In this document: one piece after another, positions 1-59,200 of the stretch
Numbering within the stretch: position 1 is the first letter of the stretch
Layout: each line of letters begins with the position of its first letter
Source of the DNA: a virus
Length of the DNA: 59,200 nt
Strand: one strand, 5' to 3'
Virus record (IMG/VR): IMGVR_UViG_3300040856_002284
Coordinates: 1 to 59,200 of that record
Notes under the pieces: generated by a model
The model's input: the letters and a program-made list of their open reading frames with translations, nothing else
What the model was told of the DNA's origin: nothing
Database searches by the model: none
Made by a program: the position numbers and the translations under genes

Positions 1-2
1 TT

Positions 3-389
3 CAAGGCGGCACTAAACAGCAACGCAAATATGCTTACAGCATGGCAGATTACGTTTGTCAAAAGTTTAACATCAATCCAGATGTAGAAATATACTTTCG
101 TAGACTGACAAATGATCGCAGCCTTGGTGGTTGTGTGCAAGTAGACGCAGGCGAGTATGAAATAGATCTCAAGCGTAGTATGCGTATGCGTGACATGCTG
201 ACTACATTAGCACACGAACTTGTTCATGTGAAACAATACGAATTAGGACAACTAGATCATAGTGTAGAAGCCGACTATGATTATTGGGACAAGCCCAGCG
301 AAATTGAAGCGCACGGTAGAGAAACAGGGTTGTTTGTTACATGGGCGGAACAAAACAAACTTGCTCATAGAAAATGGACGCAAGTATAA
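3..389 (+). CDS. HExxH zinc metallopeptidase-like protein (5' end outside window)
   Basis: The frame is open from base 3 with no stop before the first ATG at 42, so the gene probably starts before the window; the part from ATG 42 is 115 residues. Numbered from that ATG, HELVH at residues 58-62 is a zincin HExxH motif and is followed by a Glu-rich E-x-x-A-x-GRE stretch near residue 89 that could give the third zinc ligand, as in small SprT-like/minimal gluzincin proteins. Substrate unknown. It ends 7 bases before a radical SAM gene. Confidence 0.6.
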   Translation, partial: QGGTKQQRKYAYSMADYVCQKFNINPDVEIYFRRLTNDRSLGGCVQVDAGEYEIDLKRSMRMRDMLTTLAHELVHVKQYELGQLDHSVEADYDYWDKPSEIEAHGRETGLFVTWAEQNKLAHRKWTQV

Positions 390-392
390 ATA
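385..392 (+). promoter_or_regulatory. T4-type late promoter box TATAAATA, leaderless arrangement
   Basis: Perfect TATAAATA (the known T4 late promoter core) ending 4 bases before the ATG at 397. By the T4 spacing, transcription would begin within about one base of the start codon. There is no Shine-Dalgarno sequence before this ATG. Confidence 0.45.
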
Positions 393-396
393 TCTC

Positions 397-1653
397 ATGA
401 GCTCAAAATTAAATTGCTACTTTCCTTACAAAGACATCCTTATTGACGTACCACGTAATGAAATTAAATGGTGTTGTAAATTACTAGAAGGTTCAAGTTT
501 GGATGATCATGATCCTGATGCACCAGAAAAAGATAAACTTTTAACTGATATCAGGCAAAGTTTAGCAAATGGCATCGAACACACAGCATGTGATAATTGT
601 TGGCGAGCCGAACACAGAAATATCAAAAGTTGGAGACAGACAGAAGGTAAAATACCTGACTTTTTAAAAAATAAAAATTTAGATCAACTTCCTTACAATC
701 AGCAATTTACAAGATTAGAAATATTTTTTGATAATACGTGCGACTTGGCATGTATATATTGTGGTCCTTGGTTGAGTAGTAAATGGGCGCAAGAAAATCA
801 AAAAACTAAAATGTTTTGGAGTAAACCTGTAGATATTCACAAAGAAGACGATGTAAAAATACAAAAAATAATAGATACTATTAGGACGGTAGGAAAACGT
901 GCTGATGCTACCGGCAGGGTAGACTTGGCTATTCTTGGCGGTGAACCTTTTTTAAGTCCTCAGGTAAAAAACGGTAAGTTCAAAAGGTTTGTTGATGCAT
1001 TCTACGAAGGTGCTCCAAAAAGCACCGAATTGTTATTAAACTTCATAACAAATTGTAATACACCTGACAAAATATTTGAGACAAATTTAGACTATCTAAA
1101 ACAATGCAAAGAAGCATATCCAAATTTAATTGTCCACATAAGTATGAGTTTAGAATGTACTGGTAAACTGACTGAAATAACACGTTATGGAAGTAGTTGG
1201 GAACAAGTTGATAAAAATATTCACAAATGGATGCAACAAGATTGGATACGTTTTAATTTTAATACAGCATTTAATGCAATTACCTTGCACGATGTTGACA
1301 ACTACGCAAAGTATTTGGTTAACCTAAGTAAAAAATACAGCAAAAAGATAAGCATAAGTCCTAACATTGTATATGAGCCTAATTCACTCTTACCTAGTAT
1401 TATGCCAAGTTCTTGGAGTACATATATCGACAACGCCATTGATACAATCTCAAAAAATCAAGATTGTTTTTATGACGATGATGCACATGGCTGGCCAAGA
1501 TTTATTGCGACACTCGATGATATTAAACATACATTAGGAAACAATGTAGATAAAAAGCCTGAGTTAAAATTTATGATGCAATACAGCAAAAAGTATAGAC
1601 ATGTAAATTTTAAAAAACTCACTCCTGAAGTTTTTTCTTACGTATTTGGTTGA
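397..1653 (+). CDS. Radical SAM protein with N-terminal SPASM-like cysteine module
   Basis: 418 residues. The radical SAM CxxxCxxC is at C115, C119, C122 and a GGEP motif (SAM binding) follows near residue 210. Before it are C7, the pair C26-C27 and C65xxC68, the same spacing seen in five other radical SAM genes of this window and resembling a SPASM/twitch auxiliary-cluster domain placed N-terminally. The frame is open upstream to 277, but ATG 397 fits the end of the previous gene and the aligned N-termini of the paralogues. Product chemistry is unknown. It stands apart from the tandem cluster at 15-21 kb. Confidence 0.85.
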   Translation: MSSKLNCYFPYKDILIDVPRNEIKWCCKLLEGSSLDDHDPDAPEKDKLLTDIRQSLANGIEHTACDNCWRAEHRNIKSWRQTEGKIPDFLKNKNLDQLPYNQQFTRLEIFFDNTCDLACIYCGPWLSSKWAQENQKTKMFWSKPVDIHKEDDVKIQKIIDTIRTVGKRADATGRVDLAILGGEPFLSPQVKNGKFKRFVDAFYEGAPKSTELLLNFITNCNTPDKIFETNLDYLKQCKEAYPNLIVHISMSLECTGKLTEITRYGSSWEQVDKNIHKWMQQDWIRFNFNTAFNAITLHDVDNYAKYLVNLSKKYSKKISISPNIVYEPNSLLPSIMPSSWSTYIDNAIDTISKNQDCFYDDDAHGWPRFIATLDDIKHTLGNNVDKKPELKFMMQYSKKYRHVNFKKLTPEVFSYVFG

Positions 1654-1655
1654 CA

Positions 1656-2402
1656 ATGGAAGATTGCCCTGCTATATTAACTTATAAACAATGGTTATTA
1701 GGCAATCCAAAGGCACTGAAAATGACACACAATACCGAAATGCTTATTCATCTAGCGTTTGCAGCTTATCGTGTAAACAACGGTTATGAAAAACAAACTC
1801 GTCGTTATAGCGAAGGTCAACCTACTACATTCAGCAACAAAGAACTAATAGCTTATACCTTAGAAGATGGGTTTAAGCCTGAAGACTTTGTGCCACTTAC
1901 AATCACAGATGAAGATCGTGCAGCAAAAGCAGCAGGTGATAAACATATGCGTAGATATACCATGTTAGCACTTGGAGACTTACCGCAATTTGAAGCTGAT
2001 CTGTTTGCAGCATACAGCAGTGAAGAAATGCCGATAGGTCGTGTAGGTTTAATTGCATACTTGCCAGCATTTATTGATCGTCAAGTAAAAGACAAAGTAT
2101 ACAAGCAACGTGTGAAAACTGAATTTGTAGATAGCACACATCTACAAGGTGATCGTATTGAGCCTAGCGAGGTAGAAATCCTTAAAGTCATTCCTCTTAG
2201 CACTGACTGGATTTCGGAACCAGCGTATATGCACTTTGGTGCTATTGGTAAAGACTTGGTGTGCTTTACACAGAAACAAATGTATGCTGTTGGGGATACG
2301 TATGACATTGTAGCTCGTATAAAAGGACAAGATGTTGAACGTGATACAAAAACTCCTATGACACGATTGAATTATGTAAAGTTACGAAAGCAAGAATTTT
2401 AA
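1656..2402 (+). CDS. Phage protein of unknown function
   Basis: 248 residues, no recognisable motif. A TTG at 1650 overlaps the previous stop, but ATG 1656 is the more likely start. Hydrophilic, no signal peptide or membrane segment. The C-terminal third (about residues 195-240) is rich in short beta-like segments. Translation is probably coupled to the radical SAM gene upstream. Confidence 0.7.
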   Translation: MEDCPAILTYKQWLLGNPKALKMTHNTEMLIHLAFAAYRVNNGYEKQTRRYSEGQPTTFSNKELIAYTLEDGFKPEDFVPLTITDEDRAAKAAGDKHMRRYTMLALGDLPQFEADLFAAYSSEEMPIGRVGLIAYLPAFIDRQVKDKVYKQRVKTEFVDSTHLQGDRIEPSEVEILKVIPLSTDWISEPAYMHFGAIGKDLVCFTQKQMYAVGDTYDIVARIKGQDVERDTKTPMTRLNYVKLRKQEF

Positions 2403-2435
2403 TGAACACATTTAAAAAAGACTTAGAGCTAGTTT

Positions 2436-2612
2436 ATGTTTAAATACTATTATCATGTGGTTCTGATAAATGAAAATGGTTGTGTAGTGAAATACATAGA
2501 TACAATACCTGCATATGATGAAAAAAGTGCAGAAGATCAATGCTACAACAAGTTTGGTTGTGCATGTAACACTGGATGGGAAAGAGAAAACTTTAAGGCG
2601 GTAAAATGTTAG
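2436..2612 (+). CDS. Small Cys-containing protein, 58 aa
   Basis: An ATG at 2436 opens 58 codons ending TAG at 2610-2612; the next gene starts inside it (2606). Composition is protein-like, with C44 and C46 in a GCAC sequence and a C-terminal Cys. A 13-codon ORF (2402-2443) just before it overlaps the preceding stop and may be only a translational bridge. No family recognised. Confidence 0.55.
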   Translation: MFKYYYHVVLINENGCVVKYIDTIPAYDEKSAEDQCYNKFGCACNTGWERENFKAVKC

Positions 2613-2827
2613 AACAGATTTTATATAATGAAATGACATATTGGTTGTTGGGCACAGCAGTTATGTTTACATATGTAGGAAGGGTTATGTCCTTCCGTAA
2701 TCACTTAGAGGATGTGATTTCAGCTACAATAGAAAGTTTAATTGAGGAAGGTTATATTCGGACCAAAGGTGAAGGTGAGAAACTAGAACTATTGAAGCAT
2801 TGGGAATATGATCAAAATTCAAGGTAA
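2606..2827 (+). CDS. Small membrane-anchored protein, 73 aa
   Basis: One hydrophobic segment at about residues 12-27, followed by a charged cytoplasmic-type tail. Overlaps the small ORF before it by 7 bases and the tilS-like gene after it by 20 bases, so it is part of a coupled early operon. Function unknown. Confidence 0.65.
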   Translation: MLEQILYNEMTYWLLGTAVMFTYVGRVMSFRNHLEDVISATIESLIEEGYIRTKGEGEKLELLKHWEYDQNSR

Positions 2828-3410
2828 GCTACCAAAGAAATTTTACCTCGCTTGTAGTGGTGGAGTCGACTCAATGGTTGCATTAGACTTCTTTAAACGT
2901 AAACATGAAGTAGTTGTTTTACATTTTAATCATGGAACAGAACACGGAAGACAAGCTGAAAAATTTATGAATGAATATTGTCATAAAAATAGCATTGAGT
3001 GTTTAACAGGCGACATAGGTAGAGAATCAATTCCACCTGGTCTAAGTAGAGAGGCATGGTGGAGAGAAAAACGCTATAGATTTTTAGATCAATATCCAGG
3101 CTATCCTGTTGTTACAGCTCATCATTTAGATGATTGTGTAGAAACATGGATATATAGTAGTCTAAGAGGAAAAGGACACATTATTCCATATAGAAGGAAG
3201 CATGTAATTAGACCTTTCCGTTTAAATCGTAAACGAGATTTTGAATTGTGGGCAGCAATGAAAAATGTACCTTATATTCAGGATGACAGCAACGAAGATA
3301 TACATTATACTAGAAACTATATTAGACATAAAATGATGGAAAATGTTCTTGCAGTACATCCGGGCATTCATAAAACAATTGCAAAGAAAGTGAGAGAAGA
3401 TGAGTCATGA
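2808..3410 (+). CDS. tilS: tRNA(Ile)-lysidine synthase-like PP-loop ATPase
   Basis: 200 residues, matching the catalytic N-terminal domain of TilS, which converts C34 of tRNA-Ile(CAU) to lysidine using ATP and lysine so that it reads AUA. The PP-loop SGGVDS is at 17-22, HHLDD at 105-109, and the TilS-specific DDSNEDIHYTRNYIRH block at 159-174. The C-terminal tRNA-binding domains of bacterial TilS (usually over 400 aa) are missing, so it is a minimal form. No tRNA with a CAU anticodon is in this window; the substrate may be a host tRNA or one encoded elsewhere. Confidence 0.88.
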   Translation: MIKIQGKLPKKFYLACSGGVDSMVALDFFKRKHEVVVLHFNHGTEHGRQAEKFMNEYCHKNSIECLTGDIGRESIPPGLSREAWWREKRYRFLDQYPGYPVVTAHHLDDCVETWIYSSLRGKGHIIPYRRKHVIRPFRLNRKRDFELWAAMKNVPYIQDDSNEDIHYTRNYIRHKMMENVLAVHPGIHKTIAKKVREDES

Positions 3411-3603
3411 TTATTTAGGATTTGAAAGTACATTAGACGAAGACGATTATGGGTTTATCTTAGATTCGGAAGGTAATTTAAAAGGTATATGGGTACCACA
3501 AGCGCATGAAGATGAAGATGTTCCAGAACCAATTGTAGAACTACTAAAAGAAAAATGGGGAATTGATCCTAACGATGATGCAAACTATGGATACTTACAC
3601 TAA
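3400..3603 (+). CDS. Acidic phage protein, 67 aa
   Basis: Very acidic small protein (many Asp/Glu), no motif recognised. Starts 10 bases inside the tilS end and its TAA touches the next ATG, indicating coupled translation. Confidence 0.65.
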   Translation: MSHDYLGFESTLDEDDYGFILDSEGNLKGIWVPQAHEDEDVPEPIVELLKEKWGIDPNDDANYGYLH

Positions 3604-3836
3604 TGACACCTGTTGAAATAAGTGAATACAAAATGCGTTGGAAGCCAAATGGCTTCAGTGTGCGTTTACATAGTGATTTAGATTGGCGTGGCAAAGACTG
3701 GTGTAGAAAACACCTAGAACGTCATCAATGGAGTTTTGATAAATGGAGTAATGTTTATGAACATACTTTCCATTTTGAACATCAAAAACATGCAGAAGAA
3801 TTTGCCAAGCAATGGCCGGAGTACACAAATCAATGA
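3603..3836 (+). CDS. Phage protein of unknown function, 77 aa
   Basis: Trp- and His-rich, mixed charge, no signal or membrane segment. Sits in the coupled run tilS to clpP. Small proteins of this look are common in T4-like marine phages, but I recognise no domain. Confidence 0.65.
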   Translation: MTPVEISEYKMRWKPNGFSVRLHSDLDWRGKDWCRKHLERHQWSFDKWSNVYEHTFHFEHQKHAEEFAKQWPEYTNQ

Positions 3837-4114
3837 CACTAACAAAAACAGAAGCAGTAGAAAAAATTGTTGAACTAGCAAAAAGCCTCGATATTAAAGA
3901 TAATATTAATTGGGCAACGTTGAATGTAACTGAGAACGAAGTTTATGAAATGATGGCAGATAGCGTTTTAGATCAAATGTATGCTTTGCCACAAGACCAT
4001 AGAGAATCAGTTTCAATGGCAACTATTACAAGATTGCTAGTTGAAAACTTTATTTTAAATTTAAAATTAGAAGAGGAAAAAAAGAAAAATGCCCCTAGTA
4101 CCAATCGTAGTTGA
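3833..4114 (+). CDS. Helical phage protein of unknown function, 93 aa
   Basis: Start chosen at ATG 3833, overlapping the previous TGA (ATGA), rather than the in-frame ATG at 3812. Predicted mostly alpha-helical with a charged C-terminal Lys/Glu tail. Overlaps the clpP start by 26 bases. Confidence 0.6.
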
Positions 4115-4706
4115 ACAAGAAAGCAAAGGCGAACGTAGTTATGATATCTACAGCAGGTTGCTAAAAGACCGTATTATCATGCTGAATAGTGTAGTAGAAG
4201 ATAATATGGCTAATCTTGTTGTTGCACAAATGCTTTTCTTAGAAGCAGAAAATCCTGATAAAGACATTAATCTTTACATTAACTCGCCAGGCGGCAGTGT
4301 TACAGCAGGACTAGCTATCTATGATACAATGCAATTTATTAAACCAGACATCAAAACTATTGTAATGGGTCAAGCAGCAAGCATGGGTAGTTTCCTAGCA
4401 CAAGCAGGTGCACCTGGTAAACGTATGGTATTGCCTGAAAGTCGTACAATGATTCACAGAGTAAGTTCAGGAACACGAGGTACAGGCGGTTCTGTGTATG
4501 TACAAGAACTTGAAATGGAAGACAACATTCGCCATTTACAAGAATCAAAACGCTTGAATAAACGGTTGGTCGAACTTTATGCTAAACACAACAGCGCAGG
4601 TAAAACATACGATGAGCTTGCTGAAACAATGAAGTTTGATACTTTTTTATCAGCACAAGAAGCAGTAGAGTATGGTCTTGCTGATAAGGTAATTGAAAAT
4701 AGATGA
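4089..4706 (+). CDS. clpP: ClpP-type serine protease
   Basis: 205 residues, full length for ClpP, the barrel peptidase that works with ClpX/ClpA unfoldases. The family blocks are all visible: [51 protein letters not shown] with nucleophile S98, MIH with H123, and Asp184 just before FLSA. Compared with the E. coli enzyme the His-to-Asp distance is 12 residues longer, placing an insertion in the handle region. No Clp ATPase is in the window, so it may use the host unfoldase or redirect host proteolysis. A prohead-protease role is less likely because no capsid genes are near. Confidence 0.93.
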
Positions 4707-4837
4707 GTACATTAACAATCATATGTGTAGTAGGTTTATGGGCGTATATTCAAACACGCCCGCATAACATTGCTTGTACACACGATTGTAATCAAGGAAG
4801 GAACTGCACATGTCAGACAAAGTCAAAGAAACCGTAG
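4703..4837 (+). CDS. Small membrane-anchored Cys-rich peptide, 44 aa
   Basis: Starts in an ATGA overlap with the clpP stop and runs 28 bases into the next gene. An N-terminal hydrophobic segment (about residues 3-16) is followed by a Cys-rich tail with CTHDC and CTC. Function unknown; the neat overlaps on both sides support translation. Confidence 0.5.
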
Positions 4838-5154
4838 CAGCACTCAAAGGCATTCCTACAAAAGAGCAACTATTAGAAATGCTTTCAACCGAAGTAGTTG
4901 ATGTTACATTTCAAAAACTCAGCGGTGATGAGCGTACTATGAAGTGTAGTTTAATTCCTAGTATGCTGCCACCTGCACAAAGAGAAGATAAACTTAGTCA
5001 AACAAAAATACGCAATTTAGAAGAAAAAACTATTGTTGTGTGGGCTATCGATATAGAACCTAGTGCATGGCGTAGCTTCAGATATGATCGTGTTAAGAAG
5101 GTTGCAGTTGATAAGTATTATGGTAATGGACATGATGATGGAGCAAACTATTGA
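4810..5154 (+). CDS. SH3 beta-barrel fold protein (DUF2693-like)
   Basis: 114 residues. The central and C-terminal parts match the phage/Bacteroides SH3 beta-barrel (DUF2693) family as I know it: an MKCSLIPSMLPP segment, then a VVWAIDIEPSAWRSFRYD segment. Members are small proteins of unknown role. Good Shine-Dalgarno (GGAAGGA) before ATG 4810. Confidence 0.65.
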   Translation: MSDKVKETVAALKGIPTKEQLLEMLSTEVVDVTFQKLSGDERTMKCSLIPSMLPPAQREDKLSQTKIRNLEEKTIVVWAIDIEPSAWRSFRYDRVKKVAVDKYYGNGHDDGANY

Positions 5155-5714
5155 TACTCAAAACTAAAACTGAATATGATCTAACACCGTTTTTAGCAGC
5201 TGACTATGAACAACACAAAGGAAGTTGTATAAGTTATCAAGTGCGTGAGCAGGAAGATATTCACAAAACATTTGGTGGCTTTCCGGATAGTTATCACGAA
5301 GACAACACACGTATTCAACAACTATGGTTCGATGACGGCGACCCTGGCGTAGACTATTTTACACTTGGAGCATTGTTAGGTATTGAAATTGTAACTATCA
5401 GTGCAATTTTACAACCACCTGGTAACACTATTACAATGCACAGAGATACATTCTTTAAAATAAACAATATGTATCCTGATGATACACGTAAAAAAGTACG
5501 TGCAAACATTTATTTGGAAGATTGGGCGCCAGGGCATTTTATTAATTATCAAGACGAAAACAAAGAATGGCAAACCAGTACACATTGGAAAGCAGGTGAA
5601 GGGTTTGTTTGGGATAGTGATCATTTACATTTAAGCGCAAATGCTGGACTTACACCAAAATACACCTTACAAGTATCTGGATTTTGGAATAAGTCTGTAG
5701 ACGTTACGGTATGA
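5151..5714 (+). CDS. 2OG-Fe(II) oxygenase-like (cupin fold) protein
   Basis: 187 residues. MHRD at 96-99 gives an HxD iron motif (H97, D99); the distal His is H158 or H160 in SDHLHLSAN, and the strand RANIYLEDW lies between, the layout of small prolyl/aspartyl-hydroxylase-like oxygenases. Likely uses 2-oxoglutarate and O2; substrate unknown. No ATG lies near the front: TTG 5151, overlapping the previous stop, is the only reasonable start, which implies coupled translation. Confidence 0.6.
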   Translation: MILKTKTEYDLTPFLAADYEQHKGSCISYQVREQEDIHKTFGGFPDSYHEDNTRIQQLWFDDGDPGVDYFTLGALLGIEIVTISAILQPPGNTITMHRDTFFKINNMYPDDTRKKVRANIYLEDWAPGHFINYQDENKEWQTSTHWKAGEGFVWDSDHLHLSANAGLTPKYTLQVSGFWNKSVDVTV

Positions 5715-6367
5715 TATACGTTTTCGGATGTAGTGCAAGCGAACGGGTAAAAGTCACCAAATGTTATGGTGACTTTTTATCTGAAAACATACAGGTTGCA
5801 CTAAACCTCCAAGCAGCAGGATGCGGAAGCAACAGACGTATAAGCAGAGTACTCAGTAAAATGGTACACGACGGTGAAATAACTTCCAATGACATTGTTA
5901 TAATTCAATATACAGAAACTACACGTAATGAATTTTTTACTGCTAATAAAGAAACACATCCTCAAATAAACTTTACTGATAATATACAAATTAGAGAAGA
6001 TTATAATACAGGACAAATAATTAGGTACAAAGCAAATGCAGGCAGTTGGCAACCTAATAGGGTTGAATCAAAATTTTTTAAAACATACGAAAAATATTTT
6101 CTAGACACAAACTTCGAAGATGAAAATTTTATTAGTTTAAATTATAATTTACAATGTATGTTAGCATATAATAAAATAAATGCATACTTCTTAATCATTA
6201 ACGGATATATACCTAGCACATTTGATACGATAGATTATTTTAAAGATAGGTGTATAAACGTGCCAGATCCTAAACAAAACAATTTGTTTATAGATGATGG
6301 ACATTTTCATGAAGATGGTCATAGATTAGTTGCAGATATAATCAAAGGCAAAATAAATGAAAAATAA
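5711..6367 (+). CDS. SGNH/GDSL hydrolase-like protein (A)
   Basis: 218 residues. The N-terminal VFGCSAS resembles SGNH block I, with Ser8 as nucleophile, and the C-terminal DDGHFHEDGHR looks like block V with Asp and His. The middle is divergent. SGNH enzymes cleave acyl or other ester groups, often from glycans. ATG overlaps the previous stop by 4 bases. One of four such genes in the window. Confidence 0.55.
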   Translation: MIYVFGCSASERVKVTKCYGDFLSENIQVALNLQAAGCGSNRRISRVLSKMVHDGEITSNDIVIIQYTETTRNEFFTANKETHPQINFTDNIQIREDYNTGQIIRYKANAGSWQPNRVESKFFKTYEKYFLDTNFEDENFISLNYNLQCMLAYNKINAYFLIINGYIPSTFDTIDYFKDRCINVPDPKQNNLFIDDGHFHEDGHRLVADIIKGKINEK

Positions 6368-7091
6368 ACTTTATGTTTTTGGTGATAGTTTTGCAACTCC
6401 TAATTCTCCTCATCTTGAACAAGGATTTGAAACTTATATAACTCAATTAGAAAGACATTATGAAATACAAAATTATGCAGTTAGAGGAATAGGATTAAGT
6501 GAAACAATAGGAAGGTTATTGAGTGTGCTAGATAATGGGATACATCCAGATTCATATTTGCTTATAACATTACCTGATTGTTTCAGATTAAAAACAAATT
6601 TTTTCCAACCTGAAGAACAAGTCTACACAAAGTTATTACAATCAGAAGAAAGTTTAAAAATTTATAGTAAAGAATTATGGCATCAATTTCGTAAATATGT
6701 TCCATTTATTAAAAATATGCATGAATATTACCTATCAAAAGAACTTGATTATGAACATAAAGAAAATATAAAAGGATTAGCTACAATAAAGACTCTAAGT
6801 GAACATTTTAAAAAAACTATTGTTTTTCCAGTTACCTATAGCGAAAAAACACTCAAAAAATTAGATAACAATTTAATTACAAACAATAACAAATTTTGTT
6901 TTGTAAACAAAAATTTAGTAGATTTATCTAAAAATGAGTATAAAAAGTACTTTAATTTACCAATAGGAAAAGATTATAGACAAAACCATTTTTCGTCCTC
7001 TAATCATAATGAAATGTTTATATTTATTTTAAACTATTTTCAAAAAAATGTTGTTAAAGAATTAAAATTAAGACAAAATTTTTTAACTTGA
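6357..7091 (+). CDS. SGNH/GDSL hydrolase-like protein (B)
   Basis: 244 residues; N-terminal VFGDSFA is a classic SGNH block I (GDS). The expected block V is weak: an NHFSSSNHNE segment near residue 220 may supply the His. Overlaps gene A by 11 bases. More AT-rich and Lys/Asn-rich than its neighbours. Substrate unknown. Confidence 0.55.
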   Translation: MKNKLYVFGDSFATPNSPHLEQGFETYITQLERHYEIQNYAVRGIGLSETIGRLLSVLDNGIHPDSYLLITLPDCFRLKTNFFQPEEQVYTKLLQSEESLKIYSKELWHQFRKYVPFIKNMHEYYLSKELDYEHKENIKGLATIKTLSEHFKKTIVFPVTYSEKTLKKLDNNLITNNNKFCFVNKNLVDLSKNEYKKYFNLPIGKDYRQNHFSSSNHNEMFIFILNYFQKNVVKELKLRQNFLT

Positions 7092-7116
7092 CTTTATTGC
7101 TAGTCTATTATATAAT
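7088..7116 (+). promoter_or_regulatory. Sigma70-like promoter
   Basis: TTGACT (7088-7093), 17-base spacer, perfect TATAAT (7111-7116). Drives the TauD-like gene at 7135; a GGAAAAAGGA ribosome site follows. No inverted repeat hiding this ribosome site was found. Confidence 0.75.
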
Positions 7117-7134
7117 ATAGGAAAAAGGATTACT

Positions 7135-7977
7135 ATGAAAATAAATCTTATCAATAAATGGGCAATTGAAATCGAAGATTTTGATTTGCGCACAAGTAGC
7201 ACAGAAGATGCTCATGTAATTGGAAGGCTAATACTTTCTAACATGGTTGTAGTTTTACGCAATCAAAAATTAGAACCAGAAGATGAAGTTGCTTTTTGTT
7301 CTAAAATTGGTGAATGTCAATTTATTATAAATCCTGTGTTACCAAAAGAAGGACAGCGTACAGAACACTTGGCTGTTGGAAATCATATTTTAAGAGTTAC
7401 AGGACAAAAAAACGACAAAGGAGAAGAAGGACTTTTTGGGCATACAAGTGCATTAGACTGGCATGCCAATCAAGCAAGTAATTACAACAGAGATCCTTTA
7501 ATTTGGCTATATGGTGTAGAAGGTACAGCAGGTAGTGTAACAAGTTGGATTAATAATATAGAAAGTTATAAATCTCTTAGTGACGAAATGAAAGATGAAA
7601 TAAAAGATGTTGAAATCACACTTGGTTACAAAACAGGATCATATAGTCCAAGTAAGTTTTTTAAAGAACACCACGACGCAGATAAACCTTTTAAACTAGT
7701 ACACACAAATGATGCAGGCGAAACTGGATTGTATTTTCCTTTCTTACAAATTTTTGGTATGAAGGGTAAAACTGAGACAGAATTTAAAGACTTGATGGAC
7801 AGACTTATTGCACATGTAACCAAACCTGAATTTTGTTATGATCATCATTGGCAAAATGGAGATGTTGTTATAAGTGAACAATGGTTGAGTATACACAAAC
7901 GTTGGGCGTTTGAACATATGGACAAAAGAGTTTTACACAGAATTGCATTTAATTACAAAAATTTGCTTGACAACTAA
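7135..7977 (+). CDS. TauD/TfdA-type 2OG dioxygenase-like protein with HAN instead of HxD
   Basis: 280 residues, usual TauD length. LDWHANQAS at 108-115 aligns with the TauD/TfdA WHxD iron motif but has Asn112 where Asp is expected; the codon is clearly AAT. The distal H254 and the 2-oxoglutarate-binding R269 (VLHRIAF) are present. In known non-haem Fe halogenases this carboxylate is replaced by Ala or Gly; Asn is not the standard case, so the enzyme could be a variant oxygenase, a non-canonical catalyst or inactive. Confidence 0.8.
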   Translation: MKINLINKWAIEIEDFDLRTSSTEDAHVIGRLILSNMVVVLRNQKLEPEDEVAFCSKIGECQFIINPVLPKEGQRTEHLAVGNHILRVTGQKNDKGEEGLFGHTSALDWHANQASNYNRDPLIWLYGVEGTAGSVTSWINNIESYKSLSDEMKDEIKDVEITLGYKTGSYSPSKFFKEHHDADKPFKLVHTNDAGETGLYFPFLQIFGMKGKTETEFKDLMDRLIAHVTKPEFCYDHHWQNGDVVISEQWLSIHKRWAFEHMDKRVLHRIAFNYKNLLDN

Positions 7978-8001
7978 TTTATATTATGCTATGTATAAAT
8001 A
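7967..8001 (+). promoter_or_regulatory. Overlapping sigma70-like promoter and late box
   Basis: TTGACA (7967-7972), 17-base spacer, TATGTA (7990-7995), immediately overlapped by a perfect late box TATAAATA (7994-8001). Either would serve the glycine-zipper gene at 8027. A bulged inverted repeat (7978-7989 with 8005-8013) would cover the AAAGG ribosome site in read-through RNA. Confidence 0.6.
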
Positions 8002-8026
8002 TAGGCATATAAAGGAAGGCACTATT

Positions 8027-8533
8027 ATGAAAAAACTTGCAATGACACTTGCAGCGTGTACTTTTGCTACAACTGCAACAGCAGAAATTGTTACAGGTAG
8101 GGTTACTAGTGTAACTCCACGTTATGAAACCGTTTACCAAAATGTTCCACGCACAGAATGTTATGATGTAGAAGTCCCAATTTATGGCACCGTACAAGGC
8201 GGCGGCGATGCAGCAGGTGGGGCACTTGCAGGCATGATCATTGGCGGTATTCTAGGTAAAGGTGTAAGCGGCAATGATAACGGTGCAGCAGCAGGTGCAG
8301 TAATTGGTGGGATTATTGGTGCAGACAAAGGTGCAAACGGATCACGTAGAGTAGTAACTGGTTACAAAACAGAACGTCAGTGTAGTGAAGCAATGGTACG
8401 TGAAGAAGTGCGTGAACTTAAAAACTACTACATTACATTTGAATGGCAAAATCTTAAAGGTAGTGCATATACATACAATCGTTTCCGAGTTGGCGATCGT
8501 ATTCAACTTGAAGCAAACATCAACGCTAGATAA
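8027..8533 (+). CDS. Exported glycine-zipper 2TM protein
   Basis: 168 residues. A signal peptide covers about residues 1-19 (cleavage after ATA; an LAAC at 8-11 could alternatively be read as a lipobox). Residues about 60-105 are a glycine zipper with repeated GxxxG such as GGALAGMIIGGILG and GAVIGGIIGADKG, as in the Rickettsia 17-kDa antigen/SlyB family. Such proteins sit in the outer membrane or periplasm. Start chosen at ATG 8027, after GGAAGG. A phage copy could alter the host envelope or resist superinfection; this is inference. Confidence 0.75.
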   Translation: MKKLAMTLAACTFATTATAEIVTGRVTSVTPRYETVYQNVPRTECYDVEVPIYGTVQGGGDAAGGALAGMIIGGILGKGVSGNDNGAAAGAVIGGIIGADKGANGSRRVVTGYKTERQCSEAMVREEVRELKNYYITFEWQNLKGSAYTYNRFRVGDRIQLEANINAR

Positions 8534-8587
8534 TTTCTATTGACAAATATATAACTAAGTGTTAATATACAATATAGGCAATAGAAA
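8534..8587 (+). promoter_or_regulatory. Promoter inside a ribosome-site-sequestering inverted repeat
   Basis: TTGACA (8540-8545), 17-base spacer, TAATAT (8563-8568). Perfect 9-bp inverted repeat TTTCTATTG (8534-8542) / CAATAGAAA (8579-8587) whose right arm includes the AGAAAGG ribosome site of the gene at 8596. RNA started from this promoter (about 8575) lacks the left arm. Confidence 0.7.
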
Positions 8588-8595
8588 GGCAAACA

Positions 8596-9192
8596 ATGAA
8601 TAAGATTATTTTGACTGACTGCGACGGTGTGTTGCTCAATTGGGAATATGCATTTTGCACTTGGATGGAGCAACATGGTTATACACAAATTGAAAACGGA
8701 AACCATTACTATGATATAGGTGAACGTTTTGGTATTAGTAAAGATGAGGCAAAGACCAAATGTAAAATCTTTAATGAAAGTGCTGCTATTGGATTTCTGC
8801 CTAGTTTACGTGATGCAATGTATTATGTCAAGCGTCTGCATGAAGAACACGGTTATGAATTCCATTGTATCACAAGCCTTAGTTTAGATCCTAGTGCTTA
8901 TAAACTCCGTAAGATGAATCTTGAAAAACTATTTGGTCCAACAGCATTTACTCGTTTAGTATGTTTAGATACTGGTGCAGATAAAGATGAAGCATTAGAT
9001 GAATATGCGGATACAGGATACTATTGGATTGAAGATAAAATGTCAAATGCCTTTTTAGGATTACAATATGGCTTAAAACCTATACTTATTGAGCACGGTT
9101 TTAATATGAAAGAAAGTATTCCAGTTGGTATGAAAAAAGTAGTGAAGTGGAAAGAAATTTACGAACACATCTTAGGTAATAAAAATGAGTAA
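8596..9192 (+). CDS. HAD-like hydrolase, 5'-nucleotidase type
   Basis: 198 residues. The DCDGVLLNW motif (D8, D10) is HAD motif I as in phage 5'(3')-deoxyribonucleotidase-like proteins; CITSLS near residue 93 fits motif II and the YYWIEDK region fits motif IV. Probably a small phosphatase, perhaps acting on nucleotides. Own promoter and a possible translational switch lie upstream. Confidence 0.7.
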   Translation: MNKIILTDCDGVLLNWEYAFCTWMEQHGYTQIENGNHYYDIGERFGISKDEAKTKCKIFNESAAIGFLPSLRDAMYYVKRLHEEHGYEFHCITSLSLDPSAYKLRKMNLEKLFGPTAFTRLVCLDTGADKDEALDEYADTGYYWIEDKMSNAFLGLQYGLKPILIEHGFNMKESIPVGMKKVVKWKEIYEHILGNKNE

Positions 9193-9361
9193 AACAGACT
9201 TGATTATAACTATGCTAGATGAAATAAATGCAAGATTATTTCGTTTAGAACAACACTTTGGAATTACAAAAGACCTACCTGAAATTGAAAAAGACGGCGG
9301 TGTAAAATTTACTCTTGTTGATAATAAAAAATCAAATATATTAGAGTTTCCAATTGATTAA
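9185..9361 (+). CDS. Small phage protein, 58 aa
   Basis: ATG 9185 overlaps the end of the HAD gene by 8 bases and runs 58 codons to TAA 9359-9361. N-terminal half looks like an amphipathic helix (LDEINARLFRLEQHF). No family recognised. It ends just before tRNA-Ser. Confidence 0.55.
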   Translation: MSKTDLIITMLDEINARLFRLEQHFGITKDLPEIEKDGGVKFTLVDNKKSNILEFPID

Positions 9362-9377
9362 ATGTAAATAACTTTAG

Positions 9378-9468
9378 GGACGGGTGGCTGAGTGGTCGAA
9401 AGCACTCCCCTGCTAAGGGAGCATACGTTGATAGCGTATCCAGGGTTCAAATCCCTGTCCGTCCGCCA
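9378..9468 (+). tRNA. tRNA-Ser(GCU)
   Basis: Acceptor stem GGACGGG with UCCGUCC, anticodon loop CTGCTAA (anticodon GCT), long variable arm typical of Ser, T-loop GGTTCAAATCC, encoded CCA end. Confidence 0.95.
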
Positions 9469-9484
9469 TAAAAGGAATAAAGTT

Positions 9485-9556
9485 ATGATATGTCCAGAAT
9501 GTAAAACAGAATTAGGACACAACGATTGGTGTCCAAATTGTAAAGTGCGTAGATGA
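9485..9556 (+). CDS. 23-aa zinc-ribbon microprotein
   Basis: ATG 9485 to TGA 9556 encodes 23 residues with CPEC and CPNC separated by 10 residues, a complete zinc-ribbon knuckle pair. Its TGA overlaps the next ATG (ATGA). Too short for routine gene calling, but both the motif and the overlap argue it is real. Confidence 0.5.
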   Translation: MICPECKTELGHNDWCPNCKVRR

Positions 9557-10221
9557 GAGTAATTGCATTTGGTTGCAGTTATACATACGGACACGGACTT
9601 CCCGATTGTATAGATAAAAATAATTATAAAGCACCAGGTCCTAACCCTAGTATTTTTTCTTGGGCAAATTTGTTTGCTACAAAACATATGAAAAGACCTT
9701 GTGTAAATATGTCAAAATGTGGTGCATCAAATCAACGAATTGCTTGGAGCGTTTTAAATTTTGATTTTAGAGAAAACGACTATGTTATTATTTTATGGAC
9801 TCATCCATTTAGGAATGGCATGATAAACCAAGATAAAACCGTAACAGAGTTTAAATGGTATGACTTAAATGAAAAACGGAGCAAGTTATACTTTCAACAT
9901 ATAGACAATGATGTTAATAGTTTATACAATTATGCAAGTAGTATAAATTTAGTAGAAAAATATTTGAAAATTAAGAAAATTAATTTTTTAAACTTAGAAC
10001 ATGTTGATAGTAAAAACCTATTCAAAGAACACAATCTAATTAATTTGCACGACACACTAGAATTTCATAACTACGGGCTATACTTTTGTGCGCCGCCTGT
10101 TCGGTTTCAAGACTTAGCAGTTGATAAAAGACATCCTGGACGCAAAGCGCATCATTGGTATGCTACACGATTAGCTGAAAAAACAAAAGTAAAACTTAAC
10201 TTAGAAAAAGTTTTGAAATAA
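9553..10221 (+). CDS. SGNH-like protein (C)
   Basis: 222 residues; FGCSYTYGHGLPDC near the start (Ser9) and a C-terminal DKRHPGRKAHHWYA segment that fits the Asp/His of SGNH block V. About equally long and clearly paralogous to the next gene, with the same N-terminal block, an IMWT/ILWTHPFR strand in the middle and the same C-terminal HPG-HxWYA. Substrate unknown. Confidence 0.55.
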   Translation: MRVIAFGCSYTYGHGLPDCIDKNNYKAPGPNPSIFSWANLFATKHMKRPCVNMSKCGASNQRIAWSVLNFDFRENDYVIILWTHPFRNGMINQDKTVTEFKWYDLNEKRSKLYFQHIDNDVNSLYNYASSINLVEKYLKIKKINFLNLEHVDSKNLFKEHNLINLHDTLEFHNYGLYFCAPPVRFQDLAVDKRHPGRKAHHWYATRLAEKTKVKLNLEKVLK

Positions 10222-10229
10222 TAAAGATA

Positions 10230-10925
10230 ATGTCTAAATTACAAAGTCAAAATATAAAACGTTTGATTACTTATGGATGCAGTTATACTTACGGACATGG
10301 ATTACCTGATTGTATTCATAAAAAAAATATAAGTTGGCCTGGAGAATACCCAAGTTCTTTCGCATGGCCAAAACTTCTTTCTAAATATCTTAACATTAAA
10401 AAGATAGATAACAGGGCTAAATGCGGTAGTAGCATTAAAGAGCTAGGATATAACATTTTACAATCATCATTGAATGTGTCAACAGACTTTGTAATTATTA
10501 TGTGGACAAATCCTTTTAGAGTTGGTATTTTAAACGATGATGATACTACAACAAATCTAGGACATTGGGGTATAGGAGATTCAAATACAAAAAATTATTA
10601 CAAACGATATTATAATGATTTAGACATGTTATATAATTATGCAAGTTCTGTTATTATGTGTAATGAGTTTTTAAAATCAGAAGGTGTTAAGTTTTTGACT
10701 ATCGAATATACTCCTTCTTTTACATACTTTAATAAGTTTAGAAAAAATCATTGGTATAAATTGTGTAATTTTCAAAATGATGAAAAATATTTTGTTTTAC
10801 CTCCTCGAGATTATATGGATTATGCAATAGATGGTAATCACCCGGGCATAAAACAACATGAGTGGTATGCACAAGTTTTAAAAAATCAAATAATTCAAAA
10901 AAAAATATTGACAATAGCTAAATAG
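10230..10925 (+). CDS. SGNH-like protein (D), tandem paralogue
   Basis: 231 residues, a tandem duplicate of the gene before it: YGCSYTYGHGLPDC at residues 16-29, IIMWTNPFRVG in the middle, and DGNHPGIKQHEWYA at the C-terminus. The pair has diverged considerably, so the duplication is not recent. Confidence 0.55.
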   Translation: MSKLQSQNIKRLITYGCSYTYGHGLPDCIHKKNISWPGEYPSSFAWPKLLSKYLNIKKIDNRAKCGSSIKELGYNILQSSLNVSTDFVIIMWTNPFRVGILNDDDTTTNLGHWGIGDSNTKNYYKRYYNDLDMLYNYASSVIMCNEFLKSEGVKFLTIEYTPSFTYFNKFRKNHWYKLCNFQNDEKYFVLPPRDYMDYAIDGNHPGIKQHEWYAQVLKNQIIQKKILTIAK

Positions 10926-10935
10926 ATGCTATAGT
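10908..10935 (+). promoter_or_regulatory. Sigma70-like promoter of the tRNA array
   Basis: TTGACA (10908-10913), 16-base spacer, TATAGT (10930-10935), within the last codons of the SGNH-like gene D and about 40 bases before the first tRNA. Confidence 0.7.
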
Positions 10936-10977
10936 AATTAAGTAAGCAGTAATGTTTACATGTTATTTGAAAACTTA

Positions 10978-11053
10978 GCCGCTTTAGCTCAGCTGGTAGA
11001 GCAACTGATTTGTAATCAGTGGGTCGGGAGTTCAAGTCTCTCAAGCGGCACCA
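10978..11053 (+). tRNA. tRNA-Thr(UGU)
   Basis: GCCGCTT/AAGCGGC acceptor, anticodon stem ACTGA/TCAGT with loop TTTGTAA (TGT), encoded CCA. Confidence 0.95.
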
Positions 11054-11057
11054 TTAT

Positions 11058-11132
11058 TCCGGAATAGCTCAGCGGTAGAGCAAGTGGCTGTTAACCACTG
11101 GGTCGTAGGTTCGATCCCTACTTCCGGAGCCA
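11058..11132 (+). tRNA. tRNA-Asn(GUU)
   Basis: TCCGGAA/TTCCGGA acceptor, anticodon stem AGTGG/CCACT with loop CTGTTAA (GTT), encoded CCA. Confidence 0.95.
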
Positions 11133-11133
11133 T

Positions 11134-11218
11134 GCGAGTATGGTGAAATTGGTAGACACGCTAGATTTAGGTTCTAGTGCTTTACAGCGTGGGGGTTCAA
11201 GTCCCTCTACTCGCACCA
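11134..11218 (+). tRNA. tRNA-Leu(UAG)
   Basis: GCGAGTA acceptor, anticodon stem CTAGA/TCTAG with loop TTTAGGT (TAG), long variable arm, encoded CCA. Confidence 0.95.
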
Positions 11219-11222
11219 TTAT

Positions 11223-11296
11223 GTCGGTGAAGTGTTATGGTAGCACGTCAGTCTCCAAAACTGAAAGCCGGGGTTCGACTCCCTGCACCGATGCCA
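11223..11296 (+). tRNA. tRNA-Trp(CCA)
   Basis: GTCGGTG/CACCGAT acceptor (first pair G-U), anticodon stem TCAGT/ACTGA with loop CTCCAAA (CCA), encoded CCA end. Confidence 0.92.
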
Positions 11297-11298
11297 AT

Positions 11299-11375
11299 CT
11301 CGGTATAGCACAGCCTGGTAGTGCGCTTGTTTTGGGTACAAGAGGTCGTTGGTTCGAATCCAGCTACCGAGACCA
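11299..11375 (+). tRNA. tRNA-Pro(UGG)
   Basis: CTCGGTA/TACCGAG acceptor, anticodon stem CTTGT/ACAAG with loop TTTGGGT (TGG), encoded CCA. Confidence 0.94.
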
Positions 11376-11379
11376 TAAA

Positions 11380-11455
11380 GGGGATATAGCTCAGTTGGGA
11401 GAGCGATTGATTTGCATTCAATAGGTCATCGGTTCGATCCCGGTTATCTCCACCA
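11380..11455 (+). tRNA. tRNA-Ala(UGC)
   Basis: GGGGATA/TATCTCC acceptor (one G-U), anticodon stem ATTGA/TCAAT with loop TTTGCAT (TGC), encoded CCA. Confidence 0.94.
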
Positions 11456-11458
11456 ATA

Positions 11459-11549
11459 TGTTGGTTGCTACGGATTAGCAACAACTGCTAGGATGCCGGG
11501 CAGGCGTAGGCAGTTGTTTAAGTAGAGGTCGGAACTCTTGCCAGCACCA
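11459..11549 (+). ncRNA. tRNA-like RNA with oversized central hairpin and CCA end
   Basis: Lies between tRNA-Ala and tRNA-Gly at normal tRNA spacing and ends in CCA. Six to seven acceptor pairs (TGTTGGT 11459-11465 with GCCAGCA 11540-11546), a D-arm-like GCTA-CGGAT-TAGC, and a 4-bp T-arm AGAG/CTCT with a degenerate loop GTCGGAA. In place of the anticodon arm is a 9-bp stem AACAACTGC/GCAGTTGTT capped by about 20 bases, with no 7-base anticodon loop. It may be a stable RNA of unknown role, like RNAs C and D of the T4 tRNA cluster, or a decayed tRNA. Confidence 0.5.
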
Positions 11550-11554
11550 ATAAT

Positions 11555-11629
11555 GCGGAGGTAGCTCAGTGGTAGAGCTCTTGCTTGCCAAGCAAGTGGT
11601 CGTGGGTTCGAACCCCATTCTCCGCTCCA
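11555..11629 (+). tRNA. tRNA-Gly(GCC)
   Basis: GCGGAGG acceptor, anticodon stem CTTGC/GCAAG with loop TTGCCAA (GCC), encoded CCA. Confidence 0.95.
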
Positions 11630-11636
11630 AATTTAA

Positions 11637-11712
11637 GGCCTGTTGGTAAAGTGGTTAATACGTCTGCCTGTCACGCAGAAGAACACCGGTTCGATCCCGG
11701 TACAGGTCGCCA
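11637..11712 (+). tRNA. tRNA-Asp(GUC)
   Basis: GGCCTGT/ACAGGTC acceptor, anticodon stem TCTGC/GCAGA with loop CTGTCAC (GTC), encoded CCA. Confidence 0.95.
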
Positions 11713-11716
11713 ACAT

Positions 11717-11792
11717 TGGGAATTAGCTCAATTGGTAGAGCAACGGTTTTTGGTACCGTAGGTTCCAGGTTCGAGTCCTGGATTCCCAGCCA
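11717..11792 (+). tRNA. tRNA-Gln(UUG)
   Basis: TGGGAAT/ATTCCCA acceptor, anticodon stem ACGGT/ACCGT with loop TTTTGGT (TTG), encoded CCA. Confidence 0.95.
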
Positions 11793-11793
11793 T

Positions 11794-11870
11794 GTGCATG
11801 TGTAGCTGAATGGTTAGGCCGCGGATTGCAAATCCGTTTTATGCAGGTTCGAGTCCTGTCATGCACTCCA
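11794..11870 (+). tRNA. tRNA-Cys(GCA)
   Basis: GTGCATG/CATGCAC acceptor, anticodon stem GCGGA/TCCGT with loop TTGCAAA (GCA), encoded CCA. Confidence 0.93.
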
Positions 11871-11876
11871 AATTAT

Positions 11877-11951
11877 GCGGACGTAGCTCAGGGGTAGAGC
11901 GCTGTCCTTCCAAGTCAGATGTCGCCAGTTCGAATCTGGTCGTCCGCTCCA
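11877..11951 (+). tRNA. tRNA-Gly(UCC)
   Basis: GCGGACG/CGTCCGC acceptor, anticodon loop CTTCCAA (TCC); the anticodon stem CTGTC/GTCAG has one T-T mismatch. Encoded CCA. Second Gly tRNA of the array. Confidence 0.92.
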
Positions 11952-11966
11952 ACTAAAAGGTAATTG

Positions 11967-12194
11967 ATGTTTAGTGTAGAATTTGACCATGACGAAGTTT
12001 TAATTACAATTGTTGACGATACTAACGATTGTGAAGATGTAATTGTTAATAGTTTCGATGACATAGTTTATATTAGACAATGGGATGAAGACATTAACAT
12101 GATGCAAGCAATAGCAATGACACCAAAAATGTGGGAAGAATTAATGACAAGTATTCATTCTTCAGAAGGTGTTTACATCTCAAATCGTAAATAA
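11967..12194 (+). CDS. Acidic phage protein, 75 aa
   Basis: ATG 11967 preferred over TTG 11964; AAAGGTAA precedes it. Very acidic N-terminal half, no recognised domain. It follows the tRNA array by 15 bases and is probably in the same transcript. Confidence 0.6.
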   Translation: MFSVEFDHDEVLITIVDDTNDCEDVIVNSFDDIVYIRQWDEDINMMQAIAMTPKMWEELMTSIHSSEGVYISNRK

Positions 12195-12197
12195 CAT

Positions 12198-12362
12198 ATG
12201 ATAAGAGCACAGAAAGAAATTATCTGGCATCTAACTTGCACTAGTTGCAAGCACTATTGGTCTTTCCCTACAATGAACGATAAATACCGCATTGACAGAG
12301 CACAATTATATTGCCCAGGATGTGGTAGAAAATGTGGTGTTGAAATAGAAGAACAACAATAG
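12198..12362 (+). CDS. Zinc-ribbon protein, 54 aa
   Basis: ATG 12198 to TAG 12360-12362. CTSC at residues 14-17 and CPGCGRKC at 39-46 form a zinc-ribbon. The last base of its stop codon is the first base of tRNA-Ser(UGA), so processing of that tRNA would cut the message at the stop codon. Confidence 0.6.
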   Translation: MIRAQKEIIWHLTCTSCKHYWSFPTMNDKYRIDRAQLYCPGCGRKCGVEIEEQQ

Positions 12363-12451
12363 GTGGGTTGGCAGAGCGGTTGAATGCACTGGTCTTGAAA
12401 ACCAGCGAAGGTGAAAGTCTTCCCAGGGTTCGAATCCCTGACCCACCGCCA
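12362..12451 (+). tRNA. tRNA-Ser(UGA)
   Basis: GGTGGGT/ACCCACC acceptor, anticodon stem CTGGT/ACCAG with loop CTTGAAA (TGA), long variable arm, encoded CCA. Confidence 0.95.
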
Positions 12452-12508
12452 TTTTGTTAAAAAAAGTTAATATATACGAATACTTCTTGTTTTAAATGCT
12501 AAATACAT

Positions 12509-12526
12509 TGTATACGTTGATATACA
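12509..12526 (+). promoter_or_regulatory. Inverted repeat over a possible promoter
   Basis: TGTATA-6-TATACA in the 108-base gap before the nitroreductase gene; it overlaps a TTGATA (12517-12522) that could be a -35 box with TATAAA at 12538-12543 (15-base spacer, poor). Could be an operator; weak. Confidence 0.25.
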
Positions 12527-12559
12527 TTTTATGCGCATATAAAACGAAAGGAGGCTAAA

Positions 12560-13195
12560 ATGATAACAATGCACAATGAAGTTAAGAAAGCAGTTATTAG
12601 AAGCCAGCATTGCCAACGTAATTTTGATTTGACAAAAGAAATGCCACAGGAGGATCTGGATCTTCTTGTACATGCGGCTACTAATTGTCCAAGTAAACAA
12701 AACATCCGTTTTTACAACCTACATGTTTTTACTGATCTAGAAAAGATTGCTAAAATTCATGAAATGACAACAGGTGTTGATGCTTATGACAAGGACGGAA
12801 ACTTTGTTCCAACTACAAACAGCCAAACAATGGCTAATGTACTATTTGTATTCGAAAGAAGAGAAATTGATCAACTTTCAGAATTCGGATCACGTAAGTG
12901 GACAACAGCTGACATGGCAGCTATTAATGTTTATGAAAGAGATCTTGCAACAGCAACAGGTATTGCAGCAGGATACGTAAACGTAACAGCTGGTATGCTA
13001 GGTTACGGCACTGGTTGCTGCCAGTGTTTCCAAATTGAAAACATCAAAGAGTATCTAGGTTTAGAGAACGATCCAGTTCTACTAATGGGTATTGGTTTCA
13101 AAAACGGAGAGAAAAACCGTAGAGTTCACGCAACAGAAGAACTAGTGTTCCCAACACGCAAAAAAGAAGACATCGTTGTAACTTACAATAAGTAA
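12560..13195 (+). CDS. Nitroreductase-family flavoprotein
   Basis: 211 residues. The opening RSQHCQRNFD segment and AATNCPSKQNIRFYNLHVF (residues about 39-57) match the FMN-binding start of nitroreductases, and GYGTGCCQCF and LLMGIGFKNGEKNRR fit the later FMN-contact and family C-terminal parts. Likely an NAD(P)H- or flavin-dependent reductase; the substrate is unknown. Strong ribosome site AAAGGAGG. Slightly less AT-rich than its neighbours. A terminator follows, so it is probably a single-gene unit. Confidence 0.75.
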   Translation: MITMHNEVKKAVIRSQHCQRNFDLTKEMPQEDLDLLVHAATNCPSKQNIRFYNLHVFTDLEKIAKIHEMTTGVDAYDKDGNFVPTTNSQTMANVLFVFERREIDQLSEFGSRKWTTADMAAINVYERDLATATGIAAGYVNVTAGMLGYGTGCCQCFQIENIKEYLGLENDPVLLMGIGFKNGEKNRRVHATEELVFPTRKKEDIVVTYNK

Positions 13196-13207
13196 TGACA
13201 CACACAT

Positions 13208-13233
13208 GGAAAGGCCTTTTTTTAGGCCTTTTC
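13208..13233 (+). terminator. Rho-independent terminator
   Basis: AAAGGCCT (13210-13217), T-rich loop, AGGCCTTT (13224-13231), then TTCTC. It follows the nitroreductase stop by 14 bases and comes just before the next promoter. Confidence 0.75.
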
Positions 13234-13235
13234 TC

Positions 13236-13275
13236 TTGACTTATTGCTCGCTATAAATTATACTATTGCTGCGAG
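13236..13275 (+). promoter_or_regulatory. Sigma70-like promoter with short sequestering repeat
   Basis: TTGACT (13236-13241), 17-base spacer, TATACT (13259-13264). CTCGC (13247-13251) pairs with GCGAG (13271-13275), which covers the GAGG ribosome site of the gene at 13284; the left arm lies upstream of the predicted start of transcription (about 13271). Confidence 0.65.
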
Positions 13276-13283
13276 GTAAAAAA

Positions 13284-13469
13284 ATGAGTTGGATGAAAAA
13301 CTATCATGTAGAAGGCGAATGGACGCAACCTTACAGAACACATGGGTTGTTATGGGAATCTATTGAGACCGTCAGTATCTGTGACGAAATGGACAAACTT
13401 GAAAGTTCATTGCGTACTACAGCTTTGGCAGCAAAAATGCTTAAAGATATTGGAGTTAAAGTAAAATGA
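13284..13469 (+). CDS. Phage protein of unknown function, 61 aa
   Basis: ATG 13284, preceded by GCGAGG, is preferred over TTG 13266. No motif. ATGA overlap with the next gene. Confidence 0.65.
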   Translation: MSWMKNYHVEGEWTQPYRTHGLLWESIETVSICDEMDKLESSLRTTALAAKMLKDIGVKVK

Positions 13470-13657
13470 TTATTTTAGGTTATAGAGCAGATGCAGACTT
13501 CTTCAAAGCAAAGATTACCATCAGCAAGCACACTCATTTCAATTTAAGTGAAAGTAAGGCAATTTGTGATGCCATACAAGAAGGTCAGGCAGTTAACTTG
13601 CCTGACGACTTTGTACTCAAAGAAGATTTACTTGAACTTAGTTTTTTTGTGGACTGA
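13466..13657 (+). CDS. Phage protein of unknown function, 63 aa
   Basis: Small alpha/beta-looking protein, no motif recognised. Starts in an ATGA overlap and ends 20 bases inside the convergent minus-strand gene. Confidence 0.65.
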   Translation: MIILGYRADADFFKAKITISKHTHFNLSESKAICDAIQEGQAVNLPDDFVLKEDLLELSFFVD

Positions 13658-13877
13658 TTAGCAATTCTTCATATTTTGCAATATCAGTTATACACACGTA
13701 GGTATTGTTACCTACGTTAACCAAGTTATAATCTTCTGATTCGTTTATGTAACTACCTTTAACGTCATGCAGCTCTACTACAGCAGATCTACTTGGAATA
13801 TTAGTAGATGCAAACCTTCCTTTAGGGCTTAGATGACTTTCTTTTAAGTAAGTAGGATAATACCATTTGTTCTTCAT
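13638..13877 (-). CDS. Minus-strand phage protein of unknown function, 79 aa
   Basis: Soluble, mixed-charge protein of natural composition, with no recognised domain. Lone minus-strand gene between plus-strand operons. A perfect TATAAATA late box (13889-13882, minus strand) ends 4 bases before its ATG and there is no Shine-Dalgarno sequence. Confidence 0.6.
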   Translation of the reverse strand: MKNKWYYPTYLKESHLSPKGRFASTNIPSRSAVVELHDVKGSYINESEDYNLVNVGNNTYVCITDIAKYEELLISPQKN

Positions 13878-13881
13878 ATAT

Positions 13882-13889
13882 TATTTATA
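13882..13889 (-). promoter_or_regulatory. Late box TATAAATA on the minus strand, leaderless arrangement
   Basis: TATAAATA read on the minus strand, 4 bases before ATG 13877. A weaker ATTAAATA (13893-13900) lies on the plus strand 4 bases before ATG 13905, so the two genes may have divergent, near-leaderless late starts. Confidence 0.4.
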
Positions 13890-13904
13890 GAAATTAAATA
13901 CATC

Positions 13905-15101
13905 ATGAAACCAATTTACTATGTAATACCAGAGTTATCAGCTAATCCACATACAAGTGCTCACACTGAAAATCTTGGACCAAAACCAACTACACAGCTT
14001 GAGCCTTATTTTAATCATTTTGATAGATTTAATCCTAGACAATTTGTGTCTACTGAAATGTTGCCATTTTTACCCAAAGATGCAATTAAAATAATCAGCA
14101 TTTTTGTATACCTTCCGGCGAGCTGTGAATTTACAATAGATAAAAAATTAAAAAAACTTGTTAATACTGATGTTAACACATTTTTAGGTTTATGGAGTGT
14201 GCAAGAAGCTCAACTTAACGAGCATAGAATAACCGCAGCTATAGAACAAAATAAAGTAAAAAAAGAAAAAACAATACTTATAACTACAAATTATGAAAAT
14301 CATTTAAAGAAAGTTGCCGATGTAAATCATGTGTTTATAAACTATTGGGAAAGTTATACACGCAGATGTTTTAGACTTACAAGTAACTTCAGTCGTATCA
14401 CTCCAAAGCAACGATTAGAAAGTTTAGATACAGCAAACAAAAAGTTTATTTCATTAAATAGAAATGTTAGACATCATAGACTTTGGTGGTATTATGCAAT
14501 ATGTAAATTAGATATGTTAAACGAAGGTCATGTAAGTTATTTGCTACCCGAAATAAGTTTACGTCTACATGAAGATTTTTTACATGGTACATTGGTCAAG
14601 CAAAAACTTCCTGATGCAATTAAAGATAGTTTTGCAAATGATTTCAAAAAATTGTGCAAAATACGTAAATTAGATGATGCAGATAAAAAATGGATTATAA
14701 ACTTTCAAAATGGTGTTACTAACTATTATCACGATAGTCTGTTTAGTTTAGTTACAGAAAGCAGTATTAGATCTAATTTTTTAACTGAAAAAACCTATAA
14801 AGCAATTTATCATATGCACCCGTTTTTTGTAATAGGGATAAAAGATCAACACCAACTTTTAAGAGATAGAGGGTATTATACATTTGAAGATTTTTTTGGT
14901 GTAGAAGAAGTTACCGATTATTCACAAGCAATTGAACTTTTACAAAAAGTTAAAAAAACATCTATAAGTGAATATAAAACCAAAGTAAAAAAAGTTTTTG
15001 ACAAATTAGAACATAACATGTATAATTTTATTAATCGTGAAATAAGTTGGACTGACTTTGAACGAGACTTGCGTAAGGCTATAAATGGACAAATACGGTA
15101 A
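13905..15101 (+). CDS. Possible glycosyltransferase-like protein heading the radical SAM run
   Basis: 398 residues. The segment from about 270 to 325 (SLFSLVTESS, then FLTEKTYKAIYHMHPFFVIG) resembles the nucleotide-sugar-binding region of fucosyltransferase/exostosin-like enzymes, where an invariant TEK is followed by a hydrophobic strand; the rest is not recognisable. No signal peptide. The first of seven genes that overlap each other up to 21692. Function is inferred weakly. Confidence 0.5.
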   Translation: MKPIYYVIPELSANPHTSAHTENLGPKPTTQLEPYFNHFDRFNPRQFVSTEMLPFLPKDAIKIISIFVYLPASCEFTIDKKLKKLVNTDVNTFLGLWSVQEAQLNEHRITAAIEQNKVKKEKTILITTNYENHLKKVADVNHVFINYWESYTRRCFRLTSNFSRITPKQRLESLDTANKKFISLNRNVRHHRLWWYYAICKLDMLNEGHVSYLLPEISLRLHEDFLHGTLVKQKLPDAIKDSFANDFKKLCKIRKLDDADKKWIINFQNGVTNYYHDSLFSLVTESSIRSNFLTEKTYKAIYHMHPFFVIGIKDQHQLLRDRGYYTFEDFFGVEEVTDYSQAIELLQKVKKTSISEYKTKVKKVFDKLEHNMYNFINREISWTDFERDLRKAINGQIR

Positions 15102-16278
15102 AAACTTTTGTATGGCACCTTGGGTGCATATGAGCGTCTGGCAGACTGGAGACGCTTACCCGTGTTGCATTTACGATTGGAATAAACCTATCGGAAATAT
15201 AAACGAAAATGGGTTTAAGGGTGTTTGGAATAGCCATAAGATGCGCCAACTTAGACTTGATATGCTTCAAGATAGAGCCAGTCCAGGTTGTTCTAAATGC
15301 ATTATGTATGATAATCAAGGAATACTAAGTTATAGGTATAAATTTAATAATGAATATATTCACCATTACGATTTAGTAGAAACAACAAAAGAAGATGGCA
15401 GCGTAGATAAATTAAATGTTGCTTACTTTGATGTTAGATTTAGTAATCTTTGTAATATGAAATGTCGAACATGTGGTCCTCATTTTAGCAGTAAATGGGC
15501 AGAAGATACAGAAGGCAAACCTCGTGTTGTAGAAATTAATCACCCAGGTATGTGGGAAGAAATAGAAACAATGCTGCCTAATATAGAAGAAATATATTTT
15601 ACAGGTGGCGAGAGTATGTTTATGGATCAGCACTATAAGTTACTAGATTTGCTTATACAAAACAACTTAAAACCAAAACTAACCTATAATAGCAATGGCA
15701 GTAGATTAAGTCTAAAAAACAAACATATAAAAGATTACTGGAATCACTTTGATAATATATTCTTTGGCATAAGTTTAGATCAAATTGAATCTAAAGCTGA
15801 GTACACTAGACATGGACAACCGTGGAATACTATACTAGAAAATTTACTTTACATTAGAAACGAATTTCCACAGGTAACTATACAACCAAATCCTACAATA
15901 AATGTTTACAATATTTTAAACTTAAGAGAAATAGTGAACTTTTTGTTTAAATATAATCTTGCTACAGATTATGATATAAATTTAAGTAATATTTTAGTAG
16001 GTCCTAACTATTTAAGTTGTACTATATTACCACAAGAACTCAAAGACGTTGCTGTAAAAAAATTAGATCAATTGATTAAGGATTTTGATTACTTTGATAT
16101 GTATCCACAACGTAAAGATTTTTTAACTGATCAAGTTAACAACATAAAAAATTATTTGCAAAGCAAAGATGATACTGATCTTATACCAAAATTTAAAGAA
16201 GAAATGCAAAAGTTAGATAACATAAGGAATGAAAACTTTATAAAAGTATTTCCAGAATTGAGAGTGCTGTATGACTAA
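15085..16278 (+). CDS. Radical SAM protein with N-terminal SPASM-like module (cluster gene 1)
   Basis: 397 residues. N-terminal module: C9, C27-C28, C69xxC72, including an IGNI segment and VWNSHKMRQLR that read like a SPASM domain (normally C-terminal in this superfamily). Then the radical SAM core with C123, C127, C130 and TGGES at 173-177. It would cleave SAM to a 5'-deoxyadenosyl radical; the substrate is unknown. Starts 17 bases inside the previous gene. Closest in the window to the next gene: both begin FCM(A/M)PWVHM. Confidence 0.88.
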   Translation: MDKYGKNFCMAPWVHMSVWQTGDAYPCCIYDWNKPIGNINENGFKGVWNSHKMRQLRLDMLQDRASPGCSKCIMYDNQGILSYRYKFNNEYIHHYDLVETTKEDGSVDKLNVAYFDVRFSNLCNMKCRTCGPHFSSKWAEDTEGKPRVVEINHPGMWEEIETMLPNIEEIYFTGGESMFMDQHYKLLDLLIQNNLKPKLTYNSNGSRLSLKNKHIKDYWNHFDNIFFGISLDQIESKAEYTRHGQPWNTILENLLYIRNEFPQVTIQPNPTINVYNILNLREIVNFLFKYNLATDYDINLSNILVGPNYLSCTILPQELKDVAVKKLDQLIKDFDYFDMYPQRKDFLTDQVNNIKNYLQSKDDTDLIPKFKEEMQKLDNIRNENFIKVFPELRVLYD

Positions 16279-17464
16279 TAAAACTTTTTGCATGATGCCT
16301 TGGGTTCATATGCATCTTTGGCCGGCTGGTTATACATATCCTTGTTGTATGGCAGATCCAGAATTACCTGTTGGTAACACACAAACACAAAGTTTACAAG
16401 ATATTTGGAATGGTCCAGAGATGCGTCAGTTGCGTCTCAATATGCTACAAAACAAACAATCACCCGAATGCCGGCGTTGTTATGAACTTGAAGAAAATGG
16501 TATGTGGACATTGCGTAAGAGCTCAAACGAAAACTTTAAACATCATCAAAACAAAGTTGAAGAAACTAGCGATGATGGCAGTGCAGGTGACATAAACATG
16601 GCATACATGGATATACGTTTCAGTAACCTGTGTAATTTAAAATGTCGTAGTTGTGGTCCGCAATTCAGCAGTAGTTGGTTCGAAGATCACAAACAAACAC
16701 ACGGCGATCCAGGGCATCCTAAAATACTTAAAGTGCGTGATGACATGTTGAGCTTTATGGATGAACTAGATCCGTTGCTTGAAAGTGTAGAACGTGTATA
16801 TTGGGCAGGCGGTGAACCATTGATAACAGACGAACACTATAGAATACTTGACAAATGGATTGCTATGGGTAAACGTGATGTTAAAATGGATTATACGACA
16901 AATTTTACACAAATGCGTTACAAACGTAAAACAGCATTTGAATATTGGAATGCGTTTGAAAATGTGCGTGTAGCAGCAAGTTTAGATGCTAATCATGCCC
17001 GCGGTGAATACTTGCGTAAAAATATGGACTGGGCACAGGTTGTGCAAAACCGTCGTGATATGATTGAGCAGTGTCCTCAAGTGTATTTTGAAATTACGCC
17101 AACGGTTAGTGTTTACAATGTTTTCAATCTACCCGACTTCCACAAAGAATGGATAGAAGAAGGGTTATTAGAACCTCAAAACATACGAATTAATATTTTA
17201 TTAGATCCTACTTACATGCGTTTAAGTTTATTACCACCTTGGTTAAAAGATAAAGTTAGATTAAGATACATGGAGCATTTAAAGTATTTAGACCAATTTG
17301 ATAATATAAATGAAGTAAAAAACAATTACGAAAGTATTTTAAAATTTTTAAGTGACGATCATTCAGACGAAATAAAAATGTTTTTATTTAAAACAAAGCG
17401 TATGGATATGGTTAGGCAAGAAAGTTTTCAAAAAATATTTCCAGAACTAAGAGATATAGAATGA
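16271..17464 (+). CDS. Radical SAM protein with N-terminal SPASM-like module (cluster gene 2)
   Basis: 397 residues, same architecture and same length as cluster gene 1: C7, C25-C26, C67xxC70, then CNLKCRSC with C121, C125, C128 and AGGEP near residue 180. The radical SAM motif is followed by GPQFSSSW as in gene 1 (GPHFSSKW). Overlaps gene 1 by 8 bases. Probably a tandem duplicate that has diverged. Confidence 0.88.
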   Translation: MTNKTFCMMPWVHMHLWPAGYTYPCCMADPELPVGNTQTQSLQDIWNGPEMRQLRLNMLQNKQSPECRRCYELEENGMWTLRKSSNENFKHHQNKVEETSDDGSAGDINMAYMDIRFSNLCNLKCRSCGPQFSSSWFEDHKQTHGDPGHPKILKVRDDMLSFMDELDPLLESVERVYWAGGEPLITDEHYRILDKWIAMGKRDVKMDYTTNFTQMRYKRKTAFEYWNAFENVRVAASLDANHARGEYLRKNMDWAQVVQNRRDMIEQCPQVYFEITPTVSVYNVFNLPDFHKEWIEEGLLEPQNIRINILLDPTYMRLSLLPPWLKDKVRLRYMEHLKYLDQFDNINEVKNNYESILKFLSDDHSDEIKMFLFKTKRMDMVRQESFQKIFPELRDIE

Positions 17465-18669
17465 ACGACACATATTGTGTATACCCATTTATAAACGTAC
17501 ATACAAACACAGACGGAAGATGTAAATTATGCTGTCATGTTTATAGCGAAGATTATATACAGGCAGACGGACATGACGCTGTGTTAGGCAAAGACCGTTG
17601 GGAAAATATTTGGAATGGCGAATACATGTTAAATGTACGAGCTAATATGTTAGCAGGAAAGCCTGTTAAAGAATGTAGTCGCTGCTACGAGCACGAAGAA
17701 AAAGGTTTACAAAGCAGTAGGCAATGGGCAAACGCTAACTATAAAGCGCCATTACTGCATAGCAATCCTACTCACCTGGAACTTAGGCTTGGTAATCACT
17801 GCAACTTAAAGTGTAATAGTTGTTGGAGTGTTAGCAGCGACAACATTTACAAAGAACGCAAAAAGATTATGAGCAAAGAGCGTTTACCTACTTGGTTGCA
17901 TGATCAATGGGCACACGAAATACGCAGTGTAGAAGAACACGACTGGCAATGGTATGAAACACAAGAGTTTCGTGACTTTGTAGATACGGTAGCACCTACA
18001 TTAGAACGTTTGTACATGACAGGTGGAGAGCCTACCCTTATACAAGCAAACCAGTATGTGTTGGATAAACTTGTTGAAGTTAGCAATACAAAATGTCATG
18101 TTGCATGGACTACAAACATGACAACATGGCCAGAAGGATTTTATGATAAACTAGATTTCTTTAACAGCAGTGAAGTACAGATGAGTATAGATGGATATGG
18201 TGATCATAACATGTATATCCGCTATCCTACAGATTGGAACAAAGTTGAAGAAAACTTTGCAAAAGCAATGACACTGCCGGAAAAAGTACAACTCAAAATT
18301 TATTTTGTATATCAAGCATGGAATGTGTTTGATGTTGCACCATTAGTAAAGTGGCTAGAAAGCACACAAACAAGGCGTGTTGACTTTGTGCCTATCTTCT
18401 TAGAGCATCCTGATCAATTACATAGTTGTGTATGGCCTAACGAAATTTTGCATAAAGCATTAGATGATTTGCGTATGATTAAAACAACACACCATAAAGA
18501 TCCTGTACAAAGAATCATTAACTACACACTTAATACGGATAAATACAGCGTAGAAAACATAAAACGTATGAAGCAATTTATTGCTATAAATGACAAATAT
18601 AGAAAACACAAGTTTAGTACTATATTTCCATTGTTAGATTTAATATTGGAAACTGAATGCAAGATATAA
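17461..18669 (+). CDS. Radical SAM protein with N-terminal SPASM-like module (cluster gene 3)
   Basis: 402 residues: C6, C21, C24-C25, C72xxC75, then HCNLKCNSC (C114, C118, C121) and TGGEP near residue 185. The extra C21 differs from its paralogues. ATGA overlap with gene 2. The His-Cys and similar pairs use TGC after a codon ending AC, part of the ACTGT avoidance described in the findings. Confidence 0.88.
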   Translation: MNDTYCVYPFINVHTNTDGRCKLCCHVYSEDYIQADGHDAVLGKDRWENIWNGEYMLNVRANMLAGKPVKECSRCYEHEEKGLQSSRQWANANYKAPLLHSNPTHLELRLGNHCNLKCNSCWSVSSDNIYKERKKIMSKERLPTWLHDQWAHEIRSVEEHDWQWYETQEFRDFVDTVAPTLERLYMTGGEPTLIQANQYVLDKLVEVSNTKCHVAWTTNMTTWPEGFYDKLDFFNSSEVQMSIDGYGDHNMYIRYPTDWNKVEENFAKAMTLPEKVQLKIYFVYQAWNVFDVAPLVKWLESTQTRRVDFVPIFLEHPDQLHSCVWPNEILHKALDDLRMIKTTHHKDPVQRIINYTLNTDKYSVENIKRMKQFIAINDKYRKHKFSTIFPLLDLILETECKI

Positions 18670-19649
18670 AAGCTATTATTCCAGCAAAGGATAAATGGGT
18701 AAGTTTAGTTTGGCAGGTTAATGATTGGTGCAACTTCCGTTGCACTTATTGTTCAGAATGGAATTGGGCGGGCCGTAATAAAAACGATAGCGATATAGAT
18801 ACTATTGTAAACACACTTGAACGTATTATCAAAACATATCAAGATAAAGGTTACAGATATTTTAAATTATATCTCAGTGGAGGAGAACCAACCTACTGGG
18901 CAGCATTGTTACCTGTCGTAAACAAGTTTAGAGAAATGGTAGAGTGGCCTGGTAGCAGTGTAGGCATTAACACAAACTTCAGTAGACCGTTGAGTTGGTG
19001 GGAAGAACATCATCACTTGTTTGAAGATGTTGTTGCAAGTTATCATCCTGAATGGACAAAAGAAGAAAAGTACATGATCAACTACAAGTTTCTACAAGAT
19101 AAGAAGAACTACTTGTGTAGTCGTGTAATGATGCAAAAAGAAAACTTCCAACAATGTGTGGATTTTACACAGCGTATAAAAGACGAATGCGACAATTACA
19201 TAATTGAATACGCACCTGTGTATGATGCATTACGTCCAAGCACTGATCCTTATCATTATGATGATCCGGAACAACTTGCATTTATTAAAAGTCACACTAC
19301 AGATAGACAACAAAAAATAGAAATAAAAAAGCAACCTAACTATGCATGGGCAAAAACTTGGTTTGAAGATGATAGTATAGAACCAATTGACACAAATGCT
19401 ATTATTGTAGAAGGCAAAAACTTTTTCAAAGGATGGACTTGTAACATACATGAAAGTTTACACATACATCCAAACGGAAACATTCAACAAGCCAGTTGCG
19501 GTGTAGGTCCTATAGTAGGCAACATTGTGCGTGGAGAGTTTAACGATTTGCTTACCGAAGGCGTAATTTGTCCAAAACATCATTGTCATTGTGCTGCTGA
19601 CTTTAACATCACCAAAGCAAGGCCTGAATATGCAAAAGAAATACAATAA
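18657..19649 (+). CDS. Radical SAM protein with C-terminal cysteine cluster (cluster gene 4)
   Basis: 330 residues and different in plan: the radical SAM motif CNFRCTYC (C25, C29, C32) is at the very start, SGGEP follows near residue 75, and the extra cysteines are at the C-terminus (GWTC, QASCG, ICPKHHCHC), i.e. a conventional C-terminal auxiliary-cluster position. Probably performs a different step from its neighbours. It does not show the CX14CX2C pattern of QueE-type enzymes, so a queuosine role is unlikely. Overlaps gene 3 by 13 bases. Confidence 0.85.
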   Translation: MQDIKAIIPAKDKWVSLVWQVNDWCNFRCTYCSEWNWAGRNKNDSDIDTIVNTLERIIKTYQDKGYRYFKLYLSGGEPTYWAALLPVVNKFREMVEWPGSSVGINTNFSRPLSWWEEHHHLFEDVVASYHPEWTKEEKYMINYKFLQDKKNYLCSRVMMQKENFQQCVDFTQRIKDECDNYIIEYAPVYDALRPSTDPYHYDDPEQLAFIKSHTTDRQQKIEIKKQPNYAWAKTWFEDDSIEPIDTNAIIVEGKNFFKGWTCNIHESLHIHPNGNIQQASCGVGPIVGNIVRGEFNDLLTEGVICPKHHCHCAADFNITKARPEYAKEIQ

Positions 19650-20982
19650 AGATACATATTGTCATAGTGCTATGCATAGTTTTAGTTTACACAGCAATGG
19701 TAGAACTAGACCCTGTTGTGTAAGTAAAGTTCATACATCAAAATTTATGCCAGGAACAGATGTTCAACGATATCCTGCCTATTCATCTAATCCAGATCAT
19801 TATCAAGTTGCTGCGGACATAGAAGAATTTGTAAATGACGATAGTCTAAAACAAATTAGGAAACAAATGCTAAACGGTGAGAAGCCTGATGCTTGTAAAG
19901 AATGTTTTAACTTAGAACAAAAAGGTATAAAAAGTTTTAGACAATTACATAATGATGACCACATTGAAGATATTGATACAACATTAGAAAACATAAACGA
20001 AGATGGCAGTGTTGATATTAAGGCAATAAATTATTTAGATGTTACACTAGGAAATGTTTGCAATTTAAAATGTCGTACTTGTAATCCTTGGGCTAGTCAT
20101 AGTTGGTTAGATGAAGCACCAACCGTACCTCATAATGAATTTACAAAAACTACTTATATTGTAAGTAAAATGAGCAGCCAAAATCCGTGGTTTTTACAAG
20201 CATTTGAAACAGGATTTTTTGACGAAGTTCTACCTAATGTATCCACAATCAACTTTTTAGGAGGTGAACCTTTAGTTGTAAAAGAACATTATGCTTGGTT
20301 AGAAAAAATTGTAAAAATGGGTTATTCAAAAAACATAACATTACAATACAACAGCAATGGCACAACCATACCAAAAAAAATACTAGATGTATGGAAAAAT
20401 TTTAAACAGATTGTTTTGAGTTTAAGCATAGATGCAGTTGACGAATTAGCGTATTACGTTAGACATCCTAGTAAATGGCATGTAATACAGCGTAATGTAG
20501 GTAAGTTAGCAATTTACACAAGAACAAATTCAAACCTAAGTGTGCAAACTCATGTAACTTTAAGCAGCTTAAACATTCATGCACTACCTAAAATTATTGC
20601 ATGGTGCGGACAAAATTACAAGACCTGGAATCACATTGATAAATCTGATAACAACAATTGGAGACATCATGGGTATGAAAACTTTTTACCTCATTTCAAT
20701 ATAGTTGAACGCCCTTACAACATGCACATGTGTCATATACCAGATAATGTTAAAAGTGACATGTGTAAAATGTTAGACGATCTATATAAGAGTTTAAAAA
20801 ATTCATCTATACCAGAATGGGAAAAACATAGTTTAGAAAACATTTTAAATTTAAAAAACATAATTAACCAACCTCGTAGTGAAAAAGAATGGAACAACTT
20901 TTTGGACAACACAAAAGCCAGTGACAGGTTTAGAAATGTAAACATAACTGATTACGTTCCTTGGATTAAAGAATGCATGTAA
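19630..20982 (+). CDS. Radical SAM protein with N-terminal SPASM-like module (cluster gene 5)
   Basis: 450 residues from ATG 19630, 20 bases inside the previous gene; an in-frame ATG at 19591 is possible but would add residues that the paralogues lack. C11, C29-C30, C89xxC92, then CNLKCRTC (C144, C148, C151) and LGGEP near 215. Longer than the other members, with an extra stretch between CC and CxxC and a longer C-terminus. Confidence 0.86.
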   Translation: MQKKYNKDTYCHSAMHSFSLHSNGRTRPCCVSKVHTSKFMPGTDVQRYPAYSSNPDHYQVAADIEEFVNDDSLKQIRKQMLNGEKPDACKECFNLEQKGIKSFRQLHNDDHIEDIDTTLENINEDGSVDIKAINYLDVTLGNVCNLKCRTCNPWASHSWLDEAPTVPHNEFTKTTYIVSKMSSQNPWFLQAFETGFFDEVLPNVSTINFLGGEPLVVKEHYAWLEKIVKMGYSKNITLQYNSNGTTIPKKILDVWKNFKQIVLSLSIDAVDELAYYVRHPSKWHVIQRNVGKLAIYTRTNSNLSVQTHVTLSSLNIHALPKIIAWCGQNYKTWNHIDKSDNNNWRHHGYENFLPHFNIVERPYNMHMCHIPDNVKSDMCKMLDDLYKSLKNSSIPEWEKHSLENILNLKNIINQPRSEKEWNNFLDNTKASDRFRNVNITDYVPWIKECM

Positions 20983-21692
20983 TATATAGAAAAACACTTG
21001 CAAAAAACTTTAGATACACAACAAACATTTATAATCATCGCTATGGGTGTAACGACGAAGAAGCAAAAAATAAAAATACATTAGAATTGTACATAAACAA
21101 GGCAAAAATGTATTATGTATCGCAACAGATCAAACCAAACACATATTTTTACTTGGAATTGGTCAATGTTTCGCTAGGGTATTTTGCAGTTGTTGTAGCA
21201 ATAGCAGAATTACAATGCATAATTACAAACAACAAAAACGAAGCCGACATAACAATCGATAGGATTGAATTAGATAATATTTTAAGTTATAATATTGTTG
21301 ATAGTAAAAAATGCACTAGTGTAAATAAAAAAATTCCTACTATGGATACACCTTTATATAAAAGGTTTGATAAAACATATACACATAGAGAATGTTTTGA
21401 TGCTAGTAGAATAAATTTTGATGATATAAAAGGCGAAGTGTTAATAGTTTCTAATGATACTTTGATACATAACCTTCTTAATGTATTGTTTCCTGTGTTA
21501 ATCAATTCTAATATTGGCAATAGACTAGCACTTGGTTATTATAACTTTGAAGATGCTAAACATAAAATTGCACACACAGCCATACATCATAGTATTGATC
21601 AAATATTCTTGCCAAGTGGTGTTGATTCAAGTGTAAAAAAAGAAATAGAAAATATTACACCAAATGTAAAAATTAGGTATTTTTGTTATTGA
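20973..21692 (+). CDS. Unknown protein closing the radical SAM run
   Basis: 239 residues, no confident family. The hydrophobic stretch near 65-85 and the order HNLLNVLFPVL ... QIFLPSG ... NVKI in the last third faintly resemble the middle of adenylate-forming (ANL) enzymes, but the ATP loop and the C-terminal domain are absent. Overlaps gene 5 by 10 bases, so it is made together with the radical SAM enzymes and may be a partner. It is followed directly by a new promoter. Confidence 0.5.
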   Translation: MHVIYRKTLAKNFRYTTNIYNHRYGCNDEEAKNKNTLELYINKAKMYYVSQQIKPNTYFYLELVNVSLGYFAVVVAIAELQCIITNNKNEADITIDRIELDNILSYNIVDSKKCTSVNKKIPTMDTPLYKRFDKTYTHRECFDASRINFDDIKGEVLIVSNDTLIHNLLNVLFPVLINSNIGNRLALGYYNFEDAKHKIAHTAIHHSIDQIFLPSGVDSSVKKEIENITPNVKIRYFCY

Positions 21693-21734
21693 CAACGCTG
21701 TTTTTTTATGCTACAAAACACGAACTAGCATAAA
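21689..21734 (+). promoter_or_regulatory. Promoter inside a ribosome-site-sequestering inverted repeat
   Basis: TTGACA (21689-21694), 17-base spacer, TACAAA (21712-21717). Perfect 9-bp repeat TTTATGCTA (21705-21713) / TAGCATAAA (21726-21734), extendable by two G-U pairs over the AAAGGAG ribosome site of the gene at 21745. The left arm overlaps the -10 box and would be missing from RNA started at about 21724. Confidence 0.65.
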
Positions 21735-21744
21735 GGAGCAAGCA

Positions 21745-21933
21745 ATGAAAAATGTAATTCTTAAAAACGGTGACGATAGTGTTGCAGTAACCGTAAAACG
21801 GCGAAAGAAACAGGCAACATTTACCTTTTATCAAGGTACAGATTTTCTTATGGAGAAAATTTATGATGATCTAAAACCTGCTGAAAAAGAATATAATATG
21901 CTAGTAACAAATGGATATGAAATTGCTTTCTAG
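21745..21933 (+). CDS. Phage protein of unknown function, 62 aa
   Basis: Small basic protein with strand-like N-terminal half (VAVTVKRRKKQATFTF). No domain recognised. Excellent ribosome site AAAGGAG. Confidence 0.65.
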   Translation: MKNVILKNGDDSVAVTVKRRKKQATFTFYQGTDFLMEKIYDDLKPAEKEYNMLVTNGYEIAF

Positions 21934-21942
21934 GAGGGCACC

Positions 21943-22461
21943 ATGAATACATGGGTAATAAGTGATACACACTTTAATCACGCTAACATATTAACATTCA
22001 AAGATTATGCTGGCAAACCTCCTAGAGTGTTTGACAATGTAGAACATATGAACGAGTGTATGATGGACAATTGGGTTGATTGTGTTAAACCAAACGACAC
22101 TATCTACCACTTAGGCGATGTGTTGTTTGGTATGGATAAAGTTGAATGGTTGGAAAATAACTTTGCCAAGTTGCCTGGTAAGAAAAAACTTATCTTAGGC
22201 AATCATGACAATCCAAAGTTTCTTGCACCTTTCTTTAAGGATATAATGCTTTGGAGAGATATGAGTGACATAGGATTGTTGTTGAGCCATACGCCGCAAC
22301 ACGCAAGTACACTTGCAGAGTCGCACAGATTTGGTACTGACCCAATACTAAACGTTCACGGACACATACACAGCAACCCTTCACCAGAAGGACCATACAA
22401 ATGTGTGTGTGTTGAGCAAACTAATTTTTCACCGGTCAACTTAGATTCACTTTTAGGTTGA
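21943..22461 (+). CDS. Calcineurin-like metallophosphoesterase
   Basis: 172 residues. All metal-binding blocks are present: D8-x-H10 (SDTHFNH), GD at 58-59, GNHD at 86-89, H116, and GHIH at 140-143. Small phage-type phosphoesterase, probably acting on phosphodiesters or cyclic/linear nucleotides. TAGGAGGG precedes the ATG. Confidence 0.85.
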   Translation: MNTWVISDTHFNHANILTFKDYAGKPPRVFDNVEHMNECMMDNWVDCVKPNDTIYHLGDVLFGMDKVEWLENNFAKLPGKKKLILGNHDNPKFLAPFFKDIMLWRDMSDIGLLLSHTPQHASTLAESHRFGTDPILNVHGHIHSNPSPEGPYKCVCVEQTNFSPVNLDSLLG

Positions 22462-22535
22462 CCACCTACACAATATAGTGTATGTTATACACATAGCGCA
22501 TTTGGTAGTCGGGAGGCAAATGCCCAACTTAAAGG
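22450..22535 (+). promoter_or_regulatory. Promoter inside an 11-bp ribosome-site-sequestering pairing
   Basis: TTGACC (22458-22463), 17-base spacer, TATGTT (22481-22486). CTTTTAGGTTG (22450-22460) can pair over its full 11 bases (two G-U) with CAACTTAAAGG (22525-22535), which holds the ribosome site of the gene at 22544. A second perfect 7-bp hairpin GCATTTG (22498-22504) / CAAATGC (22517-22523) sits inside. Confidence 0.6.
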
Positions 22536-22543
22536 AAAACGTT

Positions 22544-22798
22544 ATGAATAGAGTTACTAAAAAATTCTTACTAAAACTTGCACCAATTGCTATTGGAGTT
22601 GTATACACATGGATCGCCTTGGAAATTGGTGGTTTTGTAGCCAAAATGTATGGAGATCCTTTGTATGGATTGCTCACTATAGGATTCATGGTTATAGGCC
22701 CTATGGTGGGTTATATGCTACGTGAAACTTGGTTACAAGCCAAGCGTGAAGTAGAATGGGAAAATCGTGAACTAGTTAACAACATCAAAGATGCTTGA
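22544..22798 (+). CDS. Small two-helix membrane protein, 84 aa
   Basis: ATG 22544 after AAAGGA; an upstream in-frame ATG at 22478 lacks a ribosome site. Two hydrophobic segments (about 12-34 and 40-58) and a charged C-terminal tail. Function unknown. Confidence 0.65.
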   Translation: MNRVTKKFLLKLAPIAIGVVYTWIALEIGGFVAKMYGDPLYGLLTIGFMVIGPMVGYMLRETWLQAKREVEWENRELVNNIKDA

Positions 22799-23108
22799 CG
22801 AACACGCAGCGAAGATATTCGAAAAGAATATCAATATGATGGTGCCATGGTATCTCATGGCATCATATGCCTACTATAAACAAGACGATGCTATCTTCTC
22901 GGATGGCTTCTTTGACGAAATGGGCAAAACAATGTTGGCTGTTTGGGATGATATAGAACACTTCCACAAAGAACATATTAGCATAGGCGATTTAGAAGCA
23001 GGCACTTTCTTGGGCGAGTATCCAAGTCGTGTAGAAGGTGGATTGGCAGAAGTGCGCAAAAAGTTTTACAACAAAAACGGCTCAGTAAAAAAGAATGTAA
23101 AGGTATGA
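22791..23108 (+). CDS. Phage protein with faint NAD+ DNA-ligase Ia-like segment, 105 aa
   Basis: The stretch ASYAYYKQDDAIFSDGFFDE (residues 24-43) resembles the helix pair of the NAD+-binding Ia domain of bacterial DNA ligases (YYxxDxPxxSDxxYD), and LEAGTFLGEYPS follows. Too short to be a ligase. Conserved-looking small protein, role unknown. Confidence 0.5.
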   Translation: MLDEHAAKIFEKNINMMVPWYLMASYAYYKQDDAIFSDGFFDEMGKTMLAVWDDIEHFHKEHISIGDLEAGTFLGEYPSRVEGGLAEVRKKFYNKNGSVKKNVKV

Positions 23109-23356
23109 TTTACAAACTTGGAACAATAATGGGACACATTGGACACGCTCCTCCTGAATCAGAACCTTGGTCTAGTCTCAAAACGCTGGGCATTGATGTA
23201 GCGTTGGCAAAACGAGCAGTGCATAAACTCTACTTCGAGGAGGCGTTGGGTTATGTTGACGGATTTGCTACCTATCACGATGTGTTCTTCATCCCTAACG
23301 ATACAAAACACGGAAGTCTATTTGCTATGAAATACGGAACAAAGATTGATGATTGA
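23105..23356 (+). CDS. Phage protein of unknown function, 83 aa
   Basis: Starts in an ATGA overlap. No domain recognised. Codon use here (more G/C) differs a little from the very AT-rich radical SAM run. Confidence 0.6.
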   Translation: MIYKLGTIMGHIGHAPPESEPWSSLKTLGIDVALAKRAVHKLYFEEALGYVDGFATYHDVFFIPNDTKHGSLFAMKYGTKIDD

Positions 23357-23582
23357 AGTGCCGTTTAATATTGAAAGACACGATGCTGAAAGCCACAATC
23401 CGTTGAGCACTTGGATTCAACGCAACTGGAATATGCCTTGGCTAAACTATCTGCTGGAGAATACTCAAGGGATTGATACAGAACACTACTATGACCCGCC
23501 TACTGACCAGTACCGTGTGACTTTTAAGTTTAACTTGGACCCAAAGAAAGAAACATTCTATAGGATTAAATATGGCTCGTAA
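23349..23582 (+). CDS. Phage protein of unknown function, 77 aa
   Basis: ATG 23349 preferred over TTG 23346. Trp/Asn-rich, C-terminal beta-like stretch. Overlaps both neighbours by 8-11 bases. Confidence 0.6.
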   Translation: MIEVPFNIERHDAESHNPLSTWIQRNWNMPWLNYLLENTQGIDTEHYYDPPTDQYRVTFKFNLDPKKETFYRIKYGS

Positions 23583-23802
23583 ATACGACATTCCAAAAAC
23601 ATTTGAGATTGATAGCGAGATTGCTGATGTTCTTGCTATCCAAAGTCTCAAGCAGCACTACAACTATACAATAAGTGACTTGGACAATTTTGTGTTACAC
23701 CAAAAAGGGCATCCTGAGGACTACGATCGTAACCTCAGACTCAAACACGCTATCGAAATAGTTCTTGACTACTACGGCGTTCAACTATATAGTAAGACAT
23801 AA
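23572..23802 (+). CDS. Phage protein of unknown function, 76 aa
   Basis: Mostly helical, charged, with no motif. Overlaps the preceding gene by 11 bases. Confidence 0.62.
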   Translation: MARKYDIPKTFEIDSEIADVLAIQSLKQHYNYTISDLDNFVLHQKGHPEDYDRNLRLKHAIEIVLDYYGVQLYSKT

Positions 23803-23816
23803 CAAAGGAGAATGTG

Positions 23817-24011
23817 ATGTCTAAGTATGGTCCGAGAGTTTATGCTAGTGAAATAGTAAATACAAAAAAGCATTGGGCAGTAGGCACCGTTTGGACTGCT
23901 GAAGGCGGCAAAGGCATTTATCACATTGAAATGAAGGACAATGGCTTTACGTGTGATTGTCCAGCATTCAAAAAATGTAAGCATATAAAAGCAGTTGAGG
24001 AGGCATTTTAA
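23817..24011 (+). CDS. Stand-alone SWIM zinc-finger protein, 64 aa
   Basis: The C-terminal half carries CxC-x(n)-CxH (FTCDCPAFKKCKHIKAVE, residues 44-61), the SWIM zinc-finger signature, usually a nucleic-acid- or protein-binding element inside larger ATPases and transposases. Here it is almost the whole protein. ATG 23817 chosen over GTG 23814; AAAGGAG upstream. Confidence 0.7.
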   Translation: MSKYGPRVYASEIVNTKKHWAVGTVWTAEGGKGIYHIEMKDNGFTCDCPAFKKCKHIKAVEEAF

Positions 24012-25213
24012 TGGCAAGGGCAAGTAAAGTAGCAGCAAAACCCAAAAAGAAAACGGCAAGAGCAGTTCGTCGTGGCGCTAATATGATGCCTCTAATGCCT
24101 ATAAAAGGTATTACTTGGCACAAAGCTCAGTACTATACACACTATGAAGTAGAATCAAAGGAGTGGTTAACCGTTGTTAAAAACTATATTAAAAAACACT
24201 ATGATAAAAAGATGGTTAGTTCAATCAACAAGTTACCGGATTGGAAGATTGGTGGGAAGAGCCATTGGGCGACTGCGGCATTTTTAATTGACAATGATAA
24301 AGCAGACATTGTTCCAGAAGGACACAGCAAAGGACTAGATAGCTGGATCAAAGAACTTGCTGAAGAAGGTGCTGCTGTTGTTGAAGAAAAGAAAGCAGAA
24401 GAAAAAACTAAAAAGAATGTGTATGTTCCTAGTATTCAAGAACGTATCCGTGATCAAGCGTATGATGCCTGTGAAGCTATTGAAGAATGGTTAGATGGGT
24501 TTATTACAGACAAGAAAAAGTTTGATCCTAAAGGTTTTGACTTTGTTTCACACTTTGCCAAGTTTAAAGTAACACAAGCACATGCCCGCAAGATTAAAGC
24601 ATTCTATACTAGCGAATATGAAGAAGCACAACTAATTCAAAAACTTCCAACACCAGGTGAAATCAATCGTTGCAAAGACGAGCGTGAAGCTGACATGCTA
24701 CAGCAGCTAAGAGAAGGCTATGCACACTTAACCAAAGCAGACGCTAAAACATACTTAACAGCATTAGAGACGCTACACGGCGCTTGTGACGTTGTTATAG
24801 ACGCTGCTAAGGCTACACGTAAACCACGTGCGAAGAAAGCACCAAGTAAAGAAAAATTGATTGCTAAACTGAAGTATCTTGAACGTGATGATAAACTTCA
24901 ACTTGTAAGTGTTAATCCACTAGAATTGCTAGAGGCTACAGAAGTATGGGTGTATAATACAAAGACACGTAAGCTCGGCAAATACGTGGCAGCAGAACAT
25001 GCAACAATACAAGTAAAAGGCGCTTCATTGGAATTCTTTGATGAGAAGTTGAGTATACAGAAAACACTACGTAAACCTGACGAAACATTGAAAGCATTTA
25101 AGAAAGCAGGTAAGGTTGCACTACGCAAGTTTATGGATGAAATTAAAACAACTGATATCAAATTGAATGGTAGATTAAATAGTGATACTATTATTCTAAA
25201 ATGTGTCCACTAA
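24011..25213 (+). CDS. Large basic phage protein of unknown function
   Basis: 400 residues. Lys/Arg/Ala-rich N-terminus (residues 1-22, nucleic-acid-binding character), mixed helical middle with a charged linker near 120-135, a second basic stretch near 265-280, and a beta-rich C-terminal part. No known domain found. ATG overlaps the SWIM gene stop (TAATG), so the two are probably made together and may act together. Confidence 0.6.
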   Translation: MARASKVAAKPKKKTARAVRRGANMMPLMPIKGITWHKAQYYTHYEVESKEWLTVVKNYIKKHYDKKMVSSINKLPDWKIGGKSHWATAAFLIDNDKADIVPEGHSKGLDSWIKELAEEGAAVVEEKKAEEKTKKNVYVPSIQERIRDQAYDACEAIEEWLDGFITDKKKFDPKGFDFVSHFAKFKVTQAHARKIKAFYTSEYEEAQLIQKLPTPGEINRCKDEREADMLQQLREGYAHLTKADAKTYLTALETLHGACDVVIDAAKATRKPRAKKAPSKEKLIAKLKYLERDDKLQLVSVNPLELLEATEVWVYNTKTRKLGKYVAAEHATIQVKGASLEFFDEKLSIQKTLRKPDETLKAFKKAGKVALRKFMDEIKTTDIKLNGRLNSDTIILKCVH

Positions 25214-25526
25214 ATATAATATGACATTAGAGAAACTTGAACAACAGGTGCTAGTGTGGAACAGAGCCGCAATCTTAGCACCTATTTTTTTTACTGGCCT
25301 GCTTATGGTCGCTTGGTTTTTGAATTTATGTAGCACACAAATGCTATTCTTCATTGCCTGCGGATTGTATTTTGCCACAGCGGTTATTTGGTGGTGGTGG
25401 ACTATGAAAAGTATACACTTATTGGTTAAAACACTAACCAGCACAAGAGATGGTGTACAAGAAGTAGCAACCGAACTAAAAAACATTCGAGAAGAACTAA
25501 GTGTTGACAAGTTCAAAGATAAGTAA
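25203..25526 (+). CDS. Two-helix membrane protein, 107 aa
   Basis: Transmembrane segments at about 22-42 and 47-66, then a charged helix (about 75-105) that could form a coiled coil. Function unknown; the ORF contains the promoter for the next gene at its end. Confidence 0.65.
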   Translation: MSTKYNMTLEKLEQQVLVWNRAAILAPIFFTGLLMVAWFLNLCSTQMLFFIACGLYFATAVIWWWWTMKSIHLLVKTLTSTRDGVQEVATELKNIREELSVDKFKDK

Positions 25527-25532
25527 TACAAT
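25504..25532 (+). promoter_or_regulatory. Sigma70-like promoter of the QueD-like gene
   Basis: TTGACA (25504-25509), 17-base spacer, TACAAT (25527-25532). Predicted RNA start near 25539, leaving a leader of about 65 bases. Confidence 0.7.
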
Positions 25533-25540
25533 AAAACAAA

Positions 25541-25597
25541 AGTGGACTAAACAGGGATCAACCCACTCTAAATATTCTGCCCCCTCAACCAACGAGG
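25541..25597 (+). promoter_or_regulatory. Possibly structured leader of the QueD-like gene
   Basis: AGTGG (25541-25545) can pair with CCACT (25563-25567), competing with an inner GGG/CCC hairpin; CCTC (25583-25586) can pair with GAGG (25594-25597), which is the ribosome site. It does not match the preQ1 riboswitch classes as I remember them. Confidence 0.3.
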
Positions 25598-25603
25598 AAA
25601 AGT

Positions 25604-26104
25604 ATGGTACAACCAATAACCTATAAGTACACAAGTACAAAAGAATATCACGATGCATTTCCATGTGCATATCGTCAATGGCGTGCTGATTCACATTGTA
25701 ATACTATTCACGGCTATGCATTTAGCATGAAGTTTTACTTTGGCACAAATGATTTAGATGCAAGAAACTGGGCTGCTGATTATGGCGGACTAAAAGACTT
25801 AAAAGCATTTTTAGAAGATCAGTTTGATCATACACTTATTGTGGCTGAAGACGATCCAGAACTGGAAACATTTAAACTACTGCAAGAAAAGAAAATGGCC
25901 AAAGTTGTTATACTGCCAGCAGTTGGATGTGAAATGTTAGCAGATCAACTTTACAAATATGTAAATGGCATTTATATTCCAGACATGTGGGGTCCAAGTG
26001 AAGCAGAACGCTTGTGGTGTTATCGTGTAGAAGTAAGAGAAACACAAAGCAATATGGCTTTCCGTGAAGGACACCGTGAATGGAATGAAGATTTATTTGA
26101 ATAA
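25604..26104 (+). CDS. queD: QueD/6-pyruvoyl-tetrahydropterin synthase-like protein
   Basis: 166 residues. The SHCNTIHGYAF segment (30-40) matches the QueD Cys...HGH region, with Cys32 as catalytic candidate; DYGGLKDLKAFLEDQFDHTL (59-78) matches the DFxxLK...LDH block. QueD makes 6-carboxy-tetrahydropterin for queuosine/7-deazaguanine synthesis. Two usual zinc histidines appear as Tyr (CAY for AAH, HGY for HGH), so zinc binding may differ. No FolE, QueE or QueC is recognised in this window. Confidence 0.78.
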   Translation: MVQPITYKYTSTKEYHDAFPCAYRQWRADSHCNTIHGYAFSMKFYFGTNDLDARNWAADYGGLKDLKAFLEDQFDHTLIVAEDDPELETFKLLQEKKMAKVVILPAVGCEMLADQLYKYVNGIYIPDMWGPSEAERLWCYRVEVRETQSNMAFREGHREWNEDLFE

Positions 26105-26796
26105 TGAATTATGTAGTTTGTCTAAAATGGGGTGACAAATATAGTGCAGACTATGTAAACAAATTACAAAGCATGGTGCAGCGTAATCTTTCGCTGCCCT
26201 ATGAATTTGTTTGCTTTACTGAAAACACTGATGGAATCACAAAAAATATTCGTACTGAAAAACTGCCAAAGTTACCTGTAACTGGCTGGTGGTATAAACC
26301 TTGGTTCTTTAGTAACGAAATTGGTTTAGAAGGTACAATACTTTTTTTAGATTTAGATTTGATTGTATTTCAAAACATAGACAAACTTTTCACTTATGAA
26401 CCTAAAAAGTTCTGTATTATACAAGACTTTAATAGAAAGTTTCATAGAAATTTTACAAGAGTAAATTCAAGTGTGTTTAGATTTCAAAGCGGACAATTTG
26501 TAGATCAATACAAAGACTTTGTACAAAACAGACAAAAATATTTAACAAGATATAAAGGAGACCAAGATTGGATTTATGCTAAAATGCCTAATCACACATT
26601 TTGGCCTCAAGAGTGGATACAAAGTTACAAATGGGAAATGCGTGGTAGACAATATCTTACACTAAAAAATGGAGTTAGAAATTTTACAGAGCCAGGCATA
26701 CCAGATATTTTACCAGAAACAAGCATTGCAGTATTTCATGGACAGCCTAATATGCATGATTGTATAGATAATTGGCCTAAACAAAATTGGCGTTAA
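26104..26796 (+). CDS. GT8-like glycosyltransferase
   Basis: 230 residues. FLDLDLIVF (81-89) carries the DxD metal/nucleotide-sugar motif (D83, D85) in the glycogenin/LgtC-type context, with an N-terminal Rossmann-like start and a later GDQDWIYA segment typical of GT8. Likely transfers a hexose to a surface, virion or lipid acceptor. ATG overlaps the previous stop; it ends tail-to-tail with the minus-strand radical SAM gene (4-base overlap). Confidence 0.75.
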   Translation: MNYVVCLKWGDKYSADYVNKLQSMVQRNLSLPYEFVCFTENTDGITKNIRTEKLPKLPVTGWWYKPWFFSNEIGLEGTILFLDLDLIVFQNIDKLFTYEPKKFCIIQDFNRKFHRNFTRVNSSVFRFQSGQFVDQYKDFVQNRQKYLTRYKGDQDWIYAKMPNHTFWPQEWIQSYKWEMRGRQYLTLKNGVRNFTEPGIPDILPETSIAVFHGQPNMHDCIDNWPKQNWR

Positions 26797-27878
26797 AATT
26801 TACTCCAGTACTCAGGAAACATATTACTATAGGATGAAAAGTTTGGATATTTTCCTATTGCATTTTTTTCCTTTTCTAAAATTATACTTTTGGTATCTAT
26901 TGTTTGACAATCTTGTTTAAGAAAAGAGCAAACACTATCATATTTTGATCCACTAGATTTATATTTAAGAAGTAGCTCTTTTTTTAACACATTATTTAAA
27001 GAACTTATTTCAAGACCATATGGGTATGTCAAAATATTGACATTGGATCCAACATTGTAATTATCAAAAAACTTCACCGTTTTATCTATTTCAAAAATAT
27101 TGTATACACTTGCTGTAATTACAACATGTAAATTCGGAAATAATTTATGATATCTTTCAAAGTTTTTAATCCATTTCTCCCAAACTAACCCTGTTCTTGT
27201 ATATTCTGCCATTTTTTCAATGCCATCCATACTAATATGAAATTCTAAATCTTTAAAACTTTTTAATGTTTTTATTTCTTTTTCACTTAATTTTATAGTG
27301 CCATTGGTGTTTATTTGTAATGTAATATTCTTTGCATAATTTTTTTCTACACAAAAATTTAATAACTTCCAAGACTCTTGATCAAATAAAATTTCTCCTC
27401 CTGTCATGTAAAGATATTCTATAGTTGATAGACTTTCGTAGATACTATTGTATAATCTACTATGAGGTTTAACAAAATCTATAACTTTAGATTCTCCAAA
27501 TTGTTCTTGCCAATGTAAACTACTAAATTGTGATGAACACATCCTACAAGCTAAATTACACTTATTGTTGAATCCTATGTGCAAATATTTAAGTTCAGGA
27601 TTAAATTTATTTTCTTTTATGTCCACGTCTACACTTTTTATTTTATTAAAAATGTTATAATAGGCATGTTTTGTATCTGACACCTTACATTTGTTGCATA
27701 CTTTGGGTATAGAATGACCAAGTGTTTGTTGCAAGTCTGAAAAGTTATGTTGATGCTCTTTAATGGATAAACTATTATTTCCAGCAACACCAGGTTGGTA
27801 CCAACAGCAAGGCTGTACTAATCCTCCTAATATACTAATAGCAATACTAGGTGCCGAACATATGCTTTTTTTGCTCAT
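26793..27878 (-). CDS. Radical SAM protein with N-terminal SPASM-like module, minus strand
   Basis: 361 residues from ATG 27878; the frame is open further upstream to 28082 but that part reads as random hydrophobic sequence and overlaps a promoter and a plus-strand gene. C7, C24-C25, C61xxC64, then CNLACRMC (C107, C111, C114) and TGGE near residue 150. Same plan as the tandem cluster. An AATAAATA late-type box lies 5 bases before the ATG with no ribosome site, so it may be expressed late and leaderless. Confidence 0.86.
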   Translation of the reverse strand: MSKKSICSAPSIAISILGGLVQPCCWYQPGVAGNNSLSIKEHQHNFSDLQQTLGHSIPKVCNKCKVSDTKHAYYNIFNKIKSVDVDIKENKFNPELKYLHIGFNNKCNLACRMCSSQFSSLHWQEQFGESKVIDFVKPHSRLYNSIYESLSTIEYLYMTGGEILFDQESWKLLNFCVEKNYAKNITLQINTNGTIKLSEKEIKTLKSFKDLEFHISMDGIEKMAEYTRTGLVWEKWIKNFERYHKLFPNLHVVITASVYNIFEIDKTVKFFDNYNVGSNVNILTYPYGLEISSLNNVLKKELLLKYKSSGSKYDSVCSFLKQDCQTIDTKSIILEKEKNAIGKYPNFSSYSNMFPEYWSKF

Positions 27879-27883
27879 AAAAA

Positions 27884-27891
27884 TATTTATT
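27884..27891 (-). promoter_or_regulatory. Late-type box AATAAATA, minus strand
   Basis: Ends 5 bases before the ATG of the minus-strand radical SAM gene. It overlaps the -35 box of the opposite promoter by two bases, so the two promoters are back to back. Confidence 0.4.
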
Positions 27892-27917
27892 GACATTTTA
27901 TAAAGTGCGTGTATAAT
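27890..27917 (+). promoter_or_regulatory. Sigma70-like promoter, leaderless arrangement
   Basis: TTGACA (27890-27895), 16-base spacer, TATAAT (27912-27917). The predicted start of transcription (7 bases past the box) is exactly the A of ATG 27924; no ribosome site precedes that ATG. Confidence 0.7.
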
Positions 27918-27923
27918 TAGAAT

Positions 27924-28097
27924 ATGGTTAGAACTTATATGATGTATGCAGGTCTTACTTTTCTTGGCTATGAGTATGGCGAGACAGAAGATGCAGTAAT
28001 TTTTAGAACGGTGGCTAAGTTTGGTCATCCAAACAAGTGGAATGAAGAGGAATATACAGCAAAACTTATTCCACATCCACAAGAGGTAACAGCGTGA
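27924..28097 (+). CDS. Phage protein of unknown function, 57 aa
   Basis: ATG 27924 gives 57 residues; ATGs at 27939 and 27942 are alternatives. No domain recognised. Its TGA overlaps the GTG start of uvsE. Confidence 0.55.
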   Translation: MVRTYMMYAGLTFLGYEYGETEDAVIFRTVAKFGHPNKWNEEEYTAKLIPHPQEVTA

Positions 28098-29173
28098 ACG
28101 ATTTAAAGTTTACAACAGCAGGTGACTATTTGAAATCACAACAAAAGCGTATTGGCTTTGCTTGTAAGTATTTACATTACAATCAGAATCAACCTAAGAA
28201 ATTATTAGAAGAACTGCAACGTCCACTTACAGAAAAGTGTACTACGGTGGCGTGGCTAAATAGACAAACAAAGGATGTTGCAGAACAGCGACTATGGGAC
28301 ATCATGGTGCATAATGCAGCAGCAGCAAAAAGGTTAGTAGAATATGTGGGAAGTCTTCCTCCAGAACTTCGTATGGTCCGACTGGGTAGCAATCAGCTTC
28401 CTTGTGCTACCGAGCCTAGCTGGCGCTATTTTTGGAGCCGTCCAGATGTGGTGGCGTACTGCGAGAAGCACTACGCAGCAGTCGGTGACGCGGCCAGACG
28501 CTTGGATGTTAGACTCTCAATGCACCCAGGACAATTTACGGTCCTTGCTTCAGATAACCCAGAAATCGTCGAAAGGAGCATAGAAGAATTTGAATATCAC
28601 GCCACTCTCATCCGCTATATGGGTTACGGACAACGCTTCCAAGACTTCAAGTGCAATGTCCACATCAGCGGCCGCAAAGGTCCAGCCGGTATCAAAGACA
28701 CGCTTAAACGCCTCTCACCGGAAGCAAGAAACACTATTACAATCGAAAACGACGAAAACAGCTGGGGGCTCGACGCCAGCCTTGAGCTTGCAGACGATCT
28801 CGCTTTGGTGCTAGACATACATCACCATTGGGTGAAAACAGGAGAATACATTGAACCAGATGACGACCGTATTGGAATTATTATTGATAGTTGGCGTGGT
28901 GAGCGTCCTGCTATGCACTATTCTTTATGCCGTGAAGATTATTTACAGGATGCTGACCCAAGTGTACGACCGAACATGGACACACTACTTGAATCCGGAT
29001 ATAAAAAACAAAAACTAAGAGCACACAGCGATTACTGCTGGAATAGTGCTTGCAACGAATGGGCATTGTCGCATTGGCAGTGGGCAGACATTATGGTCGA
29101 GGCTAAAATGAAGAACTTGGCTAGTGCTCAACTTTACAGCATGACTGAAGAGTCAAAACAAATAGCAGCATAA
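28094..29173 (+). CDS. uvsE: UV damage endonuclease (UVDE family)
   Basis: 359 residues. IGFACKYL near the start, LSMHPGQFTVL near 141-151, NVHISGRKG and ITIENDENSWG are UVDE TIM-barrel motifs with the metal-binding His/Glu residues. UVDE nicks 5' to cyclobutane dimers and 6-4 photoproducts. GTG start overlapping the previous stop. The middle (about 28370-28810) is clearly more GC-rich than its neighbours, suggesting acquisition from another genome. Confidence 0.9.
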   Translation: MNDLKFTTAGDYLKSQQKRIGFACKYLHYNQNQPKKLLEELQRPLTEKCTTVAWLNRQTKDVAEQRLWDIMVHNAAAAKRLVEYVGSLPPELRMVRLGSNQLPCATEPSWRYFWSRPDVVAYCEKHYAAVGDAARRLDVRLSMHPGQFTVLASDNPEIVERSIEEFEYHATLIRYMGYGQRFQDFKCNVHISGRKGPAGIKDTLKRLSPEARNTITIENDENSWGLDASLELADDLALVLDIHHHWVKTGEYIEPDDDRIGIIIDSWRGERPAMHYSLCREDYLQDADPSVRPNMDTLLESGYKKQKLRAHSDYCWNSACNEWALSHWQWADIMVEAKMKNLASAQLYSMTEESKQIAA

Positions 29174-29176
29174 ATA
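29169..29176 (+). promoter_or_regulatory. Late-type box CATAAATA, leaderless arrangement
   Basis: Ends 4 bases before ATG 29181, overlapping the uvsE stop; no Shine-Dalgarno sequence. Confidence 0.35.
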
Positions 29177-29180
29177 CATT

Positions 29181-29462
29181 ATGAGTTATTTAAGTAAGAT
29201 GTACGGAGCACAAACTCCGCAAGCAATCACAAGAGATAAAAATCCTAACCGTGTCCTAGGCGGGCTTAAAGGTGCTGGCGTAGATACATTTACTATGTTA
29301 GGCGAAGATGGTATTGAAAAACGTATTCCAACAGAAGCCTATGTAAAAGGCCTTGAGGAAAAGGTAAAACAGCAAGATGCTAGACTAGCAATATTAGAAA
29401 AACAAATTAGGAGATTATCAAATGATCAAAAACTGGATAGAGAAGCGTTTAGCCGAACGTAG
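29181..29462 (+). CDS. Phage protein with C-terminal coiled coil, 93 aa
   Basis: Residues about 55-88 form a likely coiled coil (VKGLEEKVKQQDARLAILEK region). Overlaps the following small membrane ORF by 41 bases. Function unknown. Confidence 0.6.
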   Translation: MSYLSKMYGAQTPQAITRDKNPNRVLGGLKGAGVDTFTMLGEDGIEKRIPTEAYVKGLEEKVKQQDARLAILEKQIRRLSNDQKLDREAFSRT

Positions 29463-29586
29463 CACCATTGACGGTGTGCTAATGGTTGCAGCCGGTGCAG
29501 CAATTATTGTATTTTCACCACTAACTAAATTGATTGCATATGGTGCTATTGCATACGGAGTGTGGACTATTTGGCGCCAAGGATAA
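29422..29586 (+). CDS. Small membrane protein, 54 aa
   Basis: ATG 29422, preceded by AGGAGA, to TAA 29584-29586. Two adjoining hydrophobic stretches (about 18-32 and 36-50) with an N-terminal charged helix. Stop abuts the next ATG. Confidence 0.55.
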   Translation: MIKNWIEKRLAERSTIDGVLMVAAGAAIIVFSPLTKLIAYGAIAYGVWTIWRQG

Positions 29587-30165
29587 ATGCGAGGAAGTTT
29601 AGTCAACCATGATAAAAAACTAGTTTGGATATTTTTACCAAAATGTGCGGGCTCAAGCACCTGGCAGTACCTAATGGACTTAGGCGGTTGGGAAAAAGCA
29701 AAAACCAAACGAATTGACACTGAAGTTGTAGTTCCAAAAAAGTACACCGTTTTTTGTATTGGACGTGATCCTAAGGAATGGTTAATCAGTGGTTACAGAA
29801 TGTTCAAAGAAAGACATAATCTACCTTGGGACTTTAGTAAAAATCTAGAACTTATTAATTTGCCTTATTTTCTTCTAACTAGGCAGGATTATGATTACCA
29901 TGATTGGTATTGGCACAATGGTATTACTCCTGATCAACATATTATACAATATCCAAAAATACGCAAATTCAAACTAGAACAAAAACATTTGATGCAAGAA
30001 TGGCTTGCAACATATTTTCCAGGCACAGATAATAATTATTATCCATGGGAAAATAAAACACAACGTGATGAAAAGATATCTTGGACAGCAGCTGATTTAA
30101 GAAATGCAAATGCTAAAATGTACAGATATTGTCATTTATTCGGTTATCCACCTATAGTCGGCTAA
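29587..30165 (+). CDS. Sulfotransferase-family protein
   Basis: 192 residues. FLPKCAGSS (16-24) matches the 5'-phosphosulfate-binding loop and IGRDPKEWLISGY (58-70) the 3'-phosphate-binding block of PAPS-dependent sulfotransferases. Would transfer sulfate from PAPS to an alcohol or amine, commonly on glycans. The catalytic base is not obvious. An APS-kinase-like gene at 52.6 kb could relate to PAPS supply. Ends tail-to-tail with a minus-strand gene. Confidence 0.72.
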   Translation: MRGSLVNHDKKLVWIFLPKCAGSSTWQYLMDLGGWEKAKTKRIDTEVVVPKKYTVFCIGRDPKEWLISGYRMFKERHNLPWDFSKNLELINLPYFLLTRQDYDYHDWYWHNGITPDQHIIQYPKIRKFKLEQKHLMQEWLATYFPGTDNNYYPWENKTQRDEKISWTAADLRNANAKMYRYCHLFGYPPIVG

Positions 30166-30439
30166 TTGGTATATTGCTGCTTGCACTCATGCTCCAAACT
30201 TTTTTGGCGGTAACACCACGTTTCTGTGCAAAACGTTTTGCATCGCAGTTTTCACATACATGGAAATAATTGTTGCTTAAACGTTTTGGATCCATTTTGC
30301 CTCGCTCTCTTGTAAATTCTGTATCGCAATTGTCGCAACGTAATACTACCATTGTTTTTTTACGATTATAGGTATGTTGCTTACCAAGTTTGCTACGGCG
30401 CATGTGCCAAGTATCAATCAAATATTCTTTTATAAACAT
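30152..30439 (-). CDS. Zinc-ribbon phage protein, minus strand, 95 aa
   Basis: ATG 30439 chosen over 30475. CDNC and CENC knuckles 26 residues apart, embedded in a basic protein (many Lys/Arg), suggesting nucleic-acid binding, as in small zinc-ribbon proteins of T4-like cyanophages. Overlaps the sulfotransferase end by 14 bases. Confidence 0.65.
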   Translation of the reverse strand: MFIKEYLIDTWHMRRSKLGKQHTYNRKKTMVVLRCDNCDTEFTRERGKMDPKRLSNNYFHVCENCDAKRFAQKRGVTAKKVWSMSASSNIPISRL

Positions 30440-30472
30440 AACTATATTTACATTAAGATTATAAAATACAAC

Positions 30473-30480
30473 CATAAATA
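30473..30480 (+). promoter_or_regulatory. Late-type box CATAAATA
   Basis: Stands 16 bases before the ATG at 30497, with GAAAGGA between; the normal late-gene layout. Likely drives the HesB gene and the large structural gene. Confidence 0.55.
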
Positions 30481-30496
30481 CTAGAAAGGAACACAG

Positions 30497-30859
30497 ATGA
30501 GTATACTAACTTTAACAGAAGCAGCCCAAAAACAAATAGATTTCCTTTGTGAAGACAATGAATGCTACGGTATTACATTAAACATCAGAGGCGGAGGTTG
30601 TGCTGGTTTTGAATATGATTGGGGCACAATTGCTTCACCAACAGATTTAGAAGACGGTGATGAAGTTGTAAAAACAGCAAACGGATGTGCATTTGTAGTA
30701 GGTGCGCATAGTTTGATGTTTTTAGTAGGCACAGAAGTAGATTATGTAAAGAGTTTAGTAGGCGCAAACTTTGAAATAAAAAATCCAAATGCGCAAAGTG
30801 CTTGCGGATGCGGCGTAAGTGTAAACTTTGATATGGACAATTTAGTACCACAATGGTAA
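30497..30859 (+). CDS. HesB/IscA-type Fe-S cluster carrier
   Basis: 120 residues, normal A-type carrier length. C35 in RGGGCAGF and C103-G-C105 in SACGCGVS are the three conserved cysteines that hold an Fe-S cluster for delivery to apo-proteins. Positioned at the head of the late virion operon but with obvious possible clients in the seven radical SAM proteins and the ferredoxin. Confidence 0.88.
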   Translation: MSILTLTEAAQKQIDFLCEDNECYGITLNIRGGGCAGFEYDWGTIASPTDLEDGDEVVKTANGCAFVVGAHSLMFLVGTEVDYVKSLVGANFEIKNPNAQSACGCGVSVNFDMDNLVPQW

Positions 30860-30870
30860 TGGAGAAATAA

Positions 30871-33800
30871 ATGGCAAGAAAAGACGTAGATATCGGTATT
30901 GAGGGTAACGACGGTACAGGCGATAGTATTCGCGAATCGTTTCGTAAAGTAAATGAAAACTTTACAGAACTATATGCTGTCTTTGGTCAAGGTGGCAACA
31001 TCAGTGTTTTAAACCTAGACGACACACCTGATACTTATGTAGCAAAAGAAGGAAGACTTCTTGTAACGCAAACAGACGGTTTAGGCACAGGTTTTTATAA
31101 ACTTGTTTCAGACGGTGGATTAGAAGATGAAATCAGTAGTGTAAACACTATTGCGTTTACCGTTGATGATGATACACAAACCGTTAAAATTCGAGCCATT
31201 AATACTAAACTAAGTCAAGACCCTGCACCTACACTAACAAGTGAATTAAATGCTGGTGCTACCGTTGCTTACAATAACACAATTAACAATGCTCTTTTAA
31301 ATGAAACTGGTATTGGTAACGATATCGATAATTTGGTAGCAGACTGGAATACAACACATAGTGCAAGTGCAGGTAGTATTACTAGTTCAAATGTACTCAT
31401 TTCAAAAGGCTATGCAGATCAAAAATACATCAACGACGATGGCGACACAATGGAAGGTGTGCTTTTACTAGAAGACACTGGATCTCCTCGTGTTCCAGCA
31501 GCCGATGCAGAAGCAGTAAACAAACAATATGTAGATGACACTTTTGTAGATGTTGATGGTGATACAATGACAGGTATTCTTTACTTGCATGATCACCCGG
31601 GCGCACTCGCAGGTCAAGGAACTCCTAATGGACCTGAAGATTTACAAGCGGCTACAAAATACTATGTTGACAATACAAGTTATGCAAGTACAACAAATTT
31701 ATATGTTAGTACACAAGGTGATGATAGTCAAGCATTAACACCTCCAGGCAAAGAAGGTAGAGCTCCTAGTTATGCTTTTGCTAGTGTTAATGCAGCATGT
31801 CAATTTGCAAACAATCTAGTCAATGCACAACCTTATGAGCCAGGTCCATATGTACAAACATTAACATATAGAAGTGCAGGTGAAAGTGTTGCTAGTACCG
31901 TTCAAACTGCTGGTGTGTCTAGTGTTCCTGCAGACAGACTTGCAGCAATGAATTATCTTGATAATGAAAAAAATGAAATTGCAAGAGATGTTGTTACCTA
32001 CGTTAATACTACATATCCAGATTTTACATATGATTCTGCAATTTGTGCTAGAGATGTTCAATATATAATTGATAGTATTGTATTAGATGTTAAAGCAGGT
32101 TTAACTAGAAATTATTTAACAATATGGGCAGGAAAAAGGTATTATGCAAATCCTAGTGCAACAATGGCTCGTGTTTCTCAACAAACAGAAACCGTGGCCG
32201 CTTTAACTGAAGCGAAAAGACTAGCAGGACTTAGAATTAGAGCTACAAACACAGGATGGAATGCTTTTGCATCAGCAGTTGAAGATAGGTTTGACATTGT
32301 TATTAGTATGATTACAGCAGACGATAGTACTGCTGGTCCAGCACTTGTTGAAGCAGGTAGTACATATGGATTACAAATGTCTAATAACTCAATTGGTTTA
32401 GAGCAAGGTAATCCAAGTAATAGAGATATCATTGCAGGTAAAGTACTACGTGGTAAAAAATCTGGTGCTGTTGCAGAAATTATTAGTTACACTTTTATAA
32501 ATGGTGCTACTGATGATTTTGAATTAAATCTTTTAACTCCTGTAGAATTCCAAGCAGGCGAAGAAGTTGAAATAGGAAACAAAACTCGTAATAATCAAAT
32601 TAGTATCAGAGTTGAAAGCGGCATTTACTATGAACACCTTCCTATAAAAGTACCAGAAAATTGTAGTATAAAAGGTGATGAATTTAGACGTACTATTATT
32701 AGACCAAAACCTGGTAGATCTCAATCACCGTGGAATGACACTTACTTCTATAGAAGCACAACATTCGATGGTTTAACACTTACATCGGGTGGTTTAAGTT
32801 GGAGTCACCCAAGTGCGACATCAGACGAAGAAGGATACTTTGGTCATCATTATATGACAGATCCTACAGATCCATTAAGCACTCCAAAATACAATAGTGA
32901 AATGGATGTGTTTTTATGTAATGACGGTGTTGTTATTAGAAACGTTACCTGTCAGAAGCATGGCGGCTTTATGATGGTGCTAGATCCAGAAGGACAAATT
33001 CTAACAAGATCACCTTATGCTCAAACATGTAGTAGCTTTGCACAAAGCCAAGGTATCAACAGAGCATTTACAGGTGGACAATTTATTGATGGCTACGTAG
33101 GTAACTTATACGGAACTATTACAGGGTCTGGTGCAGGTGGATTTGAAGTTGATGTTACATCACCTGCAGGGCATGGATTACACATAAGAAAACCAAATGT
33201 ACCATTTCCATTCTATATAGCAGGGGTAAGATATCAAGTTAACTATGTTAAAGACTATGATCAACTTAATGGTACAGCTACACTTGTAATTGATGAATCA
33301 AGTAACCCAGGTTCTGAAGCTTCAGTAAATCAAATTACAGGTATAAATTTAAGCACAACAATTACAATTACAACATCAGAAAACCACGGGTATAACAACG
33401 GTGATCCAGTAGTAATTACAGACATCAATGGTACTACAGAACTAAATGGAAATTACTATTATATAGGTAATGTTACTGCTCTAACTTTTGATCTTTATCT
33501 TGATTCAGGACTATCAACACTAGTAGACGGTAGTGCATACACTGCCTACATATCAGGGGGTGAAGTTTCTGATGTTATAGAAGGTACAGGATATAGTGGC
33601 GCTGTAGATGGTAGTCAAGAATGCGTTATGCAAACTGGCGGTAATAGAAGTATGCTTTCAAATGACTATACTCAGTTAAATGATAATGGGTATGGTTTAG
33701 CACTACACAATAATGCATTAGCAGAAGCAGTTAGTGTGTTTACATATTACTGCTATACAGGTTATATTGCCAGCAATGGTTCACAAATACGTTCACTTAC

Positions 33801-36800
33801 AGGTAACAACAGCTATGGTACATACGGACTTGTATCACAAGGTAGTGACCCAGATGAAGTGCCAGAAGATGCAACACTTTCAGCAGATATGGTATTCCCT
33901 GCAAAAGTATTTAGAGCACAATATCAAGTTCGTTTTCCAGTAGACGTAAGTGCAAATGTAAGTGAAGGCGATTACATTTTTCAAGAAACAAGTTTAGCAA
34001 AAGCCATAGTAAGTTTCATTACAAACAACGGCAAAGATGTTTTTGTTTACAATACAACAGGCGGTACGTTTAATGAAACAGATGATGTTCGTGTTAGTGC
34101 AACCAATTTAGGTGATACAGCAGTAGCGTGGGCAGGTGCAGACTTTGTTGATGGTACCGCAGCCGCAGGTTCACCTACCAATGCAACACCGGGCTTGGTA
34201 TCTCTATGGGATGCAAGCTCAGACGAAGGCGATCTTACCGTCTATACTTATGACATGGTCGGCTTGCCAAACAACGTAAGTGAAATAGAAATTTTCCATA
34301 AGTCGGACGACATCTATCAACCTTATGAAGTGACAAATGCTACAACAACAGGCAAATACCTAGGTGGTTATACATCTGAGGCAAGCGGTAGTGAAGCAGA
34401 TTATACAACTACTTCTGCAGGAACTGGTGCTATATTTAGAGTTGAAAAGACCGTTAACAACGGTTATGCAGTAACAATTATAAATGGTGGTTCTGGATAT
34501 ACTGCAACGCCAACTGCTGATACATTTACAATTGATGGATCACTATTAGGAGGTGTTACATCAACAAACGATGCAACAATTACCGTAGTTTCAGAAGCAA
34601 GCGGTGTTATAGATGAGGTTAGTATATCAGGTACCGTAGCAACAGATGGTAATACACCTGTTGAAAACGGTAAGGTATGGCGACTAAATCTTGGTACAGG
34701 AATCGAAGGCACTGCTGAAAATGGTTTACAAAAAGAAACATATCACGATACTCCGGTAGTGTTTAGACATAAACAGAATTTTGTGTTTGATGGTATATCA
34801 GATGTTCCTACTAGACCAAGTACAGCATTAACCTTCACAGGTGATCCAAACGGTAGTCAAACATATAGAACTATTGGATTCACACGTAGTATTACAGATG
34901 TAGATAATGTTGGCACCAACCAGCGTGTTATTACTTTCGATAGTAACTTTGATTATGTTGACTTAACCGTTGATCAAGATATTATTTCATTAGCTGACAA
35001 TTCAGCAGATATTACTCCTGTTATTCCTGGCGTCACAGGCGGTGATAACTTAGGTGATACAAGCACAAATACAAGAATCGCGATTAATAGATTGGATAGC
35101 ACCGACGCAGCCCGTTTGAACACAGGCGAAATGAAATTTACATGGGCAGGTAAGTCATTTACTATTACAAGTTATAGTGAACATTCTTTGATTTCAGATG
35201 GTAGTACATTTGCTGTAATTGCATTTACAGACAATGACAATGTTATCAATGGTGCAAGCGGTGGCGGTTTGAATGAATGGCCAGGCCTGCCAGGCGATAG
35301 TGGCTTAACAAGTGCAAGAGGTATAACACTGAAAGCAGGGTTGGTTGCAACAGAAGCAGCAACAATTACCGTTAATATTAGTACATGTCGTGCTACATCA
35401 CATGACATGCTAGATATAGGTACAGGAGGTTATAACCAAACAAACTACCCAGACAGGATCTTTGGATCACCTGTAAACGCACCTGCAAACACCAACGATG
35501 CTATTGATAGCACAGGTAATGCAAGTAAAGCACAAATACAAGAACGTGATAGAGGTAGAGTTTTTGCTGTTACAACAGACCAAGATGGGTTCTTTAGAGT
35601 TGGCAGATTCTTTACGGTTGACCAAGGTACTGGTAGTGTTACATTCAACGCTGCTCTTGTTCTTACAAACATTGATGGTATTGGCTTTAAACGAGGTGTG
35701 CGAGTAAACGAGTTTAGCAATGATGATACATTTACTGATGCCAAAGGTGATGCAGTACCTACACAAACAGCAGTAGAAGGATACATCAATGCTCGTTTAG
35801 GTAGAGACAGAGAAGGTGACGAAGTACTAGCAGCCAATATTATTCCATCAGGTGGTGGCTTCTTGTACAAAGCTGGCGATACTATGAATGGTGACATCAA
35901 CATGGACAGCAACAGAATTGTTAACCTAGTACCAAATACTAGTGTTGACACGGATGCTGCTACAATAGGATATGTTAATAGTAAAACTGATGAACTAAAT
36001 GACATCGGTGATGTTACCGTAGTAGGAACAGGAGCTACTATAGAAGGTGATATACTTATGTTCACTGGTTCAGGTAGTACACAAGCAAGTGAAAATGTTA
36101 CCGTTGGCGGAGATATTGGATTCTCATATACAAGCTCAGGAGTTGCAACAGCAGCAATTAGTGCAGGTGTAATTGAAAATGCAGATGTAAGTGCAAGTGC
36201 AGCAATAGCACAAAGCAAGTTAGCAATGGAACGTGCAGGCACATTTGACGAAGATGATGCTGTAAATGGATGGAATGGCAGTTCTGCCCAAACTGCTCAA
36301 AGTTTTGTAGGACTTACAGCATTCAGTGATGAAAACTTTGAAGTTGAACAATTCGATTTCGGTGGTGGTGCTGAAGACAGCGGTCGTGTTAGAATCAAAG
36401 CAGGCGGTGTGGCAAACGCAGAACTTGCAAATAGCAGTATTACCGTTGCAGGCCCAGGTCCAACATCAACTGCCATTTCATTAGGTGGTACACTAACATT
36501 TGCAGGCACAGCAAATGAAGTAACCGTAGCAGAATCAAGCGGTACAATTACAATCAGCTTACCTGCAACTATTAATGCTAACACAACCGGTAACGCTGCA
36601 AGTGCCGATACAATAGATACAATAACTAGATCAACCGATGCTACACATTATCTAACTTTTGTTACGGACGATAATATTAGTGCAACTGCTGAAAACCTTT
36701 ACACAGATTCTGGTATTACATACAATCCAAACAGCGGCTTGTTTACACTTGCAGGTAATATACTTCCAGATGCAAACAACACAAGAAACATTGGTGCAGA

Positions 36801-37245
36801 TACTACTGGCAGATACAACACAATTTATGCTACGGTATTTGACGGTACTGCTACCGAAGCACTATATGCTGACTTGGCAGAAAACTATCTAGGTGACGCT
36901 GCTTATGAGCCAGGTACGGTTCTTGTGTTTGGTGGTGAAAACGAAGTTACGGTGTGTGCAGCAAAAGGTGATAGACGAGTTGCAGGTGTTGTAACAACTA
37001 ATCCAGCTCACTTGATGAATAGTCACTTAAAAGGAGATAATGTAGTAGGATTAGCACTTACAGGTCGTGTACCATGTAAAGTAATAGGTCGGGTTGAAAA
37101 AGGTGACTTGCTTGTTACGAGTGCAGTGCCTGGTTATGCAATAGTCGATAATGATGCAAAAGTTGGTACCGTTATTGGTAAAGCTCTTGAAAATAAAACT
37201 GATATGGATAAGGGCGTCATTGAAGTAGTAGTAGGGAGAGTATAA
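30871..37245 (+). CDS. Very large virion structural protein / tail fibre or spike
   Basis: 2124 residues. N-terminal NDGTGDSIRESFRKVNENFTELY (shared with three other genes here) looks like a virion-attachment element. GDTM(E/T/N)G collar-type repeats occur near 190, 230 and 1670. Residues about 560-700 (PENCSIKGDEFRRTII, then a DGVVIRNVT stretch) suggest a beta-helical spike region. The last 150 residues contain YADLAENY and a DRRVAGVV/TGRVPCKV block found at the C-termini of many phage fibre proteins. Probably an adhesin. Follows the HesB gene by 11 bases. Confidence 0.8.
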   Translation: MARKDVDIGIEGNDGTGDSIRESFRKVNENFTELYAVFGQGGNISVLNLDDTPDTYVAKEGRLLVTQTDGLGTGFYKLVSDGGLEDEISSVNTIAFTVDDDTQTVKIRAINTKLSQDPAPTLTSELNAGATVAYNNTINNALLNETGIGNDIDNLVADWNTTHSASAGSITSSNVLISKGYADQKYINDDGDTMEGVLLLEDTGSPRVPAADAEAVNKQYVDDTFVDVDGDTMTGILYLHDHPGALAGQGTPNGPEDLQAATKYYVDNTSYASTTNLYVSTQGDDSQALTPPGKEGRAPSYAFASVNAACQFANNLVNAQPYEPGPYVQTLTYRSAGESVASTVQTAGVSSVPADRLAAMNYLDNEKNEIARDVVTYVNTTYPDFTYDSAICARDVQYIIDSIVLDVKAGLTRNYLTIWAGKRYYANPSATMARVSQQTETVAALTEAKRLAGLRIRATNTGWNAFASAVEDRFDIVISMITADDSTAGPALVEAGSTYGLQMSNNSIGLEQGNPSNRDIIAGKVLRGKKSGAVAEIISYTFINGATDDFELNLLTPVEFQAGEEVEIGNKTRNNQISIRVESGIYYEHLPIKVPENCSIKGDEFRRTIIRPKPGRSQSPWNDTYFYRSTTFDGLTLTSGGLSWSHPSATSDEEGYFGHHYMTDPTDPLSTPKYNSEMDVFLCNDGVVIRNVTCQKHGGFMMVLDPEGQILTRSPYAQTCSSFAQSQGINRAFTGGQFIDGYVGNLYGTITGSGAGGFEVDVTSPAGHGLHIRKPNVPFPFYIAGVRYQVNYVKDYDQLNGTATLVIDESSNPGSEASVNQITGINLSTTITITTSENHGYNNGDPVVITDINGTTELNGNYYYIGNVTALTFDLYLDSGLSTLVDGSAYTAYISGGEVSDVIEGTGYSGAVDGSQECVMQTGGNRSMLSNDYTQLNDNGYGLALHNNALAEAVSVFTYYCYTGYIASNGSQIRSLTGNNSYGTYGLVSQGSDPDEVPEDATLSADMVFPAKVFRAQYQVRFPVDVSANVSEGDYIFQETSLAKAIVSFITNNGKDVFVYNTTGGTFNETDDVRVSATNLGDTAVAWAGADFVDGTAAAGSPTNATPGLVSLWDASSDEGDLTVYTYDMVGLPNNVSEIEIFHKSDDIYQPYEVTNATTTGKYLGGYTSEASGSEADYTTTSAGTGAIFRVEKTVNNGYAVTIINGGSGYTATPTADTFTIDGSLLGGVTSTNDATITVVSEASGVIDEVSISGTVATDGNTPVENGKVWRLNLGTGIEGTAENGLQKETYHDTPVVFRHKQNFVFDGISDVPTRPSTALTFTGDPNGSQTYRTIGFTRSITDVDNVGTNQRVITFDSNFDYVDLTVDQDIISLADNSADITPVIPGVTGGDNLGDTSTNTRIAINRLDSTDAARLNTGEMKFTWAGKSFTITSYSEHSLISDGSTFAVIAFTDNDNVINGASGGGLNEWPGLPGDSGLTSARGITLKAGLVATEAATITVNISTCRATSHDMLDIGTGGYNQTNYPDRIFGSPVNAPANTNDAIDSTGNASKAQIQERDRGRVFAVTTDQDGFFRVGRFFTVDQGTGSVTFNAALVLTNIDGIGFKRGVRVNEFSNDDTFTDAKGDAVPTQTAVEGYINARLGRDREGDEVLAANIIPSGGGFLYKAGDTMNGDINMDSNRIVNLVPNTSVDTDAATIGYVNSKTDELNDIGDVTVVGTGATIEGDILMFTGSGSTQASENVTVGGDIGFSYTSSGVATAAISAGVIENADVSASAAIAQSKLAMERAGTFDEDDAVNGWNGSSAQTAQSFVGLTAFSDENFEVEQFDFGGGAEDSGRVRIKAGGVANAELANSSITVAGPGPTSTAISLGGTLTFAGTANEVTVAESSGTITISLPATINANTTGNAASADTIDTITRSTDATHYLTFVTDDNISATAENLYTDSGITYNPNSGLFTLAGNILPDANNTRNIGADTTGRYNTIYATVFDGTATEALYADLAENYLGDAAYEPGTVLVFGGENEVTVCAAKGDRRVAGVVTTNPAHLMNSHLKGDNVVGLALTGRVPCKVIGRVEKGDLLVTSAVPGYAIVDNDAKVGTVIGKALENKTDMDKGVIEVVVGRV

Positions 37246-37556
37246 TGGCAAAACTAACAATTAATGTAGGGTCGAGCGCAAACAGCGGAGGTGGTGACGC
37301 ACTCCGCGATGCAATGGTTAAAATCAATAGTAATTTTGACGAGTTGTATAATACCTTAGGAAGTGTGAGTGCATTAGAAGATGGACAACTGAGAGCAGAT
37401 ATACAAGGTAGTATATTTGCAGATGATAGTACATTACTAGTTGATGCTGTAAATGGTGAGATTCCAGGGTATGTAAGTTTAGCAACACTTCAAAGTGTTG
37501 TTGCTGCTAGTGCCGATTTTGCTGACTTCCAAACTAGGATTGCAGCATTAACATAA
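37245..37556 (+). CDS. Small virion protein with shared N-terminal motif, 103 aa
   Basis: Its N-terminus (GGGDALRDAMVKINSNFDELY) matches the attachment-type motif of the 2124-residue protein. The rest is short and Ala/Val-rich. Its ATG overlaps the stop of the large gene (TAATG). Perhaps an adaptor or fibre-tip component. Confidence 0.65.
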   Translation: MAKLTINVGSSANSGGGDALRDAMVKINSNFDELYNTLGSVSALEDGQLRADIQGSIFADDSTLLVDAVNGEIPGYVSLATLQSVVAASADFADFQTRIAALT

Positions 37557-37559
37557 ATA
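37552..37559 (+). promoter_or_regulatory. Late-type box CATAAATA
   Basis: Overlaps the stop of the small virion gene and lies 23 bases before the fibre gene at 37583. Confidence 0.55.
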
Positions 37560-37582
37560 TTAGAAAGAACAGGATTTAGAGA

Positions 37583-39172
37583 ATGGCAAATAGATTTCCA
37601 CTTATAGTAGATACAGACGACGGTAACAAAATCAAAGAATTACCAAGTGGTGATTTTTTAGATATGACAGGCAGTGGACTTGCTAATCTTACTGGCATTA
37701 CTTTGTCTAATACACTTACTACTGCAAATGCAACAATATCTGGATCACTTAATGTTACCGGTACGGCACAATTTGCCAGTTTAGACGCATCTACTATAAC
37801 TATCAATGGTAGCAGTATTTCATCAACACAAGTACAATCAGATTGGAATGAAACCAATGATGATAGTGCTGCATTCATTTTGAATAAACCAACTATTCCA
37901 AGCAGTGTATTTGATTTAAATGACTTTAGGTTTGCAGCGCAAGAAGGTGCAAACGGTGATACTTTACAACTTACTAAGCCTTCTGGAGATCCATCCAGTT
38001 GGAGTATAAGATTTAGTGCCAGCGCAGGTGGCGGACTACAATATGGCGATCTAAGCGCAAGGGTCGGTGACGAAAACGGTACAGGTAATTTAAGTTATAA
38101 TTCAGGTAACGGTGAATTTACTATTAACTTTCCTAATATAGGTGGTGATAGCTATATTAGCGTAGCATATGATCAAGGTGATCCTGGCATTGTATTATCA
38201 TGGACAAATCCTGGGTATTTAACATATAACATAGCAGACGACAATGATGCAAATAATAATAATTTTAAAAGTGCATCAAGAAAGTCAATTAATGTTTTAA
38301 ATAGATCTCCAGGATATGATGGTGCAGGTACAGCAGGCGAACTACGTTATGATAACACAACAGGACAATTTGATTTTATTCCTCCAGACTTAGCAGGACT
38401 TGGCGGCGGCGGTATTACCGACATTGTAAACGATACTACTCCACAATTGGGTGGCGATTTAGATCTTAACACTAGAAATATCACTGGTACTGGTAATGTT
38501 AATGTTGACGGCGGTATTAGTGCAAGCGGCGGATTACTTGTTTCTGCAGGTCTTACTCAATTACAAGGTGGGACAGAAATCGAAGGTTACTTACAAATTG
38601 AAGGAAGCTCACTAACAAATACAGATATCTTAGTAACAACTAATGCTAATGGTTTAATTGGTAAAGTTGCTGGTTTCCAAATTGACGGTAGTGGTAACTT
38701 ATCTATTCCTGGAGCAACCACTGCAAGTGGTAACATGAATGTCACAGGTGATATAACTGCAACAGGCACTATAACAGCAGCAAGTGTTGTAAGTGGCGGC
38801 ACAGGAACTCCAAGTATTAGTACAGGTGGCGATTTCTTATTCGAAGTAGGCGGTAAATTAGAAATACGCCATGGGCAACTAGGTATTGGTGCAGAAGCAA
38901 GTTTGCCTACAACAAATCTAGACAACGGCGACTTCTTATTTTACTCTTCTATAGGTACATTTGCAATTTATTCAAACCAGTTTGATGGCGATGGAACACA
39001 GGGTTGGTACTATTTGCCTTCTAGACTAAGTCCTTATCCACTAGCATTACCTAACTTGTCAAACGCACAGAGAAATGCTATTACAGGTAAATCAGGACAT
39101 ATGATTTTTAACACAGATAATGGTAATGTCGAAGTGCATGACGGGACTGCCTGGAGAACAATTTCAATATGA
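37583..39172 (+). CDS. Tail fibre-like structural protein
   Basis: 529 residues. Begins RFPLIVDTDDGNKIKELPSGD, a start I know from cyanophage-type tail fibre proteins, then low-complexity Ser/Thr/Gly/Asn-rich beta repeats (LTTANATISGSLNVTGTA-like and a second set near 370-410), ending in a small domain with SGHMIFNTDNGNVEVHDGTAW. Host-recognition role inferred. Confidence 0.75.
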   Translation: MANRFPLIVDTDDGNKIKELPSGDFLDMTGSGLANLTGITLSNTLTTANATISGSLNVTGTAQFASLDASTITINGSSISSTQVQSDWNETNDDSAAFILNKPTIPSSVFDLNDFRFAAQEGANGDTLQLTKPSGDPSSWSIRFSASAGGGLQYGDLSARVGDENGTGNLSYNSGNGEFTINFPNIGGDSYISVAYDQGDPGIVLSWTNPGYLTYNIADDNDANNNNFKSASRKSINVLNRSPGYDGAGTAGELRYDNTTGQFDFIPPDLAGLGGGGITDIVNDTTPQLGGDLDLNTRNITGTGNVNVDGGISASGGLLVSAGLTQLQGGTEIEGYLQIEGSSLTNTDILVTTNANGLIGKVAGFQIDGSGNLSIPGATTASGNMNVTGDITATGTITAASVVSGGTGTPSISTGGDFLFEVGGKLEIRHGQLGIGAEASLPTTNLDNGDFLFYSSIGTFAIYSNQFDGDGTQGWYYLPSRLSPYPLALPNLSNAQRNAITGKSGHMIFNTDNGNVEVHDGTAWRTISI

Positions 39173-40767
39173 GTCATAGAGAATACAATATTGTTATTAA
39201 AAAAGGCGCAAATTTATCAGAAGTTGAACAGGACTTACAAGGACCGAGTGGTAGCTCAACTATTCCAAGCCGCAGAGTTGATATTGTAAATCCTAGACCA
39301 GGTAGTACTAGAATAACAAGTTTTGCTTTATCTGAAGCAGAAGTTAAACAATTGCAACAAGACAATCGTATTGAAGCTGTAGAAATTCCACCAGAACAAA
39401 GAGACGATATAGAAATTGGTTTACATGGCAGACAGGTAGGAAATTTTGACAAAACTAGTTTAGATAATGGAAATTATCAAAACTGGGGATTAAAACGTTG
39501 TATAAGTGAATCATTAAACTACGGCAGCACAGGTGGTCCTACAGACAACGATAACTATGATTATAGTTATGATGGAACAGGAGTTGATGTTGTAATTCAA
39601 GATAGTGGTATACAAGTTGGTCATCCTGAATGGAATGATTACACAGGTACAACAAGATTACAACAAATAGACTGGGCTACAGAAAGTGGTTTGAGTTTTA
39701 CGCAAAGTGCTAATCATTATAGAGATTATGACGGACACGGTACACATTGTGCAGGTATAGCAGCAGGTTTAACATTTGGCTGGGCTAAAGGTTCTAGAAT
39801 ATATGCACAAAAATTGTCTGGCTTAGAAGGCTCAGGTGATAGTGGAACAGGAATAAGTATTACAAATGCATTTGATGCAATACGTTTATGGCATAACAAC
39901 AAATCAGGTGCCGATGCTGGTCGACCTACCGTAGTAAATATGAGTTGGGGATATGGATATGCTCTTTATCCATCAGATATTACTACAGGAAACTATAGAG
40001 GAACTAGTTGGAACTTTGCTAACGACTATGGTAGTAATAGCACTACACTTTGGACCAACACAGGAATAGTTTTTCCATATTATACAGGTGCTTTAGGATC
40101 TAATACAAGAATGCCTGTAAGAGTTGCTTCAGTTGATGCAGAGGTTGAAGATATGATATCTGCTGGCATACATGTGTGTATTGCAGCAGGAAATACTTTA
40201 TTTAAAATTGATGTACCCGGCGGTCTTGATTATGATAATACGGTTACTAGAAGTGGATCTCCTGAATATTATCACAGAGGAAGTTCTCCTTATAGTGAAA
40301 ATGCATTTATGGTAGGAAATATTGATAGTGCTTTGTTTAGTAGTTTAGATCATAGAGCATTTAGTAGTTGCAATGGCCCAGGAACAAATATTTGGGCGCC
40401 AGGCAGTGACATAATGAGTGCTACAAGTGCTATAAATGATTATGGAGCAAGTGGTAACTACTATTTAGATAGCAATTATGAACAAACAAATATAGGCGGT
40501 ACAAGCATGGCTGCACCGCAAGTTGCAGGTGTAGCTGCATGTTACTTACAAAAAAATTCTACATTAACACCTGCACAACTTTTTACCGAACTTACAACAG
40601 ATGCAACTAGCGTAATATATGATACAGGAAACAGCGACGATTATACTAACACAAATAGTGTTTGCGGATCTCCTAATAGATTATTGTATAACAAATATGG
40701 TTATCCTCCATTCTCAATGAACTTGAGTTTTAGTTTTACAAACGGAGCAACTATCACATCGTCATAA
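39169..40767 (+). CDS. Subtilisin-like serine protease in the virion module
   Basis: 532 residues. S8 triad: D145 (IQDSGIQ), H190 (DGHGTHCAG), S446 (GGTSMAAPQVAG), with oxyanion N342 (AAGN). An N-terminal extension of about 100 residues could be a propeptide or a docking part. No signal peptide. It overlaps the fibre gene by 4 bases (ATGA) and is flanked by structural genes, so it may be virion-borne, acting on fibre maturation or on host surface proteins. Confidence 0.9.
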   Translation: MSHREYNIVIKKGANLSEVEQDLQGPSGSSTIPSRRVDIVNPRPGSTRITSFALSEAEVKQLQQDNRIEAVEIPPEQRDDIEIGLHGRQVGNFDKTSLDNGNYQNWGLKRCISESLNYGSTGGPTDNDNYDYSYDGTGVDVVIQDSGIQVGHPEWNDYTGTTRLQQIDWATESGLSFTQSANHYRDYDGHGTHCAGIAAGLTFGWAKGSRIYAQKLSGLEGSGDSGTGISITNAFDAIRLWHNNKSGADAGRPTVVNMSWGYGYALYPSDITTGNYRGTSWNFANDYGSNSTTLWTNTGIVFPYYTGALGSNTRMPVRVASVDAEVEDMISAGIHVCIAAGNTLFKIDVPGGLDYDNTVTRSGSPEYYHRGSSPYSENAFMVGNIDSALFSSLDHRAFSSCNGPGTNIWAPGSDIMSATSAINDYGASGNYYLDSNYEQTNIGGTSMAAPQVAGVAACYLQKNSTLTPAQLFTELTTDATSVIYDTGNSDDYTNTNSVCGSPNRLLYNKYGYPPFSMNLSFSFTNGATITSS

Positions 40768-40770
40768 ATA
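40763..40770 (+). promoter_or_regulatory. Late-type box CATAAATA
   Basis: Overlaps the protease stop and lies 18 bases before ATG 40789, with ACGGAGA ribosome site between. Confidence 0.55.
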
Positions 40771-40788
40771 TTAAAAACGGAGATCATT

Positions 40789-41463
40789 ATGACTATTCAA
40801 ACAATCAATGTGGGTTCTTTAGCAAATGACGGTACAGGGGACGATCTAAGAGAAGCATTTATAAAGGTTAATCAAAACTTTGCGGAACTAGATACTAGAT
40901 CAGAGGCTACAACTGCAACAAACGTAGGTACAAGCGGTGCTGAAGTTTTTAAAGAACTTGTAGGAAGCGAACTACAATTTAGAAAAATTACAGGCGGCAA
41001 TGCTATAACCGTTACACAAAATACAAATGAAATTGAAATTTCAAGTGTAGCAGGTCAATATATACTTAGAGATGATTACGATACCAGTCATGTTACTGGT
41101 GCCGGCACCGTATTAGCATTTAAAGATACTAATGCTATGAAAGTAAGAATTAATCCTAACGATACTCCGTATCCGAGTGTTACATTTGATAGTAAATTAG
41201 CATATGATCCACAACCAGAATTATACAACAATTTAAATGCAAGAAACTTTGATATCTTTAATGTTACAAATATCAACAACGTTGATACAGCAGAACTTGA
41301 AAAGGCATTTGGATGGGACTTTGGAGAACTTGACGAGACTAGAACAAGCATATTTGATTGGATTTTGAATGTATTCGATGTTGATTTAGGCGAAGCAGCA
41401 CCAGGAGATGCAAGAATACCAGAATCAAGGGCATCAGTTGATTTTGGTACATTAGGGGATTAA
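40789..41463 (+). CDS. Virion protein with shared N-terminal motif, 224 aa
   Basis: Starts with NDGTGDDLREAFIKVNQNFAELD, nearly the same as in the 2124-residue protein. The C-terminal third is acidic (DFGELDE, DVDLGEAAPGD). Probably a baseplate- or fibre-associated adaptor. Followed after 2 bases by the large Ig-like protein gene. Confidence 0.7.
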   Translation: MTIQTINVGSLANDGTGDDLREAFIKVNQNFAELDTRSEATTATNVGTSGAEVFKELVGSELQFRKITGGNAITVTQNTNEIEISSVAGQYILRDDYDTSHVTGAGTVLAFKDTNAMKVRINPNDTPYPSVTFDSKLAYDPQPELYNNLNARNFDIFNVTNINNVDTAELEKAFGWDFGELDETRTSIFDWILNVFDVDLGEAAPGDARIPESRASVDFGTLGD

Positions 41464-41465
41464 TA

Positions 41466-44400
41466 ATGGCGTTACCACAATGGACGGTAAACTCAGGACA
41501 TAGTTTTGGCATAATACAAGAACGAGCAAATGTTAACATAGAGCTTCCGATTAGTAACTTAGAAGATGTTACTAATGCTACCGTCATTAGTGGTAATTTT
41601 CCGGCAGGACTTACAATTCAAGATAATACAATAATTGGATTTCCTTTAGAGGTATCTCGTACAACTGAACACAATTTTTGCATTAGAGCAACAACTGCCG
41701 ACGGTGTTGCCGATAGAACTTTTAAAATAATTATAGAAGGTTCAGATGAACCTGAATGGATTACCCCAGAAGGAGATTTACGTGTAGGACCTGTTCCTAG
41801 TGGTATGTATTGGTTTGATACAAGCACAACCATATGGGGAATGAAAGAATTTATTTCCAACGATTATTCTGTTAAAAGTGTAACTGATTATGCAAATAAA
41901 CCAGAATTCTTCGAAGGTGAAGATTATGATGTTGCAGTAACATTTGTAAACCAAGAAGGTAGATTTTATGTAAGACGTGATGAAAGATGGAGATTAATGA
42001 CATCTGACATTATGGCTACATTCTTTGACGATAAAAACACAATTACAAGTAGTTTTGCTCGTCCTGCAAATGGTACAGCAGATTACTGGTGGAAGCTAGG
42101 TAATAGTGATAGCGGGTTTGATCCAAAAATTAAAAAGTATAATAGTTATTTAGATGCATGGGAAACACAAGAAGTAATTGTAAATCCTGATGAACCATTT
42201 AATCCACAAGATGATCAAATTTGGATTCAAACTTTTACAAATAGCTCTGTGTTTTATGTAAAACGATATGATGTGACCGAACAAGATTTTGTTTTATTGA
42301 GTTTTGACTTTGGTGATACTGCTCCTGAAAGAAAAGAACCAGCTACATTTATATTAGACTCTTCATATGTCAATTTTAAATTAGAAGTATTAGATAGTGA
42401 TTTAACTAGCGATCAAACTCATAGATTTTTTATTGCAGATGGTGATGGAGCATTACCAGGAGGCTTAACCTTATCCGAAGACGGAATTATTAGTGGTTTT
42501 GTTGATCCAATCAAAGCATTAGATGTAAATGCAGATCCTGGGTATGATGTTAATAACTTTGATGCTTTTCCAATTGACTGGGGTATTCCAGATGCAGACG
42601 GTTACGATAGTTATTTGTATGATACACAAGATTATGGATACGGTGTTCCTACTAGACAGCCAAAAAAACTAAACAGAAAGTACGCATTTTTTGTAAGTGT
42701 TGATGATGGTGTTACGGTTGCAAAACGTAAGTTTTCTATATTTGTTGTAGGTGATGATTTTGTTAGAGCAGACAATACAATCATGAAAGCAGCAGACGGT
42801 GTATTTGCTGCTGATGTTACGTATCTACGCAAACCATTATGGTTAACAGATGCATACCTAGGGCAGAAACGTGCAAACAATTATGTTACGATATTTTTAG
42901 ATGTTTATGATCCAAATGAATTATTAGGTACAATTACATATGTGCTAGAAAAAACAAACAACGACGGAACTATTAGTGAATTACCACCTGGTTTAGAATT
43001 AGATAACACAACCGGCGAAGTAGCAGGAAGAATTGGATATCAGCCAGAAAGCCAAAAATCATACAAGTTTACGGTTAGAGCAGAAAGATCTGAAACAGAT
43101 TCAGAAACATTAGAAGTTAATGCTAATGTATTTGAAGACACAAGAGCAGGATTATCTACTATTAAAGTATATAATATTTCTGAAGAAGATTTGCTATTGT
43201 TAGAAGGTAGGTCTATAACTATTGAAAATAGATTATACAACGTAAAATCAACAGAAAAAGTTCAAACAGAAGATTTTGATTTAGTTATATTAACTGAAGA
43301 ACTAGTTCCTACAGACAAAGCAGAAGTATTAAAATTATTTTACACAGCAGAAAGTGGACAGAATTATTTCTTTGTTAAATCTTTAAATACAAAAAGTAAA
43401 GAATTTTATGCAGGTAGATCTATTAACTACAATGCCACAGAAGTTTATGAAATTGCAAGTGTAGATGATTATGTAGAATGGACAATCGAATCTGATGATT
43501 TATTAGCATTGGAATTAAATACACAGGCTGTTGGATTAACATATAATACAGGCTTATCATTTGCTGAAAACTTAACACTGGTTGTTGAAGCATTTTTAAC
43601 ACAAGCGAATACAGATTTAGATGGTTATGTAAGTATTCAAAGTTCTCAAAAAATTACGTTAAGATTACCTGTAACTAGTTTAACTAATAATAGAACAGAT
43701 GTTAAGAATTTATTCCACAAAAGCGATAGCAGTGAAGTATTAATAAGTAAAACTGCAAACTTCACAAAAATTTCTCTTGATACAAATTTAACAAGAACAC
43801 TAACACAAGATGCACAGATAAGTTTTGGTGCTCCTAAAGGTAGTTTAATCTTAGAAAGAATTGTTTTAGGACTACAAGAAATAACAGAAACTAGAAAAAC
43901 ATTTACTTTAGATTTGTTAGGTGATTACAATTTTGATATTACATGGAAGACTGATGCATTACTACCTGATATACAAGCAAACAGAATTAGCACTCTTAGA
44001 TTAGAAGCAGAAAGTGCTTATGAAAATGCAAACTTAGTGTACACACTTGTTAATGGAAGTTTACCTCCAGGATTATCCCTTACTGAAAAAGGCGAAATTG
44101 TAGGTAAGATAGAGCAGTTTGGTGTTCCTGGTATTCCAGGCTTGACATTGTTTGATAATTTGACAACAACAATTGACAAAGGTTTAACAAGATTTGATAG
44201 CATATGGAAATTTACCGTTGCAGTTAAGGATAAGTTTAATCCAAAAATTGCTGTTAGAGAATTCACATTGAATATCTTAGATCCAGATAATGTATTGTTT
44301 AGTAATTTGTATATGGAACCATTTTTACCAGTTGAACAAAGAAATACATTTAACGAATTTGTTAACGACATAAATGTGTTTAATCCTGAATACATCTATC

Positions 44401-45314
44401 GTCCAAGCGATAGCAACTTTGGTATACAAAAAAATCTTAGAACACTAGCATACGCAGGTATAGAAACAAAAGCAATAAACTATTATGTAAGTGCAATAGC
44501 AAAAAATCACAAAAAGAAAAAATTCTTTTTTGGAGAAGTTGAAACTGCTGTTGCAAAACAACGTGGAAGTAATAATGTAGTTTATGAAGTTGTTTATGTT
44601 AATCTAGTAGATTTAGCAGAAAGTAACAACGGCGAAACAAGAGAAACATTAAAAACAAAATCTGGAAATCCTATAACGGTAGATAGTGTTAAACTAGAAA
44701 CACTTAATGACAATAGTTTGAGTGTAGGTGGTAGTAGTTTTTTTGCAATAGGCGGGCGTGATGGAGAAATAAGTTTTCCAACCGTGCCAACTGGTGTTGT
44801 TATTCTTACTAGAGATGGTGAAGTAATTTCCCCTACTATAGGTGTTACACTACCAATTACATTACGAACTAATCAAGTTATTACAATTCAAGAAAGCATA
44901 AGTTCTACTATAGAAACAATTAAACCGTTTAGATTTAGACCTATAGGAAACACTATAACTATAGATAGTTCTGCTATCAAAATTTCAGCAACTCAAAATT
45001 TAGAAAAACACATAGCGAACATTACCAATATGCGCAAACGCTTGTCCGAAGTTGGTGAAACTGATAATAGTTTCTTACCGCTTTGGATGCGAACACAGCA
45101 AGAAGTTGGTGGTGAGGCAGAAGAATACAGATTTGTTTTACCGTTAGCATATTGTAAACCAGGTACAAGTGAATTTATAAAAGAAAATATTCAAAACAGC
45201 ACATTTGATTTTAAAGACATAAATTACGAAATAGACAGATATATTATTGATAGTACTACAGGATTAAGCTCTGAACAATATCTTCTATTTGCAAATTTCC
45301 AATACAATGTGTAA
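41466..45314 (+). CDS. Large virion protein with Ig-like (He_PIG type) domains
   Basis: 1282 residues. Repeated putative Ig modules with the P(A/G)GL...G motif: FPAGLTIQDNTIIGFP near 45, LPGGLTLSEDGIISG near 330, LPPGLELDNTTGEVAG near 505, LPPGLSLTEKGEIVG near 870. Beta-rich throughout, no membrane segment. Such modules bind carbohydrate or scaffold adhesins; a tail or baseplate position is inferred from the neighbours. Confidence 0.75.
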   Translation: MALPQWTVNSGHSFGIIQERANVNIELPISNLEDVTNATVISGNFPAGLTIQDNTIIGFPLEVSRTTEHNFCIRATTADGVADRTFKIIIEGSDEPEWITPEGDLRVGPVPSGMYWFDTSTTIWGMKEFISNDYSVKSVTDYANKPEFFEGEDYDVAVTFVNQEGRFYVRRDERWRLMTSDIMATFFDDKNTITSSFARPANGTADYWWKLGNSDSGFDPKIKKYNSYLDAWETQEVIVNPDEPFNPQDDQIWIQTFTNSSVFYVKRYDVTEQDFVLLSFDFGDTAPERKEPATFILDSSYVNFKLEVLDSDLTSDQTHRFFIADGDGALPGGLTLSEDGIISGFVDPIKALDVNADPGYDVNNFDAFPIDWGIPDADGYDSYLYDTQDYGYGVPTRQPKKLNRKYAFFVSVDDGVTVAKRKFSIFVVGDDFVRADNTIMKAADGVFAADVTYLRKPLWLTDAYLGQKRANNYVTIFLDVYDPNELLGTITYVLEKTNNDGTISELPPGLELDNTTGEVAGRIGYQPESQKSYKFTVRAERSETDSETLEVNANVFEDTRAGLSTIKVYNISEEDLLLLEGRSITIENRLYNVKSTEKVQTEDFDLVILTEELVPTDKAEVLKLFYTAESGQNYFFVKSLNTKSKEFYAGRSINYNATEVYEIASVDDYVEWTIESDDLLALELNTQAVGLTYNTGLSFAENLTLVVEAFLTQANTDLDGYVSIQSSQKITLRLPVTSLTNNRTDVKNLFHKSDSSEVLISKTANFTKISLDTNLTRTLTQDAQISFGAPKGSLILERIVLGLQEITETRKTFTLDLLGDYNFDITWKTDALLPDIQANRISTLRLEAESAYENANLVYTLVNGSLPPGLSLTEKGEIVGKIEQFGVPGIPGLTLFDNLTTTIDKGLTRFDSIWKFTVAVKDKFNPKIAVREFTLNILDPDNVLFSNLYMEPFLPVEQRNTFNEFVNDINVFNPEYIYRPSDSNFGIQKNLRTLAYAGIETKAINYYVSAIAKNHKKKKFFFGEVETAVAKQRGSNNVVYEVVYVNLVDLAESNNGETRETLKTKSGNPITVDSVKLETLNDNSLSVGGSSFFAIGGRDGEISFPTVPTGVVILTRDGEVISPTIGVTLPITLRTNQVITIQESISSTIETIKPFRFRPIGNTITIDSSAIKISATQNLEKHIANITNMRKRLSEVGETDNSFLPLWMRTQQEVGGEAEEYRFVLPLAYCKPGTSEFIKENIQNSTFDFKDINYEIDRYIIDSTTGLSSEQYLLFANFQYNV

Positions 45315-45319
45315 ATGTA

Positions 45320-45327
45320 GATAAATA
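45320..45327 (+). promoter_or_regulatory. Late-type box GATAAATA
   Basis: 22 bases before ATG 45350, followed by AAAGGA. Confidence 0.45.
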
Positions 45328-45349
45328 GTTTTGTAATAAAGGATAGAAA

Positions 45350-45934
45350 ATGTCAAGCAATATCGTATACACAACAATTGATGAACAATTTCCTATTGCA
45401 GGTCAAGATAATGACTCGCAAGGATTTCGTGATAACTTTAATATTATTAAAGAAAATTTTAGAAATGCAATTATTGAAATTGAAGATTTACAAAATAATG
45501 CTGTAAAACTTAATGAAGATAATACATTTACAGATGCAATTAGACTTGTAAATGCAAGATTAAAAGCAGTTTACGAAGAATCTAATACAAACGCATTTAC
45601 TAATGGTATTGTTACAGCAGCTAATGTAAGTTTTAATGTAGGACATCATCAAGTTGTTAAAGCAGAAGGCGATATTAATTTGACATTTACTGATTGGCCA
45701 ACTAGTGGAAAGTATGCAGAAATGCGTGTTCAATTGTTTAGTGACGGTACTGAAAGAGATGTTACCTTTTTAACAGAAGATTCAGGTGTGTTTAGAACAG
45801 ATGGAAACACAGAATGGACTGGCACAACCGTAACCGTACCAACTACAGAAACAACAAGTAAATTGATTAAAGCATGGACATATGATGGCGGAGCCACCGT
45901 TCATTTAGACTTTGTAGGTACATACACAGCATGA
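45350..45934 (+). CDS. Virion protein with divergent shared N-terminal motif, 194 aa
   Basis: QDNDSQGFRDNFNIIKENFRNA is a divergent version of the attachment-type motif of the other virion genes. The rest is beta-rich. Small T4-like phage structural protein; exact place unknown. Confidence 0.7.
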   Translation: MSSNIVYTTIDEQFPIAGQDNDSQGFRDNFNIIKENFRNAIIEIEDLQNNAVKLNEDNTFTDAIRLVNARLKAVYEESNTNAFTNGIVTAANVSFNVGHHQVVKAEGDINLTFTDWPTSGKYAEMRVQLFSDGTERDVTFLTEDSGVFRTDGNTEWTGTTVTVPTTETTSKLIKAWTYDGGATVHLDFVGTYTA

Positions 45935-46155
45935 TACATCCACATGTCGACACTGACAATATGACTATCAGAGAACTTGAAGAAAAAATATACAAGTTAA
46001 ATAATAGTTATTTTTTAAGTGAAAACCAAGAAGTTAGACAGCAAATACTTTTGTTAATGGATTCATTTAAACTTGCTCTTGAAGATAAGCAAGTGCAACA
46101 GAAAAAAACAAACAAAAAAAATAATGATCTTGACAATTTGATCAATGTATCATAA
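45931..46155 (+). CDS. Small helical phage protein, 74 aa
   Basis: Two helices with a Lys-rich C-terminal stretch and an acidic tail. Starts in an ATGA overlap with the virion gene before it. Small conserved-looking protein of T4-like marine phages, role unknown. Confidence 0.65.
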   Translation: MIHPHVDTDNMTIRELEEKIYKLNNSYFLSENQEVRQQILLLMDSFKLALEDKQVQQKKTNKKNNDLDNLINVS

Positions 46156-46158
46156 TAT
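46130..46158 (+). promoter_or_regulatory. Sigma70-like promoter, leaderless arrangement
   Basis: TTGACA (46130-46135), 17-base spacer, TAATAT (46153-46158). The expected RNA start, 7 bases on, is exactly the A of ATG 46165; no ribosome site. Confidence 0.6.
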
Positions 46159-46164
46159 ACATTT

Positions 46165-46719
46165 ATGCTTATGAGAACAGATGAACTAGGTATTCCACGA
46201 TTTACAAATCGCGATCTTATCGATATGATCTATAGTGGTCATGCGGATAAAGTTCATGTGGTGTTGTGTAATCCTACAGATGAAATAGACAAGTTCAATG
46301 CTGCTATGGAAGAACAAGGCTTTGACAAACTGCAAAAATATATTCCATTAGATGTAGATCAAAAGACTTTTGACGGTGTATGTCAAAGTGAATGGTTTAT
46401 GCCTGATGAATATAAGACACTTGCTATAGAAGAGTGGGTTGCTGCCAAACTTATGGAAGAACTACAATGCGAAGACTTTCATATTGAAACTACACCCGAA
46501 TGGGATAGAGCATACGAAGAATTACAGGAATTTAAAAAGCGTGGTATGAATGACTTGTTACGCTATATGATCTATCTTGTAGACTTTATGCGTGAGAATG
46601 GGATAGTATGGGGTGTAGGTAGAGGATCAAGTGTTGCCAGTTATGTGTTGTATTTGATTGGTGTACATAGAATTGATAGTATTAAATTTGGATTAGACTG
46701 GCGTGAATTTTTACGTTGA
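46165..46719 (+). CDS. Truncated DNA polymerase III alpha (DnaE)-like protein
   Basis: 184 residues. The C-terminal half matches the part of C-family polymerases leading into the active site: a YEELQEFKKRGMNDLL helix, VDFMRENGIVWGVGRGSS (GRGS loop at 152-155) and IDSIKFGLDWREFL. The protein stops just where DnaE would continue to the catalytic PDxDxDF, so catalysis is not expected. The N-terminal half is unrecognised. Perhaps a regulatory or nucleotide-binding relic; second ATG at 46171 possible. Confidence 0.65.
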   Translation: MLMRTDELGIPRFTNRDLIDMIYSGHADKVHVVLCNPTDEIDKFNAAMEEQGFDKLQKYIPLDVDQKTFDGVCQSEWFMPDEYKTLAIEEWVAAKLMEELQCEDFHIETTPEWDRAYEELQEFKKRGMNDLLRYMIYLVDFMRENGIVWGVGRGSSVASYVLYLIGVHRIDSIKFGLDWREFLR

Positions 46720-47302
46720 ATATAAAGATGAAAGAGAAAGAGCTTTCCATCATGTAAGTAATTTAAGCACATTAAACATAAAAGAACATTCATTTTGTGT
46801 GCAAATGACCGCTAAACCTTACAAACTTTTTTTAACTCCAAATTGTAATACTCACGAAAATAAAAATTACAAATTTAATAAAAAAATGATTTTTGGAGAT
46901 ATTAAAGTACACAAGAAAAAATTTGGATTAAAAGAGTATAACAGAATTATTTCTCGGTTAGATATTTCTAAAAGATTTATGTTACACATAACCAATGTTC
47001 CTTTTGCAACTAGCGAATATAAGCCAATTACAGAGCATGGTAATATTTTTGGTATAATTAAAATGTTTTATGATCAAACTGATGAACTTTTTTTAGAAAT
47101 ACACAACAAAATATTATATCCTTATCAAGAAAAAAAGTTTAAAAAACAATTGAAAAATGATAAAGAATTTTGGTTACAATACTTGAATGTAAACACCAAA
47201 ATTCAATATTTTTCAATGGCTACGGAATTAGCAAACGACAACCTTAGTTGGCATATTTGTAAACCATTATATCAAGATAAAGTATTAACAAATTTTAAAT
47301 AA
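46703..47302 (+). CDS. Phage protein of unknown function, 199 aa
   Basis: GTG start at 46703, overlapping the previous gene by 17 bases. Lys/Asn/Phe-rich, strongly AT-biased codons like the radical SAM run. It is not a continuation of DnaE in another frame: no PDxDxDF or finger motifs appear. No domain recognised. Confidence 0.55.
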   Translation: MNFYVEYKDERERAFHHVSNLSTLNIKEHSFCVQMTAKPYKLFLTPNCNTHENKNYKFNKKMIFGDIKVHKKKFGLKEYNRIISRLDISKRFMLHITNVPFATSEYKPITEHGNIFGIIKMFYDQTDELFLEIHNKILYPYQEKKFKKQLKNDKEFWLQYLNVNTKIQYFSMATELANDNLSWHICKPLYQDKVLTNFK

Positions 47303-47308
47303 TAAATA
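47301..47308 (+). promoter_or_regulatory. Late-type box AATAAATA
   Basis: 17 bases before ATG 47326, followed by a GAAGGAG ribosome site. Confidence 0.5.
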
Positions 47309-47325
47309 TTCATGAAGGAGCCGAC

Positions 47326-47673
47326 ATGGTTAGTAAAAGTAAAGGTAGAAAAATATATAGAACTGCCCAGGGTAAACAAATTGATTTAGATATGCTTATC
47401 AAAAGAAATGAGTTGACACCTGCGGTAGGTAATGCTAAAGTAAATGCACGAGGTGACGAATTAGGTCCAGGTGGAAAAATTATTCGTAAACGTGAAGAGA
47501 TAATGCAAAATTATTATAGCAGTTTACCAGAAGAAAATCCAAAAAAATCTTCTTCTAGAGAATTTGTACCACCAACTAGTGCAGTTGCCGATGCAGAAGC
47601 AAAAGAATTAGCAGAATTTGACAACGAATGGGTTGAAGATGCTGATGGTAACTTTGTAAAGAAAGGTGGATAA
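47326..47673 (+). CDS. Conserved T4-like marine phage protein, 115 aa
   Basis: Basic N-terminus (SKSKGRKIYRTAQGK), a VNARGDELGPGGKI turn-rich centre and an acidic C-terminus. I recognise the look of a widespread small cyanophage-type protein, possibly structural, but no function. Stop overlaps the next ATG. Confidence 0.65.
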   Translation: MVSKSKGRKIYRTAQGKQIDLDMLIKRNELTPAVGNAKVNARGDELGPGGKIIRKREEIMQNYYSSLPEENPKKSSSREFVPPTSAVADAEAKELAEFDNEWVEDADGNFVKKGG

Positions 47674-48050
47674 TGAGCGAAGGAATGGGTGGTGGATTTA
47701 AAGTCACACCAAAAATTAAAGGCAAACTCAGCCCAATTAGAAATAGAGTAATTGTTAGAGATATGCACTTTGGTGAGCAAGTCACACGTAGTGGGCTTAT
47801 TCTAACAGGCGATGATGGTACCAGTAGAGGTATATATCCACGTTGGTGTCGTGTCCATGCAAAAGGACCTGAAAACACAGACGACTACAATGTAGGAGAT
47901 TGGATCCTAGTAGAACATGGTCGTTGGACAAGAGGCATAGATGTTGATGAAGGCGACGGAGAATCGACACTGCGTATGGTAGAAGCAGAAAGCATTATGG
48001 GCTGGAGCAAAGAAAAACCAGAAGACGTTTTCATTGGCGAAGAGGTATAA
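47673..48050 (+). CDS. GroES/gp31-like co-chaperonin
   Basis: 125 residues. LSPIRNRVIVRDMHFGEQVTRSGLIL (residues about 19-44) is the GroES first strand and mobile loop; VGDWILVEHGRW matches the later GDxVLxxxy segment. T4 gp31 replaces GroES in folding the major capsid protein, and this protein likely works with host GroEL in the same way. Codes with the MazG-like gene directly after it. Confidence 0.8.
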   Translation: MSEGMGGGFKVTPKIKGKLSPIRNRVIVRDMHFGEQVTRSGLILTGDDGTSRGIYPRWCRVHAKGPENTDDYNVGDWILVEHGRWTRGIDVDEGDGESTLRMVEAESIMGWSKEKPEDVFIGEEV

Positions 48051-48410
48051 ATGACAAATCCATTTGCAGATATTGAACGCTTTGGCTCGGCGTGTGACCA
48101 AGAGCCATCAGAAGCAAACTACAAAATGTATCTTGATCTAATTCGAGAAGAAACAGACGAACTAGAAGAAGCCATTCTAGACAATGACAAGGTAGAACAA
48201 CTAGATGCACTAGTAGATATCCTTGTTGTTACTATGGGTGCTATTCGTGCCGCGGGTTGGGACGGGGAAGGTGCTTGGAAAGAAGTAATGGATACTAACT
48301 TTGCTAAGATTAATCCAGAAACAGGCAAAGTTATTAAACGTGAAGACGGTAAGGTACTGAAGCCAGAAGGATGGAAGGCTCCAGAACTAGAAAAATTTGT
48401 AGGAGAGTGA
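48051..48410 (+). CDS. MazG-like nucleotide pyrophosphohydrolase (A)
   Basis: 119 residues. EETDELEEA (33-41) and D52...D56 in LDALVDILV are the ExxE...D metal-binding helices of all-alpha NTP pyrophosphatases. Would hydrolyse a (d)NTP or alarmone to the monophosphate. No gap to the GroES-like gene. Confidence 0.75.
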   Translation: MTNPFADIERFGSACDQEPSEANYKMYLDLIREETDELEEAILDNDKVEQLDALVDILVVTMGAIRAAGWDGEGAWKEVMDTNFAKINPETGKVIKREDGKVLKPEGWKAPELEKFVGE

Positions 48411-48411
48411 T

Positions 48412-49098
48412 ATGGTAGCAAGAACAGCAAATATTGCAAGTAGGGCGTATGACGAAGGCTTGCGTAAATTCATGATCAATATGTATAACCACACTGCTAC
48501 AGGATTAGCAGTAAGTGGTTTTATTGCCTACCTTGTTTATACAACAGGTATGGTATACAGCATGGGTGCCTTAATGTGGGTGTTCATGTTTGCTCCGCTA
48601 GGCATGATTTTATATTATGGCTTTGCAGGACAAAACTGGAGCCTACAGGGCATTACACGTTTTTACTATGCATTTACAGCAGTAATGGGTGTAAGTATGA
48701 GCACTATCTTTGTGGTGTATACAGCGACGAGCATTGCTCAAGTATTTTTTATCACAGCAGCAACATTCGCAGCAGCCAGTCTATACGGATACACTACAAA
48801 ACGTGACCTCACCACAATGGGTAGTTTTCTCATTGTAGGCTTGATTGGCATTATTATTGCTAGTATTGTAAACATCTTTCTAGCAAGTAGTGCATTTGCA
48901 TTTGCTATCAGTATCATTGGTGTGCTTATTTTTGTAGGTATGACAGCATGGGATACACAAACTGCAAAGAACTTGTACCTTTCTGCACCTAATATGGAAG
49001 TAGCAGAAAAGTACGGTGTGCAAATGGCATTGAGTCTTTACTTAGACTTTGTGAATCTATTCCAATTTTTGTTGTCTTTATTAGGCAATAGAGAATAA
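48412..49098 (+). CDS. Bax inhibitor-1/YccA-family membrane protein
   Basis: 228 residues with about seven transmembrane segments. The N-terminal RAYDEGLRKFMINMYNHTATGL and the C-terminal GMTAWDTQTAKNLY are family signatures and look like alphaproteobacterial members. BI-1 proteins affect membrane ion leak and, in bacteria, FtsH-linked proteolysis. In a phage it might protect the host membrane until lysis; this is inference. Confidence 0.88.
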   Translation: MVARTANIASRAYDEGLRKFMINMYNHTATGLAVSGFIAYLVYTTGMVYSMGALMWVFMFAPLGMILYYGFAGQNWSLQGITRFYYAFTAVMGVSMSTIFVVYTATSIAQVFFITAATFAAASLYGYTTKRDLTTMGSFLIVGLIGIIIASIVNIFLASSAFAFAISIIGVLIFVGMTAWDTQTAKNLYLSAPNMEVAEKYGVQMALSLYLDFVNLFQFLLSLLGNRE

Positions 49099-49105
49099 AA
49101 ACTTA

Positions 49106-49157
49106 TTGACACCCTCTGTGAGTTGTGCTATAAGTGTAGTGTAACAAACACAGAGGG
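49106..49157 (+). promoter_or_regulatory. Promoter inside a ribosome-site-sequestering inverted repeat
   Basis: TTGACA (49106-49111), 17-base spacer, TATAAG (49129-49134). Perfect 9-bp repeat CCCTCTGTG (49112-49120) / CACAGAGGG (49149-49157); the right arm holds the GAGGGG ribosome site of the gene at 49164. RNA started at about 49141 lacks the left arm. Confidence 0.7.
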
Positions 49158-49163
49158 GTTTCT

Positions 49164-49709
49164 ATGAATATTGATTATGTAACTACTATGCAACGTGTGG
49201 GCGAAGTCATTTGTAAACCAGGACATGAAAAAAGACTAGAATTTGCATGGGATGAAAGCATGACTAAAGAAATGCAACGTGATGAACGTGGCAGAGTATA
49301 TGCTTTGTGTGCCGACGGTGAAATACAAAAAATAGGTGGCAGTCAAGCCAAAGGTGGTATTGCCGCAACATATGGTGCTTACTTTTCGGGTTTTGCAAAA
49401 GGCATGAGCGCAAGAACATATTGCGTCTGGCATTACATGACTAAATGTATTGCAGAAGGCAAAAAAGTAGAAGTATATTGCGTATGGGCTCCTTTGGTAG
49501 AAGTTACTATTCCTACAATGAATAGTACTATTACAAAAGAAATGCCTATTGATTATCATACAATTGAAAATGCATTTGTCCACGAATTTGTTGATAAAGA
49601 AGGTCGTTTCCCTTATCTAAATATGCAAGAAAGTGGTGGACGCTGGCAAGATACTGGTTTACTTGAAGGTTACGGTGGACTTTGGGTTCCTGAAGAGGAG
49701 ACTGCGTAA
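49164..49709 (+). CDS. GIY-YIG-like protein (tentative)
   Basis: 181 residues. The segment from about 44 to 115 (VYALCADGEIQKIGGS, then TYCVWHYMTKCIAEGKKVEVYCVW) has the order of a GIY-YIG nuclease core (VYxL... xxKIG ... YxxxxxxxxG), but the first motif is divergent and the catalytic Glu is uncertain. Could be a nuclease or only share the fold. Own promoter with the hairpin arrangement described above. Confidence 0.45.
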   Translation: MNIDYVTTMQRVGEVICKPGHEKRLEFAWDESMTKEMQRDERGRVYALCADGEIQKIGGSQAKGGIAATYGAYFSGFAKGMSARTYCVWHYMTKCIAEGKKVEVYCVWAPLVEVTIPTMNSTITKEMPIDYHTIENAFVHEFVDKEGRFPYLNMQESGGRWQDTGLLEGYGGLWVPEEETA

Positions 49710-50239
49710 TGGCAATTCATGCAATGATTGACCTAGAAACACTAGATGTAACACCAAATGCAAGTGTATTAACCGTAGGCGGTGTAAAGTTTGATCCTAA
49801 TACCGATAGTGAACCTCATAGTGAGTTTTATTATAAACTGGATTTAGATGCACAAAGCAGTCGTAAGGTAAATGATAGCACTATTGCTTGGTGGGGTCAA
49901 CAAGATCCTAAAATACAGGAGGAAGCGTTTAGCGAACACGGCCGTGTGCATCCACGTGAGTTTTTAGATCACTTGCCTAAATGGATGGTAGGTGTGGATG
50001 TGCTATGGGGACATGGCTACGGGTTTGATATTACAATCATTGAAGATATGTTGCGTCAACTTGGTAACCCTATTCCTTGGCAATTTTGGCAAGTTCGTGA
50101 TAGCCGCACATTGTTTGCACTAGCAAAGACGGATCCACGTAAAGCAATGCAAAGTGATTTACACAATGCATTAGCAGATGCTTACTTTCAAGCAAAAGGT
50201 GTGCAAATGGTTTATAAAGAACTTGGAGTTACAAAATGA
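49709..50239 (+). CDS. DEDDh 3'-5' exonuclease
   Basis: 176 residues. D8 and E10 (MIDLETL), D107 (GYGFDIT), H152 and D157 (LHNALADA) form the DEDDh set; the domain resembles T4 DexA/Rv2179c-type exonucleases, which degrade single-stranded DNA or RNA ends. ATG overlaps the previous stop. Confidence 0.82.
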   Translation: MAIHAMIDLETLDVTPNASVLTVGGVKFDPNTDSEPHSEFYYKLDLDAQSSRKVNDSTIAWWGQQDPKIQEEAFSEHGRVHPREFLDHLPKWMVGVDVLWGHGYGFDITIIEDMLRQLGNPIPWQFWQVRDSRTLFALAKTDPRKAMQSDLHNALADAYFQAKGVQMVYKELGVTK

Positions 50240-50460
50240 CTATAGACGGGCTAACAACAGAACAATGTAAAATGTTGGATATCATGTGGGAAAAAGAAAC
50301 CTGTGACGAATTGTTTGAATGGTTTCAGAGTTTGAGTGAAGAAAAATTTCATATGGCAATGACACTGCACAATATGATGTTACAAGAAGTATGCGAAGAC
50401 ATGGTCAAAGTAGAAGATGGAAAGCAAATGTTAAAAAATATAGGAGTTAATGTTGCTTAG
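50236..50460 (+). CDS. Phage protein of unknown function, 74 aa
   Basis: Helical, Met- and Glu-rich, no motif. ATGA overlap with the exonuclease; the next small ORF starts within its end. Confidence 0.65.
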   Translation: MTIDGLTTEQCKMLDIMWEKETCDELFEWFQSLSEEKFHMAMTLHNMMLQEVCEDMVKVEDGKQMLKNIGVNVA

Positions 50461-50614
50461 ATGGTATGATTACCCTATAGCATTTTTAGTAGCAGATGTA
50501 ATGGCTACTGCTTTAAAAGCCCCTATAATAGGTGCTTTTGTTGCTTGGGGTATTTACGAAATGTGGAAACACATATATATTCCTTGGAGGTATAATCAAG
50601 AATATGGAGAATAG
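50450..50614 (+). CDS. Small membrane protein, 54 aa
   Basis: ATG 50450 to TAG 50612-50614. Hydrophobic over about residues 9-37, with aromatic-rich ends. Overlaps genes on both sides by about 11 bases, fitting the coupled style of this operon. Confidence 0.5.
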   Translation: MLLRWYDYPIAFLVADVMATALKAPIIGAFVAWGIYEMWKHIYIPWRYNQEYGE

Positions 50615-50882
50615 TCCTATAAACACACTACAACAACTGATGGTTATAACCGCAGAAGAATGCGGAGAACTTACACAACGTTGTAGTAAAATAATGCGAA
50701 AGTATGAAACTTTAGACTTGATCGAAGAAGAACAACGTGTTAAACTAGTGGAAGAACTAGGCGATGTATTTTGTATGATGGAACTGATGGTTGAACATGG
50801 AATCACAGACTGGATCGAACTACAAGATCGAGCTGATGTAAAAGTTGAAAAACTCAAAAAGTGGAGTACACTAATTAAGTGA
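50604..50882 (+). CDS. MazG-like nucleotide pyrophosphohydrolase (B)
   Basis: 92 residues from ATG 50604; an upstream in-frame ATG (50532) has no ribosome site. EECGE (18-22) and EELGD (50-54) are the metal-binding pairs of MazG-type NTP pyrophosphatases. It is different in sequence from the MazG-like gene at 48051, so the phage carries two. Confidence 0.75.
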   Translation: MENSPINTLQQLMVITAEECGELTQRCSKIMRKYETLDLIEEEQRVKLVEELGDVFCMMELMVEHGITDWIELQDRADVKVEKLKKWSTLIK

Positions 50883-51061
50883 CTAAACTTCGTAAGAAAA
50901 GGCTGTTATTATTAGCAAAACACGGTGGAGACCACAAGCGTTGGTATAGTCAGTATTTAAAACTTCAAAACGAAGGATTGATTACTTGGCAGTTGGGCTT
51001 TGCATTACTAACAGATGAAGGTGCTATCGAACTATGGGAGTTAGAACAAGATGAAAGTTAA
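50879..51061 (+). CDS. Small basic phage protein, 60 aa
   Basis: GTG start overlapping the previous stop. N-terminal Lys/Arg-rich helix. No domain recognised. Confidence 0.55.
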   Translation: MTKLRKKRLLLLAKHGGDHKRWYSQYLKLQNEGLITWQLGFALLTDEGAIELWELEQDES

Positions 51062-51521
51062 AATAGGACCATATCCTAATCATAGGTTTTATCATAATTG
51101 GCTTTACAAATGGTTTGGTTATTCACCAAAACAAAAGACACGGATAAAAATACACAACTATGACACATGGTCAATGGATCATACACTTGCTCCTATCATC
51201 TTGCCTATGCTTGTACAGCTAAAAGCTACAAAGCATGGTGCTCCTATGGTGGATATGAAAGATGTTCCAAGAGAACTACGTGCTACTAAAAAGCAACTGG
51301 ACGCATACGGCAAGAACGGTGATTCTGACCCTAAGTTTTTTGAGCGTTGGGACTGGATCATGGATGAAATGATTTGGGCATTTGAACAAAAGTGTCGTGA
51401 TGATTGGATGGAAGATTACTACTATAACAAATGGGATCAAGAAGGTGTGAAAGCACATCAAGACCGTATGTCAAATGGTTTCCGATTGTTTGGCAAATAT
51501 TATGAAAATTTATGGGATTAG
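51051..51521 (+). CDS. Conserved phage protein of unknown function, 156 aa
   Basis: Trp/Tyr/His-rich protein whose WSMDHTLAPIILPMLVQLK and MIWAFEQK segments I recognise as a conserved protein of T4-like marine phages, but without a known role. Overlaps its neighbour by 11 bases. Confidence 0.7.
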   Translation: MKVKIGPYPNHRFYHNWLYKWFGYSPKQKTRIKIHNYDTWSMDHTLAPIILPMLVQLKATKHGAPMVDMKDVPRELRATKKQLDAYGKNGDSDPKFFERWDWIMDEMIWAFEQKCRDDWMEDYYYNKWDQEGVKAHQDRMSNGFRLFGKYYENLWD

Positions 51522-51524
51522 AAG

Positions 51525-51710
51525 ATGAAAGTATTAATGTGTGATCCTCCTAGTGGTTGGAAGTATGGTTTTCCTAAACCGTTGCCAGCGGACTTGGGCG
51601 AAGATGAAAGTATCTTTCCTTGGCTGTTGAGCGAAGGTTATCCGCAGCACGAGATTGATGCTTGTGGCAATCATTTTTATTGTAGATATTGGGAACAGGA
51701 AGAAGAATGA
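51525..51710 (+). CDS. Phage protein of unknown function, 61 aa
   Basis: Pro/Gly/Trp-rich small protein, acidic C-terminus. Its stop overlaps the clamp-loader ATG (ATGA). Confidence 0.6.
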   Translation: MKVLMCDPPSGWKYGFPKPLPADLGEDESIFPWLLSEGYPQHEIDACGNHFYCRYWEQEEE

Positions 51711-52621
51711 AAGAACTATGGGTAGAAAAGTATCGTCCAAAGACGGTAGAAGGATATGTGTTTAGAGATGACGCACAAAGAAATCAAGTTAAAACATGGA
51801 TCAAAGATAAAACTATTCCGCATTTGCTTTTTAGTGGCAATGCTGGGATTGGTAAAACTACTCTTGCTAAATTACTTTTTAATGAGTTGGATGTAAATCC
51901 ATTAGACATACTAGAGATTAACGCAAGTCGCACAAACTCAGTAGATGATGTGCGTGATAAAATTGTTTCGTTTGTACAAATGATTCCATTTGGCGATTTC
52001 AAGGTTGTGTTACTAGATGAGGCTGATTACTTATCGCCAAACGCACAAGCAGCATTGCGTGGTGTTATGGAAGAATATCACAGCACAGCAAGATTTATTT
52101 TAACTTGTAATTATCCTAACCGCATTATTCCTGCTATCCACAGCAGATGCCAAGGTTTCCATATCGCTAAGATTGACCAAACTGAGTTCACAGCTAGAGT
52201 TGCAGAAATCCTGATTACAGAAGGAGTTACACCTGATTTGGATACGCTGGACACTTATGTGAAAGCAACTTATCCAGACTTGCGTAAGTGTATCAACATG
52301 GTGCAGATGAATTCAGTAGAAGGTAAACTTGTAAGCCCACAAGAAGGCGATAGTGGTGAGAGCGACTGGAAATTGGATATGGTAGAATTGTTCAAAGCAG
52401 GTAAAATTGGTGATGCACGAAAGTTGTTGTGCGGATCTGTACGTGCAGAAGAAATGGAAGAAATTTATCGTTGGCTTTATGATAACATCGAATTATTCGG
52501 AAGTGAAGATAAACAAGATCAAGCAGTGCTAATTATTAAGCAAGGGCTTGTTGATCACACACTTGTAGTAGATCCAGAAATTAATCTTGCAGCAACACTA
52601 ATTAGATTAGGAGCATTATGA
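51707..52621 (+). CDS. 44: Clamp loader ATPase subunit (T4 gp44/RFC small subunit-like)
   Basis: 304 residues from ATG 51707. KYRPKT at the start, Walker A GNAGIGKTT (44-52), Walker B VLLDEAD (101-107), arginine-finger SRC (146-148): the RFC/gp44 set. Loads the sliding clamp onto primer-template DNA for phage replication and late transcription. The small partner (gp62) is not seen in the window. Overlaps the kinase gene by 4 bases. Confidence 0.92.
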   Translation: MKELWVEKYRPKTVEGYVFRDDAQRNQVKTWIKDKTIPHLLFSGNAGIGKTTLAKLLFNELDVNPLDILEINASRTNSVDDVRDKIVSFVQMIPFGDFKVVLLDEADYLSPNAQAALRGVMEEYHSTARFILTCNYPNRIIPAIHSRCQGFHIAKIDQTEFTARVAEILITEGVTPDLDTLDTYVKATYPDLRKCINMVQMNSVEGKLVSPQEGDSGESDWKLDMVELFKAGKIGDARKLLCGSVRAEEMEEIYRWLYDNIELFGSEDKQDQAVLIIKQGLVDHTLVVDPEINLAATLIRLGAL

Positions 52622-53034
52622 AAATTTTAATTATGGGATTGCCAGGTAGTGGCAAAACACATCTGGCAGAACGTTTGCAAAAACATTTAGATTGTGCTTG
52701 GTACAATGCAGATGAAGTAAGGCGTATGGCAAATGACTGGGAATTTAGTGAAGACGGTCGTATTAGACAAGCACGCCGCATGAGTAATCTTGCTAATTTT
52801 GAAAAAGGTTGCGGGCGTGACGTGATTTGTGATTTTGTTTGTCCCACAGATCTAACACGACATATCTTTGAAGCTGATTACACAATTTGGATGCATACTA
52901 TTGGTGCCGGTCGTTTTGAGGATACTAATCGTATGTTTGAGCCTCCTAGTTATGCAGATCTTGTTATTGACAAATTTCTTACTGATGATAAAATTGCAAG
53001 TTTAGTAAATGTAATCACAGGAGTACATGCCTAA
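52618..53034 (+). CDS. Adenylylsulfate-kinase-like P-loop kinase
   Basis: 138 residues. Walker A GLPGSGKT (7-14), WYNADEVR near 28-35 matching the APS-kinase LDGDxVR block, and a late IGAGRFEDTNRMFEPP segment resembling the CysC family. Shorter than typical APS kinases (about 190-200 aa). Would make PAPS if active, which could feed the sulfotransferase at 29.6 kb. Stop overlaps the next ATG. Confidence 0.68.
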   Translation: MKILIMGLPGSGKTHLAERLQKHLDCAWYNADEVRRMANDWEFSEDGRIRQARRMSNLANFEKGCGRDVICDFVCPTDLTRHIFEADYTIWMHTIGAGRFEDTNRMFEPPSYADLVIDKFLTDDKIASLVNVITGVHA

Positions 53035-53444
53035 TGTTTGATTGGAAAAAACCCACAGCACAGATGCTTGGACGCTGGCAGCCATGGCACGATGGACATA
53101 CCGCATTATTCAAAAAAGCACTTGCTGAAACAGGACAAGTTTGTATTATGGTACGTGATGTTGGCGGTATTGTAGGCGAAGATGCCGGGGCTGGACGCAC
53201 AGCAACACAAGACGATAATCCATTCCGTTGGAACGAAGTGCGCCAAAACATTGTTGCAGGATTAGCAGAACATGACTTTACAGAAGGAGTAGAGTATGTT
53301 ATTATGCAAGTACCAAATATTGTAGATATTAGTTATGGACGTGGTGTGGGTTATACATTTACACAACATGACTTAGGTGAAGAAATTCATAATATTAGTG
53401 CTACAAAAATTAGAGCTAAAATGAGAGAAGAAGGAAAGTTATGA
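53034..53444 (+). CDS. HxGH nucleotidyltransferase (cytidylyl/adenylyltransferase-like)
   Basis: 136 residues. [10 protein letters not shown] (13-22) carries the nucleotide-binding HxGH, and ISATKIR (121-127) is the ISxTxxR of the superfamily. It may be an ATP sulfurylase-, NMN- or sugar-phosphate-type transferase; the sequence alone does not decide. Its fixed pairing with the APS-kinase-like gene hints at a sulfate-activating or nucleotide-linked pathway. Confidence 0.65.
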
Positions 53445-53782
53445 CATATATTGTAAATGATCAATGTATACGTTGTAAACACATGGATTGTGTTGAAGTT
53501 TGTCCTGTTGATTGTTTTTATGAAGGCGAAAACATGCTGGTAATTAATCCTATTGAGTGCATTGATTGTGGAGTGTGTGAGCCAGAATGTCCAGCAGATG
53601 CAATTCAAGCAGACACAGCCCCAGGATCAAAACCGTGGGTTGAGTTTAATAAAAAATGGAGTGATATTTGGCCTAATATTACCGAAATGCGTAAAGAAGA
53701 TGTGCCAGAAGATGCAGAAGAATGGCATGGTGTAAAAGGCAAAATGCAATATTTTAGCGAGGCACCAGGACGTGGCGACTGA
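53441..53782 (+). CDS. fdxA: 7Fe ferredoxin (3Fe-4S/4Fe-4S, FdxA type)
   Basis: 113 residues, normal length. C9, C17, C21, C25, C40, C43, C46, C50 (and C12) with [10 protein letters not shown] and [16 protein letters not shown]: the pattern of bacterial seven-iron ferredoxins, and very like alphaproteobacterial FdxA including the long C-terminal tail with WPNIT. A low-potential electron carrier; the seven radical SAM enzymes are plausible acceptors. ATGA overlap upstream. Confidence 0.93.
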
Positions 53783-53957
53783 TAACCAAAAACTGATAAA
53801 TGATATTGTAAGAGTAAGTGTATTAGAAGAAGAAATAGCATACTACAAAACACTTTTACAGCCCAGTGATACTGGACATATCCACACAACAATAAATTTT
53901 TTAAGTCAAAGACTATCTAACATCAAAGGAGAATTAGCGGGATGGCCGTTCGATTAG
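53772..53957 (+). CDS. Small coiled-coil phage protein, 61 aa
   Basis: GTG start 53772, within the ferredoxin end. Likely helical hairpin ([30 protein letters not shown]). Overlaps thyX by 16 bases. Unknown role. Confidence 0.55.
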
Positions 53958-54628
53958 TAAGTTACACAAAAGCAACAGATGAATTTGTAAAAGAAGGTAT
54001 CAACAATGACGATTTGTTGGACCTAGTGGCATTTTGTGCTAGAGTAAGCAATCCAGCAAACCAAATGAATTCAGAAACAAGTGAAAAACTTGTAAAGTAT
54101 TTGATTAAACATGCACACTGGAGCCCACTAGAAATGGTAAACGTGTGTATGGAGATTGATACAACTCGTGATATTGCGCACCAAATTGTGCGTCATCGTA
54201 GTTTTGCATTCCAAGAGTTTTCACAACGGTATGCCAATCCAGAAGAAATGGGTGATATGTTTGTCGTGCGTGAAGCAAGACTGCAAGATCAAAAAAATAG
54301 ACAAAACTCTATTGATACTGACGACGATGTATTAAAAGACAAGTGGGAAGAATTACAACAAGACGTCATGTTTGCTGCTGGTAAAGCCTATAAGTGGGCT
54401 ATAGAAAATGGAATTGCTAAAGAACAAGCTCGTGCAGTTTTACCAGAAGGATGTACAAAAACACGTCTTTACATGAATGGTACACTGCGTAGTTGGATTC
54501 ATTACATTGAGTTGCGAGGTGCTAATGGAACACAAAAAGAACACATGGAAATTGCTTGGGAGTGTGCTAAAGTCATCTCAGAGATATTTCCTCTCGCATT
54601 GGAACTCACAGATGCCGCCAATCATTGA
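53942..54628 (+). CDS. thyX: Flavin-dependent thymidylate synthase
   Basis: 228 residues. RHRSFAFQEFSQRY at 84-97 is the ThyX signature (RHRxxSxxxxSxR, here with FAFQEFSQR); ARAVLPEGCTKT and NGTLRSWIHYIELR match the dUMP/FAD-binding region. Makes dTMP from dUMP with methylene-tetrahydrofolate and FAD, securing dTTP for phage DNA. Confidence 0.93.
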   Translation: MAVRLVSYTKATDEFVKEGINNDDLLDLVAFCARVSNPANQMNSETSEKLVKYLIKHAHWSPLEMVNVCMEIDTTRDIAHQIVRHRSFAFQEFSQRYANPEEMGDMFVVREARLQDQKNRQNSIDTDDDVLKDKWEELQQDVMFAAGKAYKWAIENGIAKEQARAVLPEGCTKTRLYMNGTLRSWIHYIELRGANGTQKEHMEIAWECAKVISEIFPLALELTDAANH

Positions 54629-54905
54629 AGTAGATGTAGAATGGACTGAACACTACGCATGGTGGCCTGTGCGTAGCAGTTTCAGCAAAAAGCGCATCTG
54701 GTTTAAAAAATATCACGTAGGTGAAATATTTTATGATGCAATGGGTAGGCCACCTATAAAGGAAAAAAGTTGGAAACTCATTTATACTGAAAATGAGTAT
54801 TTGATGTACCTTTTAAAACAGGATGAAAAATATAATCATCCTTTAGATCAGCCGCCTTTATTTATTAGTAGTAGGGGACGTAGTGGCCCCCTACCTGGGT
54901 ATTAA
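54612..54905 (+). CDS. Phage protein of unknown function, 97 aa
   Basis: ATG 54612 chosen, 17 bases inside the thyX end; the same frame is open further upstream but only as a thyX shadow. Trp/Tyr/Lys-rich; no domain recognised. Ends tail-to-tail with phoH (4-base overlap). Confidence 0.62.
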   Translation: MPPIIEVDVEWTEHYAWWPVRSSFSKKRIWFKKYHVGEIFYDAMGRPPIKEKSWKLIYTENEYLMYLLKQDEKYNHPLDQPPLFISSRGRSGPLPGY

Positions 54906-55621
54906 GCATCTCCGTAAATAGTAAGAACTTCTTTTACCGCTTCATGTCTTTCAATATCTCCTTGAACAAAATGACATACAGCAATGTGTTGTGTGTCAGA
55001 CTTTTCTAAATGGTTAACAAAATCAATAAGTCCGTTGTCTTTTAAGCGATCTGCTTGTGCTAAATCACCAGTGACAACCATTTTACTACCGTGACCTATA
55101 CGTGTTAGTAGCATTTTCATTTGGTTAGGAGTTGCATTTTGCATTTCATCTGCAATTATGTAACTATTTTTAAAAGTGCGTCCTCTCATGTATGCCAAAG
55201 GAGATATTTCGATTACACCTTCTTTAATCATTCCTTCTATTTCATTTGAATAAAAATATTCACGGAATACATCAAAAATAGGTCGTGTCCATGGTGCCAT
55301 TTTTTCTTCTAATGTACCTGGTAAAAATCCTAAATCTTCATCTGCACTAACTGCCGGTCTTGTAACAATAATCTTATCTACTTCTTTTTCAAAAAAACTT
55401 TTTACAGCAGCCTGTACTGCAAGCATAGTTTTACCTGTACCTGCTGGACCTATTCCAAAGACAATGTCTTTACCCGGTTCCAGTAACTTTAGTACATACG
55501 TTTCTTGATTTCTATTTCTTGGTATTATGTCTATGTTATGTTGTTTTTTTGGTAGGAAATTGTTTATTCTAACAACATTGTTGTTAAATGATTGTTGCCT
55601 TTTGGCTTTTGCTTTACCCAT
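54902..55621 (-). CDS. phoH: PhoH-like P-loop ATPase
   Basis: 239 residues on the minus strand. Walker A GPAGTGKT (58-65), Walker B YIIADEMQN near 155, and RPAVSADEDLGFLPG of the PhoH family. Very common in marine T4-like phages; thought to be an RNA-helicase-like or RNA-metabolism ATPase, often tied to phosphate stress. Strong ribosome site AAGGAGG. A structured leader is described separately. Confidence 0.92.
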   Translation of the reverse strand: MGKAKAKRQQSFNNNVVRINNFLPKKQHNIDIIPRNRNQETYVLKLLEPGKDIVFGIGPAGTGKTMLAVQAAVKSFFEKEVDKIIVTRPAVSADEDLGFLPGTLEEKMAPWTRPIFDVFREYFYSNEIEGMIKEGVIEISPLAYMRGRTFKNSYIIADEMQNATPNQMKMLLTRIGHGSKMVVTGDLAQADRLKDNGLIDFVNHLEKSDTQHIAVCHFVQGDIERHEAVKEVLTIYGDA

Positions 55622-55642
55622 TAAGTCCTCCTTAAAATGGTT

Positions 55643-55680
55643 TAGCAGGTGTTTCCTAGTGCAGGAAACCTTTCCTGCTA
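55643..55680 (-). promoter_or_regulatory. Two mutually exclusive hairpins in the phoH leader
   Basis: Fold 1: TAGCAGG (55643-55649) with CCTGCTA (55674-55680) enclosing GTTTCC (55651-55656)/GGAAAC (55664-55669). Fold 2: GCAGGAAA (55661-55668)/TTTCCTGC (55671-55678). They share bases and cannot form together. Lies 22-59 bases before the phoH start codon. Confidence 0.45.
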
Positions 55681-55718
55681 TGGTATTTACTTCTCTAATC
55701 TAAATCATTAAGTGCGTA

Positions 55719-55756
55719 TTGAACTTTTTTTATATGTATGTTATAATTGATAAATA
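55719..55756 (+). promoter_or_regulatory. Sigma70-like promoter overlapped by late box GATAAATA
   Basis: TTGAAC (55719-55724), 17-base spacer, TATAAT (55742-55747), then GATAAATA (55749-55756). Serves the gene at 55777; a TAAGGA ribosome site follows. Confidence 0.6.
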
Positions 55757-55776
55757 TATTAAATTAAGGAAATATC

Positions 55777-56292
55777 ATGAGCCAAGTACTAGATCAGTTA
55801 GAGGTAATTAAGAATTTAGAATCTATATATGATAGCGATTATGCATTTCGTGTATTAAAAGATTTTGAAAGAGTCATAGATGAATTGAATATCTATGTGT
55901 ATAAGAATTGGGAAAACGGTGAACTAGTACAAGGACCAAATGTTGACAGACATTGGGTTAGTTGTATGTTTATGTGGCCTCGTGATGAAATGCCAGATCC
56001 AACTGGTGGCAAGAGATTAGCTGATTATGATTGCCAAGTTAAATATGGCAAAGGCGATATACTTGTCCCTCGTCAAATTAAAACACCAGATGATTTCCGT
56101 CCAGGCAGCAAGAAAGGTAAACTAGACAAAAAAGAAGTATGGTTTGTAAAAATTAGTATGCCTAAAAAATTAATTGCAGACATATATGGTGGTGCAATGC
56201 CAATTGAAAAATTAGAAACTGAAGAAATTACTCCGGCTACAGGTGATGCAATGGCTGCACCAACAGGAAATGTTAATTTAGGAGGTTTATAA
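55777..56292 (+). CDS. Conserved T4-like marine phage protein, 171 aa
   Basis: An N-terminal helical part, a Trp-rich middle (HWVSCMFMWPRDEMPD) and a Gly/Ala-rich C-terminal tail. I recognise it as a type of conserved cyanophage-like protein without known function; it is always followed, as here, by the next gene in my memory of such genomes (not checked). TAATG overlap with it. Confidence 0.65.
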   Translation: MSQVLDQLEVIKNLESIYDSDYAFRVLKDFERVIDELNIYVYKNWENGELVQGPNVDRHWVSCMFMWPRDEMPDPTGGKRLADYDCQVKYGKGDILVPRQIKTPDDFRPGSKKGKLDKKEVWFVKISMPKKLIADIYGGAMPIEKLETEEITPATGDAMAAPTGNVNLGGL

Positions 56293-57011
56293 TGGGTTTA
56301 CGTGCAGGTGATTTAAGAGATTTAGTTTATGACATTTTTGAAATAGACTCTTACAAAAGCAAAATGGGCGATGATGCTGATATTGTAGTTGTGAGTTTTG
56401 ATGTAAAACAAAAAGAAGCAGCAAAAGATTTGGTAAATTTTATAGAAACTGCACATGATTTTGTGTTAGATGCCGATCACACACCTGGAGAAGTAGATAC
56501 AGGTGTTTACAAAGTTTTTGTTGAGATTGATAGAAATAGAGATATTACTAAAAATATAATGGATATGGTAGAAGGTTTAAAAAACCTAACAGATCAAGAT
56601 TTTAGATACAGATATCATAAAGCATTTAGAAGTCAAGATGTAACAGAAGACAATTTAAGTGTATCTGTTCCTGTTGACGCAGACAGCTATAATGTTGCTG
56701 TCTTAGAAAACAAAATGAATAGTTACAAAGAATTCTTTAGTAATAGTTTTGTAGATGATATTACATTATTAGAAAACAAACTTACAATAAAAAAAGTTTA
56801 CGCAGATCCTGTACAATTTGTGTTTAAAGATTTTGGTGATCGCGAAACTATGTTAGAAAATATTAAGGAAAAAATTAACGTTAACGACTATGCTGAAATT
56901 CTATTCTTAACTAAATATGTTGGAGATTACAATATTACAAAGTTTGGTAAAAGAACATTAACATTTGAAAACAAAGACAAGATACTAGTAGTAGAAAGAC
57001 ACCCCCAATAA
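56292..57011 (+). CDS. Conserved T4-like marine phage protein, 239 aa
   Basis: Begins GLRAGDLRDLVYDIFEIDSYKSKMG, a conserved start among T4-like marine phages. Alpha/beta, highly acidic and basic in alternation, no catalytic motif visible. May be structural or assembly-related. Confidence 0.65.
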   Translation: MGLRAGDLRDLVYDIFEIDSYKSKMGDDADIVVVSFDVKQKEAAKDLVNFIETAHDFVLDADHTPGEVDTGVYKVFVEIDRNRDITKNIMDMVEGLKNLTDQDFRYRYHKAFRSQDVTEDNLSVSVPVDADSYNVAVLENKMNSYKEFFSNSFVDDITLLENKLTIKKVYADPVQFVFKDFGDRETMLENIKEKINVNDYAEILFLTKYVGDYNITKFGKRTLTFENKDKILVVERHPQ

Positions 57012-57024
57012 TAACAATAATAAA

Positions 57025-57068
57025 AAATTTGTGCCTCGGGGTAGCACTCTTAACAAAGGAACAAATTT
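57025..57068 (+). promoter_or_regulatory. Hairpin at the endolysin start
   Basis: AAATTTGT (57025-57032) pairs perfectly with ACAAATTT (57061-57068), which touches the ATG at 57069; the AAAGGA ribosome site lies in the loop. A competing GTGC (57031-57034)/GCAC (57044-57047) hairpin uses two of the same bases. Confidence 0.45.
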
Positions 57069-57932
57069 ATGGCTAAAGAAGATTTCGATTTTGATTTCGA
57101 ACCGTGGATGGCAGAAGAATTAATCCACAGAGATGATTGGGAAGAATGGTATGAAGCAATGTGCGAAATTCTTCCACTATGGGATATTAATACTATTCCA
57201 AGAGTAGCAGGCTTTATTGCACAATGTGGACACGAAAGCGGCGGCTTTAGAGTCCTTACAGAAAACCTAAACTATAGTGCAAAAGCACTAAACACTATAT
57301 TTCCAAAATATTTTAAACGTGCAGGGAGAGATGCAAATGAATATCATAGACAACCTGAAAAGATTGCTAACGTCATTTATGCAAACCGTATGGACAACGG
57401 AGACACAGAGAGCGGTGATGGGTGGCGTTTCCGCGGAGGCGGCCTTATTCAGCTTACTGGACGTTACAACTACACTGAATTCGCCGAAGACGTAGATATG
57501 TCAGTAGAAGAAGCAGTAGACTATGTGCGTACCAAAAAAGGTGCGTTGGATAGTGCTTGCTGGTTCTGGGATGAAAACAATCTAAATAAACTATGTGATG
57601 CACTTGACATCGTTAGAATGACAAAGCGTATTAACGGTGGTACTATTGGACTAGAAGATCGCAAAAAGCATTGGGAACATGCTATGGATGTACTAGGCGG
57701 CGATGCAGAAATCGAACCAGAAGAAGAAAAAGAACTAAACTTAAATCAGACTATCAAGCAAGGTTCTAGAGGTCCGTTAGTTAAAGAAGTACAAGAGCAT
57801 TTGGGCATTGAACCTGCAGATGGTATTTTTGGACCAGGTACTGCCCGTCTTGTAAAAGAATGGCAAGCAGAAAACGGTTTGACAGCAGATGGTATTGTAG
57901 GACCTAAAACGCTGGGAAAATTGTTAGGGTAG
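57069..57932 (+). CDS. GH19 chitinase-like endolysin with peptidoglycan-binding domain
   Basis: 287 residues. Catalytic domain about 1-205: AQCGHESGGF (51-60) with catalytic E56, a TENLNYSA segment with E65 nearby, and RFRGGGLIQLTGRYNY, all GH19 endolysin motifs. An acidic linker follows, then a PG_binding_1 domain (about 220-287) with GSRGPLVKEVQEHL and DGIFGPGTARLVKEWQ. No signal peptide, so a holin or other route is needed; none is obvious in the window. Start of the lysis cassette. Confidence 0.88.
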   Translation: MAKEDFDFDFEPWMAEELIHRDDWEEWYEAMCEILPLWDINTIPRVAGFIAQCGHESGGFRVLTENLNYSAKALNTIFPKYFKRAGRDANEYHRQPEKIANVIYANRMDNGDTESGDGWRFRGGGLIQLTGRYNYTEFAEDVDMSVEEAVDYVRTKKGALDSACWFWDENNLNKLCDALDIVRMTKRINGGTIGLEDRKKHWEHAMDVLGGDAEIEPEEEKELNLNQTIKQGSRGPLVKEVQEHLGIEPADGIFGPGTARLVKEWQAENGLTADGIVGPKTLGKLLG

Positions 57933-57943
57933 GTGGTAAGGGC

Positions 57944-58432
57944 ATGGGTTTGAAACTTGCAGGAGTAATGTTTTTGATAATGTGTGCTATGGGCGGCATA
58001 GGTTATTGGTATTACAATGACACACAAGAACGCATGGCCATACTACAAGAAAACAACGCCAAACTTGAAATTGCAGTAGCAACCAATGAAGAAACTATTA
58101 ATAGTTTAGAGTCAAGTTATGCAAGTGCTCAAGCGGAACTTTCTACCCTGAATGCCCAATATCAAAGCATACGCAGACAAAATCAACAATTAGCAGACAA
58201 GCTACAGCAAATTGATTTAACAGCAGCCGCTATTGCAAATGCAGAAGGCATCGAACGTGCAGTAAATAGAGGCACCTACAATGCAGGTAGATGCTTTGAA
58301 CTGCTATCAGGAGCAGAACTAACAGAACAAGAAAGGACAGCAGAAAATGACATCGCTTTTAACAAAGAGTGTCCTTGGCTTTACGATGATTATAAGTCTC
58401 GCGGCCTGCTCGAGCCAACCACAACAGATTGA
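57944..58432 (+). CDS. Inner-membrane spanin-like protein (Rz type)
   Basis: 162 residues. One N-terminal transmembrane segment (about 5-23), a long coiled coil (about 28-100), and a short C-terminal domain with two Cys (C117, C139). This is the plan of i-spanins, which span the periplasm and join an outer-membrane lipoprotein to fuse membranes at lysis. The overlapping lipoprotein gene supports this. Confidence 0.75.
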   Translation: MGLKLAGVMFLIMCAMGGIGYWYYNDTQERMAILQENNAKLEIAVATNEETINSLESSYASAQAELSTLNAQYQSIRRQNQQLADKLQQIDLTAAAIANAEGIERAVNRGTYNAGRCFELLSGAELTEQERTAENDIAFNKECPWLYDDYKSRGLLEPTTTD

Positions 58433-58736
58433 GGTTAGTGCTAAACCAATAGACAAACCAACATTAACTCTACCACCGGTAGACGAACTTAATATGAGAA
58501 AAGTAGAATGGATTGTAATTAACGAGGGCAATGTCGATGCAGTAATGCAACGGTTACAATCAGAGGGCAAAGCATTTGCATTATATGCACTTACAGGAGA
58601 AGGATACGGTCACTTAGGTTTGAACTTTAGTGATATTCGTGCTTTAGTCCAACAACAACAAGCTATCATTGCCGCCTATGAAGGTTATTACCAACAAGCA
58701 GAGGAAGCAATGGATAATGCAGTGGTACAAGAATAA
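58347..58736 (+). CDS. Outer-membrane spanin-like lipoprotein (Rz1 type)
   Basis: 129 residues. Signal with lipobox SLAAC, lipidated C21, then a Pro-rich stretch (IDKPTLTLPPVDEL) usual in o-spanins. It starts in another frame 86 bases inside the Rz-like gene, the classic embedded arrangement. The C-terminal part (NFSDIRALVQQQQAIIAAYEGYY) is longer than in lambda Rz1 and looks like a small conserved phage domain. Confidence 0.75.
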   Translation: MTSLLTKSVLGFTMIISLAACSSQPQQIEVSAKPIDKPTLTLPPVDELNMRKVEWIVINEGNVDAVMQRLQSEGKAFALYALTGEGYGHLGLNFSDIRALVQQQQAIIAAYEGYYQQAEEAMDNAVVQE

Positions 58737-59200
58737 CTTTATTGTTATTACAGCAATTATTTTAATGGGCTGTACAACAACAATAGACGATAGTGTGGTC
58801 ACAGCACAGCCATATATTGGTTTACAAGAACGTCAAGATAGAACACAACTACGTGAACTAGTGGGTGTGGATCCTGTGCGTACAGAATGGTGTGCAGCAT
58901 TTGTAAATGCAATACTAGAAAAAGATAATATACCAAATCTCAACGATCAAACTCGATATCCTCCGCTTATGGCAAGAAGTTTTCTATATTGGGGAGAACA
59001 TGTAGAACGTGTTAACATAAAACGTGGTGATGTTGTGGTGTTTCCAAGAGGTAATCAAGGATGGCAAGGACATGTTGGATTTTATGTTGACACACAAACA
59101 CACAACGGTAGAGAGTATTGGATTATACTAGGTGGGAATCAACAAAACGAAGTTAGATATGATTTATTCAATCCGAGGAGAGCATTAGGCATACGAAGAT
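58717..59200 (+). CDS. CHAP/NlpC-P60-like lipoprotein (cut by window end)
   Basis: ATG 58717, 20 bases inside the spanin gene; 161 complete codons to the window end with no stop, so partial. Signal with lipobox LMGC (C19). TEWCAAFVNAIL and GHVGFYVD supply the Cys and His of a CHAP-like (TIGR02594-type) cysteine peptidase/amidase fold, with GDVVVFPRG between. Probably a periplasmic cell-wall hydrolase anchored to a membrane and part of the lysis cassette. Confidence 0.72.
   Translation, partial: MQWYKNNFIVITAIILMGCTTTIDDSVVTAQPYIGLQERQDRTQLRELVGVDPVRTEWCAAFVNAILEKDNIPNLNDQTRYPPLMARSFLYWGEHVERVNIKRGDVVVFPRGNQGWQGHVGFYVDTQTHNGREYWIILGGNQQNEVRYDLFNPRRALGIRR

Follow-up and report, generated by a model that had tools for sequence, protein, structure and literature searches.

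Candidate promoter-specific translation switches at sigma70-type promoters of a phage genome and its relatives

Can a phage gene within a co-directional array ignore read-through RNA and be translated solely from its own promoter? The question is raised by a locus of a 59.2-kb IMG/VR virus record, analysed over its whole length of 59,200 nt (hereafter the window). An earlier note described there a promoter nested in a hairpin that would hide the ribosome site only in read-through RNA. The window has 36% G+C, encodes 13 tRNAs and carries nearly all genes on the same strand; its gene content includes a gp44-like clamp loader, thymidylate synthase, PhoH, an endolysin and a baseplate/tail-fibre-like protein. 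No close DNA-level match to the window was found among phage records. The gene at 8596 had its best protein match in Phage C48C1 (156 kb, Kyanoviridae).

Other features of the window were recorded. At 13905-20982 and 26793-28082 lie series of ORFs alike in size, some matching models of radical SAM/SPASM proteins. A QueD-like gene (25604) is close to a QueE-like gene. Of two overlapping ORFs at 52618-53444, one corresponds to the N-terminal and the other to the C-terminal portion of a single kinase family (PHROG 10255), which could mean either a split gene or a frameshift. Among short ORFs at 46165-50239, one (46165) matches a DNA polymerase family and another (49709) an exonuclease family; at just 176-184 aa each, they are possibly pieces of a split enzyme.

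In the proposed mechanism, sigma70-type promoter DNA around the -35 and -10 boxes would double as the 5′ arm of an RNA hairpin, the 3′ arm of which contains the Shine-Dalgarno (SD) sequence of the gene. RNA entering from upstream would carry both arms, fold and hide the SD, while RNA from the internal promoter would start 3′ of the left arm and leave the SD open. As the left arm is 5′ of the start, the helix could form only in RNA coming from further upstream. The gene would then be translated only upon firing of its own promoter. Transcription starts at all sites were predicted, and we infer promoter use, read-through and the translation block. With this reservation, we consider it likely that such loci are promoter-specific translation switches.

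Inverted repeats at promoters of the window

The perfect 9-bp inverted repeat described at 8534-8587 (site 1) was confirmed, TTTCTATTG and CAATAGAAA being exact reverse complements, as was the placement of the right arm over the SD of the 8596 gene. The repeat was also said to bracket the promoter, and this held in part. The right arm lies 3′ of the promoter, but the left arm, ending at 8542, runs into TTGACA (8540-8545; 17-nt spacer; TAATAT at 8563-8568) and so shares bases with the -35 box instead of being entirely external to it. In the shuffle check, with free bases shuffled and hexamers held fixed, a stem as long as that of site 1 arose in 0.18% of trials. By folding, the predicted probability of an unpaired SD fell from 0.67 in own-promoter RNA to 0.13 in read-through RNA.

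Table 1. Coordinates of the hairpin arms, promoter and downstream genes in the window
Feature	Position	Strand	Remarks
Site 1 left arm TTTCTATTG	8534-8542	+	right after stop codon of upstream gene; overlaps -35 box; stem p = 0.0018
Site 1 sigma70-like promoter TTGACA-17-TAATAT	8540-8568	+	kept by almost every relative of the 8596 gene
Site 1 right arm CAATAGAAA	8579-8587	+	covers most of SD AGAAAGG (8583-8589)
Gene downstream of site 1, 198 aa, PHROG 420 family	8596-9192	+	ATG at 8596; relatives annotated phosphatase
Site 21705 left arm TGTTTTTTTATGCTA	21699-21713	+	spacer and -10 of TTGACA-17-TACAAA (21689-21717)
Site 21705 right arm TAGCATAAAGGAGCA	21726-21740	+	includes SD AAAGGAG; 15 contiguous pairs with G-U
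Gene downstream of site 21705, 62 aa	21745-21933	+	
Site 22450, rejected	22450-22543	+	SD accessibility unchanged
Site 49112 left arm CCCTCTGTG	49112-49120	+	inside spacer of TTGACA-17-TATAAG (49106-49134)
Site 49112 right arm CACAGAGGG	49149-49157	+	contains SD
Gene downstream of site 49112, 181 aa, endonuclease-like (PHROG 1111)	49164-49709	+	

The same layout had been reported to recur at 21705, 22450 and 49112. Stems and folding bore this out for 21705 and 49112, which are stronger than site 1 and are the clearest cases in the window. The stem at 21705 comprises 9 Watson-Crick pairs, extended to the full length in Table 1 by G-U pairs, and that at 49112 has 9 pairs, 6 of them G-C, together with an inner helix. 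Predicted SD unpaired probabilities were 0.00 in read-through and 0.44 in own-promoter RNA for 21705 (promoter 21689), and 0.01 and 0.52 for 49112 (promoter 49106). No relatives of the 21745 gene were found in IMG/VR. For the 49164 gene, one identical contig was found; other relatives were diverged and without the promoter. The sequence TTAGGCAATAGAG occurs upstream of 49106.

At 22450 the claim failed. Predicted SD accessibility was 0.64 in read-through and 0.66 in own-promoter RNA, and 0.60 and 0.58 in a homologue (L088), and the site is therefore not a member. Its left arm is sequestered, by folding, in a stronger 12-bp upstream hairpin. That hairpin (GGTCAACTTAGA/TTTTAGGTTGACC), upstream of the leader hairpin, and the leader hairpin itself (GCATTTG-GTAGTCGGGAGG-CAAATGC, 22499-22524) are both kept in the homologue, which is 70% identical. 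Sites 7978 and 13247 had been called weaker and were indeed so, with stem p values of 0.15 and 0.61 and some predicted accessibility change. A terminator-like AAGGCCTTTTTTTAGGCCTTTT (about 13205-13232) adjoins the 13236 promoter on its upstream side, so termination may stop read-through there instead. A further candidate at 1650 (7-bp stem) was rejected; it is not conserved in its family, and accessibility was unchanged.

Stems of at least 9 bp were found at three of the window's 12 testable TTGAC promoters (8540, 21689 and 49106), against 0.043 expected. A separate swap null over 13 window sites gave 3 seen against 0.095 expected. As positive controls for folding, T4 genes e and 49 gave predicted SD unpaired probabilities of 0.00 in read-through and 0.58 and 0.56, respectively, in own-promoter RNA. 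T4 soc showed no switch in folding with a predicted start; true cases can therefore escape the folding test.

To place site 1 among its relatives, 80 loci of 8596-gene relatives were compared. They retain the promoter, together with a TAGGCAATTAGAAAGGCAAACTATG-type leader, but not the site 1 arm TTTCTATTG; some relatives are armless, and others carry an arm in the -35/-10 spacer, paired with their own leader (TCATGTTTGT/ACAAACATGA, TTCTGTTG/CAACAGAA, TCTAATG/CATTAGA, CTATTTG/CAAATAG). The leader of the 8596 gene, TAGGCAAT(T)AGAAAGGCAAACTATG (window 8574-8598; L002-L081), is conserved far past the SD, and TAGGCA is also present in the 8027-gene and 1722-gene leaders.

The repeat at site 1 might thus be a chance one. 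A CAA in the conserved leader invariably matches TTG in the -35 box, the six further matches would be luck, and the family's real feature would be the spacer arm, missing in the window copy. No relative has an arm in the register of site 1, where the longest match is 6 bp, and close relatives, at 86% identity, show both promoter and leader yet no such arm. This register being unique among relatives, site 1 alone could be chance, and p rises to about 0.02 once 12 sites are allowed for. Against this stand the single-site value (Table 1), the predicted loss of accessibility, and the repeated arms of differing sequence in other members of the gene family. We regard chance as a possibility to be taken seriously at this site, if not the favoured one. 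Site 1 is probably a weaker instance that evolved locally, and the switch reading is weakest here, at the very site first named.

Position and co-variation of the arms in related phages

A group-wide test was performed on 248 non-redundant promoter-leader pairs, taken from 2.0 Mb of DNA of related phages. Stems were in excess where the left arm began at -30 to -21 relative to the predicted start, that is, in the -35/-10 spacer. In this bin, stems of at least 8, 9 and 10 bp were seen 12, 7 and 4 times, against 2.1, 0.4 and 0.1 expected; in bins further upstream, counts among these pairs were at chance. The spacer is near the leader, absent from own-promoter RNA and free of hexamer constraint, which would explain the positional excess.

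The duplex test, repeated without three positive families, still gave 7 strong sites against 0.86 expected, one of which (L168) appears to be a divergent 118-aa family member that escaped the filter. No strong duplex sites were found in the control region upstream of -35. The spacer excess did not recur when 130 more promoters, drawn from other contigs totalling 1.03 Mb and again without the three families, were examined (stems of at least 8 bp, 0 seen against 0.55 expected; duplex p = 0.16). An extension to every sigma70-like promoter in the group was therefore not supported, and the arrangement appears as a feature of particular gene families and scattered genes, not of every promoter.

Within families, each spacer paired better with its own leader than with swapped ones. 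This was the case for the phosphatase-like family (n = 45, z = -6.2, 0/5000 permutations), the 118-aa family (n = 29, z = -7.4, 0/5000 permutations) and the 65-aa family (n = 22, p = 0.0018); the swap test was without effect in the 1722-gene family (p = 0.57). The three families were chosen for high-scoring members and are thus discovery-selected, which does not simply explain the within-family swap tests. Many of their members are armless. In the 118-aa family, using a MAFFT alignment that was not structure-fitted, a structure drawn from one member and related rows that are not independent, 12 double-changed cells were counted against 4.8 when shuffled (0/500), and the covariation score was 0.191 against 0.115 (0/500), exceeding every slid register. 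Arm and leader thus co-vary in three unrelated gene families. Examples are AATAAACTCCTGCT/AGCAGGAGTTTATT, TAGTCCTGCTAT/ATAGCAGGACTA and CGCTCTGTTGTTGTT/AGCAACAACGGAGCG, and the right arms consistently contain the SD.

These right arms bear on whether the hairpins are instead intrinsic terminators or attenuators that halt read-through transcription rather than block translation. The right arm of the 118-aa family does continue into T-rich sequence (GGAGTTTTTTTATG). The phosphatase-like and 65-aa families, however, like the sites at 8534 and 21705, have no run of T after this arm; the distance between the arms exceeds the usual terminator loop; and the SD lies consistently within the right arm. 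The pattern of a G+C-rich stem followed by a T-run was absent at 8587 and 21740 for want of the T-run and partial at 49157, and a + strand terminator scan found none at 8534 or 21705. We consider termination unlikely. That the arms act at the DNA level, as an operator through which a regulator controls the promoter, is more improbable still, for although inverted repeats do flank or overlap promoter elements, arm sequence varies by gene and relative with complementarity kept, and no common operator sequence is visible.

For the translation switch, then, the claim that read-through RNA folds over the SD while own-promoter RNA lacks the left arm agrees with predicted folding, for which T4 e and 49 were positive controls, and with spacer-leader co-variation at the family level; it was not borne out for 22450 or by the exact arm position of site 1, which relatives do not share.

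Known systems, promoter class and timing

In T4, genes e, soc, 49 and I-TevI hide the SD in upstream-started RNA and have late promoters (PMC3014915, PMC2988022); the T4 hairpin cases are all late genes (PMC2988022). As in those genes, the internal promoters here, with their starts, are predicted to be so placed that own RNA lacks the 5′ arm, and the 3′ arm covers the SD, as it covers the SD or start codon there; T4 e and 49 also show the same predicted switch by folding. The T4 cases differ in using late promoters TATAAATA, whereas the promoters here are of the TTGACA-17-TATAAT type, with the arm in the spacer (at site 1, over the -35 box) and other gene families downstream. Free-standing homing endonucleases, mobE of phage Aeh1 and segB of T4, likewise have a ribosome-binding-site hairpin on read-through RNA (PMC2988022). 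Theirs are late promoters, and the 49164 gene is only endonuclease-like by sequence. In Bacillus subtilis sigG, a hairpin blocks translation of upstream-operon RNA and cannot form in own-promoter RNA (PMC5942855). The read-through hairpin is shared with sigG, which is unlike the present cases in being a single cellular gene with a helix of 20+ bp and a sigma F/G promoter. IS10 and IS50 transposases are under fold-back control, whereby a transcript coming in from outside folds up and conceals the transposase start; that control differs in using the terminal inverted repeat of the element, as a guard against outside promoters. The logic here is that of T4 e, 49 and I-TevI. New are the sigma70-type promoter, the arm in the spacer and the spread across non-homologous families; no report of the spacer-arm arrangement was found in the open-licence literature searched.

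The T4-type late promoter TATAAATA is absent at sites 1, 21705 and 49112, all three of which have TTGACA-17-TANNNN. On the + strand of the window it occurs only at 385 and 7994, and is not in excess; the copy at 7994 sits just downstream of the TTGACA hexamer of the 8027-gene promoter. In the related phage C48C1, a TTGACA-type promoter precedes DNA polymerase, clamp, gp55 and uvsY, so the T4 direction, in which a late gene is silenced in early RNA, cannot be assumed. From this gene content, the sigma70-type promoters are probably early, and the temporal direction of T4 may be inverted here. Tentatively, the arrangement could be a mirror of T4, in which genes with sigma70-type, probably early, promoters are silenced through an anti-SD arm in the spacer whenever the RNA originates at another promoter, late promoters included, the arm arising and turning over repeatedly in unrelated genes of one large marine phage group.

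These data suggest that other phages readily evolve a switch familiar from a few T4 late genes, and do so at ordinary sigma70-type promoters, where the 17-nt spacer, left nearly free by promoters, is room for an arm. The families offer many natural compensatory arm variants for testing, a rule for spotting promoter-locked genes by sequence alone, together with a compact layout for any gene that has to disregard read-through. Should the promoters be early, the T4 logic would be run in the opposite temporal direction.

Follow-up and report, generated by a model that had tools for sequence, protein, structure and literature searches.

A conserved row of radical SAM genes with a twitch module before the core in a marine virus

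The closest described systems to the genes analyzed here are found both among characterized enzymes and among phages. BtrN, the aminocyclitol dehydrogenase of butirosin (PDB 4m7t and 4m7s), is a radical SAM (rSAM) enzyme with a C-terminal twitch. In the twitch topology, one Cys precedes a beta-hairpin, one follows it and a CxxC lies past the next helix, providing four ligands (PMC6231123). SPASM enzymes (PF13186), such as anSME and CteB, have two auxiliary clusters and are defined by the seven-Cys motif CX9-15GX4C-gap-CX2CX5CX3C-gap-C. For the twitch/SPASM group, similarity networks are a poor guide to function (PMC6231123). A permuted architecture, with the twitch before the core, is already curated in NCBIfam as NF033640 (N_Twi_rSAM), without an assigned function. 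Among phages, pelagimyophages carry rSAM cassettes in their host recognition cluster (PMC7029224), and a T4-like marine genome has 12 rSAM genes (PMC5332604); phage rSAM clusters, from which an earlier note on the present DNA had suggested an undescribed modification pathway, were thus already in print. These phages have similar genes in a similar island with GT8-rich glycan genes, but both papers merely note the genes, and we found no architecture, paralog or operon analysis there. Vibrio phage KVP40 proteins 0260, 0261 and 0272 (annotated as MoaA/NifB/PqqE family) have an N-terminal Cys module followed by CxxxCxxC, as do the proteins described below. They align with NF033640 near full-length (E 5e-34 to 3e-39), yet score below its cut-off, and their genes, unlike those described below, are not in a five-gene unit.

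We analyzed a 59,200-nucleotide stretch of DNA from a marine virus (the window), in which five overlapping rSAM ORFs are located in tandem at 15085–20982, all on the plus strand: B1 (15085–16278), B2 (16271–17464), B3 (17461–18669), D (18657–19649) and E (19630–20982). E could start at GTG 19591, from which the ORF is open, or, more likely, at ATG 19630. The row is preceded by the first gene of the conserved unit, for a putative glycosyltransferase-like protein (13905–15101, plus strand), and followed by a gene for a protein without a family match (20973–21692, plus strand). Successive genes overlap by 17 (upstream gene/B1), 8 (B1/B2), 4 (B2/B3), 13 (B3/D), 20 (D/E, with the ATG start) and 10 bases (E/downstream gene), which confirms the 4–20 base overlaps noticed earlier; that the cluster is one operon-like unit is supported. 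Two further intact rSAM genes lie beyond the row, A at 397 (or 277)–1653 on the plus strand and F at 26793–27878 on the minus strand. The PF04055 core was detected in all seven proteins, in agreement with the initial gene count and positions, although in the Pfam scan A (26.9 bits) and B2 (23.7 bits) fall below the 29.5-bit cut-off and D is at 29.7 bits. The CxxxCxxC motif is invariant in 256 homologues and places these proteins in the radical SAM superfamily.

Six of the seven proteins passed the curated whole-protein cut-off of NF033640 (170 bits): B2 (400.8 bits), B1 (372.7), E (312.6), B3 (295.6) and the two solitary copies F (194.8) and A, a divergent member just over the cut-off (176.3). 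The alignment covers nearly the full model length in all of them except F, which also matches phrog_14086 (E 8e-19) and proteins of Vibrio phages. The permuted architecture noticed initially is therefore one that NCBIfam already covers. Because the family has no assigned function, it is not the known single-function family which the earlier note had named as evidence against its reading. N_Twi_rSAM proteins occur across dozens of marine viral contigs, whereas only two of 198 sampled Bacteroidota genomes pass the cut-off, both on short contigs; in this sampling the family is mostly viral. The copy number varies widely, from 4 to 21 per record.

All six family members (A, B1, B2, B3, E and F) have a common N-terminal Cys module, which D lacks. 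In B2 numbering, C7, C25, C67 and C70, together with C121, C125 and C128, are conserved without exception in all 256 homologues (54 contig groups), of which 201 also have the second "CC" Cys. The Cys pattern first seen in four cluster genes and in A and F is thus real and far beyond chance. PF13186 (SPASM) matches residues 9–72 of B1 (E 1.5e-12) and 7–71 of B2 (E 1.2e-14). In profile comparisons, residues 4–80 of NF033640 align to the C-terminal twitch of BtrN (4m7t 183–261) with all four ligand Cys aligned (E 7e-8 for the whole sequence and 3.6e-6 for the twitch stretch alone), and the core (profile residues 105–139) aligns to the N-terminus of BtrN (16–50), a stretch that is weak on its own. 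Judged from this alignment, the module precedes the core, yet the twitch to which it is homologous lies after the core in BtrN. BtrN shares the C-x17-C...CxxC ligand set and the core with the viral proteins and differs in the C-terminal position of its twitch and in lacking the second Cys of the common CC pair.

The AlphaFold2 model of B2 (pLDDT 95.8) showed C7, strands at 13–16 and 21–23, C25, a helix at 49–59, and C67 and C70. This order of hairpin, CC, helix and CxxC is the twitch topology; at the level of topology, the structure prediction proposed earlier as a check of the module fold is in its favor. The second half of the SPASM motif (CX2CX5CX3C) is absent and only the first Cys, CC and CxxC occur before the core; for this reason, a full SPASM domain was ruled out and we term the module a one-cluster twitch. 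The initial description of it as SPASM-like holds insofar as it is homologous to a domain that usually follows the core, but it corresponds to the first half of the motif only, with one predicted cluster. Topology and the BtrN alignment identify the module as a twitch of the BtrN type, with four predicted ligands and one predicted auxiliary cluster.

D has a conventional C-terminal Cys module instead. Its extra Cys residues (C262, C281, C305, C310 and C312) are invariant in 14 homologues, consistent with what had been noticed for the fourth gene of the cluster. With an NF033640 score of 25.1 bits and no N-terminal module, D is outside N_Twi_rSAM (the pLDDT of its structure model was 68.5). Compared as profiles, the N-terminal twitch and the C-terminal module of D gave no more than a 19-column match of low probability, and only the cores of D and the N-twitch proteins match clearly.

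The gene order (B1)-B2-(B12-rSAM)-B3-D-E is fixed across about 30 viral contig groups. B3 and D are adjacent in 34 contig groups, and D and E in 29. Paralog clades span 21–36 contig groups with support of 0.93–1.0; B1 forms a clade of 21 groups (support 1.0), B2 of 26 (0.93), B3 of 27 (1.0) and E of 26 (0.996). The paralogs are old, separate clades in a constant order, and this clade structure rules out recent tandem duplication as their origin. In comparison with a relative locus (L016), every cassette gene has a dN far lower than its dS, i.e., these genes are under strong purifying selection. We found no description in the literature of old paralog clades held in a fixed multi-gene order. 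The earlier interpretation is thus partly supported, but not with regard to novelty of the architecture and of phage rSAM cassettes, which were already known.

Genes adjoining the cluster in this window are poorly identified, and the sugar context comes from relatives. In 17 contig groups, the gene at 13905–15101 immediately precedes B1. It had been considered a possible glycosyltransferase; however, its PF00852 (GT10) match (18.7 bits, E 0.0015) is below the Pfam cut-off of 23.9 bits, this match was found in one of 17 homologues and not in the other 16, and a PDB search gave no match. GT10 identity is therefore not confirmed. The protein at 20973–21692 had no relative in the collection scan; weak homologues of it are present in some of the loci compared. 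Elsewhere in the window, F is adjoined by a glycosyltransferase family protein (26104–26796, plus strand; phrog_1962, E 1.7e-18), and an SGNH-hydrolase-like protein (6357–7091, plus strand), assigned by cluster f76 and the motif GDSFA as a motif reading, is a homologue of a gene that separates B2 from B3 as an insertion in L016.

In relatives, the cassette is located beside GT8 genes (glycogenin profile, E 2.9e-8), which form a tandem pair in 20 groups. Other neighbors are GT7, a UDP-sugar dehydrogenase, a carbamoyltransferase, a sugar nucleotidyltransferase/ManP-isomerase, a sugar C-methyltransferase and an epimerase. Two more neighbors may be SGNH (f2) and GT-A (f3) proteins; these are motif readings, since PDB profile searches with the DUF6071/SGNH-like, f3 and f13 neighbors yielded nothing usable. 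The cassette follows a tail-fibre gene (f14) in 12 groups, and in KVP40 the N-twitch gene 0272 is two genes from a PF00534 glycosyltransferase. This gene context points to glycan chemistry. The adjacency of tail-fibre and glycosyltransferase genes may partly be an effect of a shared island, because both crowd the same variable island. Since sugar-handling and tail-fibre genes adjoin the conserved row in relatives, an unusual sugar on the surface of the host or of the virus itself is probably made, and we consider it about an even chance that the unit at 13.9–21.7 kb is a phage glycan-tailoring cassette acting on the host surface or on tail fibres.

Structural and sequence relatives of the enzymes include further sugar-acting proteins. 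BlsE (7vob), a cytosylglucuronate decarboxylase, was the top Foldseek match of the B2 model (2e-6), with a partial alignment only (228 columns, TMq 0.38), and its core was matched by sequence profile (4.6e-6); SpeY was matched at 3.9e-5. However, the twitch fold does not fix the substrate because some enzymes with this fold have peptide substrates (SkfB, anSME). The protein-modifying anSME was the second-ranked Foldseek match of B2, and tail-fibre f14 and virion-like f7 genes precede the cassette with short gaps in 12–16 groups, as would be expected if the enzymes directly modified side chains of tail-fibre or virion proteins, in the way anSME acts on sulfatases, rather than a sugar. We regard this as unlikely: BtrN and BlsE are likewise close relatives, and four to six radical enzymes together with glycosyltransferases, nucleotide-sugar, C-methyl and carbamoyl enzymes exceed the needs of side-chain oxidation.

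The range of copy numbers and the solitary copies A and F might instead reflect unrelated rSAM genes piling up in a variable island with no single pathway. This is rather improbable, as B1, B2, B3 and E each form a deep clade of their own rather than being recent duplicates, keep a constant order with D despite its other domain order, and are strongly selected. Maturation of a small precursor peptide by cross-linking or epimerization (a RiPP-type pathway) would fit the many SPASM/twitch enzymes that are RiPP maturases and the best PDB sequence match, SkfB. However, the genes overlap, so there is no space for a precursor within the unit, and the N-terminal module is a twitch rather than an RRE. 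No RRE domain (Pfam, NCBIfam), precursor peptide or conserved small Cys-rich ORF was found, in accord with the earlier failure to recognize a precursor; the sole conserved small ORF within the unit, present in some relatives (f46, 106 aa), is SnoaL/NTF2-like by eye, and RiPP Pfam models and NCBIfam equivalogs were all below cut-off. RiPP maturation was thus rejected as quite improbable. Modification of tRNA or other nucleic-acid bases, suggested by 13 tRNA genes (9378–12451) and a PP-loop protein (PF01171, 2808–3410) upstream of the row and by the proximity of KVP40 N-twitch genes to the QueC-like KVP40.0258, is the least probable reading and was rejected, because cassettes outside the window's own lineage are not accompanied by tRNA arrays (there are none in 32 of the 45 loci scanned, among them every distant locus) and no NCBIfam tRNA- or queuosine-modification model reached cut-off.

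The glycan-tailoring reading starts from the observed domain order, conserved ligands, paralog clades, gene order, purifying selection and sugar-gene context of relatives; the cluster binding, chemistry, substrate and target that we infer for the enzymes would be as follows. Each N-twitch rSAM protein would bind SAM on the CxxxCxxC cluster and generate a 5'-deoxyadenosyl radical, which would remove hydrogen from a sugar carbon. With C7, C25, C67 and C70 (in B2) as ligands, the N-terminal twitch would carry a single auxiliary iron-sulphur cluster, placed like that of the C-terminal twitch in BtrN-type enzymes and probably taking up or relaying an electron. Because each of them is an old separate lineage in a fixed order, B1, B2, B3, D and E may each have their own step or position on a single glycan. 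Adjoining glycosyltransferases and the nucleotide-sugar, carbamoyl, methyl and SGNH enzymes of relatives would build and decorate the same glycan, and the product would most likely alter the host surface (superinfection exclusion) or coat the phage's own tail fibres. More tentatively, four to six permuted-twitch enzymes, sometimes with a B12-dependent one, could form an assembly line in which radical chemistry alters one glycan at several of its carbons; the resulting sugar, of a kind not known in cells, would serve surface conversion or the coating of tail fibres.

The fixed multi-enzyme order provides a defined protein set to express together, and KVP40 is a cultured relative; with these, the question of why marine phages have so many rSAM genes can be tested. 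Should the glycan reading hold, it would add radical sugar chemistry to the actions of phages on cell and virion surfaces, and would mean that an auxiliary-cluster domain can move to the other end of an enzyme and still be kept.

Six of the seven radical SAM (rSAM) proteins encoded in the window matched NCBIfam NF033640 (N_Twi_rSAM) above its cut-off, the exception being D. The five tandem plus-strand genes, B1 (15085-16278), B2 (16271-17464), B3 (17461-18669), D (18657-19649) and E (19630-20982), were confirmed as intact, overlapping ORFs. The solitary genes A (397-1653, plus strand) and F (26793-27878, minus strand) lie where the earlier note had placed them, and its count of seven rSAM genes was correct. 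The permuted SPASM-like cysteine module that it described is real but not new, because NF033640 already curates this family without assigning a function. At the protein level, the family is known and the window proteins are new members of it.

Pfam SPASM matches precede the core at residues 9-72 of B1 and 7-71 of B2. In B2 numbering, C7, C25, C26, C67, C70, C121, C125 and C128 were invariant among 70 diverse homologues, and all of these except C26 were still invariant in a larger set (n=256). C26, the second Cys of the CC pair (C25-C26, window 16343-16348), was Cys in 201 of the 256 homologues and mostly Tyr or His in the others. One idea, by analogy with radical epimerases, is that it may act as an H-atom donor. 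The N-terminal spacing and CxxxCxxC were present together in 466 of 471 fetched rSAM-like matches.

When the family profile was searched against PDB sequences, its residues 4-80 aligned to BtrN 183-261, the C-terminal twitch domain of that enzyme, and residues 105-139 to BtrN 16-50 (whole sequence E 7e-8; twitch stretch, independent E 3.6e-6; the core stretch was weak alone). The spacing C-x17-C and a CxxC are common to BtrN and the family. An AlphaFold2 model of B2 (pLDDT 95.8, pTM 0.91, from 67 sequences) has C7 followed by strands 13-16 and 21-23 and then C25/C26, with helix 49-59 ahead of C67/C70. The predicted N-terminal module has the order of Cys, hairpin, Cys, helix alpha-2' and two Cys that the SkfB paper describes for twitch domains (PMC6231123). 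Solved structures matched the model in the core only (BlsE first, then anSME and viperin), whereas predicted viral structures from uncultured Caudovirales and from Vibrio phages phi-pp2 and KVP40 matched most or all of its length. D has the conventional domain order, as noted earlier, with C262, C281, C305, C310 and C312 invariant; its predicted structure was moderate (pLDDT 68.5), and direct profile comparison did not show homology between its C-terminal module and the N-terminal twitch.

Scans of viral contigs yielded 60 loci with B2 and 42 with D as query; once the window itself, one contig of a Bacteroidota MAG and one Vibrio phage were added, the set comprised 54 contig groups. Gene maps and adjacency counts gave the order putative glycosyltransferase, B1, B2, (B12-binding rSAM), B3, D, E, with B3-D adjacent in 34 groups, D-E in 29, B1-B2 in 25, B2-B12 in 17 and B12-B3 in 15. 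The B12-binding rSAM (~720 aa; for example, L072:6647-8815) is absent from the window and occurs in the units of relatives; its homologues were found in 23 groups, in many between B2 and B3, and it may be a C-methyltransferase that works in the same pathway. A tree built from 256 proteins resolved B1 (21 groups, support 1.0), B2 (26, 0.93), B3 (27, 1.0) and E (26, 0.996) as clades. The slot before D fell in a single clade of 37 holding 33/33 slot members, and that after D in one of 36 holding 35/36. It follows that the paralogs are of old origin and specific to their positions, and that the unit is conserved rather than a pile of copies. Between the window and the related locus L016, dN (0.046-0.43) was far below dS (0.9 or saturated) for every unit gene (Nei-Gojobori). 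A search of open-licence papers found no published description of the multi-gene operon. N_Twi_rSAM matches numbered 18 in one virus record of 57.7 kb (G017, of L053) and 21 in another of 518.6 kb (G002, of L038), extreme counts that include some weak core-only matches. At L092:3032-5410, the ORF that holds the B1 homologue runs to 792 aa, roughly double the normal size, and is possibly a fusion.

The few strong bacterial matches (L067, L122 and L123, Bacteroidota MAG; L121) all sit on 4-10 kb contigs and so could be phage DNA that was binned in error, not genes of the bacteria. An N_Twi-like match (L113, G051:C7:165980-166954) lies within a 1665-aa open frame of a Bacteroidota genome.

Sugar genes surround the units of relatives. 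Twenty groups carry a GT8-type pair (matching the glycogenin profile at E 2.9e-8), and other neighbours include a GT7-type protein, UDP-sugar dehydrogenase, carbamoyltransferases, a nucleotidyltransferase fused to a mannose-6-phosphate-isomerase-type cupin, a sugar C-methyltransferase, an NAD-dependent epimerase and, by motif only, SGNH-like proteins. In KVP40, N-twitch gene 0272 is two genes from a PF00534 glycosyltransferase. Upstream of some units (L007:2707-3300, L008:6992-7585, L009:6980-7573) is a nucleotidyltransferase (cluster f10), which begins MKIRELLEA (MRLRQLFEA in L009); this start may resemble the N-terminal capsid-targeting sequences found on internal proteins of T4. In 12 groups, a tail-fibre-like gene precedes neighbour cluster f7 (median gap 14 bases), and the array continues, with overlaps predominating, into N-twitch genes. 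This setting agrees with the pelagimyophage 'host recognition cluster', where radical SAM cassettes are variably present and GT8 is the most frequent of the glycosyltransferase families (PMC7029224). Twelve radical SAM genes have also been reported from one T4-like marine genome (PMC5332604).

The sugar context is sparser in the window itself, where it comprises a PHROG glycosyltransferase (26104-26796) and an SGNH-like gene (motif). The possible glycosyltransferase reported before the cluster was not confirmed, as its GT10 match falls under the cut-off and its homologues do not share it. This 59.2 kb virus record represents part of a tailed phage genome and carries T4-type features (head maturation protease, baseplate wedge/tail-fibre connector, clamp loader) and 13 tRNA genes at 9.4-12.5 kb; the clamp loader is most similar (55%) to its counterparts in PA5oct-type Pseudomonas phages of 285-288 kb. 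A UvdE-type UV damage endonuclease (28094-29173) adjoins F, nitroreductase-family (12560-13195) and TauD-family (7135-7977) genes lie upstream of the cluster, L016 likewise has a TauD gene upstream of its unit, and a 2124-aa ORF spans 30871-37245.

The substrates of BtrN, SpeY and BlsE are aminocyclitols or sugar nucleosides, in support of a sugar substrate here. The fold itself leaves the matter undecided, since the peptide enzymes SkfB and anSME are about as close to the family as these sugar-acting relatives. Each N-twitch enzyme would bind two clusters and cleave SAM, the twitch cluster would transfer an electron, and a sugar would be the substrate. What the data show is the order of the domains, the conservation of the ligands, a fixed operon under selection, and the sugar and tail-fibre neighbours of relatives; the function we favour for the unit, at about an even chance, is glycan tailoring via radical chemistry, whose target would be the host surface or the virion.
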